DNA from: Bacteroidota bacterium
GTDB lineage: Bacteria > Bacteroidota > Bacteroidia > 2-12-FULL-35-15
Length of the DNA stretch: 64,000 nucleotides
Direction of reading: 5' to 3'
NCBI GenBank assembly: GCA_025963725.1
Contig: JAOQAE010000006.1
Span: 558,001 to 622,000 of the forward strand
Positions 1 to 64,000 of this stretch are shown here, one piece after another (position 1 is the stretch's first letter; each line of letters opens with the position of its first letter). The position numbers and the translations under genes are program-made. The notes beneath the pieces were generated by a model. It ran no database searches and was not told the origin of the DNA. It saw only the letters and a program-made list of their open reading frames with translations.

Positions 1-3000
1 CGGCTTCGGCACTTTCGGCATCGGGTTAAGGCCAACGCTGTTCGGGTTCTTGCCGGAATATGCCGCAAGGAACGATGGGATCAGCACATCCTGCGAGGTT
101 TCATTATAGCCTTCTGCATAGCCGTTCACAGAAGCGGTGGAGTTTGGGTTCTCGCCTCCGAGGCGCGCAGAAATATTCGGCCTTGCATCGAGGAACGCCT
201 GGAATGTTTCATCGCCGTTCTTGCGGAAGGAAGTGCGGTACGTAAGGTACGAGATGCTGAAATTACCTGTTTCGGTAGGCGCGTCATGCACATACATATC
301 GCGGGTTTCGCTCCAGCGGAAAAATTCATTCTTGCTCTTCGACTGCGTTCGCGTTGCCGTGAGCTCTACCTTAAGGTCGGGGAACGGCTCCGCATTGGCC
401 CTGATATTAAGGTTTTGCGAGCTGGTGGTAGTGTACGGAGTATTCAGCGATGATGTTTTCACCAGCCAGTTGTTCTGGATCGCCTTGTCGCGGATATCCT
501 CCTGGCTTCCGAAAATAAAGCCGGTGGTAGGGCCCTGAAAATGCTCATCCATACCCATCATCTGGGTATTTTGCCTATAGCCCGGCAGCAGCGTTCCTGC
601 ATTGTCGGCATAGGTTACGTTCACTGTTTTCAGCGTCATCACCAAACGCGCCACATACTCGAGCACTTCAAAATTATCTTTTTTCTTGGTGCTGTCGGCC
701 GTTGTTTTTGCACCCGGCTTAATGGCAGGGGCTTTCGGATTCTTATTCTTTGTATTCTTCTGGTTGATCTTTTTAAAATAAGGGATCTTATTATAAAGCG
801 TTACCATGTTCAGCTGCCCGTTCCATGAAATATTGCGCGAGTTCTGTATGGTGTTCCCCAGTGAATCGTTACCGATCGTATTGCCTTCCGCATCGCGGTG
901 CGTATCATACAGCGGAGAGTGCTGCCAGCTGTATGTTCCCGCGTATCTCACGCTTGCCGTGGTAAAATCGAGCAGCGGCAGCTTGTTGATCGGAATGTTG
1001 TAATTGAGGCTCGTCTGGTGATTGTACTGCGTTTTTGTAAGGCGCTGGAAAAACTCTTTTCTCAGGGTATCGCGTGTCTCATCGGTAATGGCGCCGTCCG
1101 GCTCGAGGATCCGCTCCTGGTTGCTCGCCGTAAAATCAAGCTTCAGGTTTTTCGTGATATCGTACTTCAGGTCGTAATTACGGTTCATGTTGAACGTTTT
1201 GTTGAACGTCGGCAGAATGATGATATCATCTGTTGTGGTATTCCTTCCTTTTGAAGTGCTGTAATCGCGGTTCACATCGGTTGAGAAGCCGATCTTGTTC
1301 GGGTACGGATAAAAATTAATGTCTTTGATGATCAGCAGGTACTTCGACTGGAAGATCTTGGTTTTTGCAAAAGGCTTGATGTTCTTCGGCTGCGGCGCAT
1401 AGTTATAGTTCAGTCCGCCGCGGTACGTCTTCTGCGTATTGTACTCGATGTTCACATTCCGCCTGTAGATCTCGTTGTAAGAATAGGATGCCGCCCAGTT
1501 CTCCACATCGTAGATATGGCTCTTCTTGGAATTCTTGCCCTTGTCCTTCTTCACATTCGTAAAGTTGATGCCTTTGCGCTTGGTATAATCCTGCGTTACA
1601 CGCCTGATCGAATCGCGCTGGTCTTGCGGAATGGTCGGGTCCTTCAGCGTTGGCGCCAGCAGGATGTCGGGATCAAGCGGGTTGTACTGCGGCGTGATGA
1701 ATGTTTCGGAATAGCCTACATACATCGGGATATGCACATTGTAATCTTCCGGGATGAACTTACCGAGCTCGAGGCTGGATGACACATCGTACTGCTTCAG
1801 TGTTTCGCGCTTGCGCTCGCTTACTTTATTTTCAATGCTTCCGAACCCGGGCGTATACATGCTTCCCGATACGGAAACGGTTCCGAAATCTGCAAGCTTG
1901 GCTGTAACCCTTGCATTTGCCGCCCATCCGCCCTTCTGATCGAAATCGCTGAGGCGAAGCTCATTCACCCAGATCTGCGCGCATTTCGGCTGTCCGTCGT
2001 CATTATCGCCCGGGCCGCCGTGCTTCGGATTGCGCACCCCGATCATGATCGTTTTGATGGCGCTCAGGTTCGGATTTCCCTTGATGGTGATCGTGCGGGT
2101 GCCGTCAGGAACAGTGTATTCCGATGCGAGCGTAAGTGTGGTGCTTCCGAACATCGCAATATTCCTTTTCTGCTTTGCCGACTGCAGCTTCTCGAACTCG
2201 AGGATCATCTCGTTATCGGAAGGCCATACGCGGTATTGGTCATCTTCATTGGTACCATTGTAATTTCCCGGCGCGGTTACTACGAGCGGAATATCGTACT
2301 CGTAATAGTTGTCGGTGAAATCGGTTCCGAGGCGCACAAACAAATGCAGGTCTTTATCGTGCAGCGGATCGCTTGCATTGGTAGATCCTTCGGCATGCAC
2401 GTACATTTTTAATTTTTTGTAGGAGCGCACATCCAGGTTGGTGTTCTTGTAAGCTGCACGCGCTTTTCCATCCTGCAGGTTGCAAACGGTAAGCGCCAGC
2501 GACTGCTCATTCTGCTGCACCAGCGTTGCGGAGGCAGCGCTTTCCTCGCGCTCGATGCCCGGAGGCAATACATAATTCACAGGCGTCCTGTTCCCGTTCT
2601 CTTCAATGTTCACCGCGCCGATGTCGAACTGTGTGTTAGGATCATCATTGGCAACGTATAAGCCCGGAGAAAGCAGGTCGAACCCGTATTTGCGCCATTC
2701 GCCGCGCACCAGCTCAAGCCGCGCAAAACGCAGCACGATCGGCTTGTCGACACCGGTCATGAACATTCTCATGAAGCGGATCGACTGGAAATTCTCAATA
2801 GTACCTACTCTTGACTCAGGCACCTTGATAGGAATTTTGAACTGGAACCAGCGGATCGGCTTGGAGCTTCCATCCTTAATATTCTGACCGTTTGTTTCAT
2901 ACACATCGGTAATGTAATTGGTACCTACGCAGGTGTTGCAGAAATCGCTCGGCTTTAAGCTGATGTGGTATTGGAAATAGCTTTCCGTGGTGCTTAAGTT

Positions 3001-6000
3001 ATTATCGCGGTTAATATCCTCGGAGTTCGGTGTTCCGGAAGTAGGGCCCGGGGTTGGATAGGTGGCCACCTGCTGGTACTGTGCATTGGTCCTCGAGTTC
3101 TGCTCAAGGCCATTCCAGCGCTTGTACCTTCCAAGTGTTTTCACACCGTTGGCATCGTAATCCGATCCGCGGAAGTAATGGAAATCATCACCGGAAGGGT
3201 CATCGGAAAAACTTCCATAGACCGATGAAGAAACATTCGCCGCAACCCGTGTTAAATAGTTTTGAAAAAAGCTTTGCTCCTGCGCATTATCCCAGCCATC
3301 GAGCCCCACATCCTGCGCAGCACGGTCGCCTTCATCGGTATTAAATGCATTCACCAGCGGCTGCACCAATGGAACACGGCCCCAGATGGTTGTATCGGTC
3401 GGCAGGTTCTGTCCTGCATTCTGGTCGGCTGTGCTTGGCGCTGGCAACACATTCTCCGCGCTTTTATATCCGTCGTGCAATACATCCTCTGACACATTAC
3501 CGATGTTGAAATACAGCTCACCCGTTGTATTCCAGTTCACGAGCGGGTTATCGCTGTTGAACGGATCCATCACCCAGAACTGGATGTATTCAATATTGGT
3601 CGCTTCAAAATCGTTCGTGGAGATCGACCGCATGATCCCGCCCCAGCGTGATGCAGGATCCTTCAGGGTTCCGTCGGTGTTCAGACCGGCAGCTGTCGCA
3701 GTTGAATCCGTATTGTAATTGTAAGGCCCGCGCTCCGATGGATAATAAGCAAGGTCAAAGGTTGTGATATTGCTTACCTGCCCGGTAGGCGATTGCTTGT
3801 TAGGGAATACCTCTGTTTCCGGGATCTCACGGGCAAAGTTGTTCGACATCTCGGTAGGGGTCTGCGTTACTGTCGGCGTGTTTGTTTCCGAGCGCTGCAG
3901 GATCGGGTCGATCGCATACCAGGCAAGCTTTGCACGGTTGTAGCCGAATGCAAGGCTATTCACCGAATCCGCTTCCGGGAACAGGCTTGGCTGCCCCTGC
4001 GGCGTGCTCGCAAGGCTCCAGGTTCCCTGCTGGCGAAGGTCGATCGTCGACTGGCTGCCTTCAAAGTCGTCCACATACGAATTCCCGTCCTTGCCAATGG
4101 CCTTGCTGTGGCCCGGAATAAGGTAAGCAAACTCGCCCGCTGCCGTGATCGTACTCATCTCCTTTGTTTCAAGGAAGGGGAGCTTATCGATCAGGCGTGT
4201 AAGGAAAGGTGCATCGGTACGGTAATTTCCGTCAAAGCCCCAGATCGTATTCCTGATCGGCTCATCGCCCTGGTTCACCTTTTTGGTCAGCGGCCGCTCC
4301 GTAAGGTTCATCACGGTGGCGCCTATATTAAAGTCTTTATTGATGCGGTAATCGAGGTGGGTCCCAAAGAGCGTCTTCGACTGGATCGCAAACAGGGCAT
4401 TACTCTCGAGCGAGATCTTGATCGGGGTGCCGGAATTTAAGATCCCTTCATTCACGATCTTCAAACGGCCGAGAGTGTAATCCACGGTGTAATCCACATT
4501 CTCGGTCAGCTGCACGCCGCCTGCAGTTACAGTTACAGAGCCCTGAGGAACGTTCGGCGCACCGAGGGAGATCTCGGAGCCGGAAGCCGACTGGTACTGC
4601 CCTTTGATCTTAAAGCGGTTCAGGTTCGGGAATTGCTGTGCCGATGTTTTCGTGGAATCGTACAATGGATCGAACACATACCTGTTGGCTTCGGTAGCAT
4701 CGCAGCCTCCATCGAACTTCGAGCGGAGAAAATCCCCGAAAGGCTCTACTACCGGAAAGATCACGCGGCCGTTGTTGGAGTTGATCGTAACCCCATCCAC
4801 ATAATCGAACACGCCATCGGGCACCTGGTCGCTTTGCGCATTCAGCCTGTCGAGGTTCAGCACCTGGATCAGCGGCTTGCCTTTGATCTGCGTCTGGCAT
4901 TCGGAAACCGGGAGGTAATTAATATCGGTACCTGTTGCCGAGTTGGTATAGAATACATCCAGCTTAAAGTCTTTTGAATTCACCTGGTAAGCCCCGATGG
5001 AGTATACGTTCTTCATCATCAGGTTCCAGATCGGGTAACGCGTATTCGGCGCATCGGCCTTCAGCATTTTCAGGAAAAGGATACTTGGCGCGCTGATACC
5101 GCCATCCGAGAATTCACCTACATTATAGGTTTGTCCCTGCGCAGTATATTGATAGGCAACTGCAAGCACCTGCTCGGGGTTCAGCTGCTGGTTCAGGGAG
5201 ATAAATCCGAGGCGTGCGTTTAATGTGTACTCGGAAGGCTGAAGCTTGCGCATGTTCTGCTTCATGAAACCGATGCTCTGCTGTAAAGGTGTGCCTGAGG
5301 TAATTGCAGGAACCGCGGTACTTGTGGCACGTGTGCCTGTAAGCGCTACCATGTTTTGATAAAGCGTATTCTGGTCATTGAACGGCAGGGCGCCCGCTGC
5401 ATTGTCAAGGATATAACCGGTTGCTGTAGGAGTAATGTGGTTGGGAGTTCCGGGATCTTCCGCTAGGTCGGCAAAGCTGATCGCTTCACGTACATCATTG
5501 GTTGCACCGTTCGAATTCGTCACCCACACTTCCACCCTGTTGATGTTCACGCTGGAGCTGATGAATGGCAGCCCTGCCAGCGCCGAGTTGAACTGGTCGC
5601 GGAAATACTGCCCGAGGAAAAAGTGCCTGTTGTACTCGTATGCATCGCCGGCAACTTCATACTTGCTTACCTGCGCGCCGCCGGTTACTTCCACTTCCGA
5701 CTTTTTACCTTTCTGCTGTGATAAGATACTGGTAACGGTAAGCCGTCCGAACTGCAATTGCGTTTTCACGCCGAAGAGCGTCTGGCTTCCGGTGATCAGC
5801 GAGCCGTTCAGCGGCATGCTTACGTTACCTGCCTCTATCTTCTTGATGATCTCATCCTCATAGCCGGTGTATTCCAGCTTCATCTGGTTCTCGTAATCGA
5901 AGGTTGCTTCGGTGTTGTAGCTGGTAGTTAATTTCAGCTTGTCGCCGATCTTTCCAACCACGTTGAGCTGGATCTTTTCATCAAAGTCGAAAGTGCTGAT

Positions 6001-6612
6001 CTTTCTTTGCTTTTCGGGCAGGGCCGGGTTTTCCGTTTTTGTTCCCTGGTAAGCGAAAATAAGCTCCGCCGATCCGTTCGGGCGGATATCCACCGTATTA
6101 CCACCGAAGATCCGGTCGAAGATCTCACCGCCTACATGCAGCTTCGGAATGGTGGTGCTGGTTTGCGCATTTTGTGATTCGGCGTGTGAGCGCTGGTTCC
6201 AGTAGGATTTGGTTTGCTTCTTGAACTGGTATTCCTGGAACTCTTCGTTGTCCATGTATGTGGGCGGACGATAATCCATTCCACCCAGCTTTTGCGAGAT
6301 GTTGTAGTTTCCTGTTGCAGGATCGTACTCCACATTTGTATTTACGTTGGAAGGGTTGTTCAGCATCAGCCCGCCGGAGTTCGGGTAGTTCAAAGGGTCG
6401 CCGGTTGACTGGTCGGAAAAGGGATAAGGGAGAATAACAGGCGTGGTTTCCTCAGGCACCTCGGGCGTATCTACCGCGATCATTGGCAGATCCACATCGC
6501 TTTCACCCGGGTGAGCATAGGTGGAAACCCTGGCATCGGAGCCAACGATCACCGACAGCAATGCTGCGGAAACGCCACCAACAACTAAGTATTTTGAAAG
6601 TTTAAAGCCCAA
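1..6612 (-). CDS. sprA: SprA, type IX secretion translocon / gliding motility protein (3' end beyond window)
   Basis: The minus strand is open without a stop from 6612 to the window edge, giving 2204 residues. SprA proteins are usually about 2300-2450 residues, so only the C-terminal part is missing. SprA is the giant outer-membrane barrel through which T9SS cargo leaves the cell; this fits the many sorting-domain proteins nearby. The translation shows a hydrophobic leader (SKYLVVGGVSAALLSVIVG) and family-typical text such as GGEIFDRIFGG, SYNTEATFDYENQMKLEYTG, and KTLFGTHLDYRINKDFNIGA. The only usual start that keeps the leader is TTG at 6612; a stop lies seven codons upstream, and the next in-frame ATG would remove the leader. 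It begins 7 nt after the ruvA stop, so the two are probably cotranscribed. The arrangement maeB-ruvA-sprA recurs in Bacteroidota, from memory. The identification is very secure; the exact start is less so. Confidence 0.96.
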   Translation of the reverse strand, partial: MGFKLSKYLVVGGVSAALLSVIVGSDARVSTYAHPGESDVDLPMIAVDTPEVPEETTPVILPYPFSDQSTGDPLNYPNSGGLMLNNPSNVNTNVEYDPATGNYNISQKLGGMDYRPPTYMDNEEFQEYQFKKQTKSYWNQRSHAESQNAQTSTTIPKLHVGGEIFDRIFGGNTVDIRPNGSAELIFAYQGTKTENPALPEKQRKISTFDFDEKIQLNVVGKIGDKLKLTTSYNTEATFDYENQMKLEYTGYEDEIIKKIEAGNVSMPLNGSLITGSQTLFGVKTQLQFGRLTVTSILSQQKGKKSEVEVTGGAQVSKYEVAGDAYEYNRHFFLGQYFRDQFNSALAGLPFISSSVNINRVEVWVTNSNGATNDVREAISFADLAEDPGTPNHITPTATGYILDNAAGALPFNDQNTLYQNMVALTGTRATSTAVPAITSGTPLQQSIGFMKQNMRKLQPSEYTLNARLGFISLNQQLNPEQVLAVAYQYTAQGQTYNVGEFSDGGISAPSILFLKMLKADAPNTRYPIWNLMMKNVYSIGAYQVNSKDFKLDVFYTNSATGTDINYLPVSECQTQIKGKPLIQVLNLDRLNAQSDQVPDGVFDYVDGVTINSNNGRVIFPVVEPFGDFLRSKFDGGCDATEANRYVFDPLYDSTKTSAQQFPNLNRFKIKGQYQSASGSEISLGAPNVPQGSVTVTAGGVQLTENVDYTVDYTLGRLKIVNEGILNSGTPIKISLESNALFAIQSKTLFGTHLDYRINKDFNIGATVMNLTERPLTKKVNQGDEPIRNTIWGFDGNYRTDAPFLTRLIDKLPFLETKEMSTITAAGEFAYLIPGHSKAIGKDGNSYVDDFEGSQSTIDLRQQGTWSLASTPQGQPSLFPEADSVNSLAFGYNRAKLAWYAIDPILQRSETNTPTVTQTPTEMSNNFAREIPETEVFPNKQSPTGQVSNITTFDLAYYPSERGPYNYNTDSTATAAGLNTDGTLKDPASRWGGIMRSISTNDFEATNIEYIQFWVMDPFNSDNPLVNWNTTGELYFNIGNVSEDVLHDGYKSAENVLPAPSTADQNAGQNLPTDTTIWGRVPLVQPLVNAFNTDEGDRAAQDVGLDGWDNAQEQSFFQNYLTRVAANVSSSVYGSFSDDPSGDDFHYFRGSDYDANGVKTLGRYKRWNGLEQNSRTNAQYQQVATYPTPGPTSGTPNSEDINRDNNLSTTESYFQYHISLKPSDFCNTCVGTNYITDVYETNGQNIKDGSSKPIRWFQFKIPIKVPESRVGTIENFQSIRFMRMFMTGVDKPIVLRFARLELVRGEWRKYGFDLLSPGLYVANDDPNTQFDIGAVNIEENGNRTPVNYVLPPGIEREESAASATLVQQNEQSLALTVCNLQDGKARAAYKNTNLDVRSYKKLKMYVHAEGSTNASDPLHDKDLHLFVRLGTDFTDNYYEYDIPLVVTAPGNYNGTNEDDQYRVWPSDNEMILEFEKLQSAKQKRNIAMFGSTTLTLASEYTVPDGTRTITIKGNPNLSAIKTIMIGVRNPKHGGPGDNDDGQPKCAQIWVNELRLSDFDQKGGWAANARVTAKLADFGTVSVSGSMYTPGFGSIENKVSERKRETLKQYDVSSSLELGKFIPEDYNVHIPMYVGYSETFITPQYNPLDPDILLAPTLKDPTIPQDQRDSIRRVTQDYTKRKGINFTNVKKDKGKNSKKSHIYDVENWAASYSYNEIYRRNVNIEYNTQKTYRGGLNYNYAPQPKNIKPFAKTKIFQSKYLLIIKDINFYPYPNKIGFSTDVNRDYSTSKGRNTTTDDIIILPTFNKTFNMNRNYDLKYDITKNLKLDFTASNQERILEPDGAITDETRDTLRKEFFQRLTKTQYNHQTSLNYNIPINKLPLLDFTTASVRYAGTYSWQHSPLYDTHRDAEGNTIGNDSLGNTIQNSRNISWNGQLNMVTLYNKIPYFKKINQKNTKNKNPKAPAIKPGAKTTADSTKKKDNFEVLEYVARLVMTLKTVNVTYADNAGTLLPGYRQNTQMMGMDEHFQGPTTGFIFGSQEDIRDKAIQNNWLVKTSSLNTPYTTTSSQNLNIRANAEPFPDLKVELTATRTQSKSKNEFFRWSETRDMYVHDAPTETGNFSISYLTYRTSFRKNGDETFQAFLDARPNISARLGGENPNSTASVNGYAEGYNETSQDVLIPSFLAAYSGKNPNSVGLNPMPKVPKP

Positions 6613-6619
6613 TGTAATG

Positions 6620-7207
6620 TTACAGATTTTTTAATGCTCCCTTGATTAATTGCTCAACAGTTTGTCCTGTGCCTTCTGTGCGAATGATCTTATCCAGCAC
6701 TTTATCTGCGGCGGCTTTATTGAAGCCTAACATCACGAGTGCAGATAACGCTTCTTCTTTTAATGTATTGTTTCCGGATGTAAAAAATTCCGAGCTGAGC
6801 TCTTCCTTGCCCATTTTGCCTTTCAGGTCGACGATGATCCGCTGTGCCGTTTTCTCGCCGATGCCTTTCACGCTCTTTATCAGCGCCACGTTCCCGGTTA
6901 CGATCGCATTCTGGATCTCGGCGGCGCTCAGCGATGAAAGCATCAGCAAAGCGCTGGTGCCTCCTACCCCGGAAACGGAGACCAGCTGCCGGAACAGGCT
7001 TCTTTCTGCCGTATCCGCAAAGCCAAAGAACCTTGGCATATCATCCCGCACATATAATTGTTCTGTGTACAATTTGCATTGCTCATTCTCAGCGATCTTT
7101 GAAAAGGTGTTCAGTGAGATCTGCATCACATAGCCAACTCCCGAAGCTTCTATCACTGCATACGTTGGTGTTTTCTCTACCAGTTTCCCGCTGATGTGGT
7201 TGATCAT
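6620..7207 (-). CDS. ruvA: Holliday junction branch migration protein RuvA
   Basis: This 195-residue protein has the usual RuvA length. It starts MINHISGKLVEKTPTYAVIE (OB-fold domain I), has the tandem helix-hairpin-helix region (VSGVGGTSALLMLSSL, then SVKGIGEKTAQRIIVDLKGK) and a short C-terminal domain III (ALVMLGFNKAAADKVLDKI) that contacts RuvB. RuvA binds four-way junctions as a tetramer and loads the RuvB motor. The partner ruvB is in the same window but about 18 kb away and in its own context (25326-26357). The gene lies between maeB and sprA on the same strand, 63 nt after maeB and 7 nt before the sprA start. Confidence 0.97.
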   Translation of the reverse strand: MINHISGKLVEKTPTYAVIEASGVGYVMQISLNTFSKIAENEQCKLYTEQLYVRDDMPRFFGFADTAERSLFRQLVSVSGVGGTSALLMLSSLSAAEIQNAIVTGNVALIKSVKGIGEKTAQRIIVDLKGKMGKEELSSEFFTSGNNTLKEEALSALVMLGFNKAAADKVLDKIIRTEGTGQTVEQLIKGALKNL

Positions 7208-7270
7208 ATTTATTTGTTGTTATAGAGACGCCCGCTTATAATTTTGGTTGCCTTTGTCAGAACTTTTCGC

Positions 7271-9544
7271 TTATTGTTTTTTTGCCTGTGCATCGATCAC
7301 GGCAATGGTAACCATATTCACGATCTCACGCACGGAGCTTCCAAGCTGTAAAATGTGAACAGGCTTCTTCATCCCGATGAGCACGGGGCCTATCGCTTCG
7401 GCTCCGCCCATTTCCTGGATCAGCTTGTAGGCAATGTTACCGGATGCCAGATTAGGAAAAATAAGGGTATTCACCTTTTTATCCACGAGGTCGGAGAACG
7501 GGAACTGCTCTTTCAGCAATTCGTTGTTGAGCGCAAAGTTCGCCTGCATTTCGCCATCCACGATCATTCCCGGGTAGTTCTTGTGCAGCAGGTCCACCGC
7601 ATCGCGCACCTTGTTCGGCAGCTCGCCTTCTGCCGACCCGAAGTTGGAGTACGACAGCAATGCAATGCGCGGCGTGATGTTGAACTGCTTCACGCTGTTG
7701 GCGGTAAGCACGGTAATATCCACCAGCTCCTGCACGGTAGGGTCCACGTTCATTGTTGTATCCGCGAAAAAGAAAGGGCCCTGTTTGGTGTTGAGGATGT
7801 ACATCCCGGCCACCCTGCTCACGCCTTCCTGCACGCCGATGATCTGCAGCGCCGGACGGATAGGATCGGCATATTTACGTGTAAGGCCCGAGATCATTGC
7901 ATCGGCGGCCCCGGTTTCCACCATCATGGCGCCGAAATGGTTCCGCTCTTTCATGATCTTGCGCGCTTCATACAGCGTAAAGCCCCTGCGCTGGCGTTTC
8001 TTGAAGAACAGGTCGCCAAAGGCGTACCGCCTGTCTTCCTCGGATTTGCTGCGCGGATCAATGATAGGAATGTCGCCCAGGTCAAGATTGTTCTCTGCGA
8101 TCAGCTTCCTGATCTTTTCCACATCGCCCAGCAGGATCGGCTTGGCAATGCCTTCATCGGCCACCTGCTGCGCAGCTTTCAATATTTTATAATGATCCGC
8201 TTCGGTGAATACCACGCGCTTCGGATTCTGCTTTGCTTTGTTGGTCACATTCCTGATCAGCTTGTTATCGAGGCCAAGCCTGTTGATCAGCTCATTCACA
8301 TACGCATCCCAGTTGGTGATCTTATACTGCGCCACGCCGGATTCCATGGCTGCTTTGGCCACCGCAGGCGCAACGGTGTAGATCAAACGCGGATCGATCG
8401 GCTTTGGAATGATGTACTCCGGGCCGAACACAATGTTCTTTGAATCGTAAGCGAGGTTCACCGTATCGGGCACTGCCTCTTTCGCCAGCTGCGCAATGGC
8501 GTACACTGCGGCAAGCTTCATGGCTTCGTTGATCTGCGTAGCGCGTACATCGAGCGCACCGCGGAAAATGAATGGAAAGCCAAGCACGTTGTTCACCTGG
8601 TTAGGATGGTCGCTGCGGCCGGTTGCCATGATGATGTCCTTGCGCGCTGCCATTGCATCGGCATACGGGATCTCAGGATCGGGGTTTGCCAGCGCAAACA
8701 CGATCGGGTTCTTCGCCATGGAGCGGACCATGTCCTGGTTCACTACGTTGCCTTTGGAAAGTCCGACAAATACATCGGCATCCTTCATCGCTTCGGCAAG
8801 CGTTTTTACTTTTGTATTGCTTGTTGCAAAATGTTTTTTCTGCTCGTCGAGGTCCTCGCGCTCAATGCTCAGCACGCCTTTGCTGTCGAGCATGATGATG
8901 TTCTCTTTTGTGGCGCCTACCGCGATGTATAATTTCGCGCAGGAAATGGCGGAAGCGCCGGCGCCGTTCACCACGATCCTTACATCGGCTAATTTCTTTT
9001 TAGCCACCTCACAGGCATTAAGCAGCGCTGCGGCGGAAATGATGGCTGTTCCGTGCTGGTCGTCATGCATGAGCGGGATCTTCAGCTCTTCCTTCAAACG
9101 GCGCTCGATCTCAAAGCATTCCGGGGCTTTTATATCTTCAAGGTTGATCCCTCCGAATGTCGGGGAGATGGCTTTAACAGTATTTACAAATGTATCAATG
9201 TCGGTGGCATCCACTTCAATATCGAACACATCGATATCGGCGAAGATCTTGAACAGCAATCCTTTTCCCTCCATCACCGGCTTTGAAGCGAGCGCGCCAA
9301 TATTACCGAGCCCAAGAACGGCGGTACCATTGGAGATCACGGCAACCAGGTTTCCTTTGGCGGTATATTTATAGGCATCTTCGGGGTTCTTTTCTATCTC
9401 TAAACAGGGCTCCGCAACACCGGGCGAATAGGCCAGGGAAAGGTCGCGCTGTGAGCTGTGCGGCTTGGTAGGTACAACTTCAATTTTGCCCGGTCTTCCC
9501 TGCGAATGATAATCTAACGCATCCTGCTTTCTGAATTTTGACAT
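7271..9544 (-). CDS. maeB: NADP-dependent malic enzyme (MaeB type, fused to phosphotransacetylase-like domain)
   Basis: The 757-residue length matches the large MaeB class. Residues 1 to about 425 are the malic enzyme: LAYSPGVAEPCLEIEKNPED, the catalytic region KGNLVAVISNGTAVLGLGNI, MHDDQHGTAIISAAALLNA and the Rossmann motif VVNGAGASAISCAKLY. Residues from about 430 to the end are a phosphate acetyltransferase-like domain (KRVVFTEADHYKILKAAQQV, GAADAMISGLTRKYADPIRP). In this class the second domain is generally regulatory (acetyl-CoA sensing) rather than catalytic. The enzyme decarboxylates malate to pyruvate with NADP reduction in the cytoplasm. It starts with ATG at 9544, divergent from the sirtuin gene across 177 nt. 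Confidence 0.97.
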   Translation of the reverse strand: MSKFRKQDALDYHSQGRPGKIEVVPTKPHSSQRDLSLAYSPGVAEPCLEIEKNPEDAYKYTAKGNLVAVISNGTAVLGLGNIGALASKPVMEGKGLLFKIFADIDVFDIEVDATDIDTFVNTVKAISPTFGGINLEDIKAPECFEIERRLKEELKIPLMHDDQHGTAIISAAALLNACEVAKKKLADVRIVVNGAGASAISCAKLYIAVGATKENIIMLDSKGVLSIEREDLDEQKKHFATSNTKVKTLAEAMKDADVFVGLSKGNVVNQDMVRSMAKNPIVFALANPDPEIPYADAMAARKDIIMATGRSDHPNQVNNVLGFPFIFRGALDVRATQINEAMKLAAVYAIAQLAKEAVPDTVNLAYDSKNIVFGPEYIIPKPIDPRLIYTVAPAVAKAAMESGVAQYKITNWDAYVNELINRLGLDNKLIRNVTNKAKQNPKRVVFTEADHYKILKAAQQVADEGIAKPILLGDVEKIRKLIAENNLDLGDIPIIDPRSKSEEDRRYAFGDLFFKKRQRRGFTLYEARKIMKERNHFGAMMVETGAADAMISGLTRKYADPIRPALQIIGVQEGVSRVAGMYILNTKQGPFFFADTTMNVDPTVQELVDITVLTANSVKQFNITPRIALLSYSNFGSAEGELPNKVRDAVDLLHKNYPGMIVDGEMQANFALNNELLKEQFPFSDLVDKKVNTLIFPNLASGNIAYKLIQEMGGAEAIGPVLIGMKKPVHILQLGSSVREIVNMVTIAVIDAQAKKQ

Positions 9545-9721
9545 CTTCTGGTTTTTATGAATTGCGAATATAAGAATTTATCAATAGAAATAAGTCCCTG
9601 CGCACAATTTGCCCCCCTAAAATTGTTTTTTAAATTTAAATTTTTACTTTTATATTCTATGCGTTTTTAAAAGGCGGCAAACCCTTTTTTTTGTCCTGAA
9701 AACATCATAGCGCCAAAATTT

Positions 9722-10411
9722 ATGAAACCAACATTAGTTGTATTTACAGGAGCCGGGATCAGTGCCGAAAGCGGGATCAAAACCTTCCGCGACAGCGGCG
9801 GGCTTTGGGAGGAATACGACATTAACGAAGTGGCGACGCCGCAGGCCTGGGAAAAGAACAGGGGCCTTGTGCTCGAATTTTACAACAAGAGAAGAAAGCA
9901 GGTAATGGAAGCGAAGCCCAATGCGGCGCATTATGCTTTGGTGGAGCTGGAGAAAAAATACGATGTGCACATTATCACGCAAAACATCGACGACCTGCAC
10001 GAGCGCGCCGGCTCAACAAAGGTGCTTCACCTCCACGGCGAGATCATCAAATCCCGCAGCACGGTTGACCCTTCGCTCACCTACACCATCAATGGATCGG
10101 ATATAAAGCTGGGAGAAAAATGTGAAAAGGGATCACAGCTCCGCCCGCACATTGTATGGTTCGGCGAAATGGTCCCGCAGATGGAAACAGCCTATGTGAT
10201 CGCTGAAAAGGCCAATATATTCATGGTTGTAGGCACTTCCATGGCGGTGTATCCTGCCGCCGGACTGATCGATTATACACCGGAGGACATCCCGAAATAT
10301 CTCATCGATCCGAGCGATGTAAAGATCACGGGGATCAGGAACCTGAAGGTGATCAAAGAAAAAGCCAGCATCGGGCTGCCGCAGCTGGCAAAAGAGCTGC
10401 TTGCTCAGTGA
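9722..10411 (+). CDS. cobB: NAD-dependent protein deacylase, sirtuin family (CobB-like)
   Basis: This is a compact 229-residue sirtuin. It shows the NAD-binding GAGISAESGI near the N terminus, TQNIDDLHERAG (residues 86-97), the catalytic His105 in HLHGE, and RPHIVWFGE. Tyr54 and Arg57 in EFYNKRR match the Tyr-x-x-Arg pair that lets E. coli CobB accept succinyl-lysine, so desuccinylase activity is likely. The four-cysteine zinc knuckle is absent: only Cys134 is present between the HGE and RPHIVWFGE motifs. The product removes acyl groups from lysines using NAD+ in the cytoplasm. The gene faces maeB divergently, and its last 7 nt overlap the 3' end of the convergent secreted-protein gene. Confidence 0.94.
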   Translation: MKPTLVVFTGAGISAESGIKTFRDSGGLWEEYDINEVATPQAWEKNRGLVLEFYNKRRKQVMEAKPNAAHYALVELEKKYDVHIITQNIDDLHERAGSTKVLHLHGEIIKSRSTVDPSLTYTINGSDIKLGEKCEKGSQLRPHIVWFGEMVPQMETAYVIAEKANIFMVVGTSMAVYPAAGLIDYTPEDIPKYLIDPSDVKITGIRNLKVIKEKASIGLPQLAKELLAQ

Positions 10412-11829
10412 GGGATCACCACGAACTTCTTCACTGCAACATAACTCCCCTCCTTACCGAGCGCATAAAAATAAACCCCGGGCATTAAGCCGGAAACATC
10501 CGATTTTACTGAGCCGCGGGCAGCATTCAATTGTTCGCGCAGCATTTCCTTCCCCGCCATATCGTAAATAACAAAGCTCGAAACTGCCCCGCTTCCTGCT
10601 TCATAATCAACCCGGATCCAGCTGCCGGAGGGATTTGGAAAAGCATCTGAAATGTATGCTTCGTTTTCCGGAGACGGGATCCCGCTCAGCAAGCCGCTCT
10701 GATCGAGCTTTAACAAATAGTATTCTTCCGTGGTGCTGAATGTTTTCCCGGTGATGATGAATCCGTTGTTATCAACCGATCTTATCAGTTCGTAGCCGAT
10801 GTCGATCCCGCTGCCGCCGTAAGTTTGCTTCCATTGGAACACGCCGTTCTGATCCACTTTCAGGATCACGAGGTCGAGCGGGCCGCCGCCGTTATAGCTG
10901 TTGCTGTAGCCGGTGCAAATGAAGCCGCCGTCAGCATCCTCCCGCGCCGAAAAGATCGCATCCGTTCCTGTACCGCCGTAAGTATACCGCCACAAGCTTC
11001 CGCCCAAGGGAGCGATCTTTTCAAGGTAAAAATCAAAAGGGGAAGCCGGGAAAACTTCCGTTTCGCCATAAGACAGATAATTGCCGTCCGACACCAGCAA
11101 TAAGCCCTGGCAGCCATTCTGCAGCGTATCGCCGTAGGTTTGCGACCAGATCTCGTTGCCCAGCGAATCGAGCTTGTAGAGGATCACATCATAGCCGCCG
11201 GCTCCATAGCTTCTTGTATCGGCAGTTAAGATATAATCCGTTCCAACCTGGTGCACCATGTCGGAATATTCATTATCGGTGCGCCCCAATGTTTGATGCC
11301 ATGCGTAATCGCCATTGCTGTCGAGCTTTAGCAGCAGGATGTCGTTATGCCCCGAAAGGTCGCTCTGTGAGCCGCAGATAATGTAACCGCCATCGGCAAC
11401 CTGCTCGATGTACCGCGGATTTTCATTCACCGGACTGGCAAATGCTTTATTCCAGATCACGCCGCCGGCTGTGTCTACCTTATAGATCAGCACATCCATA
11501 TCACCGGGATTGGTCTCGCTTTCCGCAACAAATACAAAATTGCCATCCGCGGTGGTGTTGAGATAAAATGCATTTTCAATGTTCGGGGTGCCGTAGTAAA
11601 TGGTCCAGATCTCGTTCCCCTGGCTGTCGAGCTTCGTCAGGGAAATATCGCCTGCGCCAATTGTTCCTGCATCGGAATTGCCTAACACGTAAATGCTTCC
11701 GCTTGCCAGCTGCTTTACCGAACGCGAATGGTCATTGCCTGCCGTGCCATAGATCTTTTCGAAATAGGCAGGCTGGGCCTGAAGGACAGGGCTTAACAGG
11801 AGAACAAGGTATATTAAAAACCTTTGCAT
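10405..11829 (-). CDS. T9SS-secreted beta-propeller-like repeat protein
   Basis: The start is taken as ATG 11829, which gives a clean signal peptide (MQRFLIYLVLLLSPVLQAQ); an in-frame TTG at 11835 is also possible. The body (residues about 25-390) holds about seven blades of roughly 50 residues built around phrases such as KLDSLGNEIWSQTYG, KVDQNGVFQWKQTYGG and DGGFICTGYS. These alternate a per-item record strand with an aromatic strand, as in secreted propellers of this phylum. The last 80 residues are a type A sorting domain (AFPNPSGSWIRVDY ... PGVYFYAL ... VKKFVVIPH), so the protein should be exported and anchored or released through T9SS. Its ligand is unknown. A TATATTTG box at 11833-11840 lies almost on the start codon. 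Confidence 0.88.
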   Translation of the reverse strand: MQRFLIYLVLLLSPVLQAQPAYFEKIYGTAGNDHSRSVKQLASGSIYVLGNSDAGTIGAGDISLTKLDSQGNEIWTIYYGTPNIENAFYLNTTADGNFVFVAESETNPGDMDVLIYKVDTAGGVIWNKAFASPVNENPRYIEQVADGGYIICGSQSDLSGHNDILLLKLDSNGDYAWHQTLGRTDNEYSDMVHQVGTDYILTADTRSYGAGGYDVILYKLDSLGNEIWSQTYGDTLQNGCQGLLLVSDGNYLSYGETEVFPASPFDFYLEKIAPLGGSLWRYTYGGTGTDAIFSAREDADGGFICTGYSNSYNGGGPLDLVILKVDQNGVFQWKQTYGGSGIDIGYELIRSVDNNGFIITGKTFSTTEEYYLLKLDQSGLLSGIPSPENEAYISDAFPNPSGSWIRVDYEAGSGAVSSFVIYDMAGKEMLREQLNAARGSVKSDVSGLMPGVYFYALGKEGSYVAVKKFVVIPH

Positions 11830-11832
11830 TCT

Positions 11833-11840
11833 CAAATATA
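11833..11840 (-). promoter_or_regulatory. -7 box TATATTTG overlapping the start of the propeller-protein gene
   Basis: On the minus strand the octamer TATATTTG matches the Bacteroidota -7 consensus TAnnTTTG. It ends 3 nt before the preferred ATG (11829), so transcription would begin at or next to the start codon. I see no TTG at the expected spacing, so the assignment is tentative. Confidence 0.35.
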
Positions 11841-11930
11841 CTAAATAACAAGCGGCTCATTGTGTTTATTGAGTTCGGGCTGGCATATTTTTAATACCCT
11901 GACCTGGTACGATCCCTAAAAATAACATCT

Positions 11931-13184
11931 ATGAAAAAATACATACATCTCCTGTCCATCTTCATTTTCATGATCATTCAGCAGGCTTCTTCACAAACCT
12001 ATGTAAGCGGTGGAATTTATTCAAACACCACCTGGACACTTGCCAATAGCCCTTATATTACTAACAATATTGTTGTTTTTCCCAATGTAACATTAACCAT
12101 CGAACCCGGTGTGCATATAGAGGCTACAGGAGGAATCGAGGTCCGGCAAGCCACTATTATTGCAGAAGGAACAACCAGCGATTCGATCATCTTCAACGCA
12201 AATAGCAGCAGCTTCCCACTGCTAAATCTGAATGAGGCCCATTCTTCAAAGATCAGTTTTTGCTCATTTCAGAATGCTTCCCTAATAGGACTGAAGATTA
12301 AAATGTATTCTCCGGCCGACAGCCTCGTCGTGCGTCATTCTGCCTTTTTGAATAATTTCCGTGGCACCACCTATTTTGATGGCAATGCCCGTATAGACAG
12401 TTGTCACTATGAAAACAACTCAAGTGGAATAGTACAGTGTTACATCCCGGTAAGCAATACCCTTTTTAAAAACAATGCCATTGGAATTGAGGTGGCGCAC
12501 AACTCAACCATTCTTAACTGTTCTTTCGATTCTAATTCGGTGGCCGGCATTCAGCTTACTTATAATAATGAAATTAAAAATTGTCACTTTACATATAATC
12601 ATATCGGGATTGAGTCCCAGTCGCAAGGAGCGGGATCTGTCATCCAGTTCAACACTTTTGAAAACAACAACATCGGGGTAAAGCTGGAAGACGAATATCC
12701 TGTGAATACAATATCCTGCAACACCATTTGTAATAACACTGTTTCTTTTACAACCACCAGGAGCTACAACAGCAATGTTTCATATAATTACTGGTGTACT
12801 GCAGATTCGGCTGCAGTTGCTGCAAGCATATACGACGGATATGATGACGTGAGCATGGGCCTGATCTCTTTTATGCCAATTGACACGTTGAATTGCGCGG
12901 CAATGACCACAGGCTTCGGCACTATAACGGGCAGCGACCCCTCTTACAGCATTTATCCCAATCCGTTCAGCCGGCAGGCGGACCTTTATTTTAGTAATCC
13001 GCAAAATGGAAAGGCGGAAATGGCTATTTATGATTCTTCAGGAAAATCAGTATTAATTATCCGGGATATTAGCCTGGGGCATATCAGCATAGAACGCAGC
13101 GGCTTAGCAGCCGGGCTCTACTTTTTTCAACTGCGGAAGCCAAATACTGAACTGATAACAGGTAAGTTTATAATTAGCGATTGA
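11931..13184 (+). CDS. T9SS-secreted right-handed beta-helix protein
   Basis: This 417-residue protein begins with a signal peptide (MKKYIHLLSIFIFMIIQQAS, cleavage after SSQ). Residues about 30-310 are a parallel beta-helix of the NosD/pectate-lyase fold: GVHIEATGGIEV, then rungs such as DSCHYENNSSGI, LFKNNAIGIEVAHNSTI, FDSNSVAGIQLTYNNEIKNC and FNTFENNNIGVKL, with the asparagine ladders typical of such helices. The last 75 residues are a type A T9SS sorting domain (YSIYPNPFSRQADLYF, AAGLYFFQL, GKFIISD). Many homologous helices bind or cleave polysaccharides, but no catalytic residues can be assigned. Codon choice is more AT-rich than in neighbouring genes, a possible sign of different origin. 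Confidence 0.88.
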   Translation: MKKYIHLLSIFIFMIIQQASSQTYVSGGIYSNTTWTLANSPYITNNIVVFPNVTLTIEPGVHIEATGGIEVRQATIIAEGTTSDSIIFNANSSSFPLLNLNEAHSSKISFCSFQNASLIGLKIKMYSPADSLVVRHSAFLNNFRGTTYFDGNARIDSCHYENNSSGIVQCYIPVSNTLFKNNAIGIEVAHNSTILNCSFDSNSVAGIQLTYNNEIKNCHFTYNHIGIESQSQGAGSVIQFNTFENNNIGVKLEDEYPVNTISCNTICNNTVSFTTTRSYNSNVSYNYWCTADSAAVAASIYDGYDDVSMGLISFMPIDTLNCAAMTTGFGTITGSDPSYSIYPNPFSRQADLYFSNPQNGKAEMAIYDSSGKSVLIIRDISLGHISIERSGLAAGLYFFQLRKPNTELITGKFIISD

Positions 13185-13231
13185 AGCAATTAACCGGGAA
13201 ATCATACATCCTGCATTAGTCCGGATGCCAT

Positions 13232-13264
13232 AAAAAAAGCCAGCATTCGCATGCCGGCTTTTTT
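13232..13264. terminator. Bidirectional rho-independent terminator
   Basis: AGCCAGCAT pairs with ATGCCGGCT (one mismatch) around a TCGC loop, flanked by an A-run on the left and a T-run on the right. It can therefore stop transcription from both sides. It lies between the convergent beta-helix gene and the 254-residue cargo gene. Confidence 0.85.
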
Positions 13265-13282
13265 ATTAGAATAATGTATTTC

Positions 13283-14047
13283 TTATCTCGCGCTCACAAC
13301 CAGTTTCTTAGTTGCAATTGCTTTGTCATTCACAATGAAAGAGTAAAAATAAACGCCCGAGTTGAATTCAGACACATCTACTTTTACAACACCCTGCTTA
13401 TCGCTCAGCTCCATTTCCTTTACTTTTTTTCCAAGCATGTCATAAAACACAATTTTGCCTTTCTGAGCGTACTGGTTCATGTCGTATTTTATGGAAGCGA
13501 TGGAGCTTGCCGGGTTAGGATATGCCGCTGCAATGCTTCCGCCCGCAAGCTTTGCATTCTCTTCGATCCCTGCATATACGCTGATGTAATGAATGGTAAC
13601 AAATGCCGTATCACCCGATGTTCCTGTGTTATACACACGGTAGATCACTGTTAACGTGCTCGGCATAGCGCCTGCATCATAATGCGCTGCAATACCGTAA
13701 GTACCGGGGCCCGACGGCAATGTTGAATTTGCCGCGATGGTTGCATCCGGGCCTGTTGGGGTCCAGGTAGTGGCAGTCTGAGGGCTGTAGCACTGTGTTC
13801 CTGTACAGAAATACAGGCTTGCATCCGCATCGATCGGGTTTACGAGCGTCCTGTTCACTTTGTAGTTCACCGCGCTGGAAGTAAGGTTGTGCAGTTCCAG
13901 ATCGTGAAGCGTTGCCTCGCTTGCATCTACGGTATCATAAACGTTAGCGCCCGTAACGTCGATGCCGCCGTCAAAAATATGGATGCTTTGTCCGAAAGCA
14001 AATGAAGTTAAAGCGATCGCAAAAACAGAAGTAAAGATTTTTTTCAT
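13283..14047 (-). CDS. Small T9SS type A cargo protein of unknown function
   Basis: The 254-residue protein has a signal peptide (MKKIFTSVFAIALTSFAFGQ), a middle beta-rich domain (residues about 22-165) and a type A sorting domain from about 170 (AAYPNPASSIASIKYDM, FYDMLGKKVKEMEL, NSGVYFYSF, ATKKLVVSAR). The middle domain reads like an immunoglobulin-type sandwich that describes deviations from a reference (LHNLTSSAVNYKVNRTLVN) and has one close cysteine pair in YFCTGTQCYSP. I do not recognise the family. It should be delivered to the cell surface by T9SS. A good promoter (14091-14122) lies upstream. Confidence 0.86.
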   Translation of the reverse strand: MKKIFTSVFAIALTSFAFGQSIHIFDGGIDVTGANVYDTVDASEATLHDLELHNLTSSAVNYKVNRTLVNPIDADASLYFCTGTQCYSPQTATTWTPTGPDATIAANSTLPSGPGTYGIAAHYDAGAMPSTLTVIYRVYNTGTSGDTAFVTIHYISVYAGIEENAKLAGGSIAAAYPNPASSIASIKYDMNQYAQKGKIVFYDMLGKKVKEMELSDKQGVVKVDVSEFNSGVYFYSFIVNDKAIATKKLVVSAR

Positions 14048-14090
14048 GGTTATTAAGGTGTTATTGTCCGGTAATTTCTTTTCTATACTC

Positions 14091-14122
14091 CAAATATACG
14101 TTATAGTTACGTTAAATCACAA
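14091..14122 (-). promoter_or_regulatory. Bacteroidota-type promoter for the 254-residue cargo gene
   Basis: On the minus strand, TTG (14120-14122), 21 nt spacer, then TATATTTG (14091-14098). This fits the phylum consensus and lies 43 nt before the start codon at 14047. Confidence 0.55.
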
Positions 14123-14158
14123 TTATAATCGGGTTAAATAATTAGCATTTGATGGCGC

Positions 14159-15685
14159 CTATACGGTCAAAGGCTTCAGCTTGCTTTTCACCACCTCCTC
14201 GAATTTTTTCTTTTCGATCTTGCTTTCCAGCCACGACATAATATCAAAATACACCAGGAACTTGCTTTCCAGCGGGTCTTTAACAATAGGCTCCAGCGCC
14301 GATTTCAGCTGCTTAAAGAACTGGATCGACTCTTCCTTCGAGTTCACATTGATCAGCTTCCGGATGGAGGTAAGGATGATCCGCTCCAGCTGATACATCT
14401 TTTGCTTCGATGCCAGGAAACGGTAAGTGGATTTTATCCTGTATTCCATCACATCCGTCTTGCCGAGCTCGTAATGAAGGATGATCTCCATGATGCGCCC
14501 GATGCACTCCAGGTCCTGCCGCAGGTTCGAATCCTCGGCAATATTGGCCTTCACCAGCCACTTCAGCGCCAGCTTGTACTGCTCGGAGATCATTAACAAT
14601 GAAGTAACCTGCCAGTAGATGATCTCCTTCAGCAATTTATCGGCATCCTTGTTATTTTCAAGCAGCGCCTCTATTTCCGGGATCAGCTGGAGGCACTTCT
14701 TCATGTTCCCCATCCTGAAATACACATTGAGCTTGGTATTGTATGCCTTCAGGAGGTTGTTCATGCGCTGCACATCGCTCTTCACCTTCAGCACCTCCAT
14801 CTTTGAAATGTACTCGAGCGCCTCGTGGTATTTTCCCATGTTGTAGCACTGGATGCTGTGGCGGTATAAAAAGTGCGTCGGGAAATTCACGTTGGTTTCG
14901 ATCACCTGCTTGTTCTCCTCGATGAGCTTAATGAGGCGTGAAGAGAACTCGTAGCACTTTTCCGAATCTTCCGTATAATTATAGTAGCTGGCAAACAATT
15001 CATAATACAGGATCTTCGCATTGATGGAAAGCGCCTGCTTGTCGTTCTTGAGCAAAGGCGATTTCAGCAGCCAGTCGTAGCTCTGGATCTCCTGCCTGTT
15101 GCGCAGCACCCCCATCTCTATCCGCTGCACATACAGCCGGTTCTTCAGGCTCTCGTACTCCGCCATGTTCTTGATCTTCATCGCGCACACCTCGATCTCC
15201 TCGATCAGGTTATCGGAGTTATCGCGCAAATGCCCTACATCGTAATGCATCCGGTAGATGCTCTGCTCCATGAGGTTGATCTCGGGAATGTAGGTAAGCT
15301 TCTCATGCTGGATGGCCATCTCCTTCACCTTCTTCAGCAGCTTCTTCGCCTGCGAGTACAGCCCTTTATCCACGAGGATCTCGATGCGGTTAAGGATGCT
15401 GCGGATCTCGGTGGTGGAATTCTTGTGATAGGCCTCGAGGCTTTCGAGGATCATCTCGTATAAATAGTTCTTGGCAACCGCGAACTGGTTGATGAAGCGC
15501 TCGTTCTTGAATTTCTTCAGGATCTTTTTTTCATCGTACTCCTTCTGCAGGTCGATGGCATCGAAGATCTTTGTATAATTGTTCTGCTCGTTGCGCACAT
15601 GAAAGTTCGCATACTTTTTAAAATAACCCTTTTCAGACTTATTTAAGGACTTAATCAGCTTAAAAAGAGTGTCGGATGTTTTCAT
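14159..15685 (-). CDS. Helical-repeat (TPR-like) cytoplasmic protein, family unknown
   Basis: The 508-residue product has no signal peptide or membrane segment. It is almost wholly charged amphipathic helix with TPR-like pairs (YSQAKKLLKKVKEMAIQHEK, GKYHEALEYISKMEVLK, MGNMKKCLQLIPEIEALLEN). The N terminus holds a signature shared with the protein at 56271-57818: LFKLIKSLNKSEKGYFKKYA, then NNYTKIFDAID and a third block LYEMILESLEAYH. The C-terminal block DPLESKFLVYFDIMSWLESK is also shared. Similar 500-residue proteins occur widely in Bacteroidota without an assigned function, from memory. The KSEKxYFKxYA start could be a small helical domain that docks a partner. It stands alone, with a -7 box upstream. 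Confidence 0.85.
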   Translation of the reverse strand: MKTSDTLFKLIKSLNKSEKGYFKKYANFHVRNEQNNYTKIFDAIDLQKEYDEKKILKKFKNERFINQFAVAKNYLYEMILESLEAYHKNSTTEIRSILNRIEILVDKGLYSQAKKLLKKVKEMAIQHEKLTYIPEINLMEQSIYRMHYDVGHLRDNSDNLIEEIEVCAMKIKNMAEYESLKNRLYVQRIEMGVLRNRQEIQSYDWLLKSPLLKNDKQALSINAKILYYELFASYYNYTEDSEKCYEFSSRLIKLIEENKQVIETNVNFPTHFLYRHSIQCYNMGKYHEALEYISKMEVLKVKSDVQRMNNLLKAYNTKLNVYFRMGNMKKCLQLIPEIEALLENNKDADKLLKEIIYWQVTSLLMISEQYKLALKWLVKANIAEDSNLRQDLECIGRIMEIILHYELGKTDVMEYRIKSTYRFLASKQKMYQLERIILTSIRKLINVNSKEESIQFFKQLKSALEPIVKDPLESKFLVYFDIMSWLESKIEKKKFEEVVKSKLKPLTV

Positions 15686-15708
15686 CGAGTGCTAAATTAA
15701 AAATCGCC

Positions 15709-15716
15709 CAAATATA
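15709..15716 (-). promoter_or_regulatory. -7 box TATATTTG upstream of the helical-repeat gene
   Basis: The octamer fits TAnnTTTG on the minus strand and ends 23 nt before the ATG at 15685. No convincing -33 TTG is seen at 19-21 nt, so support rests on the -7 element only. Confidence 0.4.
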
Positions 15717-15843
15717 TTCATTTTATTATATATTGGCCGAAAAGCACCCTCCCGAATACTAATTATAAATTTAATTCGCTCTTGATTCCTCCTGCATGCG
15801 GACTACATTTGAAACATCAAAAACGGATTAACTGTTAATTTAC

Positions 15844-15874
15844 TTGTGAAAGTATTGTAAATACGTTAAATTCG
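15844..15874 (+). promoter_or_regulatory. Promoter of the secreted Omp28-like gene
   Basis: TTG (15844-15846), 20 nt spacer, TAAATTCG (15867-15874). The -7 box differs from TAnnTTTG by one base, the same TTCG variant as at 22438. It lies 52 nt before the start codon at 15927. Confidence 0.5.
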
Positions 15875-15926
15875 TTGTTGCCAAAAAAGAATAAGAATAA
15901 TCTTAATAACCCTAAACCCAATTCAA

Positions 15927-17822
15927 ATGAAAAAATCTACCTTATTAGTGAGTATGCTCGCTTTGGGAACTGTCGCTTTCGGGCAGTCGCAGCGCCTCGT
16001 ACTCGCAGAAGAGTTCACGCAGGCATCCTGCGGTCCCTGCGCTGCACAAAACCCTGCTTACAATGCCTTGTTATCTGCAAACACTTCTAAAGTGGTTTCT
16101 ATTAAATACCAGACAAACTGGCCGGGTACTGATCCGATGAACGTGCAAACGCAGAGCTTTGTAGGCCCGCGCGTTACGTATTATTCCGTATCCGGTGTTC
16201 CTGATTCACCGATGGACGGGGTTGAGCAAACCGGCGCAAGCTATACAGGCGCTCCTGCCAACTATACCCAGGCTGCGATCGATGCAGAATATGCGGTGCC
16301 ATCACCTTTCACGATCAACGTGAGCCACACATTCTCTCCTGATTACGATTCAATTTTTATCACCTGCGTGATCACTGCATCACAGAACTTCACACCGGTT
16401 GGCGCACTGAAAGCGCACGTTGCAATGGTTGAGCAGACCATCGACTTCGCAACCCCTCCGGGAACGAACGGTGAAACAGAGTTTTTCAACGTAATGCGCA
16501 AAATGTATCCATCGGCTGCAGGAACAACCCTTCCTACATCATGGACTACAGGACAAACTCAAACACTTACATTTGCAAGCGCAATCCCTACCTATATCTA
16601 CAGGAAAGCGGAGATCGGAATTGTTGCGTTCATCCAGGACGACGGAAACAAATCGGTGAAGCAGGCAGGATACAGCGTGCCGCAGCCGATCCCTGTCGAC
16701 ATCGGGGCTACAGCAGTAGCAGGTATTCCATTATACCAGTGCGCAACTTCGTTCACACCGACCGTAACGATCACTAACTTCGGAACAACCACGCTTACTT
16801 CATGCGACATCAATTACAAAATTGATGCTGGAGCGATCCAGACAATGCCATGGACAGGCTCCCTTGCATCCGGCGCAACTGCAACAGTAACACTGCCTGC
16901 TCAAACAACAACTGCAGGCGGACACACTTTCACAAGCTACACCAGCAACCCGAACGGGGGAACAGATTTCGACGGCGCTAACAACCAGACCGTAAAATCA
17001 TTCGCTATCGTTGGAAACGGCGCTTCGGCTCCATTGGTGGAAGGCTTCACTGCAACTGCATTCCCTCCTGCAGGATGGTTCATCAGCAATGCTGATAACG
17101 GCCCTACATGGACACGCAAAACAGGCGCAGGCGGATTCGGTACTTCTACAGCTTGTGCTAAAATGGACTTTTACAACAGCACCAGCGGTAATGTTGACGA
17201 GATCTACTCGAAAAATCTTGACCTTACAGGCGCTTCCGGCGTGAACCTGACGTTCAACGTTGCTTATGCTCAGTACTCTACCGAGAATGACAAAATTGAA
17301 GTGAAAGTTTCCACTAACTGCGGCGCTACATGGGCTACTGTTTACAACAAGGCAGGATCTACCTTATCAACCGCAACAGCTACCACATCAGCGTTTACTC
17401 CTACTGCAACACAGTGGAGGGCAGAAACTGTCAGCTTGGCTTCTTACATCGGACAGTCGAACGTGATGATCAAGTTTGTTGCTACCAGCGCATACGGTAA
17501 CAATGCTTACATCGATGACATCAACATCACGAACCTTGCTACAGGCATTGCAGAATCAGCGCTTGAGAACAGCCTGAACGTTTATCCTAACCCGATGACC
17601 GACAATGCTACCGTTAGCTTTACACTTGCTGAATCAGCGAATGTGAACGTGGTGCTTGTGAATGCACTCGGACAGGTAGTGATCAATGCAGAGCTTGGCA
17701 GCATGAGCGCAGGCGAGCAAAGCTACCTGCTGAACACAGAAGCATTAAGCAATGGACTGTACTTCCTGAATGTTCAGGTTGGCAAGAACACCATTACCAA
17801 AAAGGTTTCTGTAAACAAATAA
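15927..17822 (+). CDS. T9SS-secreted Omp28-like thioredoxin-fold protein with choice-of-anchor J domain
   Basis: The 631-residue protein has a signal peptide (MKKSTLLVSMLALGTVAFGQ). The next domain (about 21-260) is Omp28-like with a thioredoxin fold: LVLAEEFTQASCGPCAAQNP puts Cys35 and Cys38 in a CGPC pair, and YYSVSGVPDSPMDG supplies the cis-proline region. A middle Ig-like segment (about 265-370) is followed by a choice-of-anchor J/MAM-type jelly roll (about 372-540; GFTATAFPPAGWFISN, KMDFYNSTSGNVDEIYS, YIGQSNVMIKFVATS) and a type A sorting domain (NVYPNPMTDNATVSF, SNGLYFLNVQVGK). It is probably exposed outside the cell as a redox-active or disulfide-handling protein. It precedes a TlpA/DUF6029/Omp28 operon, separated by a terminator. 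Confidence 0.9.
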   Translation: MKKSTLLVSMLALGTVAFGQSQRLVLAEEFTQASCGPCAAQNPAYNALLSANTSKVVSIKYQTNWPGTDPMNVQTQSFVGPRVTYYSVSGVPDSPMDGVEQTGASYTGAPANYTQAAIDAEYAVPSPFTINVSHTFSPDYDSIFITCVITASQNFTPVGALKAHVAMVEQTIDFATPPGTNGETEFFNVMRKMYPSAAGTTLPTSWTTGQTQTLTFASAIPTYIYRKAEIGIVAFIQDDGNKSVKQAGYSVPQPIPVDIGATAVAGIPLYQCATSFTPTVTITNFGTTTLTSCDINYKIDAGAIQTMPWTGSLASGATATVTLPAQTTTAGGHTFTSYTSNPNGGTDFDGANNQTVKSFAIVGNGASAPLVEGFTATAFPPAGWFISNADNGPTWTRKTGAGGFGTSTACAKMDFYNSTSGNVDEIYSKNLDLTGASGVNLTFNVAYAQYSTENDKIEVKVSTNCGATWATVYNKAGSTLSTATATTSAFTPTATQWRAETVSLASYIGQSNVMIKFVATSAYGNNAYIDDINITNLATGIAESALENSLNVYPNPMTDNATVSFTLAESANVNVVLVNALGQVVINAELGSMSAGEQSYLLNTEALSNGLYFLNVQVGKNTITKKVSVNK

Positions 17823-17841
17823 AATAAGCTATCGATAAAAT

Positions 17842-17893
17842 AAATCAGCAGTTTTGGTCTGTTTTTTGAACAACCACTGCTGATTTATTTTTT
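17842..17893 (+). terminator. Rho-independent terminator after the Omp28-like cargo gene
   Basis: AAATCAGCAGT (17842-17852) pairs perfectly with ACTGCTGATTT (17876-17886) and is followed by ATTTTTT. The 11-bp stem with a T-tail closes the upstream gene and separates it from the tlpA-like operon. Confidence 0.85.
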
Positions 17894-17898
17894 ACTCA

Positions 17899-17906
17899 TA
17901 TCTTTA
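17899..17906 (+). promoter_or_regulatory. -7 box TATCTTTA before the TlpA-family gene
   Basis: TATCTTTA differs from TAnnTTTG in the last base only and lies 16 nt before the ATG at 17923, directly after the terminator. No clear TTG is seen upstream. Confidence 0.35.
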
Positions 17907-17922
17907 AGCACCCTTATTACAC

Positions 17923-18438
17923 ATGAAAAAGATCTTCTTATCATTTGCGGTTATGATCGCATGCATTGCTGCGCACGCGCAGACCAACTCCGGAAGCACC
18001 ATCCCGGCCGTGGACGTTAAAACGATTGATGGCAAAACCATTAACACCTCCAAGTTTTCGAACGACGGAAAGCCGATCATCATCAGCTTCTGGGCAACCT
18101 GGTGCAAGCCCTGCAAAAAAGAGCTGGATGCCATCGCGGAAGATTATGCTGAATGGCAGAAGGAAACCGGCGTAAAGCTGATCGCCATCTCTATCGACGA
18201 TGCAAGAAGCTCGAGCAAGGTAGGCCCCGATGTTAAAAGCAAAGGCTGGGAATATGAAGTGTACGTGGATGAAAATTCCGATTTCAAGCGCGCCATGAAT
18301 GTGAACAACGTGCCGCATACCTTCATTATCGACGGCAACGGAAAGATCGTATGGCAGCACAATTCCTATGCGGAAGGCGATGAGGAGCACCTGCTCGAAG
18401 CGCTCCGCAAAATTGCCAAAGGAGAAAAAGTAAACTAA
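17923..18438 (+). CDS. TlpA-family periplasmic thiol-disulfide oxidoreductase
   Basis: This 171-residue protein has a cleavable signal peptide (MKKIFLSFAVMIACIAAHAQ) and one AhpC/TlpA thioredoxin domain. The active site is FWATWCKPCKKEL with Cys61 and Cys64, and the cis-Pro loop is VNNVPHTFIIDGNGKIV. Such proteins act in the periplasm as reductants for specific partner cysteines. It is the first gene of an apparent operon with the DUF6029 barrel (17 nt downstream) and the Omp28-like lipoprotein. The three genes tend to stay together in Bacteroidota, from memory, so the partner disulfides are probably in those proteins. No general cytochrome-maturation context is seen here. Confidence 0.92.
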   Translation: MKKIFLSFAVMIACIAAHAQTNSGSTIPAVDVKTIDGKTINTSKFSNDGKPIIISFWATWCKPCKKELDAIAEDYAEWQKETGVKLIAISIDDARSSSKVGPDVKSKGWEYEVYVDENSDFKRAMNVNNVPHTFIIDGNGKIVWQHNSYAEGDEEHLLEALRKIAKGEKVN

Positions 18439-18455
18439 TCAGAACCCATTTTGGT

Positions 18456-20129
18456 GTGAAAAAAAATCATTCGAAAAAATTAACCGCTGCGGCTTTTATC
18501 TTCGGCTTCACCCTAATCAGCAACACCTCTGTTGCACAATTATTAAACAATCTCAGCACCATGGACCTGGGCGATGTGCATGGAAATTTCCAGGCGAACG
18601 CACAGTATTACATTCCCGATTCAACCATCGGGGCTGCTGAAGTGCCTGAGAAAATGCTTTTCAACGGCTTTGCAAACATCCTGTACACCAAGGGCAAATT
18701 CACGGCGGGCATCCGCTACGAAAGCTACCTGAACGCCATACAGGGCTATCCTACCGGCTTCAAAGGCACAGGCATTCCTTACCGTTTCGCCTCCTACAAA
18801 TCAGATTTTTTAGAGATCACCGTCGGTAATTTTTACGAGCAGTTCGGGAACGGGCTTACGCTCAGAACCTACGAAGAGCGCAACCTCGGCCTCGACAATG
18901 CGCTTGACGGCGTACGCATCAAGGCGGAGCCGATCAAAGGCGTTTACCTGAAAGGCTTGATCGGGAAGCAGCGCAGCGGCTTTACACAGGGCCCCGGACT
19001 TGTGCGCGGCTTCGACGGAGAGATCCAGATCAATGAAGCAGTAGCCGCATTTACCGATAAAAAGCTGGTGGTTTCCATCGGTGGAAGCTTTGTGAGCAAA
19101 TACCAGGAAGACCGCGACCCTACGCTTGTACTGCCTGTTAATGTTGGTAATTCGGCCGGACGATTGAGATTGTCGCGGAACAATTTCAGCCTCAACGGCG
19201 AATACGCCTATAAAATAAACGATCCTTCCACCGATAACGGCTTCAATTATAAATCGGGCGAAGCAATGCTCCTGCAGGCAAGCTACGCTACCAAAGGATT
19301 TGCCTTGCAGCTTTCCGGCTCGCGCATCGACAACATGAGCTTCCGCTCCGACCGCAACGCGCAGCTCACGAACCTCCTGCTCAATTACATTCCTGCGCTG
19401 AACAAGCAGCATACGTACAGCCTGCTCACCTTCTATCCATACGCTTCACAGTCGAGGAACGAAATGGAATACTCCGCAGAGCTGAAATACAAATTCAAAA
19501 AGGAAAGCCTCCTCGGCGGAAAATACGGTACCGAGATCCTCATTAATTATTCCGGCTCCAACAGCCTCGACACCACTCACCTCGACCCCATCACAGACAC
19601 GGTGCGCCATGGCTATACCACCAATTACTTCGGTATGGGCAAAGAAGTTTACTTCCGCGATTTGTATGTGGAGATCAACAAAAAATTCAACAAGAAATGG
19701 AAAGCAACGCTGATCTATGCTTACCAGGTTTATAACAAGGATGTGATCCAGAAGCCCGGCGGCGGAATGATCTTTTCCAACATTGCGGTGCTGGATGTCA
19801 CCTATAAATTCAAGGCCGAAAGCGCATTGCGCCTCGAGCTGCAGAACCTTGCCACGCGCCAGGACCACCAGGACTGGGCTTATGCACTGCTTGAATACAC
19901 CATTAACACCAACTGGTATGTTGCCGTGGGCGACCAGTACAACTACGGGAACGAGCATGCGAAAGAACGCTATCATTATTACAACGTAAGCGCCGGCTAT
20001 ATCAAGAATGCCAACAGGATCGAATTAACGTACGGCAAGCAGCGCGAGGGGATCTTTTGTGTAGGAGGCGTATGCCGCAATGTTCCCGCCTCCAACGGCG
20101 TTACATTAACAATCACCAGCAGTTTTTAA
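18456..20129 (+). CDS. DUF6029-family outer-membrane beta-barrel protein
   Basis: The start is GTG at 18456 (GTG AAA AAA), 17 nt after the tlpA-like stop, giving a signal peptide ending near SNTSVAQ. The 557 residues are mostly alternating amphipathic strands with aromatic girdles, as in a large barrel: KGKFTAGIRYESYLNAIQGY, GNFYEQFGNGLTLRTYEERN, ALDGVRIKAEP and a C-terminal VTLTITSSF. The text closely resembles DUF6029 proteins I remember from Flavobacterium. Cys535 and Cys540 (CVGGVC) lie just before the final strand, and this CX4C pair also appears in the relatives I recall. Function is unknown; I infer an outer-membrane partner of the thioredoxin-like proteins on either side. Confidence 0.85.
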   Translation: MKKNHSKKLTAAAFIFGFTLISNTSVAQLLNNLSTMDLGDVHGNFQANAQYYIPDSTIGAAEVPEKMLFNGFANILYTKGKFTAGIRYESYLNAIQGYPTGFKGTGIPYRFASYKSDFLEITVGNFYEQFGNGLTLRTYEERNLGLDNALDGVRIKAEPIKGVYLKGLIGKQRSGFTQGPGLVRGFDGEIQINEAVAAFTDKKLVVSIGGSFVSKYQEDRDPTLVLPVNVGNSAGRLRLSRNNFSLNGEYAYKINDPSTDNGFNYKSGEAMLLQASYATKGFALQLSGSRIDNMSFRSDRNAQLTNLLLNYIPALNKQHTYSLLTFYPYASQSRNEMEYSAELKYKFKKESLLGGKYGTEILINYSGSNSLDTTHLDPITDTVRHGYTTNYFGMGKEVYFRDLYVEINKKFNKKWKATLIYAYQVYNKDVIQKPGGGMIFSNIAVLDVTYKFKAESALRLELQNLATRQDHQDWAYALLEYTINTNWYVAVGDQYNYGNEHAKERYHYYNVSAGYIKNANRIELTYGKQREGIFCVGGVCRNVPASNGVTLTITSSF

Positions 20130-20140
20130 ACACATTGCAA

Positions 20141-21049
20141 ATGAAAAAATACATTTCCTTTTTACCGGCTTTCCTGATCGCGCTTGCTTTCACATCCTGC
20201 GATTATGTAGCCAACCCGAACGAAACGCTTTCCGGCGGCTCCACTGTTGATACCAGCGGGCTCGATTCAAACCTTGTGCACAGGAGAAGAGTGCTGGTGG
20301 AAGATTACACCGGGCATAAATGTCCGAATTGCCCGCAAGCCGCAATTGTTGCGCAGCAGCTGATCAACACCTACGGCGATTCGGTTGTGGTGATCGGCGT
20401 GCATGCAGGATTTTTTGCCAATCCCACCACACCGCTGGGCGCACCGGCAGGTTCTTACCTTACCGATTTCAGGACAAGTGCCGGAACCACTTACGACAGC
20501 CCCACCTATTTCGGGATCTCCAATGCGGGCAACCCGAACGGGATGATCAACCGGAGGTATTACACGCCAACTACCACCAATCACATTATCTATCACACCT
20601 CCTGGAACGCGGAAGTGGCTTCGCTGCTGGCATTGCCGCCTGTGGCCGACCTGAGCGTGCATACCACTTATAATGCATCAACGCGCACTGTCAGCATTTC
20701 AACCGTTTCACAATTCATCAGCGACACGCTTGTCAGCGGAAGCTATAACCTTGTGGTGCTGATGACGCAGGACAGCATCGTGGAATGGCAGCAGGACGGA
20801 AGCACCCACATTCCGAACTATGTGCACAGGCATGTGCTGAGAACGGCGATCAGCCCGATGTGGGGTGATGTACTCACCACAGGTACCGTGAACCCGCATG
20901 CATTGCTGGGCAAAACATATTCTTATACCTTACCTACTGCATTCCTCGGCAACAACTGCGACGAAGAGCATTGCCACATAGTCGCTTTTATTTACAACAC
21001 GGCCAATTACGAGGTGATCCAGGCTGCGGAAGCCAAAGTGACGCCCTGA
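20141..21049 (+). CDS. Omp28-related lipoprotein with CPNC thioredoxin motif
   Basis: The ATG at 20141 is chosen because it opens a lipoprotein signal (MKKYISFLPAFLIALAFTSC, lipidation at Cys20); the frame is open further upstream, but that extension has no leader. The mature part is an Omp28-like thioredoxin-fold domain with LVEDYTGHKCPNCPQAA (Cys61, Cys64), a cis-Pro-like region near FGISNAGNPNGMINR, and a late cysteine pair in NNCDEEHCHIVAF. Omp28 of Porphyromonas gingivalis is a surface protein, so an outer-membrane site is likely. It starts 11 nt after the DUF6029 stop and ends the operon. The dicysteine motif suggests electron or disulfide exchange with the TlpA-type protein and the barrel. 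Confidence 0.88.
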   Translation: MKKYISFLPAFLIALAFTSCDYVANPNETLSGGSTVDTSGLDSNLVHRRRVLVEDYTGHKCPNCPQAAIVAQQLINTYGDSVVVIGVHAGFFANPTTPLGAPAGSYLTDFRTSAGTTYDSPTYFGISNAGNPNGMINRRYYTPTTTNHIIYHTSWNAEVASLLALPPVADLSVHTTYNASTRTVSISTVSQFISDTLVSGSYNLVVLMTQDSIVEWQQDGSTHIPNYVHRHVLRTAISPMWGDVLTTGTVNPHALLGKTYSYTLPTAFLGNNCDEEHCHIVAFIYNTANYEVIQAAEAKVTP

Positions 21050-21058
21050 GCTGAAGGT

Positions 21059-21113
21059 CATGCTGTCCGCCGGGGCGGATCAGGAAGACCCTGAAACAAG
21101 TTCAGGGTGACAT
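21059..21113. repeat. Intergenic palindromic repeat (GTCATGCTG / TTCAGGGTGACAT type)
   Basis: The segment holds inverted word pairs: TCCGCC against GGCGGA, and CCCTGAA against TTCAGGG. The flanking GTCATGCTG and GGTGACAT are typical of short extragenic repeats in this phylum. It lies 10 nt after the lipoprotein stop. Related elements occur at 31981, 44450, 49119, 57877 and 60307. Confidence 0.55.
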
Positions 21114-21125
21114 CCATCACTATTC

Positions 21126-21159
21126 AAACGCTTTGCTGATTGGCAAAGCGTTTCTTTTT
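21126..21159 (+). terminator. Rho-independent terminator of the TlpA-DUF6029-Omp28 operon
   Basis: AAACGCTTTGC (21126-21136) pairs perfectly with GCAAAGCGTTT (21143-21153) around TGATTG, followed by CTTTTT. It overlaps the promoter elements of the next gene. Confidence 0.88.
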
Positions 21160-21170
21160 CCGTAACTTTG
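21140..21170 (+). promoter_or_regulatory. Promoter of the porin-like gene, almost touching its start codon
   Basis: TTG (21140-21142) sits in the terminator loop, then a 20 nt spacer and TAACTTTG (21163-21170). The ATG is at 21176, so the transcript would be leaderless or nearly so. Confidence 0.6.
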
Positions 21171-21175
21171 TAAGT

Positions 21176-21796
21176 ATGAAAAACCGCCTGCTGATCATAC
21201 TCTTGTTCGGAGCTTTTACGGCTTATGGCCAGAAGCGCTTTGTGGTGGGCGTAAAGGCGGGGCTCAGCACCAGCCAGGTGGCAGGCGATACCTACGGCGG
21301 CTTTCACAAGGCGGGATTTGAGGGTGGCATCTTTGTCACCGGGAAATTAAATGAGAAATGGACCGCGCAGCTGGAGATGCTTTTTGTGCAGAAGGGCAGC
21401 AAATACATCGGTAACCCCGACATCGGCGATTACTCGTATTATGACCTGCGTTTGAATTACCTGGAAGTACCGGTGCTGTTCCAGTTCCACCAGAAGAAAT
21501 TTGTGTTTGAGCTCGGGCCTTACTTCGGCTACCTGATCAGCAGCAGCGAAGATTATTCAAACCTCAGCGGCACGGGGTTCAATCCGAAGTCCTTTCACAG
21601 CACGGAAGTAGGCGGCGGGATCGGCATCAGCTACATGCTGCTTAAAAACCTTTCCATCAACTGGCGCTATTCAAATTCCATCCTTCCCATCCGTTCCTAT
21701 ACACCGGTGAGAACGCGGGACATTCCGGGGCAGCGCAACAATGTGCTTGCCTTTACTTTAACTTATCAATTCGGAGGGAAAGATGCAGCAGAGTAA
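21176..21796 (+). CDS. Small outer-membrane beta-barrel protein (porin-like, OMP_b-brl type)
   Basis: Start ATG 21176 gives a signal peptide (MKNRLLIILLFGAFTAYGQ); the frame is open 12 codons further up, but those lie over the promoter. The 206-residue protein has the glycine-rich first strand FVVGVKAGLSTSQVAGD, alternating strands with aromatic ends (WTAQLEMLFVQKGSKY, LNYLEVPVLFQF, FELGPYFGYLIS) and a closing strand NVLAFTLTYQFGG. This is the eight-strand PorT-like/OMP_b-brl fold common in Bacteroidota. Substrate unknown. The 3' end overlaps ubiX by 14 nt, so the two are translated from one transcript despite unrelated functions. Confidence 0.85.
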   Translation: MKNRLLIILLFGAFTAYGQKRFVVGVKAGLSTSQVAGDTYGGFHKAGFEGGIFVTGKLNEKWTAQLEMLFVQKGSKYIGNPDIGDYSYYDLRLNYLEVPVLFQFHQKKFVFELGPYFGYLISSSEDYSNLSGTGFNPKSFHSTEVGGGIGISYMLLKNLSINWRYSNSILPIRSYTPVRTRDIPGQRNNVLAFTLTYQFGGKDAAE

Positions 21797-22355
21797 AAAA
21801 AAGATAGTAGTGGCCGTAACGGGCGCCAGCGGCTCGATCTACGCGAAGGTGCTGCTGGATAAACTGCAGAAGCTGGGTAACCAGATCGAAGCGGTGGGCG
21901 TGATCATGTCGGACAATGCCAAAGATGTGTGGAAGCACGAGCTCGGCAACAGCGATTATGAACAGCTGCCTTTTAAAGTGTACAGCAAATCCGATTTCTA
22001 TGCTCCTTTTGCCTCCGGCTCTGCCAAATACGATTCCATGATCATCTGCCCCTGCTCCATGGGCACGCTTGCACGTATCGCCAGCGGGATCAGCAACGAC
22101 CTTACCACGCGCGCTGCCGATGTAATGCTCAAGGAACGAAGAAGGCTGATCCTCATCAGCCGCGATACGCCGCTCAGCCTGGTACACATCAACAATATGA
22201 AAACCGTTACGGAAGCCGGCGGCATCATCTGCCCGGCAAGCCCATCCTTCTACAGCAGGCCTGCTGATTTTGAAGCACTTGCCGCCACCGTTGTGGATAG
22301 GGCGATCGACCTCTGCGGGCTCGAGCAGGACAGCTACCGCTGGGGCGAGAAATAA
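21783..22355 (+). CDS. ubiX: Flavin prenyltransferase UbiX
   Basis: The 190-residue product is a typical UbiX/Pad1 flavoprotein. It opens KIVVAVTGASGSIYAKVLL, continues with MIICPCSMGTLARIASGISN and DVMLKERRRLILISRDTPLS, and ends with ICPASPSFYSRP. The enzyme attaches dimethylallyl phosphate to FMN, making the prenyl-FMN cofactor of UbiD-type decarboxylases. No ubiD gene is in the window. Because respiratory quinone in this phylum is mainly menaquinone, the cofactor probably serves another UbiD-family enzyme. The ATG lies inside the end of the preceding barrel gene. Confidence 0.96.
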   Translation: MQQSKKKIVVAVTGASGSIYAKVLLDKLQKLGNQIEAVGVIMSDNAKDVWKHELGNSDYEQLPFKVYSKSDFYAPFASGSAKYDSMIICPCSMGTLARIASGISNDLTTRAADVMLKERRRLILISRDTPLSLVHINNMKTVTEAGGIICPASPSFYSRPADFEALAATVVDRAIDLCGLEQDSYRWGEK

Positions 22356-22403
22356 TTACATTTTTTTAACAAAATCCACAGCCTTCTTTAATTTTTAAGA
22401 AGG

Positions 22404-22411
22404 TAACTTTG
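22404..22411 (+). promoter_or_regulatory. Possible -7 box TAACTTTG between ubiX and the 64-residue gene
   Basis: The octamer is a full match to TAnnTTTG, but no TTG is found at the right spacing and a second promoter candidate (22415-22445) follows. It may be an alternative start for the small gene. Confidence 0.3.
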
Positions 22412-22414
22412 CAC

Positions 22415-22445
22415 TTGACATTTCGTAGAAAATAAAGTATCTTCG
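22415..22445 (+). promoter_or_regulatory. Promoter of the 64-residue protein gene
   Basis: TTG (22415-22417), 20 nt spacer, TATCTTCG (22438-22445), 38 nt before the ATG at 22484. The -7 box has the TTCG variant also seen at 15867. Confidence 0.45.
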
Positions 22446-22483
22446 ATTGTATAATAATTGACAACATCCTTAATGCAACATCA

Positions 22484-22678
22484 ATGTTCGAATTAAGTAA
22501 AAATATACTGGAAAAAGTAAGCTTCGACAAGACACTTTTCCGCAAAGAGCTCACCAAAGCCGTTAAATGGCTTAAGCCTGATGAAAAAACCTTATTGAAA
22601 GTGTGGTGCCTTACCACCTTCGGCCATCAATACAAGAATGAGATCATGGAGGTTTTTAAGAATGTGACGAAGTCATAG
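22484..22678 (+). CDS. Conserved-looking 64-residue protein of unknown function
   Basis: MFELSKNILEKVSFDKTLFR begins a compact, charged, helical protein with a tryptophan pair (AVKWLKPDEKTLLKVWCL) and no signal or membrane segment. Coding character is good, the gene has its own promoter candidate, and nothing lies opposite it. I have the impression of similar small proteins in other Bacteroidota but cannot name the family. It could be a small regulator or an adaptor; no DNA-binding motif is clear. Confidence 0.7.
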   Translation: MFELSKNILEKVSFDKTLFRKELTKAVKWLKPDEKTLLKVWCLTTFGHQYKNEIMEVFKNVTKS

Positions 22679-22712
22679 GATTAGCTGCAGATTCAATTCC
22701 AAGTTTTTAATA

Positions 22713-22760
22713 AGAACCACCAACCACCCCTTGCCCCTCCTGAGAGGAGGGGAATGCTTC
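22713..22760. repeat. CCCTCCT-type palindromic intergenic repeat, copy 1
   Basis: CCCCTCCT (22734-22741) pairs perfectly with AGGAGGGG (22745-22752) around GAG. ACCACC-rich sequence on its left matches the GGTGGT-bearing right flanks of copies 2 and 3 in reverse orientation. Confidence 0.7.
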
Positions 22761-22811
22761 GTTGGAATAATTTGAGCGGATTTTTTAATCGGAACTTCTT
22801 TGTAAGTGTTT

Positions 22812-22851
22812 GCAGGATCAGCTCCCTCCTTTTAGGAGGGTCGGGGTGGTC
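22812..22851. repeat. CCCTCCT-type palindromic intergenic repeat, copy 2
   Basis: GCAGGATCAGCT precedes CCCTCCT TTT AGGAGGG and GGGGTGGT. It is nearly identical over about 38 bp to copy 3 at 23069-23107. Confidence 0.75.
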
Positions 22852-23068
22852 CGCCTTACATGTTTTATTTTTTTCTTTTTTCTTGATAAAAAAGAAACAA
22901 TCCGCCTAGGCGGACAAGAAAGCCTGATTCCTCCCCACGGTCGACACGGCATCGCAGGCTTTCAGGCCTCACGCGCGGCTCCGGTAATTGCTTTAGTGTT
23001 AACGGAGAGATACCCTGACAGAATAATTTGAGGTGAAAGCTAAATGAGAATTTTCTATTAAATCACTT

Positions 23069-23107
23069 GCAGGATCAGCTCCCTCCTCTTAGGAGGGTTG
23101 GGGTGGT
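23069..23107. repeat. CCCTCCT-type palindromic intergenic repeat, copy 3
   Basis: Same layout as copy 2 with two or three changes: GCAGGATCAGCT, CCCTCCT CTT AGGAGGG, then GGGGTGGT. It lies just beyond the 3' end of queG. Confidence 0.75.
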
Positions 23108-23146
23108 ACACTACTGAAAGATCCCTCGGGCAAGCTCGGACGACAC

Positions 23147-24064
23147 CTATTTCAAAAACTCTATATTCCTTTTCAGCCCGCTGAACTTCGTCCGCTTTAC
23201 TGCCGAATCTTTGAACACGCGCTTAAAGGTTTCTTCGGTGATCTCCTCCCAATCTTTTTTGCTGAAGCCCAGCAGCTCGTTCGGCTCAAAATGAGGCTCT
23301 GAATGCGGCTTGGAGAAGCGGTTCCAGGGACAAACATCCTGGCACACATCGCAGCCGAACATCCAGTTATTGAATTTCCCCTTTACTTCGCTGGGAATGC
23401 TGTCCTTTAATTCGATCGTGAAATAAGAGATGCATTTGCTGCCATCCACCACGTTGGGCGCAACAATGGCCTGCGTGGGACAGGCATCGATACATTTGGT
23501 GCAGGTTCCGCAATAGTCTTTGATGGGGCCATCATAATCGAGCTCGAGGTCGACGATGAGCTCGGCAATAAAAAAGAAGGAGCCGCTTTGCTTGTTAATA
23601 AGGTTGCTGTGCTTCCCGATCCAGCCGAGGCCGCCTTTCTTCGCCCATGCCTTGTCCATTACCGGCGCCGAATCCACGAAAGCCCTTCCATCCACCTGCC
23701 CTATCTTCTCCTTCATGAATTCCAGCAAAGCATTCAGCTTTTCCTTTATCACGAAATGATAATCTTTACCGTACGCATACTTGGAGATCTTCGGAGCGTC
23801 CGCATCCTGCTGCTCCTGCGAGGGATAATAGTTCAGCAGCATAGAGATCACCGATTTTGCGCCGGGAACAAGCAAGCGGGGATCGAGGCGCTTATCGAAA
23901 TAATTCTGCATGTAGCTCATCTGCCCGTGCATATTATTATTCAGCCAGTTCTCCAGCCGGGGGGCCTCCTCTTCAAGGAATTCCGCGCGTGAAATACCCA
24001 CATAGCTGAAGCCGAGGCGGAGAGCTTCCGCCCTGATCAGCTGTGTATCCCGTGTGGTATTCAT
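23147..24064 (-). CDS. queG: Epoxyqueuosine reductase QueG
   Basis: The 305-residue protein is a compact QueG (the family is roughly 300-380 residues). It carries the cobalamin-binding N-terminal half ([55 protein letters not shown]) and two 4Fe-4S clusters: [16 protein letters not shown], and [11 protein letters not shown] near residue 240. It performs the last step of queuosine synthesis, reducing epoxyqueuosine in the tRNA wobble position. The HEAT-repeat extension of longer homologues is missing, as in many Bacteroidota. Divergent from the AI-2E-type gene; no other queuosine gene is in the window. Confidence 0.96.
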
Positions 24065-24219
24065 TAAATGTTAAAAGGGGAATGGGAAGAAAACTGCTTT
24101 CCAGGCACCTGGTTTTTCGTGTAAAAGATGATTTGGTTCTCAATATTTCCTGATCCGGAATATTAACACTAAAATTACTAAAATATTTCGGCAAATTGCC
24201 CAACAAATAAATAGCGCCT

Positions 24220-25329
24220 ATGGAAACCAAAACCGACAACAGAAGCAACAAGATAATTTTCCTGATCATCCTGATCGCGTTCGGCCTGCTGCTGCTTTTT
24301 TCACTGTCGGAATACTTCACCGCTTTTTTAGGTGGTGTTATGTTTTACGTGCTGTTCAAGGGCTGGATGGAAAAGCTGGTGAAGAAGCGAAAGTGGAAGA
24401 AAGGAAGGGCTGCGATCCTGCTGATCGTTATTTCTTTCTTTATCATCCTGCTTCCTGTGAGCCTTTTCTTTTCAATGGTGTACAACAAGGTAGCGCCTGT
24501 GGTGGCGCATCCTACGGAGTTCGTGAACAGCCTCGAGCGGGCCGACTCTACGATCAACGCGAAATTCGGGGTTAAGCTCCTTTCCGAAAAGAACATACAG
24601 GACATCAAAGAAACAGGCACCACAATGGTCTCGGGGATCGTAAACCAGGGGCTTGAGGCGTTTTCCACGATCGTGATGATGTATTTCTTTCTTTATTTTT
24701 TACTCATCAGCTTTAACCGCATGGAAGCCTCCATCCTGCTTTCGCTGCCTTTCAGCCGGAGCAAGATCAAGATGTTCGGCTCGGAGCTCAAGGCGCAGAC
24801 CTTCAGCAATGCCATCGGCGTTCCGCTGATAGCGCTTACGCAGGGAATCTTTGCGCTCATCATCTACCTGGTCACCGGCTTGCCGGAAGCGGCATTCTGG
24901 GCTATTTTAACGGGCTTCAGCTCCGTGATCCCGATCGTAGGCACAGGCATCATCTGGCTTCCGGCGGCTTTGTATATGTTTATCATGGGGCATACCTGGC
25001 AGGGCGTTGTGATCGTTGCATGGTCGGCGCTGATCATGGGCAGCCTCGATAATGTGATCCGCTTTATGCTGGCGAAAAAGATGGCGGATGTGCACCCGGT
25101 TGTAACGGTGCTCGGAATTATCCTTGGGCTTAAATACTTAGGAATAACGGGGCTGATCTTCGGCCCGCTGATCATTTCCTATTTTATTATCCTGCTGAAG
25201 ATCTATTATGCCGAATACCAGAACCCCGCGGCACAGGCCAAAATAAGGGAGAACGACACCGTACTGGAGATCGGTGTTCCGTTCATCTATTCCAAAAAAT
25301 TCATTCAGAAGGGAAATAAGAGGCGTTAA
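24220..25329 (+). CDS. AI-2E family transporter (PerM-type membrane protein)
   Basis: The 369-residue integral membrane protein shows the family's plan: two N-terminal segments ([16 protein letters not shown] and [20 protein letters not shown]), an extracytoplasmic stretch, then a C-terminal block of five or six segments with [35 protein letters not shown] and [19 protein letters not shown]. Members have been linked to autoinducer-2 export or sodium/proton antiport, so the substrate cannot be told here. The 3' end overlaps the convergent ruvB by 4 nt (25326-25329). Confidence 0.92.
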
Positions 25330-26357
25330 TCGTTATCGAAGAGGCTTCCTTTGAACGAGCGCGGGATCTTCCCGAGGTGCTTGTATGCCTGGTCGGTAGC
25401 CTCGCGTCCGCGCGGTGTGCGCACAAGATAGCCTTCCTGGATGAGGAAAGGCTCGTACACTTCTTCGATCGTGCCGGCTTCTTCGCCAACGGCAGTGGAA
25501 ATAGTGGTGATCCCCACAGGGCCTCCCTTGAACTTATCGATGAGCGCAGAGAGGATGCGGATGTCCATTTCATCCAAACCATTCTTATCCACGTTGAGCG
25601 CGGTTAATCCCATGTGGGCAATATCCATGTCGATGTGGCCATCACCTTTGATCTGTGCAAAATCGCGGATGCGCCTTAGGAGCGCATTGGCAATACGCGG
25701 CGTACCGCGGCTTCTGCGGGCGATCTCTCCTGCGGCTTCTTCGCTGATCGGTACGTTGAGAATGCCGGAAGCACGCACAATGATCTTCTTCAGCAGCTTC
25801 GCATCGTAATAATTGAGGCGGGAGTTGATGCCGAAGCGCGCGCGCAAAGGTGCTGTGAGCAGGCCTGAGCGCGTGGTGGCGCCTATGAGTGTAAAAGGGT
25901 TGAGCTTGATCTGAACGCTTCGTGCATTCGGCCCGCTGTCGATCATAATGTCGATCTTGTAGTCCTCCATGGCCGAATATAAATACTCTTCCACGATCGG
26001 ACTTAAGCGGTGGATCTCATCGATGAACAGCACATCGTGCGTTTCAAGATTGGTGAGCAATCCGGCGAGATCACCGGGCTTATCGAGCACAGGGCCGGAG
26101 GTGATCTTTATATTCACTCCCAGCTCCGAAGCCACAATATTGGCAAGCGTTGTTTTTCCCAATCCCGGAGGGCCGTGCAGCAGCACATGATCCAGGGCTT
26201 CGCCGCGCTGCTTGGCAGCCTTTACGAAGATCTTGAGGTTCTCCACCACTTCATGCTGGCCGGTGAAATCTTCAAATTCGGCCGGGCGCAATACCTTTTC
26301 GAACTCTTTTTCAGCGGAGCTTAAATTTTCGGATTCCGGGTCAATATTAGGATTCAT
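25326..26357 (-). CDS. ruvB: Holliday junction branch migration ATPase RuvB
   Basis: This 343-residue protein has the standard RuvB length. It has Walker A ([11 protein letters not shown]), Walker B ([12 protein letters not shown]), sensor 1 ([20 protein letters not shown]), the arginine-bearing sensor-2 helix ([20 protein letters not shown]) and the C-terminal winged-helix domain ([20 protein letters not shown]). RuvB hexamers drive branch migration with RuvA, encoded at 6620-7207. Upstream on the same strand is the coiled-coil protein gene, separated by a terminator. Confidence 0.98.
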
Positions 26358-26377
26358 GGTGTTTTTATCGCTAACAA

Positions 26378-26413
26378 AAATAAGAAAAGCATCCCGATAA
26401 TGGAATGCTTTTC
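26378..26413 (-). terminator. Rho-independent terminator after the coiled-coil protein gene
   Basis: On the minus strand, GAAAAGCATTCC pairs with GGGATGCTTTTC (near-perfect arms) and is followed by a T-rich tail. It separates the coiled-coil protein gene from ruvB. Confidence 0.75.
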
Positions 26414-26435
26414 GCTATTATTTCAAGGTTTGTTA

Positions 26436-27353
26436 TTACTTCAATGTAATGCTTGATTCACCAACGATCACATCATCGCAGATAATGTTCACAAGGTATT
26501 TGCCCGGAACGAATTCCGCAGGGCTCGGGCAGAACACATCCACCGCCACATCCTCACCGTTATAATTCACATCCTGCTTTGCAGCATAATATCCTTTGGA
26601 CCCGTTGAATTTCACCATGTTCATGTCATCCATGGATTTGGTCAGCTCTTTTCCATCCGGCGTTACAATGCGCACATACACCGCTTTGGTGCCTTTCTTC
26701 GCGATCTTGTTCTCGCCGAGCACAAAGGAAACTTTAATGCGCTCCACACGCGATGCCTTTGTTGTTTCCACTTCTTTCTTTCCGCCCGATTTGAACTTCA
26801 CCCCTTTAACCGTAGGGTTCTCCGCCTTGAGCACAGAACCTAAGTTCACCGTGCTCTGCAGCGCATCCTTGTCTTTGGAAAGCTGTGTTGTTTTATCTTT
26901 CTCGGCATTGAGGTCGGCCGATACCTTATCCTTTTCAACGATCAGGGTTTTGTTCAGCGTATTCAGGGAATCGATCTGCACCACAAAGTGCTTCATGATC
27001 TTGCGCAGCGTTTCTGTTTCTTTCCTGAGCTTGGAGATGATGTAGGCATCGTCCTTGTGCTTCTCCGCCTGCTCCAGCAGCTCGGCGATCTCTGCGCGCT
27101 TATCCTCCAGCTCCTTTTGCAGCGCCACATCATTGGTTTGCAGGGTTGCATATTCCTGCTGCAGGTCCAGGAGGTCCTTCTTCACATTGTCGCGCTCAAC
27201 GGTAACCTGCTCTCTTTCCACCACCACGGTATTTGCACGCCCGCGCTCCTTCAGCCACAGCCATGCGAATGTACCGTTGCCCACCAGTAACAGGGCGAGC
27301 AAAATGAGTAGGATCCTGTTGTTCGACTTTTTTTCTTCCTGCTTGTTTTCCAT
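26436..27353 (-). CDS. Single-pass membrane protein with long coiled coil
   Basis: The 305-residue protein starts with a charged tail (MENKQEEKKSNNR), one membrane segment (ILLILLALLLVGNGTFAWLW), then about 110 residues of heptad-rich coiled coil (EREQVTVERDNVKKDLLDLQ through ALQSTVN). The C-terminal 110 residues are beta-rich (RIKVSFVLGENKIAKKGTKA, GKYLVNIICDDVIVGESSIT). The layout suggests an inner-membrane anchor, a periplasmic rod and a terminal beta-sandwich. I recognise no named family. It is followed by a terminator and divergent from comF, so it is probably a single-gene unit. Confidence 0.8.
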   Translation of the reverse strand: MENKQEEKKSNNRILLILLALLLVGNGTFAWLWLKERGRANTVVVEREQVTVERDNVKKDLLDLQQEYATLQTNDVALQKELEDKRAEIAELLEQAEKHKDDAYIISKLRKETETLRKIMKHFVVQIDSLNTLNKTLIVEKDKVSADLNAEKDKTTQLSKDKDALQSTVNLGSVLKAENPTVKGVKFKSGGKKEVETTKASRVERIKVSFVLGENKIAKKGTKAVYVRIVTPDGKELTKSMDDMNMVKFNGSKGYYAAKQDVNYNGEDVAVDVFCPSPAEFVPGKYLVNIICDDVIVGESSITLK

Positions 27354-27417
27354 ATTTAATTATTGTTTTATTTTGGTGCGGTAAAGTTAACACATTTTAA
27401 TTTTACAGTGTTAAAGT

Positions 27418-28101
27418 ATGTTCGACGATTTTATTTCCCTGATCTTTCCGAGGATCTGCCTTTCCTGCGGGAAAAGCCTTTACAAAAGCGAGCACAGCAT
27501 CTGCACCTATTGCTCCTATCATCTTCCAAAAACAAATTACCACACGGATAACGAAAATCCCATTGCAAAAATTTTCTGGGGGCGCATAAATATTCATTCA
27601 GCTTCCGCGTACTATGCATTCGGCAAAGGCGGAAAAGTGCAGCACCTGATCCACCAGCTGAAATACCGTGGACAAAAAGACATCGGAGTGACATTGGGTA
27701 AATTTTATGGCTACGACCTCCGGAAATGCGATTCCTTTAAAACGGTGGAAACCATCATCCCGGTTCCATTGCATCCCAGGAAGCAGAAGAAGCGCGGCTA
27801 CAACCAGAGCGAGTTCTTTGCGGCCGGACTCGCAGAAACTATGAAAGCTAAAACGGATTTCAGCACGCTGTACCGCGCTTATGAATCGGAGACACAAACG
27901 CGTAAATCACGTTTCAGCCGCTGGAAGAACGTGGAAACGGTGTTCCGCTTAAAGGATCCGGAACAGCTGGCCGGCAGGCACATCCTGCTGGTGGACGATG
28001 TGATCACCACCGGCGCAACGCTGGAAGCCTGCGCACAAACGCTGCTGCAGATCCCCGGTGTGCGGATCAGCATCGCTACAATTGCTTATGCGAGTAATTA
28101 G
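27418..28101 (+). CDS. comF: ComF-family phosphoribosyltransferase-like protein
   Basis: The 227-residue protein has an N-terminal zinc-ribbon (CLSCGKSLYKSEHSICTYC, with paired cysteines) and a type I phosphoribosyltransferase core: IIPVPLHPRKQKKRGYNQSE and the PRPP loop HILLVDDVITTGATLEAC. ComF is tied to DNA uptake in competent bacteria; in many Bacteroidota it is kept as a general amidophosphoribosyltransferase-like protein whose substrate is unknown. No other competence genes lie nearby. Its 3' flank carries strong palindromes (28114-28220). Confidence 0.93.
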   Translation: MFDDFISLIFPRICLSCGKSLYKSEHSICTYCSYHLPKTNYHTDNENPIAKIFWGRINIHSASAYYAFGKGGKVQHLIHQLKYRGQKDIGVTLGKFYGYDLRKCDSFKTVETIIPVPLHPRKQKKRGYNQSEFFAAGLAETMKAKTDFSTLYRAYESETQTRKSRFSRWKNVETVFRLKDPEQLAGRHILLVDDVITTGATLEACAQTLLQIPGVRISIATIAYASN

Positions 28102-28113
28102 CTTTCTGTGTAC

Positions 28114-28220
28114 CAGATGTCACTTCGACCCGATAGCTATCGGGTTCGACCGCAGGGAGAGTATCGAGAAGTGAGGCTTGTTCTCGATACGCTCGTACCT
28201 CGCACTCGAACTGACGCTAA
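28114..28220. repeat. Intergenic palindromic element, TCGAGAA / GTATCGAG family
   Basis: Two perfect hairpins are present: CCCGATAGCTATCGGG (28129-28144) and GTATCGAGAA (28161-28170) with TTCTCGATAC (28181-28190). The element lies 13 nt after comF and is bounded by TCACTTCGA and TCGAACTGA. Related text occurs at 37739-37771 and 60241-60352. Confidence 0.65.
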
Positions 28221-28288
28221 ATAAATCCGTGGAGCATCAGCATTCTATTTACTTAATTAACCGAACTCCAGCAAACTTCTTTTTTCGC

Positions 28289-28296
28289 TATCTTTG
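28289..28296 (+). promoter_or_regulatory. -7 box TATCTTTG before the msrC-like gene
   Basis: Exact TAnnTTTG match 19 nt before the ATG at 28316. No TTG lies at the usual spacing. Confidence 0.45.
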
Positions 28297-28315
28297 AGGC
28301 TGCTTATTTAAAGAG

Positions 28316-28825
28316 ATGTCAGAATCATTAGCCGTTACAGGCACCACAAAGAAAGAGCGGTACGAATCGCTGCTGCCGCAGATCAAAGCGCTGGTGGAAG
28401 GGGAAAGCGATCCTATCGCCAACCTTTCAAATATTATGGCGGCTTTGAAATACGGGATGGATTTTTTCTGGGTGGGTGTGTATTTGGCGGGCGCAAAACA
28501 ATTAATATTAGGGCCGTTCCAGGGGCCGGTGGCCTGCACCCGCATTGCTTTCGGAAAAGGCGTTTGCGGTGCCTGCTGGGAGCAAAAGCAAACGATCATC
28601 GTGGAGGATGTAGACAAATTTCCGGGGCACATCGCCTGCAGCTCCCTCTCTAAATCGGAGATCGTGCTGCCTGCATTTGATAAGGATGGTAATGTAACGC
28701 TGGTGCTGGATGTTGACAGCGAGCACCTTGCCTCGTTTGATGAAACGGATAAGACATACCTGCAACAGGTCATTGAACTAATCGAAGGCTTCACACCTGC
28801 CCTCCCTAAAACAGAGGGAAATTAA
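28316..28825 (+). CDS. msrC: Free methionine-(R)-sulfoxide reductase (GAF domain)
   Basis: The 169-residue protein is one GAF domain of the fRMsr family. Cys74, Cys84 and Cys108 have the 10- and 24-residue spacing of the catalytic and resolving cysteines of E. coli fRMsr (84, 94, 118). They sit in GPVACTRIAFGKGVCGACWE and FPGHIACSSLSKSEIVLP. The enzyme reduces free Met-R-sulfoxide with thioredoxin as donor. The stop is 2 nt before the start of the Ig-like lipoprotein gene, so the two are probably cotranscribed. Confidence 0.94.
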   Translation: MSESLAVTGTTKKERYESLLPQIKALVEGESDPIANLSNIMAALKYGMDFFWVGVYLAGAKQLILGPFQGPVACTRIAFGKGVCGACWEQKQTIIVEDVDKFPGHIACSSLSKSEIVLPAFDKDGNVTLVLDVDSEHLASFDETDKTYLQQVIELIEGFTPALPKTEGN

Positions 28826-28827
28826 CT

Positions 28828-30555
28828 ATGCTGCAATTTCCCAACAACAGCTTTTTGTACGTTTTAAAAGTGATGGCGCTTTCACTCCTGGCCTCCTCCT
28901 GCGCACAGGTGGTGGCTCCGGGAGGCGGCAAGCGCGACAATGACCCGCCGAAGATCGTGAAATACAGTCCGGACAGCGCCCAGCTCAATTTCAATTCCAA
29001 CACCATCGAGCTTACCTTCGATGAATACATCCAGCTGAAAGACCTCAACAACCAGCTGCTGATCTCACCTCCGCTTGCAACAACGCCCGACTTTAAAGTA
29101 AAGAACAAGACGCTGACGATCACACTCGACAAAACGGAGCTGAAGCCGAACACCACCTACTCGATCAATTTCGGCAATGCCCTGCAGGATATCAACGAAA
29201 ATAATCCGAATGAAAATTTCAGTTATATCTTTTCCACCGGGAGCTTTATTGATTCACTGAAGGTGAAAGGGAAAGTGCAGACGGCATTCGACCACAAGGC
29301 CGAAAAAGGGATCTTCGTGATGCTGTATGCCAATATGGACGACAGCGCAGTTTACAAAGCCCAGCCCGATTACTTCGCAAAGACCACTGCTGACGGCAGC
29401 TTCCAGGTAAACAACATCAGGCAGGGAAAGTATAAGATCGTGGCGCTGAAAGATGCGAACGCCCATTACAAATATGATGGCGATGCCGAAAACATAGGCT
29501 TCAGTGATACTCTTGTAGACCCTGCTGAAAAGAAGGAAATAAAGCTGGACCTATTTAAGGAACGGGCGAACAAAATTTTTGTAAAGAGGTACATGAATCC
29601 TACCTACGGCAAGATCACGATCATGCTGAATGAAGGCAGCGACAGCATCCGTGTCACTAATATAACGAACGACCAGAAAGGTGTGCAGGAGTTTGTGAAC
29701 TTTTCGAAGAACAGGGATACGATCACCTACTGGGTGAAGAACTATACCAAGGATTCGCTAAAGCTCCGGGTCAGCAATGGCAACGTGGCAATTGATACGC
29801 TGGAGTTTAAGATGATCACGCTCGAAGATGCGTTAAAATCGAAACGCAACCCGCTGAAGCTTTCTGTGGTGCGCAGCCCGGGAGGCAACCAGGAATATGA
29901 TCTGGGGGGGGGGATTTATTTGAACTTCTCCAATCCTATTAATAATATAAGCCTTAACAATAAAATCGAGTTTAAAGAGGATACATCATTATTTCGAACG
30001 AACTATCATCCCTCTTTCATTTATGATAATATGCATGTCGAGTATGGCTTTTTGGATTCAAGTAATACTATTACTGAACTTCCTGACAATCCTGGAGTAG
30101 CGATTAGCGCTCCTGTCTTTACAAATTTCACATTAAAGGAAAATACAAAATATCACCTCTTCATTCCCCCCGGCACCTTCACTGATATTTTCGGATTAAA
30201 GAACGACTCGATCAAATTAGATTTTAAAACCCGTGAAGCAAAGTATTACGGCAGCTTAAAGCTAAAGGTGAATGTTGCCGAGAATGCAACCGGCAAGTAC
30301 ATTGTGCAATTGCTGGATGACCGTGAAGCTGTGGTTCGTGAAGATTTTATTTCAAAAACAGAAACGCTTACTTACAATTATCTGCATCCCAACAAGTACC
30401 ACCTGAAAATGATCTACGATGCCAACGGCAACTGGAAATGGGACAGCGGCGATTACCTGAAAAAGATCCAGCCGGAGAGAGTTATTTTTAATCCTGAAAC
30501 GATCACGATCCGCTCGAACTGGGATGCGGAGATAGAATGGCAGATTACGCGATAA
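28828..30555 (+). CDS. Ig-like lipoprotein with internal G10 tract
   Basis: The 575-residue protein starts 2 nt after msrC. Its leader ends in a lipobox (MALSLLASSCAQVVAPGGGK), with the lipid-bearing cysteine about residue 25. Residues about 40-130 are a bacterial Ig-like domain (PPKIVKYSPDSAQLNF, IELTFDEYIQLKDL, LKPNTTYSINFGNALQDINE). Carboxypeptidase-regulatory-like beta domains follow (KVKGKVQTAFDHKAEKG, DGSFQVNNIRQGKYKIVALK) and recur at the end (YDANGNWKWDSGDYL). A run of ten G at 29904-29913 encodes Gly360-362. The next 330 nt are clearly more AT-rich than the rest. Function unknown; probably exposed at the outer membrane. Confidence 0.85.
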   Translation: MLQFPNNSFLYVLKVMALSLLASSCAQVVAPGGGKRDNDPPKIVKYSPDSAQLNFNSNTIELTFDEYIQLKDLNNQLLISPPLATTPDFKVKNKTLTITLDKTELKPNTTYSINFGNALQDINENNPNENFSYIFSTGSFIDSLKVKGKVQTAFDHKAEKGIFVMLYANMDDSAVYKAQPDYFAKTTADGSFQVNNIRQGKYKIVALKDANAHYKYDGDAENIGFSDTLVDPAEKKEIKLDLFKERANKIFVKRYMNPTYGKITIMLNEGSDSIRVTNITNDQKGVQEFVNFSKNRDTITYWVKNYTKDSLKLRVSNGNVAIDTLEFKMITLEDALKSKRNPLKLSVVRSPGGNQEYDLGGGIYLNFSNPINNISLNNKIEFKEDTSLFRTNYHPSFIYDNMHVEYGFLDSSNTITELPDNPGVAISAPVFTNFTLKENTKYHLFIPPGTFTDIFGLKNDSIKLDFKTREAKYYGSLKLKVNVAENATGKYIVQLLDDREAVVREDFISKTETLTYNYLHPNKYHLKMIYDANGNWKWDSGDYLKKIQPERVIFNPETITIRSNWDAEIEWQITR

Positions 30556-30564
30556 TCACTCAGA

Positions 30565-30600
30565 CTCACCCTAACCCTCTCCAAAGGAGAGGGAACTGAT
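30565..30600. repeat. CCCTCTCC palindromic intergenic repeat
   Basis: CCCTCTCC (30575-30582) AAA GGAGAGGG (30586-30593) is a perfect hairpin, preceded by ACCCTAA and followed by AACTGATCGC. It is related to the CCCTCCT repeats of 22.7-23.1 kb and lies between convergent genes, where it may also stop transcription. Confidence 0.65.
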
Positions 30601-30657
30601 CGCGGTCTGAAAGATCATCCGTGGTATCTGTGTAATCTGTGGTGAAATCAATTTGAT

Positions 30658-31950
30658 CTACGCGAAGCGCGCCGTGATCTTTGCTTCCACGTAATCCCTC
30701 AGCTCATCGATCTTAATATGCTCCACCACTTCCGAAGCGAAGGCATGCATCAGCAGCTTTTTTGCGGATGCCTCGCTCAGCCCGCGGGCGCGAAGGTAAA
30801 AGATCTTATCCTCGTCGAGCTTACCGGTGGATGTTCCATGCGAGCACTTCACATCATCGGCATAAATTTCCAGCTGCGGCTTTGTATTAATGGTGCCGTC
30901 ATCGCTCAGCAGAATATTCTTGTTCGACTGGAACGCATTCGTTTTCTGCGCATCCTTCCTCACATAAATTTTCCCGTTAAAGGTAGCTGTTGATTTTTCT
31001 TCAATAATGCCTTTGTACAGCTCATTGCTGTTGCAGTTCGGCTTGCGGTGGTCTACCAGCGTGTGGTTGTCGACCGACTGATTTCCCTTCGTGAGGTACA
31101 ATCCGTTCAAATGGGTCTCGATCTGCTCATCATCCAGAACGATGTTCAGGTTGTTCCGCACAAGCGAACCGCTAAGCGTGAAGTTATTGGTGGAAAACAC
31201 GCTCTGCTTTTTCTGTAGCGCCTGTGTTGTGTTCACAAGATAGCCGTTCTCATTTTCCTCCTGGATCTTGTAGTGCTGCAGGATGGCAGATGCATCAATG
31301 AAGAGCTCTGTGAGCGCATTGCTGAACACCTTGGCAGAGGCATCAACCGTAACAAAGGATTCGATAACGGTGGCCTGCGCATTTTCTTCCAGCACAATTA
31401 AATTGCGCGGATGAATGATCATGCTTTCCGACGAAGAGGAAATGTGAATGATGTGAACGGGCCTCTCGATAACTGTGCCCTTCTCAACATGCATAAACAC
31501 GCCGCCAGTGGCCATTGCCGTATTCAGCGCCACGAAGGGGTCACTGTTTATATCCGCGTATTTTGCGTAATGCTTCTGAAAAACAGCGTTGCCAGATGCT
31601 TCCGCAATGTCCATCACCTGCAGGCCCTTGATGTTGTTGTTGAACTTTGTATGCTCCGCGGAAAACCGTCCGTTGATGATCACCAGCACAATGGCATTGC
31701 CGATCACTTTCAGGCTGTTCAGCTGCCCTTCGGAAATTGGTTTTGGCGAGGCCGCTGCAAGATCGCCTTTCAGCGCCTGCTCCATGTTCACGTATTTATA
31801 CTCCTCACTTTTACGTCCGGGAACCCCGAGCTTTGAAAAGCTTTCCATTGCCTGCTCACGCAGTATTCCATCGCCGAACAGGGTGTTCTTTGATGCGGTA
31901 AAACCGGCAATGAGCTTGTCGGTGATTGTATTTTTTATAATGGTTTCCAT
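30658..31950 (-). CDS. sufD: Fe-S cluster assembly protein SufD
   Basis: The 430-residue protein is SufD: an N-terminal helical part (SFSKLGVPGRKSEEYKYVNM), the beta-helix core (NNFTLSGSLVRNNLNIVLDD, VDHRKPNCNSNELYKGIIEE, TNAFQSNKNILLSDDGTINT) and the end ADDVKCSHGTSTGKLDEDKI. SufD forms the SufBC2D scaffold where Fe-S clusters are built. It is last in the operon sufA-sufB-(membrane protein)-sufC-sufD, 79 nt after sufC; the cysteine desulfurase SufS and SufE are not found in the window. Confidence 0.96.
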   Translation of the reverse strand: METIIKNTITDKLIAGFTASKNTLFGDGILREQAMESFSKLGVPGRKSEEYKYVNMEQALKGDLAAASPKPISEGQLNSLKVIGNAIVLVIINGRFSAEHTKFNNNIKGLQVMDIAEASGNAVFQKHYAKYADINSDPFVALNTAMATGGVFMHVEKGTVIERPVHIIHISSSSESMIIHPRNLIVLEENAQATVIESFVTVDASAKVFSNALTELFIDASAILQHYKIQEENENGYLVNTTQALQKKQSVFSTNNFTLSGSLVRNNLNIVLDDEQIETHLNGLYLTKGNQSVDNHTLVDHRKPNCNSNELYKGIIEEKSTATFNGKIYVRKDAQKTNAFQSNKNILLSDDGTINTKPQLEIYADDVKCSHGTSTGKLDEDKIFYLRARGLSEASAKKLLMHAFASEVVEHIKIDELRDYVEAKITARFA

Positions 31951-31978
31951 TTTATGCTTATCGTATGTATGAACAGGA

Positions 31979-32004
31979 TGCTTCGGCTGCGTTCAGCATG
32001 ACAC
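31979..32004. repeat. Short repeat word CTTCGGCTGCGTTCAGCATGAC in the sufC-sufD gap
   Basis: The 26-bp word between sufC and sufD is the same family as the CTGAGCGCAGCCGAAGGA words at 49119 and 57877, in reverse orientation. It is the only such repeat seen inside an operon here. Confidence 0.5.
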
Positions 32005-32029
32005 ACTGCTCCTTAATTTAACCTGATTA

Positions 32030-32782
32030 TTACGCCCCGATCTCCGCCTTGATAAAATCGTATCCTTTTTCCTCCAGCTCGAGCGCCAGCTCTTTTCCGC
32101 CGGAGCGTACGATCTTTCCATTGTACAGGATGTGCACAAAATCCGGAACGATGTAATCGAGCAAACGCTGGTAGTGGGTGATCACCACGGTTGCATTCTC
32201 TTTTGTCTTGAGCTTGTTCACGCCGCCTGCAACAATGCGCAGCGCGTCGATGTCGAGCCCGCTGTCGGTTTCATCGAGGATCGCCAGCTTCGGTTGCAGC
32301 ATGGCCATCTGGAAGATCTCATTCCTTTTCTTCTCGCCTCCGCTGAAGCCTTCGTTCACCGAACGGTTTGCCAGCTTGCCATCCAGCTCCACGAGCTTTT
32401 GCTTTTCCTTCACCATTGCGAGGAAATCCTTCGCTTCCATCGGTGTTTCTCCCCTGTATGCGCGGATCTCGTTGATCGCGGTTTTTAAAAAGTTGATGTT
32501 GCTTACACCCGGAATTTCAACCGGGTATTGGAATGCAAGAAAAACGCCTTCACGTGCCCTGTCTTCCGGCGCCAGCTCCAGCAGGTCTTTCCCGTTAAAG
32601 GTAACCGAGCCCTCTGTCACTTCATATTCTTCACGGCCGGCAAGCACCGACGATAATGTACTTTTCCCCGAGCCGTTCGGCCCCATGATCGCATGCACTT
32701 CGCCCGCTTTGATCTCGAGGTTGATCCCTTTCAATATCTCCTTGCCATCGATGGAGGCGTGTAAATTTTTTATGCTTAACAT
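32030..32782 (-). CDS. sufC: Fe-S assembly ATPase SufC
   Basis: The 250-residue ABC-type ATPase shows Walker A (MGPNGSGKSTLSSVLAG), the signature NEGFSGGEKKRNEIFQM, Walker B (LAILDETDSGLDIDAL) and the H-loop VVITHYQRLLDYI. SufC powers the SufBCD scaffold and does not transport. Its ATG begins 1 nt after the stop of the membrane-protein gene upstream, so the two are tightly coupled. Confidence 0.97.
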   Translation of the reverse strand: MLSIKNLHASIDGKEILKGINLEIKAGEVHAIMGPNGSGKSTLSSVLAGREEYEVTEGSVTFNGKDLLELAPEDRAREGVFLAFQYPVEIPGVSNINFLKTAINEIRAYRGETPMEAKDFLAMVKEKQKLVELDGKLANRSVNEGFSGGEKKRNEIFQMAMLQPKLAILDETDSGLDIDALRIVAGGVNKLKTKENATVVITHYQRLLDYIVPDFVHILYNGKIVRSGGKELALELEEKGYDFIKAEIGA

Positions 32783-32783
32783 T

Positions 32784-34523
32784 TTAAGATGTTTTAAAAT
32801 TATAATTATATACTTCTACGTTAAAATTCTGTATTGAAAACGACTGCTTTGCCTTGTTCCAGATGTAGATCCCGAGCTTATCCCCCGGCACTACCTTATC
32901 GGCGATCGTCACCCTGTAATTGAAAGCTTCCCAGGCACAGCAGGTATCTGCCGGCACTTCATTGATCTTGAATGCCTGGTAGCTTTTTGATTCGCCGTTC
33001 TCTTTCTGCAGGTGCACCACTACCATCGCTTCCTGCGATGAGTTCAGCGCTTCCTCTTTCCGCTCCAGCGAAATTTTTACATACAGCTTGTTGCTGCTGA
33101 TCTTTAAAGGATTGATGTCGTTCAGCAAACCGTACTCTGTATCTTTAAGATCAACGGCTTGCTTTTGATCCGAGGAATAGATCATTTCCGGCGGAGTGTC
33201 CGCATCCGCATACGGTGCAAGGTCCATGCAGCCGCCAAGCACGCCGGCATACGATTCATCGGTATTTAAAAAAATGTATCTGAACTTATTGTAATTCATC
33301 CCCGCTGCCGGCAGAATTCCCGCCTGGTACTGGAAGCAGAATACGAGGCTGATGAGCGAGGCAGACATCAGCGCCGGCACCGCCATAAACTTGATCCATT
33401 TTTTCGCGATGTATGTAAGCAGCATTGCCAGCAGGACCGCGAAAAGCGCGTAATAATCAACAAAGGTGCGAATGCCCAGACCGTCGAAATACGTGTAGCC
33501 CCAATAGCAGGAAAACAGGTAAAAGCTGAAGGCGAGAAAGCCCGACAGGATCCAGAACCTGAACCTGTTCTCTTTGAACAAAGGGATCAAACCCAGCAGG
33601 ACTAAGAGACAGAGCGGTGTATAGATAAAAAAGCCCGAATCGAAGCCGAACAGCATGAGCCATGTATGCGGATCGCTGAAATAAAATCCGTTGCCCTTGT
33701 AGCTCCATTGAATGAACTGCCCGTTCTGCGCATACCATACTGCCGACTGGATAAAAAGCACACTAAAGAATATAAGCGCTGAAACAATGAGCGCTCTTTT
33801 ATCACGAAAAAAGGCAGCAAGCACCGTTTTAAAATTGCTGAAAGAACCTGCAAGGAATGGCAGCGTAAAAATGATGATCCCGTTTACCGGCCTGATCAGG
33901 ATCACCAGCGCAAATAATAAGGCTGCAAGATAAAGGTGCTTCCGGGAAAATTGCGCAAACAGCTTTTTTGCATAAAATAAAAAAGCGCTGATCATTGCAA
34001 AGGAATACACGTGCGCCATGGAAGGCTCTATGATCGCGTAGTTGAGCAGGTTGGTGCCAAAGAATACCAGCAGCAATGTAATGGCGATGACCTTGTCGCT
34101 GAAATTGAATTCCGCCAGCAGGCGCCTGAGAAAATACAGTCCGAGCGTTAAATAAAAAAGTGCGCCCACGCTCACCATCTTCAAAAAAGGCTCGCTAAGG
34201 CCATTGAGGTCGGCATCGATGATCGTGGAGCAGATGTAGCCGATCCCGAAAAATGGAGAAAGCAATAAGGAAACACCCAGTGGATGCACATTGATCGTTC
34301 CCGTGGCGGTTGGAATGATGTACCAGGGTGAAAGATCCTGTGCGCCCAAGTCCTGGTTGATGAAAATAGAAACGAGGTATGAATAATAATCGGCGCCATC
34401 ACCGTCCACAATGTAAAGGTATTTATCATCCTCCCAGCGGAAGAACCAAACGAGGAGCACACTGGCGCATACAATAAAAGCGATGGTAAGCCTGGAAAAA
34501 AAGTATGGTTTGTTTTTGAACAC
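32784..34523 (-). CDS. Polytopic membrane protein (GT-C glycosyltransferase-like) embedded in the suf operon
   Basis: The 579-residue protein has about ten membrane segments between residues 10 and 420 and a soluble beta-rich C-terminal part (about 430-579). A first extracytoplasmic loop contains DGDGADYYSYL, like the acidic loop of GT-C glycosyltransferases (ArnT, PMT, GT39). The segment PLGVSLLLSPFFGIGY and the later STIIDADLNG also fit that fold, but no family name is certain. It stands 19 nt after sufB and 1 nt before sufC, inside an otherwise standard suf operon, which is unusual. A role in Fe-S assembly is not suggested by the sequence; it may be a chance insertion. Confidence 0.8.
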   Translation of the reverse strand: MFKNKPYFFSRLTIAFIVCASVLLVWFFRWEDDKYLYIVDGDGADYYSYLVSIFINQDLGAQDLSPWYIIPTATGTINVHPLGVSLLLSPFFGIGYICSTIIDADLNGLSEPFLKMVSVGALFYLTLGLYFLRRLLAEFNFSDKVIAITLLLVFFGTNLLNYAIIEPSMAHVYSFAMISAFLFYAKKLFAQFSRKHLYLAALLFALVILIRPVNGIIIFTLPFLAGSFSNFKTVLAAFFRDKRALIVSALIFFSVLFIQSAVWYAQNGQFIQWSYKGNGFYFSDPHTWLMLFGFDSGFFIYTPLCLLVLLGLIPLFKENRFRFWILSGFLAFSFYLFSCYWGYTYFDGLGIRTFVDYYALFAVLLAMLLTYIAKKWIKFMAVPALMSASLISLVFCFQYQAGILPAAGMNYNKFRYIFLNTDESYAGVLGGCMDLAPYADADTPPEMIYSSDQKQAVDLKDTEYGLLNDINPLKISSNKLYVKISLERKEEALNSSQEAMVVVHLQKENGESKSYQAFKINEVPADTCCAWEAFNYRVTIADKVVPGDKLGIYIWNKAKQSFSIQNFNVEVYNYNFKTS

Positions 34524-34542
34524 GCCGGTTAATTGTCTTGAT

Positions 34543-35994
34543 TTATCCTACGCTTCCCTCAAGTGAAACTGCGAGTAATTTTTGCGCTTCCACTGCAAAT
34601 TCCATCGGGAGCTGGTTGAGCACTTCCTTGCAGTAGCCGTTCACGATAAGGCCGATGGCTTTTTCGTTATCGATGCCGCGTGATTTGCAATAGAAGAGCT
34701 GGTCTTCACCGATCTTGGAAGTGGTGGCCTCGTGCTCGATCACTGCTGATTTATCTTTTATCTCGATGTACGGGAATGTATGTGCGCCGCATTTATCGCC
34801 CATCAGCAAACTATCGCACTGCGAAAAATTACGCGCATTGGATGCGCCTTTTGCAACGCGCACAAGTCCGCGGTAGCTGTTGTTGCTGAAGCCTGCGGAG
34901 ATGCCTTTGGAAATGATAGTGCTCCTTGTGTTCTTTCCGAGGTGCATCATTTTCGTTCCTGTATCGGCCTGCTGGTAATTGTTGGTGACTGCAACGGAAT
35001 AAAATTCTCCGACGGAGTTATCGCCTTTTAAAATTACAGAAGGATATTTCCAGGTAACTGCAGAGCCGGTTTCCACCTGTGTCCAGGAGATCTTTGAATT
35101 ATCTCCGAGGCAGATTCCGCGCTTGGTTACAAAGTTGAAGATCCCGCCTTTGCCTTCCTTATCGCCCGGGTACCAGTTTTGCACAGTGCTGTATTTCACT
35201 TCGCCGTTCTTATGTGCGATGATCTCCACAACTGCCGCGTGCAACTGATTCTCATCGCGCATCGGGGCTGTGCATCCTTCGAGGTAGCTAACATAAGCGC
35301 CTTCATCGGCGATGAGCAAGGTGCGCTCAAACTGTCCGGTGCCGGAAGCATTGATACGGAAATAGGTGGAAAGCTCCATCGGGCAGCGAACGCCTTTTGG
35401 AATGTAGCAGAAAGAGCCATCGCTGAAAACGGCGGCATTCAATGCTGCATAAAAATTATCGGTATGCGGTACCACGGAGCCCATGTACTTGCGGATGAGG
35501 TCAGGGTGCTCCTGCACAGCATCGCTGAAAGAGCAGAAAATAATTCCCTTTTCGGAAAGCGTTTCCTTGAAGGTTGTTTTCACCGAAACGCTGTCGATCA
35601 CGGCATCCACTGCGATACGGCTTTCAACACCGGAAAGGCGCTTTTGCTCTTCGAGGGAAATACCCAGCTTTTCAAATGTTTTCAGCAATTCGGGATCAAC
35701 CTCGTCGAGACTGTTCAGTTTTTTTTGCTGCTTGGGTGCGGAATAATAAATGATGTCCTGGAAATCCGGCTTTTTATAAGAAACATGCGCCCATGTAGGC
35801 TCTTCCAGTGTTTTCCAGTAAGCGAACGCCTTTAAGCGGTATTCGAGCATCCATTCGGGCTCATTCTTTTTTTTAGAAATAAACCTGACGATGTCCTCAT
35901 TCAGCCCTTTGGGTGCGCTATCCGATTCAAAATCCGAAACAAAGCCGTACTTATAATCGCTGTTGATATGCTCCTCTAAAATCTCGTTTGCCAT
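34543..35994 (-). CDS. sufB: Fe-S cluster assembly scaffold SufB
   Basis: The 483-residue protein is Suf[21 protein letters not shown] near the start, [45 protein letters not shown]-type loop [40 protein letters not shown], and the C-terminal [20 protein letters not shown]. It is the main scaffold on which nascent clusters form. The gene is 2 nt after sufA on the same strand and 19 nt before the membrane-protein gene. Confidence 0.97.
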
Positions 35995-35996
35995 AA

Positions 35997-36323
35997 TTAT
36001 ACACCAAAGCTTTCTCCACAGCCGCAGGTTCTGCTGGCGTTAGGGTTATTGAATATAAATCCTTTCCCGTTAAGCCCGCCGGAATAATCCAGCTCGGTGC
36101 CCACGAGGTATAAAAAGCTTTTCTTATCCACGGCGATCTTTATTCCTTTATCTTCGAATACCTGGTCGCCGTCTTTTGGAACATTGTCGAATTCCAGCTT
36201 GTAGGAGAGGCCGGAGCATCCGCCGCCATCTACGCCAACACGGATAAATGTTCCGTCGGGGCGGTTTTCGTTCTTTATGAGGTCGAGCGCATGTTGCTTA
36301 GCGCTATCTGAAACTGTGATCAT
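35997..36323 (-). CDS. sufA: HesB/IscA/SufA-type Fe-S carrier protein
   Basis: The 108-residue A-type carrier has the three cluster-binding cysteines in [20 protein letters not shown] and, at the end, [10 protein letters not shown] (spacing CGC). It passes clusters from SufBCD to target proteins. It is the first gene of the suf operon, overlooked by a strong promoter and a 19-bp palindrome. IscA, ErpA and SufA cannot be separated by sequence; the symbol is chosen from the operon. Confidence 0.94.
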
Positions 36324-36364
36324 TTTATATGTGTTTGAAAATGAATTGATTGGTTCTTATTCTT

Positions 36365-36383
36365 ATTTAGATTGAATCTAAAT
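36365..36383. promoter_or_regulatory. 19-bp perfect palindrome, probable operator of the suf operon
   Basis: ATTTAGATTGAATCTAAAT is a perfect inverted repeat around one G. It begins just after the expected transcription start of the suf promoter, where a bound repressor would block initiation. The TTTAG-n7-CTAAA layout resembles sites of DtxR/MntR-family metal regulators; that is an inference. It also lies upstream of the divergent kelch gene at 36491. Confidence 0.65.
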
Positions 36384-36389
36384 CCAGTA

Positions 36390-36421
36390 CAAAAATACCT
36401 AAAATAAGGTATTGCGGCAAA
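36390..36421 (-). promoter_or_regulatory. Promoter of the suf operon
   Basis: On the minus strand, TTTG (36418-36421), 20 nt spacer, TATTTTTG (36390-36397). Both parts match the phylum consensus, and the start point should fall near 36384, about 60 nt before the sufA ATG. Confidence 0.7.
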
Positions 36422-36490
36422 TATTTCAGGCGAAAAAGAGTTTTGCGCTGGCTACCACTATATAACGTATTTTTACTCATAAAAACATAC

Positions 36491-37687
36491 ATGAAGAAGC
36501 ATTTGTTCATCCTTTTTTTCAGTTTTTTATCGGTTTCTGCCTTTTCGCAGCTCTGGCAGCAGATCGCTGATTTTGCCGGAACGGAACGGGATGATCCTGC
36601 GGCATTTGTGATCGGCGCTAAAGCCTATTGTGGCAGCGGGCAGATCCCCTGGTTCATCTCCAGGAATGATTTCTATTCGTTCGATATGGCCACGGAAGCC
36701 TGGGATACCATTGCAGCGCTGCCTGCGGGCGGACGGCAGTATGCATCGGCCTTTTCCTGGGGCAACGAGGGCTTTTTGTTCGGCGGATATGATAATTCCA
36801 CATATTTCAGCGATCTCTGGAAATATGATCCCCTGGCAAATGCCTGGACCGCCGCCTCTCCTATTCCTGCCGCGGGACGAATGGGCTGTGCCTCCTTCGT
36901 GATCAACGGGGTGGCCTACCTTGTGGGAGGGCGGACGACTACCAACATCTCCATCAATGAAGTATGGGCTTACGACATAACGAATGATAGCTGGCAGCGC
37001 AAGGCCGATCTGCCTTTCGGCGCAAGGTGGAGATCCGCCGCCGCCATGCAGAATAACAAAGGTTATCTTGCTTTGGGAAGGGATGAGAACAATCATTTCT
37101 GTAAAGAGCTGTATGAATATGATCCCATAGCCGATGCATGGACATTGATTTCCGTATTTCCCGGGGCGGGCCGCACTTACGCATCCATGCTCTCATTTTC
37201 CAACAACCTGCTCATCATTGCCGGCCTCGATTCGCTGGGCGCCAATTACAATGATATGTGGCGGATCAGTCCGGATACGCTGAGCTGGCAGCAGCTGAAC
37301 AGCATCCCTTCGGTGGAACGGAGGGGCGGCGCTGGCTTCAGCAGCTCTACCGCCGTTTATTACACTACCGGCGTAACGCAAAGCGGCACGCGGCTTAAAG
37401 AAACCTGGAAGGTCACAAACCCGCTGTCGGTGGCGGAGATCAGCAAAAAAGAGAGCATCAACTGCTACCCGAATCCGGCTGACGGGCATTGTTTTATCAC
37501 CATTCCAAACGCCGGCAAACACACGGAGCTGGAGATCATTGACCAGTCGGGAAGGCTCTTAAAAACAGTGCACCTGGAAGAAAACACAACTCAGGTAGAA
37601 ACTGCCGCCCTTGCGAACGGTTTGTATTTGTTGAGAATACGGGCCGGCAGCACCGTTTATTATTCAAGGGTTGCGGTGCTGCATTGA
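36491..37687 (+). CDS. T9SS-secreted kelch-type beta-propeller protein
   Basis: The ATG at 36491 begins a signal peptide (MKKHLFILFFSFLSVSAFSQ); the frame extends 16 codons upstream, but those lack a leader function. The 398-residue product has about six kelch blades: GRQYASAFSWGNEGFLFGGY, GRMGCASFVINGVAYLVGG, SAAAMQNNKGYLALGRDE and GRTYASMLSFSNNLLIIAG, each closed by a WxxxxxxP type strand. The last 80 residues are a type A sorting domain (NCYPNPADGHCFITI, ANGLYLLRIRAGS). It should be secreted by T9SS; kelch propellers usually bind proteins or glycans. Confidence 0.9.
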   Translation: MKKHLFILFFSFLSVSAFSQLWQQIADFAGTERDDPAAFVIGAKAYCGSGQIPWFISRNDFYSFDMATEAWDTIAALPAGGRQYASAFSWGNEGFLFGGYDNSTYFSDLWKYDPLANAWTAASPIPAAGRMGCASFVINGVAYLVGGRTTTNISINEVWAYDITNDSWQRKADLPFGARWRSAAAMQNNKGYLALGRDENNHFCKELYEYDPIADAWTLISVFPGAGRTYASMLSFSNNLLIIAGLDSLGANYNDMWRISPDTLSWQQLNSIPSVERRGGAGFSSSTAVYYTTGVTQSGTRLKETWKVTNPLSVAEISKKESINCYPNPADGHCFITIPNAGKHTELEIIDQSGRLLKTVHLEENTTQVETAALANGLYLLRIRAGSTVYYSRVAVLH

Positions 37688-37738
37688 TTGATTTCCCACA
37701 GAAACACGGGAAAACGCAGAGGATGGGATGGTAAGTGC

Positions 37739-37771
37739 GGCTGTCAGTTCGAGCGAAGTCGAGAACGTGGG
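37739..37771. repeat. Intergenic repeat word TCAGTTCGAGCGAAGTCGAGAA
   Basis: This word belongs to the TCGAGAA family seen at 28114 and 60241. It lies directly upstream of the promoter of the glycan operon. Confidence 0.5.
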
Positions 37772-37801
37772 TTGGGTATTCCCAAAAAGATTCTAAATTT
37801 G
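37772..37801 (+). promoter_or_regulatory. Promoter of the GT2-SDR-STELLO operon
   Basis: TTG (37772-37774), 19 nt spacer, TAAATTTG (37794-37801); full match to the consensus. The GT2 ATG is 22 nt further on. Confidence 0.65.
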
Positions 37802-37823
37802 CGTACAACCAAAGAACACATGC

Positions 37824-38558
37824 ATGTTTTACTATAACAACTGGGCGATAGTGGTGCCGATGGCAAATGAGGAAGCTGATTTCAAGCCCTTTATTGAAAT
37901 GGTAAACCTGGTGATCAATACGCTGAACCCTGGAAACGTTTATCTTGTAATTGATAAGGCATCGAAGGATAAAACGCTGGAGCTTTGCCAGGAGCTGTCG
38001 GTAAAAGACCCGCGCTACGTTACTGTTTGGTCACCTGAGAACCGCAACGTGGTGGATGCTTACGTGAAGGGATTGCGTGTTGCCTACGAAGCGGGCCACG
38101 AGATCATCATCGAAATGGATGCGGGCTTATCCCACGACCCGCGCGCTATTCCCATGTTCCTGCGGGTGCTCAACGAAGGAAACGAATGCGCATTCGGAAG
38201 CCGTTTTATCAACGGCGGCTCCATGGGCGATTCGCCTTTCAAACGCAGGCTGCTTTCCAAAACAGGCACTGTGCTTGCCAACATGCTGCTCGGCACAAAG
38301 CTGCACGACATGACCTCCGGCTACCAGGGCTTTCACCGCAATGTGGTTGCAAAGATCATCAGCCATGAATTTAAATCGAAAGCGCACTTTTACCAGACAG
38401 AGCTTCGCTATCTTCTGCGAAAGCACAGGATCTTTGAAGTGCCTATCCATTACCAGGCCCCATCCCCGAGGGTTTCAAAGAACGCGATCAGGAATGCATA
38501 CCGGACATTATTCTACTATTTTTTGTTGCGCCTGAGCGGAAAAGCGAAAGAGCTGTAA
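37824..38558 (+). CDS. Family 2 glycosyltransferase (dolichol-phosphate-mannose-synthase-like)
   Basis: The 244-residue protein is a single GT-A domain with IVVPMANEEADFKPFIEMVN, the ribose-contacting VIDKASKDKTLE (normally VDDGSxDxT) and a carbohydrate loop DMTSGYQGFHRNV. Where related enzymes have DAD, this one has Asp99-Ala-Gly101 (MDAGLSHDP), so the metal-binding DxD is changed. No membrane helices except a weak one near the C terminus. It probably moves a sugar from a nucleotide sugar to a lipid phosphate. It heads an operon; the SDR fusion begins 1 nt after its stop. Confidence 0.88.
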   Translation: MFYYNNWAIVVPMANEEADFKPFIEMVNLVINTLNPGNVYLVIDKASKDKTLELCQELSVKDPRYVTVWSPENRNVVDAYVKGLRVAYEAGHEIIIEMDAGLSHDPRAIPMFLRVLNEGNECAFGSRFINGGSMGDSPFKRRLLSKTGTVLANMLLGTKLHDMTSGYQGFHRNVVAKIISHEFKSKAHFYQTELRYLLRKHRIFEVPIHYQAPSPRVSKNAIRNAYRTLFYYFLLRLSGKAKEL

Positions 38559-38559
38559 G

Positions 38560-40593
38560 ATGGAAAACAGGATCGTTGTAACCGGGGCCTCCGGACATAT
38601 CGGCTACCATGTTGCAGATCAGCTGCTCTCGATGGGATACGGAATTACCCTCCTGGTACGTACCGAAAATCAAAACATTGACACGCTTCGGCGGAAAGGC
38701 GCTTCCATTGTAATTGCAGACCTTGCCGATCCTTCAACCTACAGCAGCTATCTTAAAAACGCGGATGTGCTGTTTCACCTCGCCTCCGAGAACACCACAG
38801 ACACTTCCCGTGAGGAGGAAACCATCCGGAATACCTATGAGCTTTCCAGGAAGGTGCTGGATACCGCCATTGCCGCAAACACAAGAACGATCATCTATAC
38901 AAGCTCGGTGGTGGTGCTCGGAAGATCGGCCGACCCCCGGGTGCTGATCCATGAAAATAACAAAACAGCTTTTCCCGAATCGCCCTATGTAAAAGGTAAA
39001 TTACTGGCCGAAGAATATTGCGAACAGCTGATCTCGGGGAAGCATGCCGATATCCGCAGGATCTATCCCTCCTGGGTGGTGGGCCCTGATGACCCGCGCG
39101 TGACGCCGCCTCACAAGGTGATCGGGGATTATTTTGAAAAAGGGCAAAAGTTTTATTTCAGCGGCGGGATCTCCATTGCGTATGTGGAGGATGTGGCGAA
39201 AGCGCATGTGAATGCCTGGCTGAAAGGCAAGCCCGGTGAAAAATATATTGCCGCCGGAACCAATGTAAGCTTCAGGGAGTTTTATAAAGTGCTCGCTGCA
39301 TTATCGGGACATAAGGCTCCTTATTTATTCATCCCGAAATGGCTCATATTATGCGGATCCATCGCGGCGAAGATCATTCTTGGAAAAAAGAGCCCGGTTG
39401 CACCCGCCTACGTCCGTTCGGTGATTGGCAGGTACAGCTGGTATGACTCATCCAGGGCCATCAATGAACTCGGATATACGGTCACTCCGCTGAACCGCAT
39501 CCTCGAAGGCGCCTTGCAGGAAACTAAAAAGCGTGCAGCCGGTTTGCAGGGACTATGGAAAAGAATGAAGCCCGGCTTGCAGGAAACCGTATACAGCGAG
39601 GACGATGTTCTGCTGATCACCGGTTTCCCCGGATGGCTGGGCAACCGCATGCTCGACATTTTCATGAATGGCGACCGTTACGGCAAAAATGCGGTCAGGA
39701 GAAAAGTGAAGCTGCTGGTGCAGCCGCGCTTTAAGGGCCTGATCACGCTGCCCGAGAATTTTGAAATAATATACGGCGATATCACAGATAAGAGCTCGCT
39801 TAGCGCTGCGCTCAAAAATGTAAGCTGCGTGTATCACCTTGCCGGCGTAATTTATCCGAAAAAGATCAGCTCGCTTTACAAAGTAAATGAAGAAGGCACC
39901 AGGAACCTTGTGGATGCCTGCATTGAAAATAACGTGCGAAGGATCCTGTTCATGGGCACCGACAGCATCTGCGGATATGCCAGGGGAAAAAGGATCTTTG
40001 CGGGGGATGAGCCTCCCCGGCCGTATAAAAATTACGGCAGGTCGAAATACCTTGCGGAAAAGTACCTGCTCGACAAAACAAAAGAAGGACTGGTTGCAGG
40101 CACCTCGCTGCGGGGGTTCTGGTTCTTCGGGCCGTTCATGCCGCAAAGGAACCTGCAATTCTTCAATACATTTTCATGGAAAAGGCAGCCGGTATTCGGG
40201 AACGGTAAAAACTTCCGGAGCATTTCCCACGTGGATAATATTGTGAGCGCATTTCTGAAAGCGGAAAAGAGAAAGGAGAGCATCGGCAAATGGTATTGGA
40301 TCGGTAACAAAACGGCCGACCTTACCGTGGATCATATTTACAACGTGATAGCCGCAGGATTAGGAGTACCTTATAAACCTTTGTATATTTCGCCCTTCCT
40401 GTGTGAATTAATGAGCATGGCCGACTCGGTGATCTCGCTCAGCGGAAGGCTGAACGCTACCATTCATGCGGCCGGCAAGTTTCACAAGGACATTGCGGGC
40501 GACATCAGCCCGGCAGAAAAAGATTTTGATTATTCGCCCGATGTGGGTTTTGAAGAAATAAAAGCAGAGCTGAAGCAGCTTGTAAAAAAATAA
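38560..40593 (+). CDS. Tandem fusion of two NAD-dependent epimerase/dehydratase (extended SDR) domains
   Basis: The 677-residue protein contains two complete extended-SDR domains. Domain one (about 1-330) has the nucleotide motif VTGASGHIGYH, NADVLFHLASE and the YxxxK motif in SPYVKGKLLAEEYC with IYTSSVVVLG before it. Domain two (about 347-677) repeats the plan: LLITGFPGWLGNRML, VYHLAGVIYPKKIS, LFMGTDSICGY and YGRSKYLAEKYLL. Each domain thus has its Rossmann glycines, serine/threonine and catalytic Tyr-Lys. Extended SDRs act on nucleotide sugars or steroid-like substrates, so the pair could perform consecutive steps on a sugar. Genes on both sides are glycosyltransferases; the STELLO gene begins 4 nt after its stop. 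Confidence 0.9.
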   Translation: MENRIVVTGASGHIGYHVADQLLSMGYGITLLVRTENQNIDTLRRKGASIVIADLADPSTYSSYLKNADVLFHLASENTTDTSREEETIRNTYELSRKVLDTAIAANTRTIIYTSSVVVLGRSADPRVLIHENNKTAFPESPYVKGKLLAEEYCEQLISGKHADIRRIYPSWVVGPDDPRVTPPHKVIGDYFEKGQKFYFSGGISIAYVEDVAKAHVNAWLKGKPGEKYIAAGTNVSFREFYKVLAALSGHKAPYLFIPKWLILCGSIAAKIILGKKSPVAPAYVRSVIGRYSWYDSSRAINELGYTVTPLNRILEGALQETKKRAAGLQGLWKRMKPGLQETVYSEDDVLLITGFPGWLGNRMLDIFMNGDRYGKNAVRRKVKLLVQPRFKGLITLPENFEIIYGDITDKSSLSAALKNVSCVYHLAGVIYPKKISSLYKVNEEGTRNLVDACIENNVRRILFMGTDSICGYARGKRIFAGDEPPRPYKNYGRSKYLAEKYLLDKTKEGLVAGTSLRGFWFFGPFMPQRNLQFFNTFSWKRQPVFGNGKNFRSISHVDNIVSAFLKAEKRKESIGKWYWIGNKTADLTVDHIYNVIAAGLGVPYKPLYISPFLCELMSMADSVISLSGRLNATIHAAGKFHKDIAGDISPAEKDFDYSPDVGFEEIKAELKQLVKK

Positions 40594-40597
40594 AACA

Positions 40598-41608
40598 ATG
40601 ACAGAAAAGAAAGCACTTGTTATCACTTCCATCGCGAATGACCAGCATCATATCCTGAAACAGTTTGCAAAGGAATGCGCGGAGCATTCACTTCCTTTTA
40701 TCGTGATCGGGGATACAAAATCGCCGGCCACATTCAGCCTTGAAGGATGCGATTTCTGGAGCGTGGAGAAGCAGCTGACACTGCCGTTCGAGCTGGCGAA
40801 GATCACGCCGGTTAAGCATTATTCCCGCAAGAACCTCGGCTATCTCATCGCTATACAGAATGGCGCGGCCGAGCTTGTTGAAACGGATGACGACAACATC
40901 CCGCGCAAAGAATTCTGGGAACAGAAAACACGCGAAGTGAACAGCCATCGCTTTGAAAATTCCGGCTGGGTGAACGTATACCATTATTTCACAAAGAACA
41001 TGATCTGGCCACGGGGCTTCCCGCTGGAAGAGCTTCAGAAAAAACAAGCCGATCTTTCCTCACTTAAAATGGAGCGGATGAATTGTCCGATCCAGCAAGG
41101 GCTCGCAGATGAGAACCCGGATGTGGACGCCGTGTACCGCCTCACCTATCCGCTGCCGATGAACTTCGAAATAAAAGCGCGGCTGGCGCTGGGCAAAAAT
41201 GCATGGAGCCCTTTCAACAGCCAGAATACGTATTGGTTCCGTGAAGCGTTTCCCCTGTTATACCTTCCGTCGTACTGCAGCTTCCGCATGACGGACATCT
41301 GGCGCAGCTATGTGGCGCAGCGCATTTCCTGGGAATGCGGCTGGAGCGTGCTCTACCACGAGCCTACCGTTTGGCAGGAGCGCAACGAGCATAACCTGAT
41401 GAAGGATTTTGAAGATGAGATCCCGGGGTACACCAACAACATGAGGATCTGCAAAGAGCTGCAGGAGCTGCAGCTGAAACCGGGACAGGAAAACATGTAT
41501 GAAAATTTAATTGCCTGCTACCAGAAGCTGATCGACATCAACGTGATCGGCAAAGAGGAGATGACCCTGCTGAAAGCCTGGATCAGTGATCTGAGGAAGC
41601 TCGTTTAA
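40598..41608 (+). CDS. STELLO/DUF288-type glycosyltransferase
   Basis: The 336-residue protein matches the STELLO (DUF288) family known mainly from plants and nematodes, with bacterial relatives. Diagnostic text includes KKALVITSIANDQHHILKQF, IGDTKSPATFSLEGCDFWS, SRKNLGYLIAIQNGAAELVE and the acidic triad Asp97-Asp99 in ETDDDNIP. No signal or membrane helix, so it is cytoplasmic. It is third in the GT2-SDR-STELLO operon and ends 4 nt into the 3' end of the convergent membrane-protein gene. The acceptor is unknown. Confidence 0.88.
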   Translation: MTEKKALVITSIANDQHHILKQFAKECAEHSLPFIVIGDTKSPATFSLEGCDFWSVEKQLTLPFELAKITPVKHYSRKNLGYLIAIQNGAAELVETDDDNIPRKEFWEQKTREVNSHRFENSGWVNVYHYFTKNMIWPRGFPLEELQKKQADLSSLKMERMNCPIQQGLADENPDVDAVYRLTYPLPMNFEIKARLALGKNAWSPFNSQNTYWFREAFPLLYLPSYCSFRMTDIWRSYVAQRISWECGWSVLYHEPTVWQERNEHNLMKDFEDEIPGYTNNMRICKELQELQLKPGQENMYENLIACYQKLIDINVIGKEEMTLLKAWISDLRKLV

Positions 41609-43278
41609 TACGTGATCTGGAACAGCTCACACTTCTCGGTAGTGCCGATCGTCTTCACCAGCTTTACTTTCTGCGGATATTTCTGGTAGAACGGAACGAT
41701 CATCCGGTGAATCGTATTGATGATCCTTCCATTGTTCTTCTTCGGGTTCATCCTTATATTCGGCAGGATCACATACTGAATATTCCTTGCCTTCCACTCC
41801 ATCTGCACGCTATCGGGATTGGTAGTGGTCACCCAAAACTGCCCCGCAAATTTTTTCCCGTCCCCGTAAATGAACGACATGTTCGGCTTGCGTGATAATA
41901 CCTGCGCGCTGTCCGGAAGGCTGTCTGCGCAGTACTTGCTCATCTTCAGAAAATTTTCCCAGTCGGGAGTATAGCCGTAATAAATATCGCCGCCGAGGTT
42001 CTTCTTCATCGCCTTAAAATTATCCTTTGCTATAAATGATGATTTACCAATGGTAACGATCAGCATGAACGCAGAAAATACGATGAGGATAGTTTGCGCC
42101 GCCGATGAGCGCTTCGCCAGCTCATACGCGCCGTAGAACAGCACGAGAAAGATCAAAGGCATGGCAATGATGATGAGCCTGTCCTGCATGTTGGCAGCCT
42201 GCACGCCAATGAACACGCCGGAGCACAGCACAATGAAATACACCGCCGAAAAGAAGACAAACTTATTTTTCCGGTAGCTGATAAATGTGAACACGCCGAT
42301 GATGATCGCCGACAGGTACGACAATGCCGGCAGCACGTAAGCCGCATCTGAATCCACGTTCCGCAGGTTCAGGATCCTGTATATGTGCAGCGAGGTATAG
42401 GTATTGAAATTATCAAAGAAGCGCGTGACAAGGCCCATAAGATCTTCATGTCCTGCCTCCGGCATGTATATTTTTTTACGGAGCACCATTTCAAACTGGC
42501 TCGTATCCGGCGGCCCGTACACTGAAGTAACGCACACCTGGTAAATGATCCTGAACACCGCAAAGGCTATAACGGCATAAGCAGCTTCCTTATAATTTTT
42601 GCTGATGATGAAATAAAATACAACGCCCGCAATGCATACGAAGGCGATGCTTTTTGAAACGGAGAGCAGCACGAACATAAGGCCGAAGAGCAGCCACTTC
42701 AGATAATTCTTTTTTAAGCCTTCCACAAATCCCTGCGTGCGGTCGATCGAATCAAGGAGCCGGAATACTACATACAGGGAAACCGATTGCAGAAAAAGGA
42801 AGAATGTTTCCGTGAAGGTCTGGCTTGCATAATACTGGATGAAATGATTGAAGGAGATGAACGCAATGAGCGCGAACAATACAGTATAGGGGATCCGCTT
42901 CACAAAAGCCTTGTAGGTAAACCATACAAACCCGAGCTGGCAGAGCACCGAAAAGAATTTCAGCGCGATCACGTTCAGCCCGAAAAGTTTCATGAAGAGA
43001 GAAAGGGAAACAGGATATCCCGGCCCCTGGAAATAAGGGAATTTACCTTCATGCAGAAACTCCCAGGAGCGCTGGATGTAGCCCGAATCATCCCCGCCCT
43101 CCGAAACTTTCGCATCGAACAGCAGCAGCGAGAACAGCGTGGAAAAAAAGAGCAGGCTGAAAAACATTTTCTTTTCATTCTTCATCAGCCAGCTTTCTAA
43201 CCGCACAAACAGGCTTGCCTGCGGAATGGAATCAGCCGCCTGCTTTGCGCCCTGCTTTTTATTGTCTTTCTTCGCCAT
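41605..43278 (-). CDS. Polytopic membrane protein, GT-C glycosyltransferase-like
   Basis: The start is set at ATG 43278 (MAKKDNKKQGAKQ); an open extension reaches a TTG at 43377, but it would run into thiL's start. The 557-residue product has a positive N-terminal tail, about eleven membrane segments up to residue 440 and a periplasmic C-terminal part (KYCADSLPDSAQVLSRKPNM). The first loop has VSEGGDDSGYIQRSWEF with the paired acids and aromatic of GT-C enzymes, and GPGYPVSLSLFMKLFG follows. GT-C enzymes use lipid-linked sugars, which the GT2 enzyme nearby could supply. The family is not certain. Confidence 0.82.
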   Translation of the reverse strand: MAKKDNKKQGAKQAADSIPQASLFVRLESWLMKNEKKMFFSLLFFSTLFSLLLFDAKVSEGGDDSGYIQRSWEFLHEGKFPYFQGPGYPVSLSLFMKLFGLNVIALKFFSVLCQLGFVWFTYKAFVKRIPYTVLFALIAFISFNHFIQYYASQTFTETFFLFLQSVSLYVVFRLLDSIDRTQGFVEGLKKNYLKWLLFGLMFVLLSVSKSIAFVCIAGVVFYFIISKNYKEAAYAVIAFAVFRIIYQVCVTSVYGPPDTSQFEMVLRKKIYMPEAGHEDLMGLVTRFFDNFNTYTSLHIYRILNLRNVDSDAAYVLPALSYLSAIIIGVFTFISYRKNKFVFFSAVYFIVLCSGVFIGVQAANMQDRLIIIAMPLIFLVLFYGAYELAKRSSAAQTILIVFSAFMLIVTIGKSSFIAKDNFKAMKKNLGGDIYYGYTPDWENFLKMSKYCADSLPDSAQVLSRKPNMSFIYGDGKKFAGQFWVTTTNPDSVQMEWKARNIQYVILPNIRMNPKKNNGRIINTIHRMIVPFYQKYPQKVKLVKTIGTTEKCELFQITY

Positions 43279-43352
43279 GATAATACCCGGAGTTTTGCCT
43301 GCTAAAATTATATTAAATCCGGCAGATAGCAAACCCTTTCTGTCATAAACCT

Positions 43353-43360
43353 TATCTTTG
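43353..43360 (+). promoter_or_regulatory. -7 box TATCTTTG before thiL
   Basis: Exact TAnnTTTG match 17 nt before the thiL ATG at 43377. No TTG lies at 19-21 nt, so it is supported by the -7 element alone. Confidence 0.45.
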
Positions 43361-43376
43361 CATAAAATTTTCAGCA

Positions 43377-44420
43377 ATGTTAGAAAACACTGAGCGTACG
43401 GAACTGAGCTCCCTGGGCGAATTCGGATTGATAAAGCACCTTACACAATTTGTAGAGATCGCTAATGAAAGCACCGTGAAAGGCATCGGCGATGATGCTG
43501 CCGTAATGGACTATAAAGGCAAAAGAACCGTAGTTTCCACCGACATGCTGGTGGAAGGCGTTCATTTCGACCTTGCCTACATGCCGCTCAAGCACCTCGG
43601 GTACAAAGCTGTTTCAGTGAATGTATCAGATATCTATGCGATGAATGCTTCGCCGAAGCAGATCACCATTTCACTTGCCATCTCCAGCCGTTTCTCCGTT
43701 GAGGCCATCGAGGAGCTGTATTCCGGGATGATGCTTGCCTGCCATAAGTACAAGGTGGACATTGTCGGCGGTGATACCACCTCCAGCAAAAGCGGACTGA
43801 TCATCAGCATTACAGCCATCGGAGATGCGGAAGAAAGCGATCTCGTATACCGGCATACGGCCAAGGAAGGCGACCTGCTCTGCGTTACAGGCGATCTGGG
43901 CGCAGCCTACATCGGCCTGCAGCTGCTCGAGCGCGAAAAGAAGATCTTCATGGAGAGCCCGGATATACAGCCCGACCTGGAAGGCAACGACTACATCATC
44001 GAGCGGCAGCTGAAGCCCGAAGCAAGAAAGGACATCCCGGTGCTCCTGCAGAAACTGGAAGTAAAGCCTACATCCATGATCGATGTGTCGGACGGGCTTG
44101 CCTCTGAAATACTGCACCTGTGCACCGACTCCGGAACAGGCTGCAACCTCTACGAAGAGAAGATCCCGATCGACCCTGCGGCATACAATACCGCACGCGA
44201 TTTCAACCTCGACCCAACCGTATGCGCACTCAGCGGCGGAGAAGATTATGAGCTGCTGTTCACCATCGACCAGGCCGACTTCCCGAAAATAAAGGCCAAT
44301 CCCGACATTACCGTGATCGGTCACATGACGGACAAAAAGGATGGCGTGAACCTCATCACCAAAGCCGGCACCTCACACCCGCTTACCGCGCAGGGCTGGG
44401 ATGCATTGCTGAAGAAGTGA
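43377..44420 (+). CDS. thiL: Thiamine-monophosphate kinase ThiL
   Basis: The 347-residue protein is ThiL, of the AIR-synthase/PurM-like fold: IGDDAAVMDY, TDMLVEGVHFDLAYMPLKHL, AVSVNVSDIYAMNASPKQIT, VDIVGGDTTSSKSGLIISIT, LLCVTGDLGAAYIGLQLLER and SMIDVSDGLASEI with ALSGGEDYELLF. It phosphorylates thiamine monophosphate to the active diphosphate using ATP. No other thiamine gene is in the window. The gene is divergent from the GT-C-like protein and followed by repeats. Confidence 0.97.
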   Translation: MLENTERTELSSLGEFGLIKHLTQFVEIANESTVKGIGDDAAVMDYKGKRTVVSTDMLVEGVHFDLAYMPLKHLGYKAVSVNVSDIYAMNASPKQITISLAISSRFSVEAIEELYSGMMLACHKYKVDIVGGDTTSSKSGLIISITAIGDAEESDLVYRHTAKEGDLLCVTGDLGAAYIGLQLLEREKKIFMESPDIQPDLEGNDYIIERQLKPEARKDIPVLLQKLEVKPTSMIDVSDGLASEILHLCTDSGTGCNLYEEKIPIDPAAYNTARDFNLDPTVCALSGGEDYELLFTIDQADFPKIKANPDITVIGHMTDKKDGVNLITKAGTSHPLTAQGWDALLKK

Positions 44421-44449
44421 TCATAATTATGTTTGCACCATGCCACTGT

Positions 44450-44553
44450 CATCCCGTGCCCCGACACGGGATCCCGCTATAATCATGAGGTGAGAGGAAT
44501 TCTGCTAACCTTAACACTGCGTAGAGATGCCGTGTCGAAGCACGGCATGACAC
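44450..44553. repeat. Palindromic repeat pair downstream of thiL
   Basis: CCCGTGCCCCGACACGGG is a hairpin (CCCGTG / CACGGG), and GCCGTGTCGAAGCACGGC forms another. Both are linked to TGTCAT or ATGACA words. It is related to the other intergenic repeats, and is followed by the sensor-kinase promoter region. Confidence 0.6.
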
Positions 44554-44607
44554 GATCATCATACTATCCTGTTACTGTCATTGGATGCACGATGCACTTA
44601 TTTTCAT

Positions 44608-44615
44608 TATCTTTA
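44608..44615 (+). promoter_or_regulatory. -7 box TATCTTTA before the sensor kinase
   Basis: One mismatch to TAnnTTTG, 19 nt before the preferred start at 44635. No suitable TTG was found. Confidence 0.35.
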
Positions 44616-44634
44616 CCTTATAAGTGCTGCTGCA

Positions 44635-47595
44635 ATGCAAAGAACAAAAACCGGCCTCCTTTTTCTTTTTATTTTCCTTTCCGCATTTTTTAATCGGAGT
44701 GCCGCACAATCCTATTTTTTCAAGAACTATTCCGTTGATGACGGCTTGCCTTTTGTGCAGGTTTCCGCCATCTACCAGGATTCCAAAGGAAACCTCTGGA
44801 CGGGCGGCTACGGCGGGCTAAGCAAATTCGACGGCTATACCTTCAGGAACTTTTCCCCGCGCGACGGGCTGCTCAATTATTTCGTAACAGCCATCACCGA
44901 AGATGAGCAGGGCAACATCTGGATCGGGACGATCAACGGGATCAATAAATACGACGGCAAAAAATTTACCAGCTACAATACCAAGCTCGGGCTGATCGAC
45001 AACAACATAACCTGCATCCTCAAGGATTACCAGGGGCATCTCTGGTTCGGCACCTCGGAAGGGCTGAGCCGGATGGAAGATAATACCTTCATTAATTACA
45101 CCATCCAGAAAGGCCTTGTAGGGAACCATGTGCGCTGCCTGTACGAGGACCGGAAGAAGAACATCTGGATCGGCACCGACAACGGCATCAGCATGTTCGA
45201 CGGCAAGAATTTTAACAACTATTCCATCATCGACGGCCTGGCGGGAAACACCATCAACGGCATTGCGCAGGATTCGGCCGGAGGAGTATGGATCGCAACC
45301 TCCGAAGGCTTGAGCAAATTAAAGAACAACACCTTCATCAATCACACGATGGAGGAAGGCCTTTCCGACAACGATGTTACAACGGTGATCTGCGACAAGC
45401 GCAACAACATCTGGATCGGATCGCCGAAAGGAATAGCACGCGTGAAACGCTTTGAATTCAAGAACTACACGCTGAGCAACGAGGTGAACAGCAACATCGT
45501 GAACTGCATCTACCAGGATTATGAGCAGAACATCTGGATCGGGACGTACAACGGGTTGTACAAATACCGCAGCGACCTTTTTGAAGTGTATTCGGAAAAA
45601 GAAGGACTCACCAACAATTTTATCTTCAGCATTATCCGCGATAAGCAGGGGCAGCTTGCCGTAGGCACGAACGGCGGCGGACTTTATATAGAGGGCGAAG
45701 ATCGCTTTATCAATTTCACGATCAGGGACGGGCTTGCCGACCGGAAAGTGAATGCCTCCTTTAAGGATGATGACGGGAATATCCTGCTTGGCACGGATAA
45801 CGGCATCTCGGTGTTCGATGGAAAAAAATTCATCCACATCGGCAAGTATGATTCGCTCATTGGTGAGCCGGTGAACATTTTTTATAAGGACCGCAAAGGA
45901 AACTTGTGGATCGGCTCCAACGGCGCGGTTTACAAATACGGCGATCATTCCTTCAAAAAGTATGCGCCGCATTCATTTACGGGAAGCCCCCAGGTATGGG
46001 GCATCCACGAGGACAAGCAGGGCAACCTCTGGTTTGCAACCTATCTGGGCGGACTGTTCCTGTTCGACGGCACCGGCTTTATCGAGCAGGGCAGAAAGCT
46101 TGGATTTAAAACGGAATCGTTCTTCACGATCCTCGAGGATGATGATGGCATGCTGTATTTTTCATCCTTCGAAGGCGTGTATGCCTATGATCCGAAAACA
46201 AAGCGCATTGCCAATTTCGGAGCGGAGGAAGGCATCAGCTCGGAGCTGGTGTACAGCATGGCGCTCAATAATTCCAAAACGGAGCTATGGGCGGGAACCA
46301 ACCAGGGCCTGAGCCGGATCGACATTGCCGCATTTAAAAAAACCGGCGAAAAGATCGTGACAACGTATGGAAAGGATGAAGGCTTCAGCGGCGTGGAATG
46401 CAATACCAACGGCATCTACAACGACAGCGACGGCGCCATCTGGTTCGGCACCGTGAACGGGCTCATCAAATACCTCCCCGGCGAATACATCGAGAACAAA
46501 ACGCTGGCAAGGATCAACATCAGCAACATCCGCCTGTTCTATACGGATACAACGCTTCCGCAGAAGTCGGTGCTGAGCTACGACATGAACAACATTTCGT
46601 TCAACTACAGCGGCATCTGTCTCACCAACCCGCGAAAGGTACGCTACTCGCATATCCTGGAAGGCTTCGACAAGAAATGGTCGCCGGTAGGCTTTGAGCG
46701 CACCGTTACCTACTCCAACCTGCCGCCCGGAAAATACACCTTCAAGGTAAAATGCACGAACAATGAAGGTGTATGGACGGAAACACCGGCCGAGTTCGTT
46801 TTCACGATCAAAGCGCCGTTCTGGAAAACATTCTGGTTCTACATCCTGCTGTCGCTCTTCTCCGTATCCGTGCTGATCCTTTCCATCCGCCTGCGGATCC
46901 GCAGCATCAAGAACAAGGAGAAAAGAAAAACGGAGCTCAATAAAAAGATCGCGAACATTGAGCTGCAGGCCCTGCGCGCGCAGATGAACCCGCATTTCAT
47001 CTTCAATACCATGGCATCCATTCAGCATTACATCTCCAATAATGATACGGATGCCGCGTTAAAATACCTGTCGAAATTTGCAAAGCTCATGCGCAGCATC
47101 ATCGGTAATTCAAAGCAGCAGATGATCGCCATCGCCGAGGAGCTGAATGCACTGAACCTGTACCTGGAGCTGGAGATCATGCGCTTTACGGATAAGTTCG
47201 AGTACGAGATCATCGTTGACAAGGACATCGACCCGAATTACGACCGCATCCCTTCCATGCTCATTCAGCCGTATGTGGAGAATGCCATTATTCACGGGCT
47301 GCTGCCGAAGCAGGGACATGGAAAAATTTCGATACATTTACAGAAACAAACGGATTGCATCCTTTGCACGATAGAAGATAACGGGATAGGCCGCGAGCGC
47401 TCCAACGAGTTCAAGAAGAACCGCGTGCAGCAGCATAAATCGGTAGGCATGAGCATCACGCAGGAGCGCCTCGACATTTTAAACTCGAGCCTCAACCAGA
47501 ACCTGAATGCGCAGATCCTCGACCTGTTCGAGAACGGCCAGCCTGCAGGAACGAAAGTGCAGATCATGATCCCGCTTGAAACCAATGAAGATTAA
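44635..47595 (+). CDS. LytS-type sensor kinase with two periplasmic propellers
   Basis: The ATG at 44635 opens a signal peptide (MQRTKTGLLFLFIFLSAFFN); the upstream open frame adds no leader. The 986 residues contain fourteen Reg_prop blades (GNIWIGTxNGI type, about residues 40-610), consistent with two seven-bladed propellers. A Y_Y_Y domain follows (SFNYSGICLTNPRKVRYSHI, NLPPGKYTFKVKC), then one membrane segment (about 732-755) and a His_kinase domain. His787 lies in LRAQMNPHFIFNTMASIQHY; the ATPase has IQPYVENAIIHGLLPK and DNGIGRERS. It senses a periplasmic signal and phosphorylates the LytTR regulator encoded 12 nt downstream. The ligand is unknown. Confidence 0.93.
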   Translation: MQRTKTGLLFLFIFLSAFFNRSAAQSYFFKNYSVDDGLPFVQVSAIYQDSKGNLWTGGYGGLSKFDGYTFRNFSPRDGLLNYFVTAITEDEQGNIWIGTINGINKYDGKKFTSYNTKLGLIDNNITCILKDYQGHLWFGTSEGLSRMEDNTFINYTIQKGLVGNHVRCLYEDRKKNIWIGTDNGISMFDGKNFNNYSIIDGLAGNTINGIAQDSAGGVWIATSEGLSKLKNNTFINHTMEEGLSDNDVTTVICDKRNNIWIGSPKGIARVKRFEFKNYTLSNEVNSNIVNCIYQDYEQNIWIGTYNGLYKYRSDLFEVYSEKEGLTNNFIFSIIRDKQGQLAVGTNGGGLYIEGEDRFINFTIRDGLADRKVNASFKDDDGNILLGTDNGISVFDGKKFIHIGKYDSLIGEPVNIFYKDRKGNLWIGSNGAVYKYGDHSFKKYAPHSFTGSPQVWGIHEDKQGNLWFATYLGGLFLFDGTGFIEQGRKLGFKTESFFTILEDDDGMLYFSSFEGVYAYDPKTKRIANFGAEEGISSELVYSMALNNSKTELWAGTNQGLSRIDIAAFKKTGEKIVTTYGKDEGFSGVECNTNGIYNDSDGAIWFGTVNGLIKYLPGEYIENKTLARINISNIRLFYTDTTLPQKSVLSYDMNNISFNYSGICLTNPRKVRYSHILEGFDKKWSPVGFERTVTYSNLPPGKYTFKVKCTNNEGVWTETPAEFVFTIKAPFWKTFWFYILLSLFSVSVLILSIRLRIRSIKNKEKRKTELNKKIANIELQALRAQMNPHFIFNTMASIQHYISNNDTDAALKYLSKFAKLMRSIIGNSKQQMIAIAEELNALNLYLELEIMRFTDKFEYEIIVDKDIDPNYDRIPSMLIQPYVENAIIHGLLPKQGHGKISIHLQKQTDCILCTIEDNGIGRERSNEFKKNRVQQHKSVGMSITQERLDILNSSLNQNLNAQILDLFENGQPAGTKVQIMIPLETNED

Positions 47596-47607
47596 AAACG
47601 CTACGCC

Positions 47608-48375
47608 ATGAAAGAAAGCACTACACTTAAAAAAGCTGTGATCGTTGATGATGAATTAGGAGCACGCGAGTCGCTCTCCAAGATGCTGGAGAAGAACTGC
47701 AAGAACCTACAGGTGGTTGGCAAAGCCGATAACATGATGAATGCATTTGTGGAGATCACGAACAACCAGCCCGACCTGGTGTTCCTCGACATTGAAATGC
47801 CGAACGGGAATGCATTCGACCTGCTGGAAAAGTTCAAGGAAATAAATTTCAACATCATCTTTGTAACAGCTTATGATCATTATGCGATCAAAGCGATCAA
47901 GTTCAGCGCCATCGATTATATCCTCAAGCCCGTTGATCCGGAAGAGCTGGTAAAGGCGGTTTCCCGCTTCGAGAGCCAGCATGAGACCAAGACCTCCCTC
48001 GATAAAAAATTCAAGACGCTGCTCTCCAATGTAAAGCCGGAGAACAAGCTGAAGAAAGTAGGCATCCCGGATGGCGACGGGCTGATCTTTATCAACCTTG
48101 CCGATATCATCCGCTGCGATTCCGATGGCAACTACACTTATTTCCTGCTTACCTCCGGCAAGAAGATCATTGCTTCACGTACGCTGGGGGAATACGAGCA
48201 GATGTTCGCGGAGGACAATTTCTTCCGGGTGCACCGCTCCCACCTGATCAACCTCGAGCATGTGAAAAAGTATATTAAAGGAGAGGGCGGTTACGTGATC
48301 ATGTCCGATAACTCGCAGGTGGAGGTTTCGCGGAGGAATAAGAATGAATTCCTTGAAAAGCTCTCCCACCAGTAG
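47608..48375 (+). CDS. LytTR-family response regulator
   Basis: The 255-residue protein has a receiver domain (about 8-125) with the acidic pair in VIVDDE, phosphoacceptor Asp61 in LVFLDIEMPNG and Lys in DYILKPVDPEEL. A LytTR DNA-binding domain follows (about 150-253: DIIRCDSDGNYTYFLL, FFRVHRSHLINLEHVKKYIK, VEVSRRNKNEFLEKL). It pairs with the LytS-type kinase immediately upstream. Targets may lie nearby: a short membrane protein gene follows after 326 nt carrying a 13-bp direct repeat. Confidence 0.95.
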   Translation: MKESTTLKKAVIVDDELGARESLSKMLEKNCKNLQVVGKADNMMNAFVEITNNQPDLVFLDIEMPNGNAFDLLEKFKEINFNIIFVTAYDHYAIKAIKFSAIDYILKPVDPEELVKAVSRFESQHETKTSLDKKFKTLLSNVKPENKLKKVGIPDGDGLIFINLADIIRCDSDGNYTYFLLTSGKKIIASRTLGEYEQMFAEDNFFRVHRSHLINLEHVKKYIKGEGGYVIMSDNSQVEVSRRNKNEFLEKLSHQ

Positions 48376-48701
48376 GCAAATTCAGCTAAAATACCCTTCA
48401 CTTACCACGGCCCTGCTAAAATCCTGAAAAGCGATCAGCCGCTTACCTCCCATTTACCACCGCTAAATAAGTAAGCCCGCCATTTACTCATTATGGGTTT
48501 ACTTCCATTCATTTCATGCGTAATATTGTGTAGTTCATTGAAACAATAATACATTAAAACAAGAGGAGGTAGCGGGGGATTGCACTGGAAATTAATTGGC
48601 ACATGGGGATGTTGTTTAAATTAATTGGCAAAAACCCGCACCTTACTCTTATACTCTTTCTCTCTTTAAAGGTTCAATTCTCAATATAATTTCTTTCACG
48701 T
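48376..48701. other. Gap between regulator and small membrane protein
   Basis: No gene is seen. The gap is AT-rich and carries a 13-bp direct repeat (listed separately) and scattered variants of CATTTACC. A TAATATTG word near 48529 is a weak -7 candidate. The last 70 nt are pyrimidine-rich leader for the small gene at 48702. Confidence 0.6.
48589..48630. repeat. 13-bp direct repeat AAATTAATTGGCA, possible regulator site
   Basis: AAATTAATTGGCA occurs at 48589-48601 and again at 48618-48630. The 29-bp start-to-start distance places the copies on nearly the same helix face. LytTR regulators commonly bind paired direct repeats, and this pair lies upstream of the small membrane gene and just downstream of a LytTR gene; the link is inferred. 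Confidence 0.5.
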
Positions 48702-48875
48702 ATGGCAACAACACTACTTCAGTTAAACAATTTAAATTTTTCAGCCATGAACAGAAAAACCACAGTCCGCCAGAACGGGCACACCTACCACGAAGAAGGT
48801 ATCGGAACCGTAACCATTTTGCTTGCAGTGCTAACTGTAGCGATCATTTTTTACAGCATTTACACAGCCGTTTAG
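48702..48875 (+). CDS. Small single-pass membrane protein (57 residues)
   Basis: The frame from ATG 48702 encodes 57 residues; an internal ATG at 48747 would give 42. Both share an N-terminal polar part (TTVRQNGHTYHEEGIGTVTI) and one membrane segment (LLAVLTVAIIFYSIYTAV) at the very end. It is followed by a rho-independent terminator, as expected of a real transcription unit, and preceded by the direct repeat. No family is recognised. It may be a peptide controlled by the LytTR system. Which ATG is used is uncertain. Confidence 0.55.
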   Translation: MATTLLQLNNLNFSAMNRKTTVRQNGHTYHEEGIGTVTILLAVLTVAIIFYSIYTAV

Positions 48876-48942
48876 TTTTAGTTAGTTTGTTTGGTTAATA
48901 GTTTAGTTAGTTTGTTTTGTTTAGTTTTAGTTTAGACCCGGG

Positions 48943-48976
48943 AACGGCACTTATTGTAAAATAGGTGCCGTTTTCA
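48943..48976 (+). terminator. Rho-independent terminator after the small membrane protein
   Basis: AACGGCAC (48943-48950) pairs with GTGCCGTT (48965-48972), followed by TTCATTTT. Extra pairs close part of the loop. Confidence 0.8.
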
Positions 48977-49002
48977 TTTTCAATAGGTCACATTGAAGAA
49001 AC

Positions 49003-49158
49003 ACACCCCTAGCCCCTCTCGAGAGGGGAACAGGCGCTGCTCATATCGAAACTATACCATTACCCGAATGTTCAGGTTTAAATATATTGTTAAGTTTAGC
49101 TGGATCTATTCCCCCGTTTATCCTGAGCGCAGCCGAAGGAAGAGGGGTTAGGGGTGTG
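49003..49158. repeat. Inverted repeat pair ACACCCCTAGCCCCTCT / AGAGGGGTTAGGGGTGT
   Basis: The left arm contains the perfect palindrome CCCCTCTCGAGAGGGG (49013-49028). The right arm (49141-49158) is an inverted copy of the first 17 bases with one mismatch. Between them is a CTGAGCGCAGCCGAAGGA word (49122-49139). The unit looks like a small composite repeat with terminal inverted repeats. Confidence 0.6.
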
Positions 49159-49177
49159 TAAAAATGCCGGAGAACCA

Positions 49178-49984
49178 TCAATAGTTCTTCCGGAAGCACC
49201 GTTCCGCAAAAGCAGCCAGCCCTTTCAATGTTTCTTCCGGCGCCTCATAAAAGCCCATGTGCGCGCCTTCCTCCAGCATCACCACCGACGGATATTTACA
49301 CAAGCCCATTTGGGGATACATGGTTTCGTAATTGATCACGCCGTCTTTTTTCCCGATCACAAATAAAACGGGATACTCCGCAAACTTCAGGATCATGTCG
49401 CGGCTCTTGCGCTCCTTCATGCCTTCCAGGCTGTTGATGATCGATTGCTTGGATACCTCCGTTGCAACGCGCCTTGCCTTGCTTACTTCTTCTTTCAGCT
49501 TCGCAAGGTTTCCGGGGGCAAACAGCGTGGTCACCACTTCGGCCACATAATGCTTGTGCTCTTTTTTCACAAGGCGGATCACGCGGTCGCGGTCCTTCTT
49601 TTTTTCTTCCGGATCGGCATACGAAGTGGAATTGAACAGGCAGAGCCCGCTCACATTTTCGGGGTACAGCTCTGCAAATGCAAGCGCGGCATAGCCGCCC
49701 ATGGAATGCCCCGCGATCACATAACGCCTTACGCCTACACGATCGAGCACCGCTTTCACCGATTGTGCAAGCAGCTCCATGCTGTGGTAATAGCCGATGC
49801 TCGGGGTTTTGCCATGCCCGGGAAGGTCGATGGCGATCACGCGAAAACGCTTCAAAAGCTTTTTGCCGAATTCGCTCCAGAGCTCGTGCGAACCTAAAAA
49901 GCCGTGTAATAAAACTATTACACGGCCTTTCCCTGAATCGGTATATGCGATCTTTACTTTTTTAAAATCAGCGTAGTGCAGCAT
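49178..49984 (-). CDS. Alpha/beta-fold hydrolase
   Basis: The 268-residue protein has the canonical oxyanion loop VIVLLHGFLGSHELW, nucleophile Ser in VIAGHSMGGYAALAFAE, a catalytic Asp in FVIGKKDGVINY and His in EEGAHMGFYEAPEETLK. A charged lid helix region (DPEEKKKDRDRVIRLVKKEH) follows the nucleophile. Similar proteins cleave esters, menaquinone intermediates or haloacids, so the substrate is not determinable. No signal peptide; a cytoplasmic enzyme. It stands alone, with repeats downstream. Confidence 0.9.
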   Translation of the reverse strand: MLHYADFKKVKIAYTDSGKGRVIVLLHGFLGSHELWSEFGKKLLKRFRVIAIDLPGHGKTPSIGYYHSMELLAQSVKAVLDRVGVRRYVIAGHSMGGYAALAFAELYPENVSGLCLFNSTSYADPEEKKKDRDRVIRLVKKEHKHYVAEVVTTLFAPGNLAKLKEEVSKARRVATEVSKQSIINSLEGMKERKSRDMILKFAEYPVLFVIGKKDGVINYETMYPQMGLCKYPSVVMLEEGAHMGFYEAPEETLKGLAAFAERCFRKNY

Positions 49985-50012
49985 CGGGTAGATAGTTTAC
50001 CCAAATTTATGA

Positions 50013-52673
50013 CTATTGTTTTATAAATCGCTGAGCATGCACATTTTTTCCGTCGCTTACTTTCACAATGTACAGTCCCGGTGCAAGGCCCGAAATGCTT
50101 ACCGCCTGCTTCATCTGGCCCGCTTTTATTCTCTGCAGCAATTGTCCCTGCACATCATAAATTTCAATCAGCACGTTTCCGCTTGCCGGGCTGTATTCAA
50201 CAAAGAGCTGCTCTCCTGCAGGGTTCGGATAGATCAGCAGGCCGGTTTCAACAGGCTTCGGATCACTGATCCCTGTCGGTAAAACCGGATCGCAGGAAGG
50301 GAAATTATCGTTTGCATACCATTGAGTGATCTTCTGCACATCATACTGGTTCCTGTTGAACAGGTTATTGAAGCTGTAAACGGGGCTGTTATCACGGGTG
50401 AACACCGTAGCGAAATCAAAGCTCACATGCTCTGCCGGATTGAGGTTAAAAGGGCCGCAGCTCATTACGATCCGCCTGTCCACAAAAGGATTGTTCTCGC
50501 TTACTTCCGACCAGCCTGCAGGGCCGGGAACTCCGTCAAACATAAAGCTGGTGGGCGTACCGGCGCCTGTTCCGTTGCCGCCATACACCACTGGCGTACC
50601 ATTCCGCCACTTGCTTTGCATGTAATTATAGAATTCCGCTGCGCTGACCGGGTTCCCATTGACCGGATTGTTGTCGTTATTATAATTCAGCACACCGGTC
50701 ATCAGGTTTTTTTCGCCGGCTTCATCAATAGCTCCATCGTTATCGTTATCAACACCGTCGGCGGAAGGCGCCAGCGGCCCGTTCAGGATCACATTGCTGA
50801 TCATCGGCGGATTGGTACCGTATCCGAGCACTCCGCCCAATCCTTCATCATCATTATCGCCGTTGTACTGGAATGAATAATTACCGGAGGGGCTGCAGCC
50901 AACGTAATCATCGTTGTATCCGCCGAGATCGCCATCCTGCCACAAGCTTAAATAAGTGTTATAATAGCTGAATGAGCTCCGGTTGAAGATCTCGTAATTA
51001 TAGAACGTTGTATAGTTCAATGCCTTCAGGCTGTCGGAAATGCTGTCGCAATTGTATGCATAAGCCGATGCATGCACTTCGATCCCGAAGCGCTGCCCGC
51101 CGGTTTCGGTATGAACATTCAGATTATCATTAAAGATCCAATAGCACATCTGGTCGCCTTTGATCTTCGGGTAATCACCATCAATCATCGGGTTGTACAT
51201 GCCATCACCGTTCACATCCACGAATGGCGCCATGTTGCGGGTATATGCACCGGCACCGTGCGCAGGCCAGTTTACAATGTTATAGGCAGGGATGTACGTG
51301 CCCGCGGTTACCGAGCCGTTTGCAAACATCGCCCTGAACTCATCTATTTCCCAGCGGTCGAGCTTCCACACCTTATCATACGCTGCCGAAGTTGCAGAGT
51401 CGGTTACTGCAGTAAGCGTATCCAATGGGCCCGGCCAATAATCGTTTCCTGTCTGGCGGTAGGTCATTGCCGCCTGGTGCAGAGCGTTCCCTGCATCCAG
51501 TCCGCCGATCCAGAGCGAGGAAGCGAAGATCGCTCTCCGTCCTGAATTCTTCGGAACTTCGTATGCCGATTGGTTCAGGTCCCAGTGCATGTCGCCGCGG
51601 TTAAGGATCCCGGCCCTTACCTGGTTCACATCAAGCATCTCGATCGTTTTCTGAACAGTTACAGTGCCTGTGTATAAAGCGTAATCAAAAGAAGTGATGC
51701 AATTGGAAGTGCTTACGCCGGAGCTCCTGATGTACCATACCTTGCCCGAGGATGCATCAAACACATGGAAATCGGAAGCAAAATATCCGGCAGGAAATTC
51801 ATAAAAATAGATCTGCGTACCAACGATCTCGTAAAAGCCATTCATTGCAGGAACGCCCTTGGCACCGGCGAACAAAACACCTCCCTGCGGCCCTTTAGAC
51901 AATGACCTTACATTCAATGGCAAGCTCATATCCGTGCCCATGCTCAGTGAGCTCAGGGAAATAAATTCAGTTCCCTGCATTTTAAAAAGCCCAATGCTTG
52001 TCCCGATCCATTTTGTGCCGGACCCTTCAAAGTAAAATGCATTAACCTGCGCGCTTACAAAATTGGAATTATTGCCATCGTAAGAGATCCAGCCGCCGGC
52101 TGCAAGCTTTACGGATAGGCCGGATTGAGTGCCTACCCACAGGTCGCCGGTAATATCGAGAGCAAGCGCGGTCACGTTATTATTGATCAGTCCGGAAGAA
52201 GTGTTATAGACCGTCCAGGTGCTGCCGTCAAACTTCGCAAGCCCGTTCCTTGTTCCGATCCATATAGTTGTACCTTCGGCAAGAATGCAGTTGGCTGTAT
52301 CGGCAGGCAACCCTGAATTTGAAACATTGAACGTTGTCCATGTGCTGCCATCAAATTTCGACACGCCCGCCCGCGTGGCAAACCATGTCGTATTGGACGC
52401 GTCAAAGGCAATGTCGTTCACCACATTGCTTGCGATGCCCGAAGTGCTGGTATTGTAAACCGACCATGCGGCTCCGTCAAATTTAAAAACACCTTTGGCG
52501 GAAGTGGCGCTTCCCGTGGTACCGATCCATTTATTGCCCGAAAGGTCGGACCGCAAGGAAGTGCGGATGTTCGATCCTGTGATCGTATTGGGAAATATAC
52601 TGAAGGCCTGGGCGAATAAGCCGGAAACCAACAGCATGAAAAAGCCTGTGATCAATGAGTATCTTGTTTTCAT
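50013..52673 (-). CDS. T9SS-secreted protein with sensor-type propeller repeats
   Basis: The ATG at 52673 gives a signal peptide (MKTRYSLITGFFMLLVSGLF); the open frame runs 19 codons further up without a leader. The 886-residue protein opens with Reg_prop-type repeats (residues about 30-300: DGSTWTVYNTSSGLINNNVT, GDLWVGTQSGLS), otherwise found in sensor kinases. A central domain resembles secreted proteins with GGLDAGNALHQAAMTYRQTG and FVDVNGDGMYNPMIDGDYP, and an acidic loop GVDNDNDGAIDEAGE looks calcium-binding. The C terminus is a type A sorting domain (LIYPNPAGEQLFVEY, PGLYIVKVSDGK). The kinase and membrane parts are absent; the propeller is used extracellularly. Confidence 0.88.
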   Translation of the reverse strand: MKTRYSLITGFFMLLVSGLFAQAFSIFPNTITGSNIRTSLRSDLSGNKWIGTTGSATSAKGVFKFDGAAWSVYNTSTSGIASNVVNDIAFDASNTTWFATRAGVSKFDGSTWTTFNVSNSGLPADTANCILAEGTTIWIGTRNGLAKFDGSTWTVYNTSSGLINNNVTALALDITGDLWVGTQSGLSVKLAAGGWISYDGNNSNFVSAQVNAFYFEGSGTKWIGTSIGLFKMQGTEFISLSSLSMGTDMSLPLNVRSLSKGPQGGVLFAGAKGVPAMNGFYEIVGTQIYFYEFPAGYFASDFHVFDASSGKVWYIRSSGVSTSNCITSFDYALYTGTVTVQKTIEMLDVNQVRAGILNRGDMHWDLNQSAYEVPKNSGRRAIFASSLWIGGLDAGNALHQAAMTYRQTGNDYWPGPLDTLTAVTDSATSAAYDKVWKLDRWEIDEFRAMFANGSVTAGTYIPAYNIVNWPAHGAGAYTRNMAPFVDVNGDGMYNPMIDGDYPKIKGDQMCYWIFNDNLNVHTETGGQRFGIEVHASAYAYNCDSISDSLKALNYTTFYNYEIFNRSSFSYYNTYLSLWQDGDLGGYNDDYVGCSPSGNYSFQYNGDNDDEGLGGVLGYGTNPPMISNVILNGPLAPSADGVDNDNDGAIDEAGEKNLMTGVLNYNNDNNPVNGNPVSAAEFYNYMQSKWRNGTPVVYGGNGTGAGTPTSFMFDGVPGPAGWSEVSENNPFVDRRIVMSCGPFNLNPAEHVSFDFATVFTRDNSPVYSFNNLFNRNQYDVQKITQWYANDNFPSCDPVLPTGISDPKPVETGLLIYPNPAGEQLFVEYSPASGNVLIEIYDVQGQLLQRIKAGQMKQAVSISGLAPGLYIVKVSDGKNVHAQRFIKQ

Positions 52674-52795
52674 AGCATTTAGAGATTGGTGAATATCATG
52701 CAATCTACGCCCGGTTATATCAGAAGTCAACGTGTATTATCCTAATGGCCGCGGATTTCTTCCGGGTGACGGTTTATAAGTTTAAGCGGCAAGCA

Positions 52796-55753
52796 CTATT
52801 GTTTGATTATTTTTTTTGTGAACGCTGCCGTATTCCCATTCAGCTTCAGGATATAAATTCCATTTGGCTGCGCAGAAAGATCAACTGCTGTTTCGTTGCG
52901 CTGTATTTTTTCTTTCCATACTATTTCACCGAGCAGGTTATACACTTCTATCTGCAAGCCCTTAACTGTGGCACCTTCAGTCATCCTTACAGTAAACTGC
53001 CCGTTGTTGGGATTCGGATAAACAGCCGCGGAGATCTCATCTGCCATTTCATTTACTGACACGGTATTGATCAGCTCGTTTGTTGTGGTGTTTGTTACAA
53101 CAGCCTCGTTATAATCAAAATAAATATAGGCTGTGTTCTCTATCTGTGTGCCTATTGGTAAATATGGCAGCGGCTTGATCCTGTACTGGATGTATCCCTG
53201 GGAGCCTGCGAGGTCGCTTGTGCTGTCGGGAAGCATGATGTTTGCAAAACGTACCGTAAGGATCCTTCCATTGAGTGATACCGTATTGGTGTGGCTGTAA
53301 TTGAGCACTTCAAATGTGGAAAGGTCAAGGTTGCTGTCGAGCGTATCCGCAAGGCGAATGTTCATGGCAGGCGCGGTTCCCGTATTCTGAAAATGGATCG
53401 TATAGGTAAGCCAGTCTTTGTACTTCGGTGAAATATCGCCGGGATACACTTCCTTCAGGTTCGGATCATGCGAGTTCACCACCTGGTAGCAGAACTGGTT
53501 CACGTTGTTGCTCGAATCATTATCCCCTCCCACAGGAGTCACCACCACATGCACGCAAACATTGCTGCCGGCGGCCGCAGTAGTATCGGTTGTAAATAAC
53601 AGGCCGAAAGCCTGGTTATTATTCACTGTTCCGAAATCAGCAATGGAATAGATATAATCATGCCCCGATACGGAAGGAAGCATTGCACCGGCCGTAATTC
53701 CATTATAGGTAACCGGGCCGTCTACGGTGATCTTTACCTGTCCGCCCGTGCCCGCAGCGCAATGCATATTGTACCACTGGCTCATGTCGCCGGCGATCAC
53801 TTTCAGCTGGTGCTGCTGTCCCGGGAATACCCAGCCTGTAGGCACAACGGAGCGAACGCCAATATCAAAGCCCGGCTTGCAGCCGAAATCAAAATTCACA
53901 TTTGAAACAAGAGGCGCTGCCGCTGTGATCGTCACCGTTGAATCAATTCCCGGTGAAGGGCACTGGGGAATGAAGGGAACATTTGCAGTGTCTACAACAA
54001 CTGTATAGGTTGCGGCGGCTTCCGAGAAATTATACACGCCATTGGAAGCCGTGTAGGTTTGACCGATCAGAACACCCGTTGAATTAAACAGCTTAACAGG
54101 AATATTGATGAAGTTGAAATCGGCCGAGTCTTTCGCACAATCGGAATTGTTATCAAGATATGTGAAGCCGAGGATTCCCTGTGCGCCGTCGCAACCGTTC
54201 GGGTTGTTGAGGAAATCGCCATCGATGCACAAGGGATAACCGAGTGTCACAGAATCCATTGTTGGAATGTAATTCGGCAGGCAGGTAAAAGGATTTCCGC
54301 CGATGCTGATAGCTGAAATAGTATTTGAAAAAACAGCGAAACAATTAATGAGGTTCGCGTTGCAGTCGAGCGTTGTTAATGAAGCGGGTAGTGCAGGAAG
54401 CGCAGCAATCTGGTTATTGGAGCATTGCAGCGTGCTAAGCGAGGCCGGTAAAACAGGCAATGCCGGCAGTTGGTTTAAACCGCAGCGCAAAGAAGACAAA
54501 GATGCAGGTAAAACAGGAAGCACAGTAAGGATGTTGTTGCTGCAGTCCAGCGAGAATAAGGATGAGGGCAATGCCGGGATGCTATCGAGGCCATCACCCA
54601 TACAATTCAGGTACAGAAGCCCCGCATTCAGCACGGGCAGGTCAACCAGGGAGTTCATTCCACAGTCAAGGTCTGTTAATGTAGACGGCAGCACCGGCAG
54701 GTTCGACAGCAGGTTGGAACGGCAAAGAAGTGTTTGAAGCCCGGTGGTAAGCGCAGGGAGAATGCTGATCTGGTTTTGCGAGCAATTCACGTATGCAAGC
54801 GATGCAGGCATTGCAGGAAGCGTGCTCAGCAGGTTGGAGCTGCAATCGAGATACTGCAATAAACCCGGCAATGCAGGAAGCACAGGAAGCTGGTTGTTGT
54901 AGCATTTTAATGTTAACAGTGAAGCAGGCAGGGCCGGCAGTACTGTCATCAGGTTGCCTCCCGCAACAATCACCGCCAGGGCAGGCGGCAGGGCCGGCAA
55001 GGTAGTAAGCTGGTTATAATAGCAGTGAAGCTCGATAAGCGAGGCCGGCAATGCAGGAAGAGCGCTGAGCATGTTTGTATTACAGTCGATAAGGGTGAGC
55101 GTGGCAGGCAACGCAGGAAGCGTCGTGAGCTGGTTAGCGGAGCAATTCAGCGTTAGCAATGAATCGGGCAAGGCCGGAAGCAGCGTCAATAAATTGCCGG
55201 AGCAATTGAGGTCGACTATCGAATCGGGCAGTGTTGGAAGCGCTGTTAAGGAATTGTATGAGCAGTTGAAGGTATTGAGCGTTGAAGGGAGCGCAGGCAG
55301 TGCTGTCAAACGATTGCTGCTGCAGCTGAAGGAAACAAGCGAAGCCGGAAGCGGCGGAAGCGAATCGAGAGAATTCCCCGAACAATCAAGTGCGGTTAAA
55401 TGCGCCGGGAATGCAGGAATGCTGTCGAGCCGGTTGTTCGAACAGTTCAGTGTTTGAAGGGAATCGGGAAAGGCCGGAATGTATGTTAACAGGTTACCGG
55501 AGCAGTTCAGGTCTTTCAGCGAGCTGAAATACTGGATGCCTGTAAGGTCCTGGATGGAATCGTAGCCGATGTAAACAGCGAACCGGCTTTTTATATCGAG
55601 ACTGCTGGTATCCATTTGGTTCCCCGACATGGCGGAAGGAATGTTTGTATTCAGCCATGCCGCGAAATGCGGATCAGGAATGGTTACAGTTTGTGCCCGG
55701 GAGCAGAATGCCATGGTGATAAGGCTGCAGAATAAAATAATTTTTGCTTTCAT
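52796..55753 (-). CDS. T9SS-secreted giant with twenty 20-residue leucine-rich repeats
   Basis: The 985-residue protein has a signal peptide (MKAKIILFCSLITMAFCSRA) and a short capping region. Residues 89-488 hold twenty tandem repeats of exactly 20 residues with consensus LxxLPxLPxxLxxLxCxxNx, the YopM/IpaH bacterial LRR class. An SdrD-B-like domain (about 520-620; DNNSDCAKDSADFNFINIP), a beta domain with PGQQHQLKVIAGDMSQWYN, and a DUF11-type region with DPNLKEVYPGDISPKYKDWL and NTAYIYFDYNEAVVTNTTT follow. A type A sorting domain ends it (AVYPNPNNGQFTVRM, NGIYILKLNGN). It probably acts outside the cell as a binding or adhesion protein. Confidence 0.9.
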   Translation of the reverse strand: MKAKIILFCSLITMAFCSRAQTVTIPDPHFAAWLNTNIPSAMSGNQMDTSSLDIKSRFAVYIGYDSIQDLTGIQYFSSLKDLNCSGNLLTYIPAFPDSLQTLNCSNNRLDSIPAFPAHLTALDCSGNSLDSLPPLPASLVSFSCSSNRLTALPALPSTLNTFNCSYNSLTALPTLPDSIVDLNCSGNLLTLLPALPDSLLTLNCSANQLTTLPALPATLTLIDCNTNMLSALPALPASLIELHCYYNQLTTLPALPPALAVIVAGGNLMTVLPALPASLLTLKCYNNQLPVLPALPGLLQYLDCSSNLLSTLPAMPASLAYVNCSQNQISILPALTTGLQTLLCRSNLLSNLPVLPSTLTDLDCGMNSLVDLPVLNAGLLYLNCMGDGLDSIPALPSSLFSLDCSNNILTVLPVLPASLSSLRCGLNQLPALPVLPASLSTLQCSNNQIAALPALPASLTTLDCNANLINCFAVFSNTISAISIGGNPFTCLPNYIPTMDSVTLGYPLCIDGDFLNNPNGCDGAQGILGFTYLDNNSDCAKDSADFNFINIPVKLFNSTGVLIGQTYTASNGVYNFSEAAATYTVVVDTANVPFIPQCPSPGIDSTVTITAAAPLVSNVNFDFGCKPGFDIGVRSVVPTGWVFPGQQHQLKVIAGDMSQWYNMHCAAGTGGQVKITVDGPVTYNGITAGAMLPSVSGHDYIYSIADFGTVNNNQAFGLLFTTDTTAAAGSNVCVHVVVTPVGGDNDSSNNVNQFCYQVVNSHDPNLKEVYPGDISPKYKDWLTYTIHFQNTGTAPAMNIRLADTLDSNLDLSTFEVLNYSHTNTVSLNGRILTVRFANIMLPDSTSDLAGSQGYIQYRIKPLPYLPIGTQIENTAYIYFDYNEAVVTNTTTNELINTVSVNEMADEISAAVYPNPNNGQFTVRMTEGATVKGLQIEVYNLLGEIVWKEKIQRNETAVDLSAQPNGIYILKLNGNTAAFTKKIIKQ
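54290..55489 (-). repeat. Twenty tandem 60-bp units inside the leucine-rich-repeat gene
   Basis: The DNA repeats with a 60-bp period, matching residues 89-488. Neighbouring units share long stretches (around the GGCAATGCAGGAAG word), while end units have diverged, as expected of expansion by unequal crossing-over. All units stay in frame. Confidence 0.85.
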
Positions 55754-56270
55754 ATTTGTTTCTTTTTAAAGAACGGGGACGCATTTCCGATCTCTGCCTC
55801 AGTCACCTGCCGGATTACAACATCCCCATGTTTAGCCTCCGGCAGGTGTACTTTAGCATTTATCGCAACAAATGTATCTTACCCGACCAGAGTATTTTAT
55901 TCAAATTTAGTGAAAACTATACATGTCAGAGCATCTTTTCGTAGGGCTAAACACTCTAAAACCATTACCGTTACTCACTTTTCGGTATCTTTTAACACAC
56001 ATCTCAAGCAGTTTGACAAAGCACTGCCAAAATATACATGTCTGATCCGGATTCCCGCGCTGAAAGTAATTGCAAGGCCGGGGGCAACGAATAAATATTA
56101 TGAGTATCTTTAGTTCATCAGCAGCTGAACAACATCGCCTGAAAGCATGTGTTTCAAGGGCTATACACAGGCAGGCTGATCTTAACAAAGAACTATTTCA
56201 AAAATTGCGGCACGGAAACGAACGGTATTTAAAAAAATCGTCCCCAGAACATTTTCGTTAAAAAATATAC
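55754..56270. other. Gap with three copies of TATACATGTC
   Basis: No gene is confidently seen over 517 nt. The decamer TATACATGTC occurs at 55918, 56033 and 56266; the third copy holds the start codon of the helical-repeat gene. Frames opening at each ATG are short (40 and 18 codons for the first two). A 53-codon frame at 56100-56261 (MSIFSSSAAEQHRLKACVSR) ends 9 nt before the next gene and is only a weak candidate. Confidence 0.55.
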
Positions 56271-57818
56271 ATGTCTAACAAAGTATCCGAACAGCTTCAC
56301 CGGCTGATCAAATCGCTCAGCAAATCCGAAAAAAGGTATTTCAGCCTTTATGCCTCGCGCCATACGCTTGGCGATAAAAACAATTACCTGAAGCTGTTCG
56401 AGGCCATCGACAAGCAAACCGATTACAACGAGGAAGCGATCATCCACCAGTTCCGCAAGGAAGCATTCGTTAAAAAATTCTCCATTGCCAAGGCCCGCCT
56501 GTACGATACGATCCTCGACAGCCTCGATGCATTCCACGCCAACAGCTCTATTGATGCACAGCTGAAGAAAGACCTGCACTGCGCGGAGATCCTTTACAAA
56601 AAAACGCTGTATGACCAGTGCGCCAAGCTATTGCTGAGCGCAAAACGAACGGCCACCCGCTTCGAGCGCCATTCCTCGCTGCTGGAGATCAGCCTCTGGG
56701 AAAAGCGCTTGATCGAAACGGAAAATTATGCCGGAAAAACGGATGAGGATATTGTCACCATTCTCGAAGAAGACAACCATACCAGCGAGAAGATCCGGAA
56801 CTTTAACGAATACTGGAACATCAAAAGCCGCTTCTTCATGATCCTCAACAAGCAGGGCAAGGTGCGGAATGATGCGGAGCTGGCAAGCTTCAAGAAGATC
56901 ATCGATAATACCTTACTGAAGGGAGAGGATAAAGCCTTGTCCACCGAAACAAAATATTTATTCTACCATATTTACAGCGCCTATTATTTCGGCATTGGGG
57001 ATTACGAAAAGAGCTACCAGGACCTTGTTAAAAATGTTGCGCTTATCGAAAGCAAGCCGGACATCTTCCGGGAGGAGCCGAATATTTATTTTTCCGTGCT
57101 CACCAATACCATTTACATTGGCAGCCAGCTGAAAAAATTCGATGATGTATTCGCCAACCTCAAAAAGCTGCGCGCCACGTGGCAGGAGCTGGAGAATGGA
57201 AAGAATGAAGACCTCGAAGTGAAGCTCTTCTCCACGGCCATGAGCATCGAGCTCAGCATTTACTGCCTCACCGGGGAGTTTGAAAAGGCCATCGAGCTGG
57301 CACCGAAGATCGAAGCGAAGCTGAACCAGTATCCCGGCAAGTTCACCAAGCTGCGCATCGCCTCCTTCTGCCTCAACATTGCCACGGCTTATTTCGGCGT
57401 CGAGAAATATTCCGCTGCATTAAAGTGGACGAACAAGCTGCTGAACGATGTATCCATCGAGGAAAGCCGCGACCTGCACTGCTACGCGCAGATCCTCAAC
57501 CTCATCATTCACATCGAGCTGAAGCACGATGATTTTATTCCTCATGCATTCAAATCAACGCACCGCTATCTGAGCTCACGCAACAGGGTATATAAATTTG
57601 AGAATGTGTTCCTCGATTTCGTAGGCAAGATCCTTAAGACAAAGAACCGCGAGGAGCAGGTAAAATTTTACAAGCAGCTGCGAACCGAGCTGGTAGAGCT
57701 GGAGAAAGACCCATTTGAAAAAGTGGTGTTTGAAAATTTCGATTTTGTTTCCTGGGTGGAAAGCAAGATCAGGCGGGTGCCGTTCAGGGAAATTGTGGAA
57801 GCGAAGATTGTTAATTAG
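56271..57818 (+). CDS. Helical-repeat (TPR-like) protein, paralogue of the 14159-15685 product
   Basis: The 515-residue product shares its whole plan with the protein at 14.2 kb: LHRLIKSLSKSEKRYFSLYA, NNYLKLFEAIDKQTDYNEEA and LYDTILDSLDAFHAN near the start, charged TPR-like helices, and a C-terminal DPFEKVVFENFDFVSWVESK block. It has no signal peptide or membrane segment. The two copies lie 41 kb apart on opposite strands, so they are an old duplication, not a tandem one. The function is unknown; conserved ends suggest binding to a partner. Confidence 0.85.
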   Translation: MSNKVSEQLHRLIKSLSKSEKRYFSLYASRHTLGDKNNYLKLFEAIDKQTDYNEEAIIHQFRKEAFVKKFSIAKARLYDTILDSLDAFHANSSIDAQLKKDLHCAEILYKKTLYDQCAKLLLSAKRTATRFERHSSLLEISLWEKRLIETENYAGKTDEDIVTILEEDNHTSEKIRNFNEYWNIKSRFFMILNKQGKVRNDAELASFKKIIDNTLLKGEDKALSTETKYLFYHIYSAYYFGIGDYEKSYQDLVKNVALIESKPDIFREEPNIYFSVLTNTIYIGSQLKKFDDVFANLKKLRATWQELENGKNEDLEVKLFSTAMSIELSIYCLTGEFEKAIELAPKIEAKLNQYPGKFTKLRIASFCLNIATAYFGVEKYSAALKWTNKLLNDVSIEESRDLHCYAQILNLIIHIELKHDDFIPHAFKSTHRYLSSRNRVYKFENVFLDFVGKILKTKNREEQVKFYKQLRTELVELEKDPFEKVVFENFDFVSWVESKIRRVPFREIVEAKIVN

Positions 57819-57871
57819 TTAGTAGTTGGGAGTTAGTAGTTCGGAGAGGGTATCCGTTGGGCACGATAGTG

Positions 57872-57904
57872 TTTGTCATCCTGAGCGATGCAGCCGAAGG
57901 ATTT
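57872..57904. repeat. Repeat word GTCATCCTGAGCGATGCAGCCGAAGGA family, one copy
   Basis: The word begins at 57876 and contains CCTGAGCG and GCCGAAGGA. It is the same family as the elements at 49119 and 60307 (the latter in the variant CCTGAGCGGAGTCGAAGGG). It lies between the convergent TPR-like gene and rlmF. Confidence 0.5.
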
Positions 57905-57922
57905 TTTTTCTTATCAGCAGCT

Positions 57923-58864
57923 TCACCAGTTTCGCTTCACACGCCATTCCTTCTGCTCATCCGCATTTAAGAACGTCCATGCCACCATCCTGCTTTTCTT
58001 TTGTCCCTGCGACATGCCGATGGTCCGCACCTCTGCAGCCTCCACTTTTTTCAATGTTTTATAAACGCCTGCCAGGTTATCCTTATTGGAAACAAGCGTA
58101 GTGAACCAGAGGCAGGAAGTGCGGATCTCCGCGCTTTCCAGGGCCATCCGGTAGATGAACGAAGCTTCGCCTCCCTCACACCAGAGCTCATTGTTCTTGC
58201 CTGCAAAGTTCCGGACCGGCTGCTCATTCTTTTTATCGCTGAGGTTCCGGATCTTTTTCAAGGCGCCTGCATCTGCCGACTCCGCAGAGAAATGAAAAGG
58301 AGGATTGCAGATGGAAACATCGAATACTTCCCCGGGAGCAATAACGCCGCGAAAAACAAGCATCGGATTTTTTTGCAGGCGCAGCTCAACCGCATCTTTT
58401 AAAGACGGATTCTGGTCCAGCGTTTTCCGTGCATAACGTAAGGCGAGCGGATCAATATCCGATCCTGTGAACTGCCAGCCGTATTCCTTATTGCCGATCA
58501 GCGGGTACACACAATTGGCTCCTGCGCCAACATCGAGCACGCGGATGCCATCGCGCGGAACAATGCCATTATTGGAAGAAGCAAGCAGATCGGCGATGTA
58601 GTGAATGTAATCGGCGCGGCCGGGAATAGCCGGACAGAGGTATCCTGGCGGAATATCCCAGCCATCGATCCCATAAAAATAGTTGAGAAGCGCCTTGTTG
58701 AGGGTCTTCACTGCCTGCGGATCGGCGAAATCAACCGAGAGGTTGTTATAGGCATTAAGGCCCACAAACCGTTCCAGCTCCGGGCAGGCTTTTACCAGCT
58801 GCCTGAAATCATAGGGAGCACGATGCTTATTACGCGGATGTAAATTATTTTTCTCTTCCAGCAA
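57923..58864 (-). CDS. rlmF: 23S rRNA (adenine-1618-N6)-methyltransferase RlmF
   Basis: The 313-residue protein matches RlmF: NNLHPRNKHRAPYDFRQLVK, the substrate region FYGIDGWDIPPGYLCPAIPG and RADYIHYIADLL, the SAM loop VLDVGAGANCVYPLIG, then GSDIDPLALRYARKTL and the catalytic NPPF in ICNPPFHFSAESA. It adds a methyl group to A1618 of the large-subunit rRNA. It probably shares an operon with the upstream aminopeptidase P gene (19 nt apart). Confidence 0.95.
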   Translation of the reverse strand: MLEEKNNLHPRNKHRAPYDFRQLVKACPELERFVGLNAYNNLSVDFADPQAVKTLNKALLNYFYGIDGWDIPPGYLCPAIPGRADYIHYIADLLASSNNGIVPRDGIRVLDVGAGANCVYPLIGNKEYGWQFTGSDIDPLALRYARKTLDQNPSLKDAVELRLQKNPMLVFRGVIAPGEVFDVSICNPPFHFSAESADAGALKKIRNLSDKKNEQPVRNFAGKNNELWCEGGEASFIYRMALESAEIRTSCLWFTTLVSNKDNLAGVYKTLKKVEAAEVRTIGMSQGQKKSRMVAWTFLNADEQKEWRVKRNW

Positions 58865-58883
58865 TTGTCAATTCTTAAACCGT

Positions 58884-60197
58884 TTACGAAAGCAGGCTTT
58901 CAAGCTTATTATCTTTCATTAATGCTTCGATCTCCTCTGCTTCCAGCGGAATGTTCTTCATCAGGTCAACCGGGCCTTTTTCAGAAACAAGAATATCATT
59001 TTCGAGGCGGATGCCGAGATTTTCCTCGCGGATGTAGATCCCCGGCTCGCAGGTAAATACCATTCCCGCTTCGAGCTTGCGGTTGAAATCGCCAACATCA
59101 TGCACATCCAAACCGAGGAAGTGCGAGGTGCCATGCATGAAATATTTTTTGTAAGCAGGCCATTCAGGGCTCTGATTCTTAATGTCGTCCATGGTGATCA
59201 GCCCAAGGTCCACCAGCTCTTTTTCCATTAATGATCCCACGGCCTTGTGATATTCAGGGATCGTATTGCCAACCGTGAGCATTGCAGTTGCGGCTTTCAT
59301 CACTCTCAGCACCGCATTGTACACCTGCTTCTGGCGCGGCGTGAACTTTCCGCTCACAGGCACACAGCGTGTAAGGTCGCTTGCATAGTTTGCGTATTCG
59401 GCAGCCACATCCAGCAGGATCACATCGCCTGCCTTGCATTCTTTGTTATTGTCCACGTAATGCAATACGCAGGCATTGAATCCCGAAGCGATGATCGGCC
59501 CGTAGGCAAAGCCTCTTGAGCGGTTGCGCACAAATTCATGCACAAGCTCCGCTTCTATCTCGTATTCCATTACGCCCGGCTTCACAAAGCCCAGCAGCCT
59601 GCGGAATCCTTTTTCTGTAATGTTGCATGCCTGCTGGATGAGCTCCACTTCATAGCTGGATTTGATCGCGCGCAGCTTGTGCATCAGCGGTGCGGAACGC
59701 TCATATTTATGCAAAGGGAATTTCGCCATGATGCCTTTGTTAAAGCGCATCTCCGCGGTCTCAATATCGATGTACCTCCGCGAATGCTCATTGCTGTTGA
59801 GGTATACATGCTCGGCCTGGAAGATAAGCCCTTTCAGGAAGGTATCAAAATTATTGCTCCACAGCACCGTTTTTATGCCGGATACTTTCGTTGCTTCGCT
59901 CTGATTTAATTTAGCGCCTTCCCAGATCGCGATCGTTTCATTTGTTTCACGCACAAACAGCACTTCCTTATGCGAATTGTTCTTTGCATCGGGATAAATG
60001 AGCAGGATCGTTTCTTCCTGGTCAACGCCGGTAAGGTAGAACAGGTCGGAGTTCTGGACAAAGCCCATGGAGCCGTCGGCATTGGTAGGCATAATATCAT
60101 TGCTTACAAAAATCGCGATGGAGTTCGGCTTTAAGCTGGCGGCAAAACGTTTGCGGTTCTCTATGAACAGGTTCGGATCAATGGCGTTGTATTTCAT
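58884..60197 (-). CDS. pepP: Xaa-Pro aminopeptidase (M24B, PepP type)
   Basis: The 437-residue protein has the N-terminal aminopeptidase P domain (LKPNSIAIFVSNDIMPTNAD, LFYLTGVDQEETILLIYPDA) and a pita-bread catalytic domain. Metal ligands are Asp in ILLDVAAEYANYASDLTRCV (two), His in HGTSHFLGLDVHDVGD, Glu in FTCEPGIYIREE and Glu in RLENDILVSEKGPV. It removes N-terminal residues ahead of proline, probably in the cytoplasm as there is no signal peptide. First gene of a two-gene unit with rlmF. Confidence 0.95.
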   Translation of the reverse strand: MKYNAIDPNLFIENRKRFAASLKPNSIAIFVSNDIMPTNADGSMGFVQNSDLFYLTGVDQEETILLIYPDAKNNSHKEVLFVRETNETIAIWEGAKLNQSEATKVSGIKTVLWSNNFDTFLKGLIFQAEHVYLNSNEHSRRYIDIETAEMRFNKGIMAKFPLHKYERSAPLMHKLRAIKSSYEVELIQQACNITEKGFRRLLGFVKPGVMEYEIEAELVHEFVRNRSRGFAYGPIIASGFNACVLHYVDNNKECKAGDVILLDVAAEYANYASDLTRCVPVSGKFTPRQKQVYNAVLRVMKAATAMLTVGNTIPEYHKAVGSLMEKELVDLGLITMDDIKNQSPEWPAYKKYFMHGTSHFLGLDVHDVGDFNRKLEAGMVFTCEPGIYIREENLGIRLENDILVSEKGPVDLMKNIPLEAEEIEALMKDNKLESLLS

Positions 60198-60240
60198 ATT
60201 GTGATTTTTTTTATTTGAGAATATGATACAGAAATGTTTA

Positions 60241-60352
60241 TGTCAGTTCGAGTTTTCGCCTTTTCTGGCGAAAGTATCGAGAACTGTCTACTTCTCGAGA
60301 AGTTTATCCTGAGCGGAGTCGAAGGGCTCCACTGCGTTACGCACTCGAAGTG
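60241..60352. repeat. Intergenic palindromic element, TCGAGAA family
   Basis: TTTCGCC TTTTCT GGCGAAA forms a hairpin (60254-60273), followed by AGTATCGAGAA, the perfect palindrome CTTCTCGAGAAG (60291-60302), and CCTGAGCGGAGTCGAAGGG. The outer words TCAGTTCGAG and CTCGAAGTGA are inverted relatives. The element resembles that at 28114-28220. Confidence 0.65.
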
Positions 60353-60457
60353 ACTACAGTCATTATAATTAAATTTGTATTTTCTACAAATGTATTTTAC
60401 TGAATTTCAAAGATAATATTATTAACTGTTTCGATAACCCTCTCTTCAATTTTAAAA

Positions 60458-60497
60458 AACAAAGCCCCGGCTCGGGGAACCAGGGCTTTTTAAATTT
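60458..60497 (-). terminator. Rho-independent terminator of the type B cargo-PorP/SprF operon
   Basis: On the minus strand AAAGCCC pairs with GGGCTTT, with extra pairs of GGTT with CGG inside, and the downstream strand runs into T residues (CTTTGTTTT). It is 13 nt after the porP/sprF-like stop. Confidence 0.75.
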
Positions 60498-60509
60498 ATA
60501 AGAAATAAA

Positions 60510-61574
60510 TTATCGTTTCTGGAAAAGGAAACGGTTCCCTGAGTTAAAGCGGATGGTCACTTCCGGCCCGCCGCGCAGGGTGCTCACCGTGGCAAGGCCA
60601 GATGTATTCAGGTCGTAGCTGAAGCCGATGGCATATTGTCCCATCTCCAGCAACATGTTAATGATCAGGGCATCGCGGTTCCTGTAGTATACGCCAAGGC
60701 CCACCGAAGACTTCTTGATATATCCCGTGTATTTTGAATCGTGCTTCAGGTAGTATTTTACCATAATGCCGCTCAGCAGCTCTTTTTGTCTTCCCTGGAA
60801 GGAAAAGTAAAAGCTTGGCGCCAGCCCGACGCTTGAATGCGGAATTCCAAGAAGCAGGCTTCCATGTACATTGAGCTTGGAATACAATTTGTCATTTCCT
60901 TTAGGCATGAACTTTTGCGAAGGCTTGTTGATGTGGAACATCGCTGCCCCGAGATTAACGGTCACCTGGTTGTTCTCCCCGATCGACTCTTCCTCTTTAT
61001 CATATCTCCATAACAATCCGGCAGACACATCCGGCGTGATAAAGCTATGCGAACTGTAATCCTCTCCCATTGCAGGAGTTTTATCATAGCCTGTTCCGTT
61101 GTACTGGTTGGAAAAAACAAGCTTGTTGAAGTTGATCGACTTTTGGATGATGCCTCCCTGCAGCCCTACAGACAAGGTGCTCAGCTCGCCTGTTTTAATA
61201 AAGGATGCAAGCGACAGGTTTACAAGGTTGGTCCCCATTCCGCCATCTCCCGCTTTGTCGCTGAAAAATGAAAGTCCGCCGGCAAGCCTGCTGAATGCTT
61301 TCTTATATGATTTTGTACGGAACGGATCCGATTTCTCCCAGTTGCTGGCCTTAAACTTCATTTCATAGGAAGCGCCATAGGTCCTGTATGGGACGGTGAC
61401 GCTTCCCCACTGATCCTTGTAGATAAGCGCAGCGCGCATTACATAGGCCGAGCCTGTAAGCGCAGGGTTCACCAGCGACGGTGTTTCGTTATATTGTGAA
61501 AAGTGGATGTCCTGCCCGAAGGCAGCAGCGCTTCCACAAAAAATACTTACGGCAATTACGATCTGTTTTTTCAT
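60510..61574 (-). CDS. PorP/SprF-family T9SS membrane protein
   Basis: The 354-residue outer-membrane barrel starts with a signal peptide (MKKQIVIAVSIFCGSAAAFG) and the family hallmark DIHFSQYNETPSLVNPALTG. The middle holds GGLSFFSDKAGDGGMGTNLV and the closing strands end VTIRFNSGNRFLFQKR. Members assist one or a few T9SS cargo proteins with a type B sorting domain, such as SprF for the adhesin SprB. Its gene sits 7 nt after the type B cargo gene, supporting that pairing. Confidence 0.93.
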   Translation of the reverse strand: MKKQIVIAVSIFCGSAAAFGQDIHFSQYNETPSLVNPALTGSAYVMRAALIYKDQWGSVTVPYRTYGASYEMKFKASNWEKSDPFRTKSYKKAFSRLAGGLSFFSDKAGDGGMGTNLVNLSLASFIKTGELSTLSVGLQGGIIQKSINFNKLVFSNQYNGTGYDKTPAMGEDYSSHSFITPDVSAGLLWRYDKEEESIGENNQVTVNLGAAMFHINKPSQKFMPKGNDKLYSKLNVHGSLLLGIPHSSVGLAPSFYFSFQGRQKELLSGIMVKYYLKHDSKYTGYIKKSSVGLGVYYRNRDALIINMLLEMGQYAIGFSYDLNTSGLATVSTLRGGPEVTIRFNSGNRFLFQKR

Positions 61575-61581
61575 TCTCTTC

Positions 61582-64000
61582 TTAATGCACTAATGAGATA
61601 TTCCCTTTTTTATTCACCTCTACAGTACCTGTTACCGAAGTCGGCGTATCACCGGAAGTGATGAACGTTGCTTTCAGGAAGTATACAAATACGGCAGGAT
61701 CAAGGAGCTGGCCCTTATAGATCCCATTCCAGCAGAAATTCGGATCTGTTGATTCAAACACTTTTTCACCCCAGCGGTCGTAGATAAAGATCACGAACTG
61801 CGATACGCAGGCATCCCATCCGTAAAGGCAAAGCTCATCGTTATAGCCATCGCCGTTTGGCGTAAAGGCATTCGGAACTTCGAGGTCATGGTTGGAAGAA
61901 CATGGGATCTCTATGGTCACTTTTACGCAGCTGCTGTCGATACAGCCGATGCTGTCCACAACTGACACGCAGTAGGTAGTTGTATTAGTCGGCGCTGCTA
62001 CAGTTGAATCGCAGGCGGTGCAGCTCAATGCTGTTCCCGGCGACCATACATAGGAAACACCTCCGCTTGCAACAAGCAGCGTGCTGTTACCCGCCCAGAG
62101 CACCTGGTCCGAAGTGGTAGCTATAACCGGCAGCGGGTTGATCGTTACCGTTGTAGTACCTGTTCCTGAGCCGGTGCACAAGCTGTCGACACCCGCTACG
62201 GAATACGTAATAGTATATGTTCCGGGGTCGCTGGCCATTACATCGATCACACCTGTGCTGCTGTTGATGCTCAATACAGGGCTGGAGCTGTAAACACCGC
62301 CCGGCGTGAATCCGGCACCGCCTGCAGGCGAAGCAATGGAATCATTATCACAGATGTTGGAAGGATACGAGAAGTTCACCACCGGCGGAATAACCGGGTT
62401 GATGGTCACCGATGCGGTTGATGTTCCCGCAGGGCCGCAGGCTGTTGCAGGCACAAAATACGTTACAGTATAGGTTCCCGGCGTACTTAATGCCGGATCA
62501 ATAACGCCCGTGGAGCTGTTGATGCTCAGGCCGCCGGAGCTTCCGCTGTAGGTACCGCCGGTTGTAAATCCTGCCGCCGGTAAGGGGCTGGCTAAGGTAT
62601 CGAGCGGACAAATAGGGCTTGCCGGGTACGACATTGTGGTGACCGGTGTGGTGACTGAATTCACGGTAACATTTACAGTATCCTGTGAAGGACATAATCC
62701 GCCAATGCTATAGGTTACAAGGTAAACGCCGGCAACGGAAGGATTGAATGTACCGTTGATGGAATCTGTAATTCCCGTACCTGACCAAACTCCGCCGGAT
62801 GAAGCCGCAGTAATGTTGAATGGGCTCGTGCCCGCGCACACGGGCGCCGGCTGGCTAATGGTTGCGCTGTTGCTGTTCACCACCGTTACAAGCGCCGTAT
62901 CGGCGCCGTTGCAGGATCCCGGTGAAGTATAGGTAATGGTATAGGTACCTCCCGATACGCTGCCCGGATCAAATATTCCAAGGCTGTCGTCGGCAATTCC
63001 GGGGCCTGTCCATACGCCACCCGGTGTGTTCACCGAAAGTGTGAATGGTGCATCGGATGTGCAGTGGTTCGGAACATTGGCAATGATCGGATTTACGCCG
63101 GTGAAAGGGAACACAGTAACGCTTACGGTATCCACATCGGTACATCCACCCGAAATGTCGGTAACGGTTACATAGTAATCCATGGTTCCCGGAGGCTGTG
63201 CCGTTGTGCTTTGCGCTGTTGAATCGGCGATCACTCCTGAGGAAGGTGTCCACAGGTAAGTGTAGTTTGCAGGGTTCGGAATGATGGAGCAATAATGGAA
63301 TACAATATCCGGATGCGCCATGTAGCCCGAGATCCAGCTCGCCGGGAAGGAACACTGATCCTGCGAATCGCTTAGCGACACAATAGAGCTGGTATTGGTA
63401 GTGGTGGTACCCGCACAGATGCTGTTCTGGGTATAGTTCGATCCCGGGTTCAGATTATTAAAACAAACCTCCACAATCACATTCGAAAGTCCGTCCCACT
63501 GGTAAGCAGTTGAAAAAACATGAGAGTTCATTCCAGGAAGAACGTTATATACCGGGGTGGAATATACCAGAGTAAGGCCGCTTTCGAAGGAGACAGGACT
63601 CACAGCAAACGAAGTAAGGTTTGTACATCCCATACTTATGGTAAAGTTGGAATAGGTGGTTGTACCCATGATAGAGATCACGTTGAAATCCAGCTGATCG
63701 ATCTTACCGCCTGTAATGCCGGCAGCATTCAGCTCAGCGGCAGTATACAGGAATTGTTGTTTTACAGAAGTATACCAGTTGCCGTATGGTGCAGGATAGG
63801 ATGTAGATGTGTTTGGTGCATTGTTCACTCCTACAGTACCTGTAAATGCTGCTCCTCCGCAACCACCGGACGGACTCGGGCCGCAGGTTGGCGGAACAGA
63901 AGAGCCGCCGAAGCTTACATTCAGCGGAATGGTTCCCGAGCCGCACATGGTAGTATCGCCGAGCGCTGTGATGGTAGGCGCAAATGCCGGCGCTGCTACG
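61582..64000 (-). CDS. T9SS type B cargo (gliding-motility-associated C-terminal domain), 5' end beyond window
   Basis: The frame is open from 61582 to the right edge, so the N terminus is missing; an internal Met at 63948 is not the start, because the frame upstream continues with family-like text (PTITALGDTTMCGSGTIP). The visible 805 residues have about five Ig-like repeats of roughly 80 residues (GGVWTGPGIADDSLGIFDPG, GVWSGTGITDSINGTFNPSV, GTYTVTYFVPATACGP). The end is a type B domain: LEVPNAFTPNGDGYNDELCL, FVIFIYDRWGEKVFES and ITSGDTPTSVTGTVEV. It is probably a surface adhesin, paired with the PorP/SprF protein downstream. Confidence 0.92.
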   Translation of the reverse strand, partial: VAAPAFAPTITALGDTTMCGSGTIPLNVSFGGSSVPPTCGPSPSGGCGGAAFTGTVGVNNAPNTSTSYPAPYGNWYTSVKQQFLYTAAELNAAGITGGKIDQLDFNVISIMGTTTYSNFTISMGCTNLTSFAVSPVSFESGLTLVYSTPVYNVLPGMNSHVFSTAYQWDGLSNVIVEVCFNNLNPGSNYTQNSICAGTTTTNTSSIVSLSDSQDQCSFPASWISGYMAHPDIVFHYCSIIPNPANYTYLWTPSSGVIADSTAQSTTAQPPGTMDYYVTVTDISGGCTDVDTVSVTVFPFTGVNPIIANVPNHCTSDAPFTLSVNTPGGVWTGPGIADDSLGIFDPGSVSGGTYTITYTSPGSCNGADTALVTVVNSNSATISQPAPVCAGTSPFNITAASSGGVWSGTGITDSINGTFNPSVAGVYLVTYSIGGLCPSQDTVNVTVNSVTTPVTTMSYPASPICPLDTLASPLPAAGFTTGGTYSGSSGGLSINSSTGVIDPALSTPGTYTVTYFVPATACGPAGTSTASVTINPVIPPVVNFSYPSNICDNDSIASPAGGAGFTPGGVYSSSPVLSINSSTGVIDVMASDPGTYTITYSVAGVDSLCTGSGTGTTTVTINPLPVIATTSDQVLWAGNSTLLVASGGVSYVWSPGTALSCTACDSTVAAPTNTTTYCVSVVDSIGCIDSSCVKVTIEIPCSSNHDLEVPNAFTPNGDGYNDELCLYGWDACVSQFVIFIYDRWGEKVFESTDPNFCWNGIYKGQLLDPAVFVYFLKATFITSGDTPTSVTGTVEVNKKGNISLVH

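Follow-up and report, generated by a model that had tools for sequence, protein, structure and literature searches.

The window, a stretch of 64,000 nucleotides from contig JAOQAE010000006.1 of a Bacteroidota bacterium, contains a cluster of genes encoding a secreted thioredoxin-motif protein (P0001), a TlpA-type protein (P0002), a DUF6029 protein (P0003), an Omp28 lipoprotein (P0004) and, further upstream on the opposite strand, a PorA-family protein (P0005; Table 1). The initial annotation described the first four as adjacent and listed their cysteines, and all of these are in place. It also assigned TlpA, DUF6029 and the lipoprotein to one operon and set the gene for the secreted protein apart. 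TlpA and DUF6029 are separated by 17 bp and DUF6029 and Omp28 by 11 bp; in front of TlpA is a gap of 100 bp with an inverted repeat. The arms of this repeat are 23 nt apart, and because it sits between the T9SS gene and TlpA, a separate transcription unit for the former is plausible. The consensus terminator scan did not report the repeat because the loop limit of the scan is 8; the scan yielded 5 sites in the region, fewer than in shuffles (mean 7.9).

Table 1. Genes and sequence features of the DUF6029 locus (positions within the window)
Feature	Positions	Strand	Evidence
PorA-family T9SS cargo (P0005)	13283-14047	-	CTD match, PorA profile match
T9SS type A cargo with a thioredoxin motif, Omp28-like (P0001)	15927-17822	+	ORF call, Pfam, profile
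Perfect 16-nt inverted repeat, terminator-like, in the gap between T9SS gene and TlpA	17837-17852 / 17876-17891	+	Repeat search
TlpA-type periplasmic thiol oxidoreductase (P0002)	17923-18438	+	ORF call, Pfam, alignment
DUF6029 outer-membrane beta-barrel (P0003), GTG start	18456-20129	+	ORF call, Pfam, structure model
CX4C codons of DUF6029 (C535-VGGV-C540)	20058-20075	+	Alignment, structure model
Omp28 lipoprotein (P0004), lipobox C20, CPNC	20141-21049	+	ORF call, Pfam, HBP35-like model
Terminator-like hairpin 3' of the Omp28 gene	21126-21153	+	Terminator scan

P0002 matches PF00578 (AhpC-TSA/Redoxin; 80.3 bits, cut-off 26) and contains the motif WCKPC (W60, C61 and C64, with cysteine codons at 18103-18105 and 18112-18114); C61, C64 and P131 are invariant among 38 aligned rows. 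With 93.4 bits it does not reach the ResA cut-off of 170 (NF002854), and it is a TlpA-like relative rather than ResA. The WCxxC motif is present in 124 of the 125 TlpA proteins encoded next to DUF6029. DsbD and VKOR homologues are encoded in the same genome, where no match to the DsbD_2 family was found.

P0003 matches PF19494 over model positions 15-538 of 538 (E 5.4e-185; 616.5 bits, cut-off 27), and no other Pfam family, ushers included, matches it at E 0.001. The protein has exactly two cysteines, both in the motif CVGGVC (codons 20058-20060 for C535 and 20073-20075 for C540); exactly two cysteines are likewise found in 29 of 60 first-batch barrels. The initial annotation had called for an alignment of DUF6029 homologues, and the CX4C pair proved to be conserved in all 95 intact loci from 395 Bacteroidota genomes, that is, in 58 of the 60 first-batch and 37 of the 37 second-batch loci, the remaining two (L066, frameshifted, and L068, truncated) being outside the 95. 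In the 97-row alignment, which does not include L068, C535 is conserved in 100% and C540 in 99% of the rows, the frameshifted row being the sole exception, so that the pair is among the few invariant features of otherwise widely diverging barrels. One further locus (L209, genome G227) with a weak Pfam hit was dropped since our DUF6029 model found none there. Loci L092-L171 are the 80 top-ranking ones among at least 581 relatives and were fetched partly with the CX4C motif as the search pattern, and their motif counts are therefore not used as evidence; 79 of the 80 passed the filter and 76 entered alignment A2. Of the listed loci, 54 of 75 were included in alignment A3 and 37 of 74 in alignment A4.

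The structure model of P0003 (pLDDT 90.7) has 24 strands, with strand count and sidedness based on its DSSP assignment and on the lengths of its loops (mean 14.5 residues outside and 4.4 inside). The best solved-fold matches are the FimD/PapC pores (3ohn_A, Z 18.5, 378 aligned residues, rmsd 4.5), suggesting that DUF6029 forms a wide pore with an usher-like fold; AlgE and OprD-type pores match as well, and Foldseek also lists a chain of the Mtr complex (6r2q_B, rank 12, E 4.8e-8). Strands 532-536 and 539-543 form the short hairpin that holds the CX4C pair and is predicted, by loop-length parity, to be the last extracellular loop, where the pair would be within reach of surface partners. For periplasmic TlpA to reach the pair in this model, it would have to enter the lumen or the loop would have to fold inward, and TlpA access to outward-facing cysteines is the main gap of the relay idea. 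A sequence search of solved structures returned RecA chains only (best E 6.2e-5, with no single stretch passing by itself), which we took as noise.

P0004 matches PF11551 (E 1.5e-24; 87.2 bits, cut-off 34.9) and falls 0.3 bits short of the profile for Omp28 family outer membrane lipoproteins (NF033782; 149.7 vs 150). Its CPNC motif comprises C61 and C64 (codons 20321-20323 and 20330-20332), and the lipobox cysteine C20 is invariant among 55 aligned Omp28 rows. Among the Omp28 proteins encoded downstream of DUF6029, CxxC is present in 113 of 113 (8 of these judged by eye) and a lipobox-like site, by a crude pattern, in only 88 of the 113 frames. As anticipated from family knowledge, the fold appears thioredoxin-like: the solved structure nearest to the model is HBP35, a surface thioredoxin (5y1a, E 7.5e-11). 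The profile for Omp28-related selenoproteins (NF045500, cut-off 200) gives 38.7 bits for P0004 and 38.8 bits for P0001 (E 6.9e-10). In another genome (G031), the TGA marked in a neighbouring Omp28 coincides with the end of the frame and is therefore no evidence for selenocysteine.

The secreted protein P0001 had been annotated as a second Omp28, a claim that holds for the export signal and the thiol motif and in part for the family. Its CTD matches PF18962 (E 8.7e-14; 52 bits, cut-off 27), which identifies it as T9SS type A cargo, and its CGPC motif comprises C35 and C38 (codons 16029-16031 and 16038-16040). In contrast, PF11551 does not match it at E 0.001 in the Pfam search, and pairwise BLAST shows no similarity to P0004 (best E 0.98). 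A profile of 55 neighbouring lipoproteins, with P0001 excluded from training, matches residues 20-247 (E 3.1e-15 in a one-sequence search), whereas the 171.7 bits from the iterated Omp28 HMM are not independent because P0001 is among its training rows. The relationship of P0001 to Omp28 thus appears to be remote and detectable by profile only.

P0005, which lies outside the interval covered by the initial annotation (15844-21049), contains a signal peptide, an N-terminal domain with C81-x4-C86 and a type A CTD, the only part recognized by family searches (53.1 bits, cut-off 27). As a single query, P0005 did not reach Porphyromonas gingivalis PorA (6kjk_A) at E<=10, and with a 15-row family profile PorA scored no better (0.0017) than an unrelated chain (0.0019). 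A 60-row profile retrieves PorA with E 5.5e-8, the next match being at 0.087, which suggests that the N-terminal domains are homologous and that P0005 belongs to the PorA family. Alignment A6 comprises 59 of the 76 rows that passed a C-x3/4-C filter, so its cysteine conservation is biased by this pre-filtering and the PorA match is not. P0005 is the only match to the family profile in its genome at E<=1e-4 (9 best first-look candidates scored). PorA-family proteins were found in 58 of the 98 DUF6029 genomes, 40 of the 58 at a distance of at most 1.5 kb from the module TlpA; this tally leaves out 7 genomes with weak A6 matches (E > 2e-8), 6 of which covered only about the first 43-74 positions.

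The survey of gene order and co-occurrence for which the initial annotation had likewise called (395 Bacteroidota genomes, 98 with and 297 without DUF6029) revealed a conserved neighborhood. TlpA adjoins DUF6029 in 48 of 60 first-batch loci (in 2 more, Omp28 lies between them) and in 35 of 37 second-batch loci. The 10 first-batch genomes without a neighboring TlpA encode a homologue at another site; identity is 50-60% in 9 of them and 40% in the tenth, whose locus is at a contig end, and the 2 second-batch genomes also have a homologue elsewhere. At least 3 kb away from DUF6029, 1.16 Mb of flanks (141 loci) contain a single TlpA hit. With a profile built from the module TlpAs and the 9 best first-look candidates scored per genome, the subfamily is detected at E<=1e-30 in 86 of the 98 DUF6029 genomes and in 0 of the 297 others (p 2e-74); 11 of the 12 genomes under this threshold have a neighboring TlpA by a looser score, and the twelfth is the doubtful G227. 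Omp28 was found in 83 genomes, 76 of them with DUF6029 (p 2e-52) and 7 without, some of the 7 being weak Omp28 hits; because the genomes are related, these p-values overstate independence. The Omp28 gene is directly downstream of DUF6029 in 37 of 60 first-batch loci, and in 9 no Omp28 is nearby; the CxxC frames of these 9 yielded no recognizable thioredoxin-like gene besides TlpA. In 18 of 18 loci with family f25, redoxin-type thioredoxins occupy the downstream Omp28 slot, and crude patterns detect a copy with a T9SS-type tail in 14 of these loci and one with a lipobox-like site in 11. One genome (G292) encodes a natural TlpA-DUF6029 fusion; a second candidate (L062) proved to be a frame called too long, TlpA being encoded separately in a different frame. 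Taken together, cysteine conservation and gene linkage rule out a chance association of these genes.

The components, their linkage and co-occurrence, the conserved cysteines, the wide-barrel model and the thioredoxin-like Omp28 model, all obtained by computation, are consistent with TlpA, DUF6029, the surface lipoprotein and the T9SS-exported Omp28-like and PorA-family partners forming one envelope-spanning thiol-disulfide module, a reading to which we assign a probability of about 0.5. The relay suggested by the initial annotation is partly supported, with the contacts between the parts, the surface position of the lipoprotein, the passage of reducing power across the barrel, the direction of transfer and the final substrate being what we infer. 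TlpA would be recharged at the inner membrane, where the DsbD homologue could serve, and would dock at, or inside, the periplasmic opening of the wide barrel to exchange disulfides with the CX4C pair of the last loop. This pair would then exchange with the CxxC motif in the lipoprotein at the surface, and the lipoprotein would in turn maintain the proper redox state of proteins exported by the T9SS and of other thiols at the surface. Outward reducing transfer seems likelier; insulin reduction by HBP35 depends on both of its cysteines, but the hbp35 gene also complements an Escherichia coli dsbA mutant, which speaks against a firm assignment of direction. In an elaborate version that we deem quite unlikely, TlpA would insert into the lumen, which is the size of an usher's, much as MtrA does in MtrB. 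Electrons would then pass from TlpA to the surface-facing CX4C and on to the thioredoxin-fold lipoproteins and to the CX3-4C motif in PorA-family proteins, and PorA, through its redox state, would report surface conditions via PorXY-SigP, where present, and set T9SS expression.

The tight hairpin CVGGVC could also be a purely structural disulfide, and TlpA might handle periplasmic disulfides for the folding or export of the barrel and the Omp28 proteins, with no electrons carried by the CX4C pair. The shortness of the hairpin, the barrels in which these are the only two cysteines and the roles of TlpA-type proteins such as CcmG and ResA in maturation all fit this explanation, which we nevertheless regard as unlikely: the cysteines persist in a widely diverging barrel, and a barrel-specific folding helper leaves unexplained both the frequent downstream CxxC protein and the replacement of Omp28 by another thioredoxin family. 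FimD/PapC ushers pass folded domains, and given the fold matches and the position of the Omp28 gene, DUF6029 might instead act as a translocon, partnered by TlpA in the periplasm, that carries the thioredoxin-fold lipoprotein to the cell surface. This is less probable still, considering that some Omp28 genomes lack DUF6029, that the CX4C pair is left unexplained and that a common barrel fold does not show function. A porin passing polysaccharide or small molecules, with the redox genes incidental, appears very improbable. The AlgE and OprD-type matches and, in PMC9603273, an HHpred remark tying some Wzi-barrel matches to DUF6029 speak for it (the Wzi fold is not among the 50 structural matches listed for our model, and further families may match), but the neighborhood and co-occurrence of DUF6029 involve thiol proteins and its cysteines are conserved.

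The proposed thiol-disulfide module resembles MtrCAB in combining a periplasmic carrier, an outer-membrane barrel and a surface lipoprotein. Unlike in MtrCAB, exchange would be by thiols: no CxxCH heme site was found by eye in the translations of TlpA, DUF6029 or the Omp28 lipoprotein, and a heme conduit was rejected. The DUF6029 barrel also differs in having its own cysteine pair and 24 strands (counted on the model) compared to 26, and we claim no homology. FimD/PapC ushers share the wide 24-strand fold, with only about 9-11% identity in structural alignments. DsbD, CcdA and ScsB likewise pass thiol electrons between thioredoxin-fold partners, but span the inner membrane with helices, whereas the pneumococcal Etrx1/Etrx2-CcdA-MsrAB2 system employs thioredoxin-fold lipoproteins to serve surface proteins in a Gram-positive host that lacks an outer membrane. 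HBP35 of P. gingivalis is also a surface thioredoxin-motif protein, but it is itself T9SS cargo, in contrast to P0004, a lipoprotein encoded with TlpA and the barrel. To our knowledge, no route that carries thiol reducing power across the outer membrane has been described, and none appeared among the papers listed by searches of open-access PMC. The firm result is the linked gene module, and novelty is conditional on the relay, which, if real, would explain how T9SS bacteria control thiols in proteins that they have exported from the cell and would provide a common function for DUF6029, Omp28 and perhaps PorA.

In the main text of PMC7712824, where the word disulfide does not occur, P. gingivalis PorA (PG2172/PGN_0123) is reported to signal to PorXY-SigP; P0005 is likened to it by the N-terminal domain, which in PorA contains CX3C, and by the T9SS CTD (PMC7712824) only. 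In P. gingivalis, the locus tag of PorA (PG2172) directly precedes that of the Omp28 lipoprotein, PG2173 (PMC9722745).

The TlpA, DUF6029 and Omp28 genes belong to a thiol module that is conserved, is inherited as a set and has an outer-membrane barrel of its own. All four genes named in the initial annotation were recovered in the window as described there, and every cysteine position it gave is correct. TlpA, the DUF6029 barrel and the Omp28 lipoprotein are encoded on the plus strand with gaps of 17 bp and 11 bp; upstream, 100 bp separate the end of the T9SS-tailed Omp28-like gene from TlpA, and this gap contains a perfect 16-nt inverted repeat. The assignment of this secreted protein to Omp28 held in part: a profile of neighboring lipoproteins matches its residues 20-247, but neither PF11551 nor pairwise BLAST against the lipoprotein (P0004) gave a match, and the kinship is remote. 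The genome carries a single DUF6029 copy and encodes homologs of both DsbD and VKOR, so that reducing and oxidizing inner-membrane partners both exist; a family search of this genome for DsbD_2 gave no match.

The cysteine pair of the barrel (C535 and C540), to which the initial annotation attached the relay, is invariant among 28 diverse DUF6029 proteins. A phylum-wide Pfam search detected DUF6029 in 98 of the 395 Bacteroidota genomes, and every locus was taken, which yielded, outside the window, 97 loci in 96 genomes (L032-L091, first batch; L172-L208, second batch); L209 from G227 was dropped, the analysis model having found no DUF6029 there. A CX4C motif is present near the C-terminus in 58 of the 60 first-batch loci (51 CxGGxC and 7 CxxGxC) and in all 37 loci of the second batch; of the two exceptions, one gene is frameshifted and the other truncated. 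In the joint 97-row alignment, both cysteine columns are among the most conserved of the protein, alongside E336, P313 and a few glycines, even though the match of family f25 to the DUF6029 Pfam model is only weak. Exactly two cysteines per barrel are found in 29 of the 60 first-batch loci. Residues 124-152 form another strongly conserved segment, FYEQFGxG...R..YEER.LG.DN, predicted to lie in or before an outside loop.

Gene order and co-occurrence across Bacteroidota likewise bear out the proposed grouping. In a search that covered all reading frames, TlpA adjoins DUF6029 in 48 of the 60 first-batch loci, sharing its strand in 43 and divergent from it in 5, and in 35 of the 37 second-batch loci; in two further first-batch loci, Omp28 lies between them. 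The remaining 10 first-batch genomes and the two second-batch exceptions (G128 and G164) all encode a TlpA homolog elsewhere, with 50-60% identity in nine of the ten; in the tenth, G216, the homolog (40% identity) is at a contig end and DUF6029 is also near one, so the two might be linked after all. Omp28 is directly downstream of DUF6029 in 37, upstream in 14 and in neither position in 9 of the 60 first-batch loci; in the second batch, a thioredoxin-like gene is directly downstream in 32 of 37 (best score to Omp28 in 14, to TlpA/redoxin-like proteins in 18). In G292, TlpA and DUF6029 are a single 667-residue protein encoded in one open frame, with abutting matches and one signal peptide, identified by eye, ahead of TlpA; such a fusion would keep TlpA tethered to the periplasmic entrance of the barrel. 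In G230 (L059), a 689-residue Omp28 protein with two CxxC units is encoded beside DUF6029.

The TlpA subfamily (E<=1e-30) was detected in 86 of the 395 genomes, each of which carries DUF6029, and the 297 genomes lacking DUF6029 gave no such match; these counts are for related genomes and a profile trained on module TlpAs with 9 candidates scored per genome. Another 12 DUF6029 genomes fall short of this threshold. Omp28 is present in 83 genomes, 76 of them with DUF6029, and has no match in 22 DUF6029 genomes. SprA is represented in 303 of the 395 genomes and in 97 of the 98 with DUF6029, the exception (overlap by eye) being G230. The window also encodes the SprA_N domain of sprA, the T9SS translocon gene, at a distance of ~13 kb from the gene for the T9SS-tailed Omp28-like protein, and in G045 sprA and DUF6029 are ~10 kb apart on one contig.

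In the 18 loci of f25 (L190-L207), TlpA and DUF6029 are followed by one or two redoxin-type thioredoxins, mostly with CxHC. Both proteins scanned in L198 are redoxins, the first with a lipobox (by eye) and the second with a T9SS tail; by crude patterns, 14 of the 18 loci have a T9SS-tailed copy and 11 have a lipobox-like site, with 7 loci combining the two. Thus, two different thioredoxin-fold families fill the same slot in similar formats, which favors the view that what the function requires is an exported CxxC rather than one specific protein.

We consider thiol exchange among the module proteins the likeliest mechanism (probability about 0.5): TlpA would exchange thiols with the barrel CX4C, which would then exchange with thioredoxin-fold proteins predicted to be at the surface. 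The strongest objection is the side of the CX4C. Built from 77 sequences, the DUF6029 model (mean pLDDT 90.7, pTM 0.84) is a barrel, with 24 strands by our count, plus a small hairpin carrying C535 and C540. Long loops (mean 14.5 residues) alternate with short ones (mean 4.4), and by this pattern both termini are predicted to be periplasmic and loop 529-546, with the pair, outside. A structural-disulfide or biogenesis role appears rather unlikely. The nearest solved folds, with a Foldseek E of 2.2e-9 and a structural alignment of 378 residues at Z 18.5 and rmsd 4.5, are the FimD/PapC pores, which share the barrel fold with the predicted model and let folded domains through. An export role is less probable still, and a porin role is improbable.

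The Omp28 model (55 sequences; pLDDT 90.7) displays a strand, CPNC, a helix and the later conserved proline P132, as expected for a thioredoxin fold, followed by a beta-domain. The fold nearest to this predicted model is HBP35 (5y1a, E 7.5e-11), which is reported to reduce insulin, with both cysteines required, and whose gene complemented an E. coli dsbA mutant (PMC2907840). In the largely open-access literature searched, no title or opening abstract among the papers listed describes an outer-membrane thiol relay; DUF6029 appears in one paper, as a keyword and in a remark on Wzi-like matches (PMC9603273), and Omp28 is mentioned alongside thioredoxin and Bacteroidetes in one (PMC9722745).

A fifth component may be a T9SS-tailed protein of ~250 residues with a C-x3/4-C motif, which is encoded near the module in 79 of the 179 stretches examined and in 37 of the 98 in the 395-genome survey subset. 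Pfam and NCBIfam recognize only the tail of the window copy (P0005), and a single-sequence search with it for PorA gave no match. For a 60-row profile of the N-terminal domain, the best PDB match is Porphyromonas gingivalis PorA (6kjk_A, E 5.5e-8; next match 0.087), with the alignment passing through PorA's own CX3C; a smaller PorA-like profile gave just 0.0017 for 6kjk_A, level with an unrelated chain. PorA-like genes (E<=2e-8, 60-row profile) were found in 69 genomes, 58 of them with DUF6029; in 49 of these 58, no more than 10 kb separates the gene from the module TlpA or from DUF6029, and in 40 it is within 1.5 kb of TlpA. The PorA-like gene is 58-276 bp from TlpA in each of the ten first-batch genomes whose TlpA was not found beside DUF6029. 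Against a strict tie count the 11 PorA-like genomes without DUF6029 and the 40 DUF6029 genomes without a PorA-like match. The C-x2/4-C pattern is kept in 17 of the 18 PorA-like loci fetched, from genomes with and without DUF6029. PorA is reportedly placed upstream of PorXY-SigP in T9SS control (PMC7712824), and PG2172 (PorA) and PG2173 (an Omp28 lipoprotein) are neighboring locus tags (PMC9722745).

Among genomes without DUF6029, L211, L214, L216 and L217 have short PorA-like frames (162-195 residues, CSMC), and L210, L212, L213, L215 and L218, from family f9, encode PorA-like proteins with C-x4-C. In L074, PorA-like domains are repeated in long frames beside the module, and two more window genes near P0005 have T9SS-cargo-like ends by eye.

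Coordinates of the module genes and associated features
Feature	Source	Position	Strand	Remark
SprA_N domain of sprA	window	1651-3261	-	G000:C6:559651-561261
T9SS-cargo-like gene	window	10405-11835	-	
T9SS-cargo-like gene	window	11931-13184	+	
PorA-like P0005	window	13283-14047	-	outside the region of the initial annotation
T9SS-tailed Omp28-like P0001	window	15927-17822	+	
TlpA	window	17923-18438	+	
DUF6029 barrel P0003	window	18456-20129	+	
DUF6029 residues 124-152	window	18825-18911		
Omp28 lipoprotein P0004	window	20141-21049	+	
TlpA-DUF6029 fusion	L042 (G292)	7530-9533		
TlpA match in fusion	G292	257938-258420		
DUF6029 match in fusion	G292	258409-259938		
Omp28 protein, two CxxC units	L059 (G230)	3390-5459	-	
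Repeated PorA-like domains	L074 (G066)	6863-8374 and 8400-9887	-
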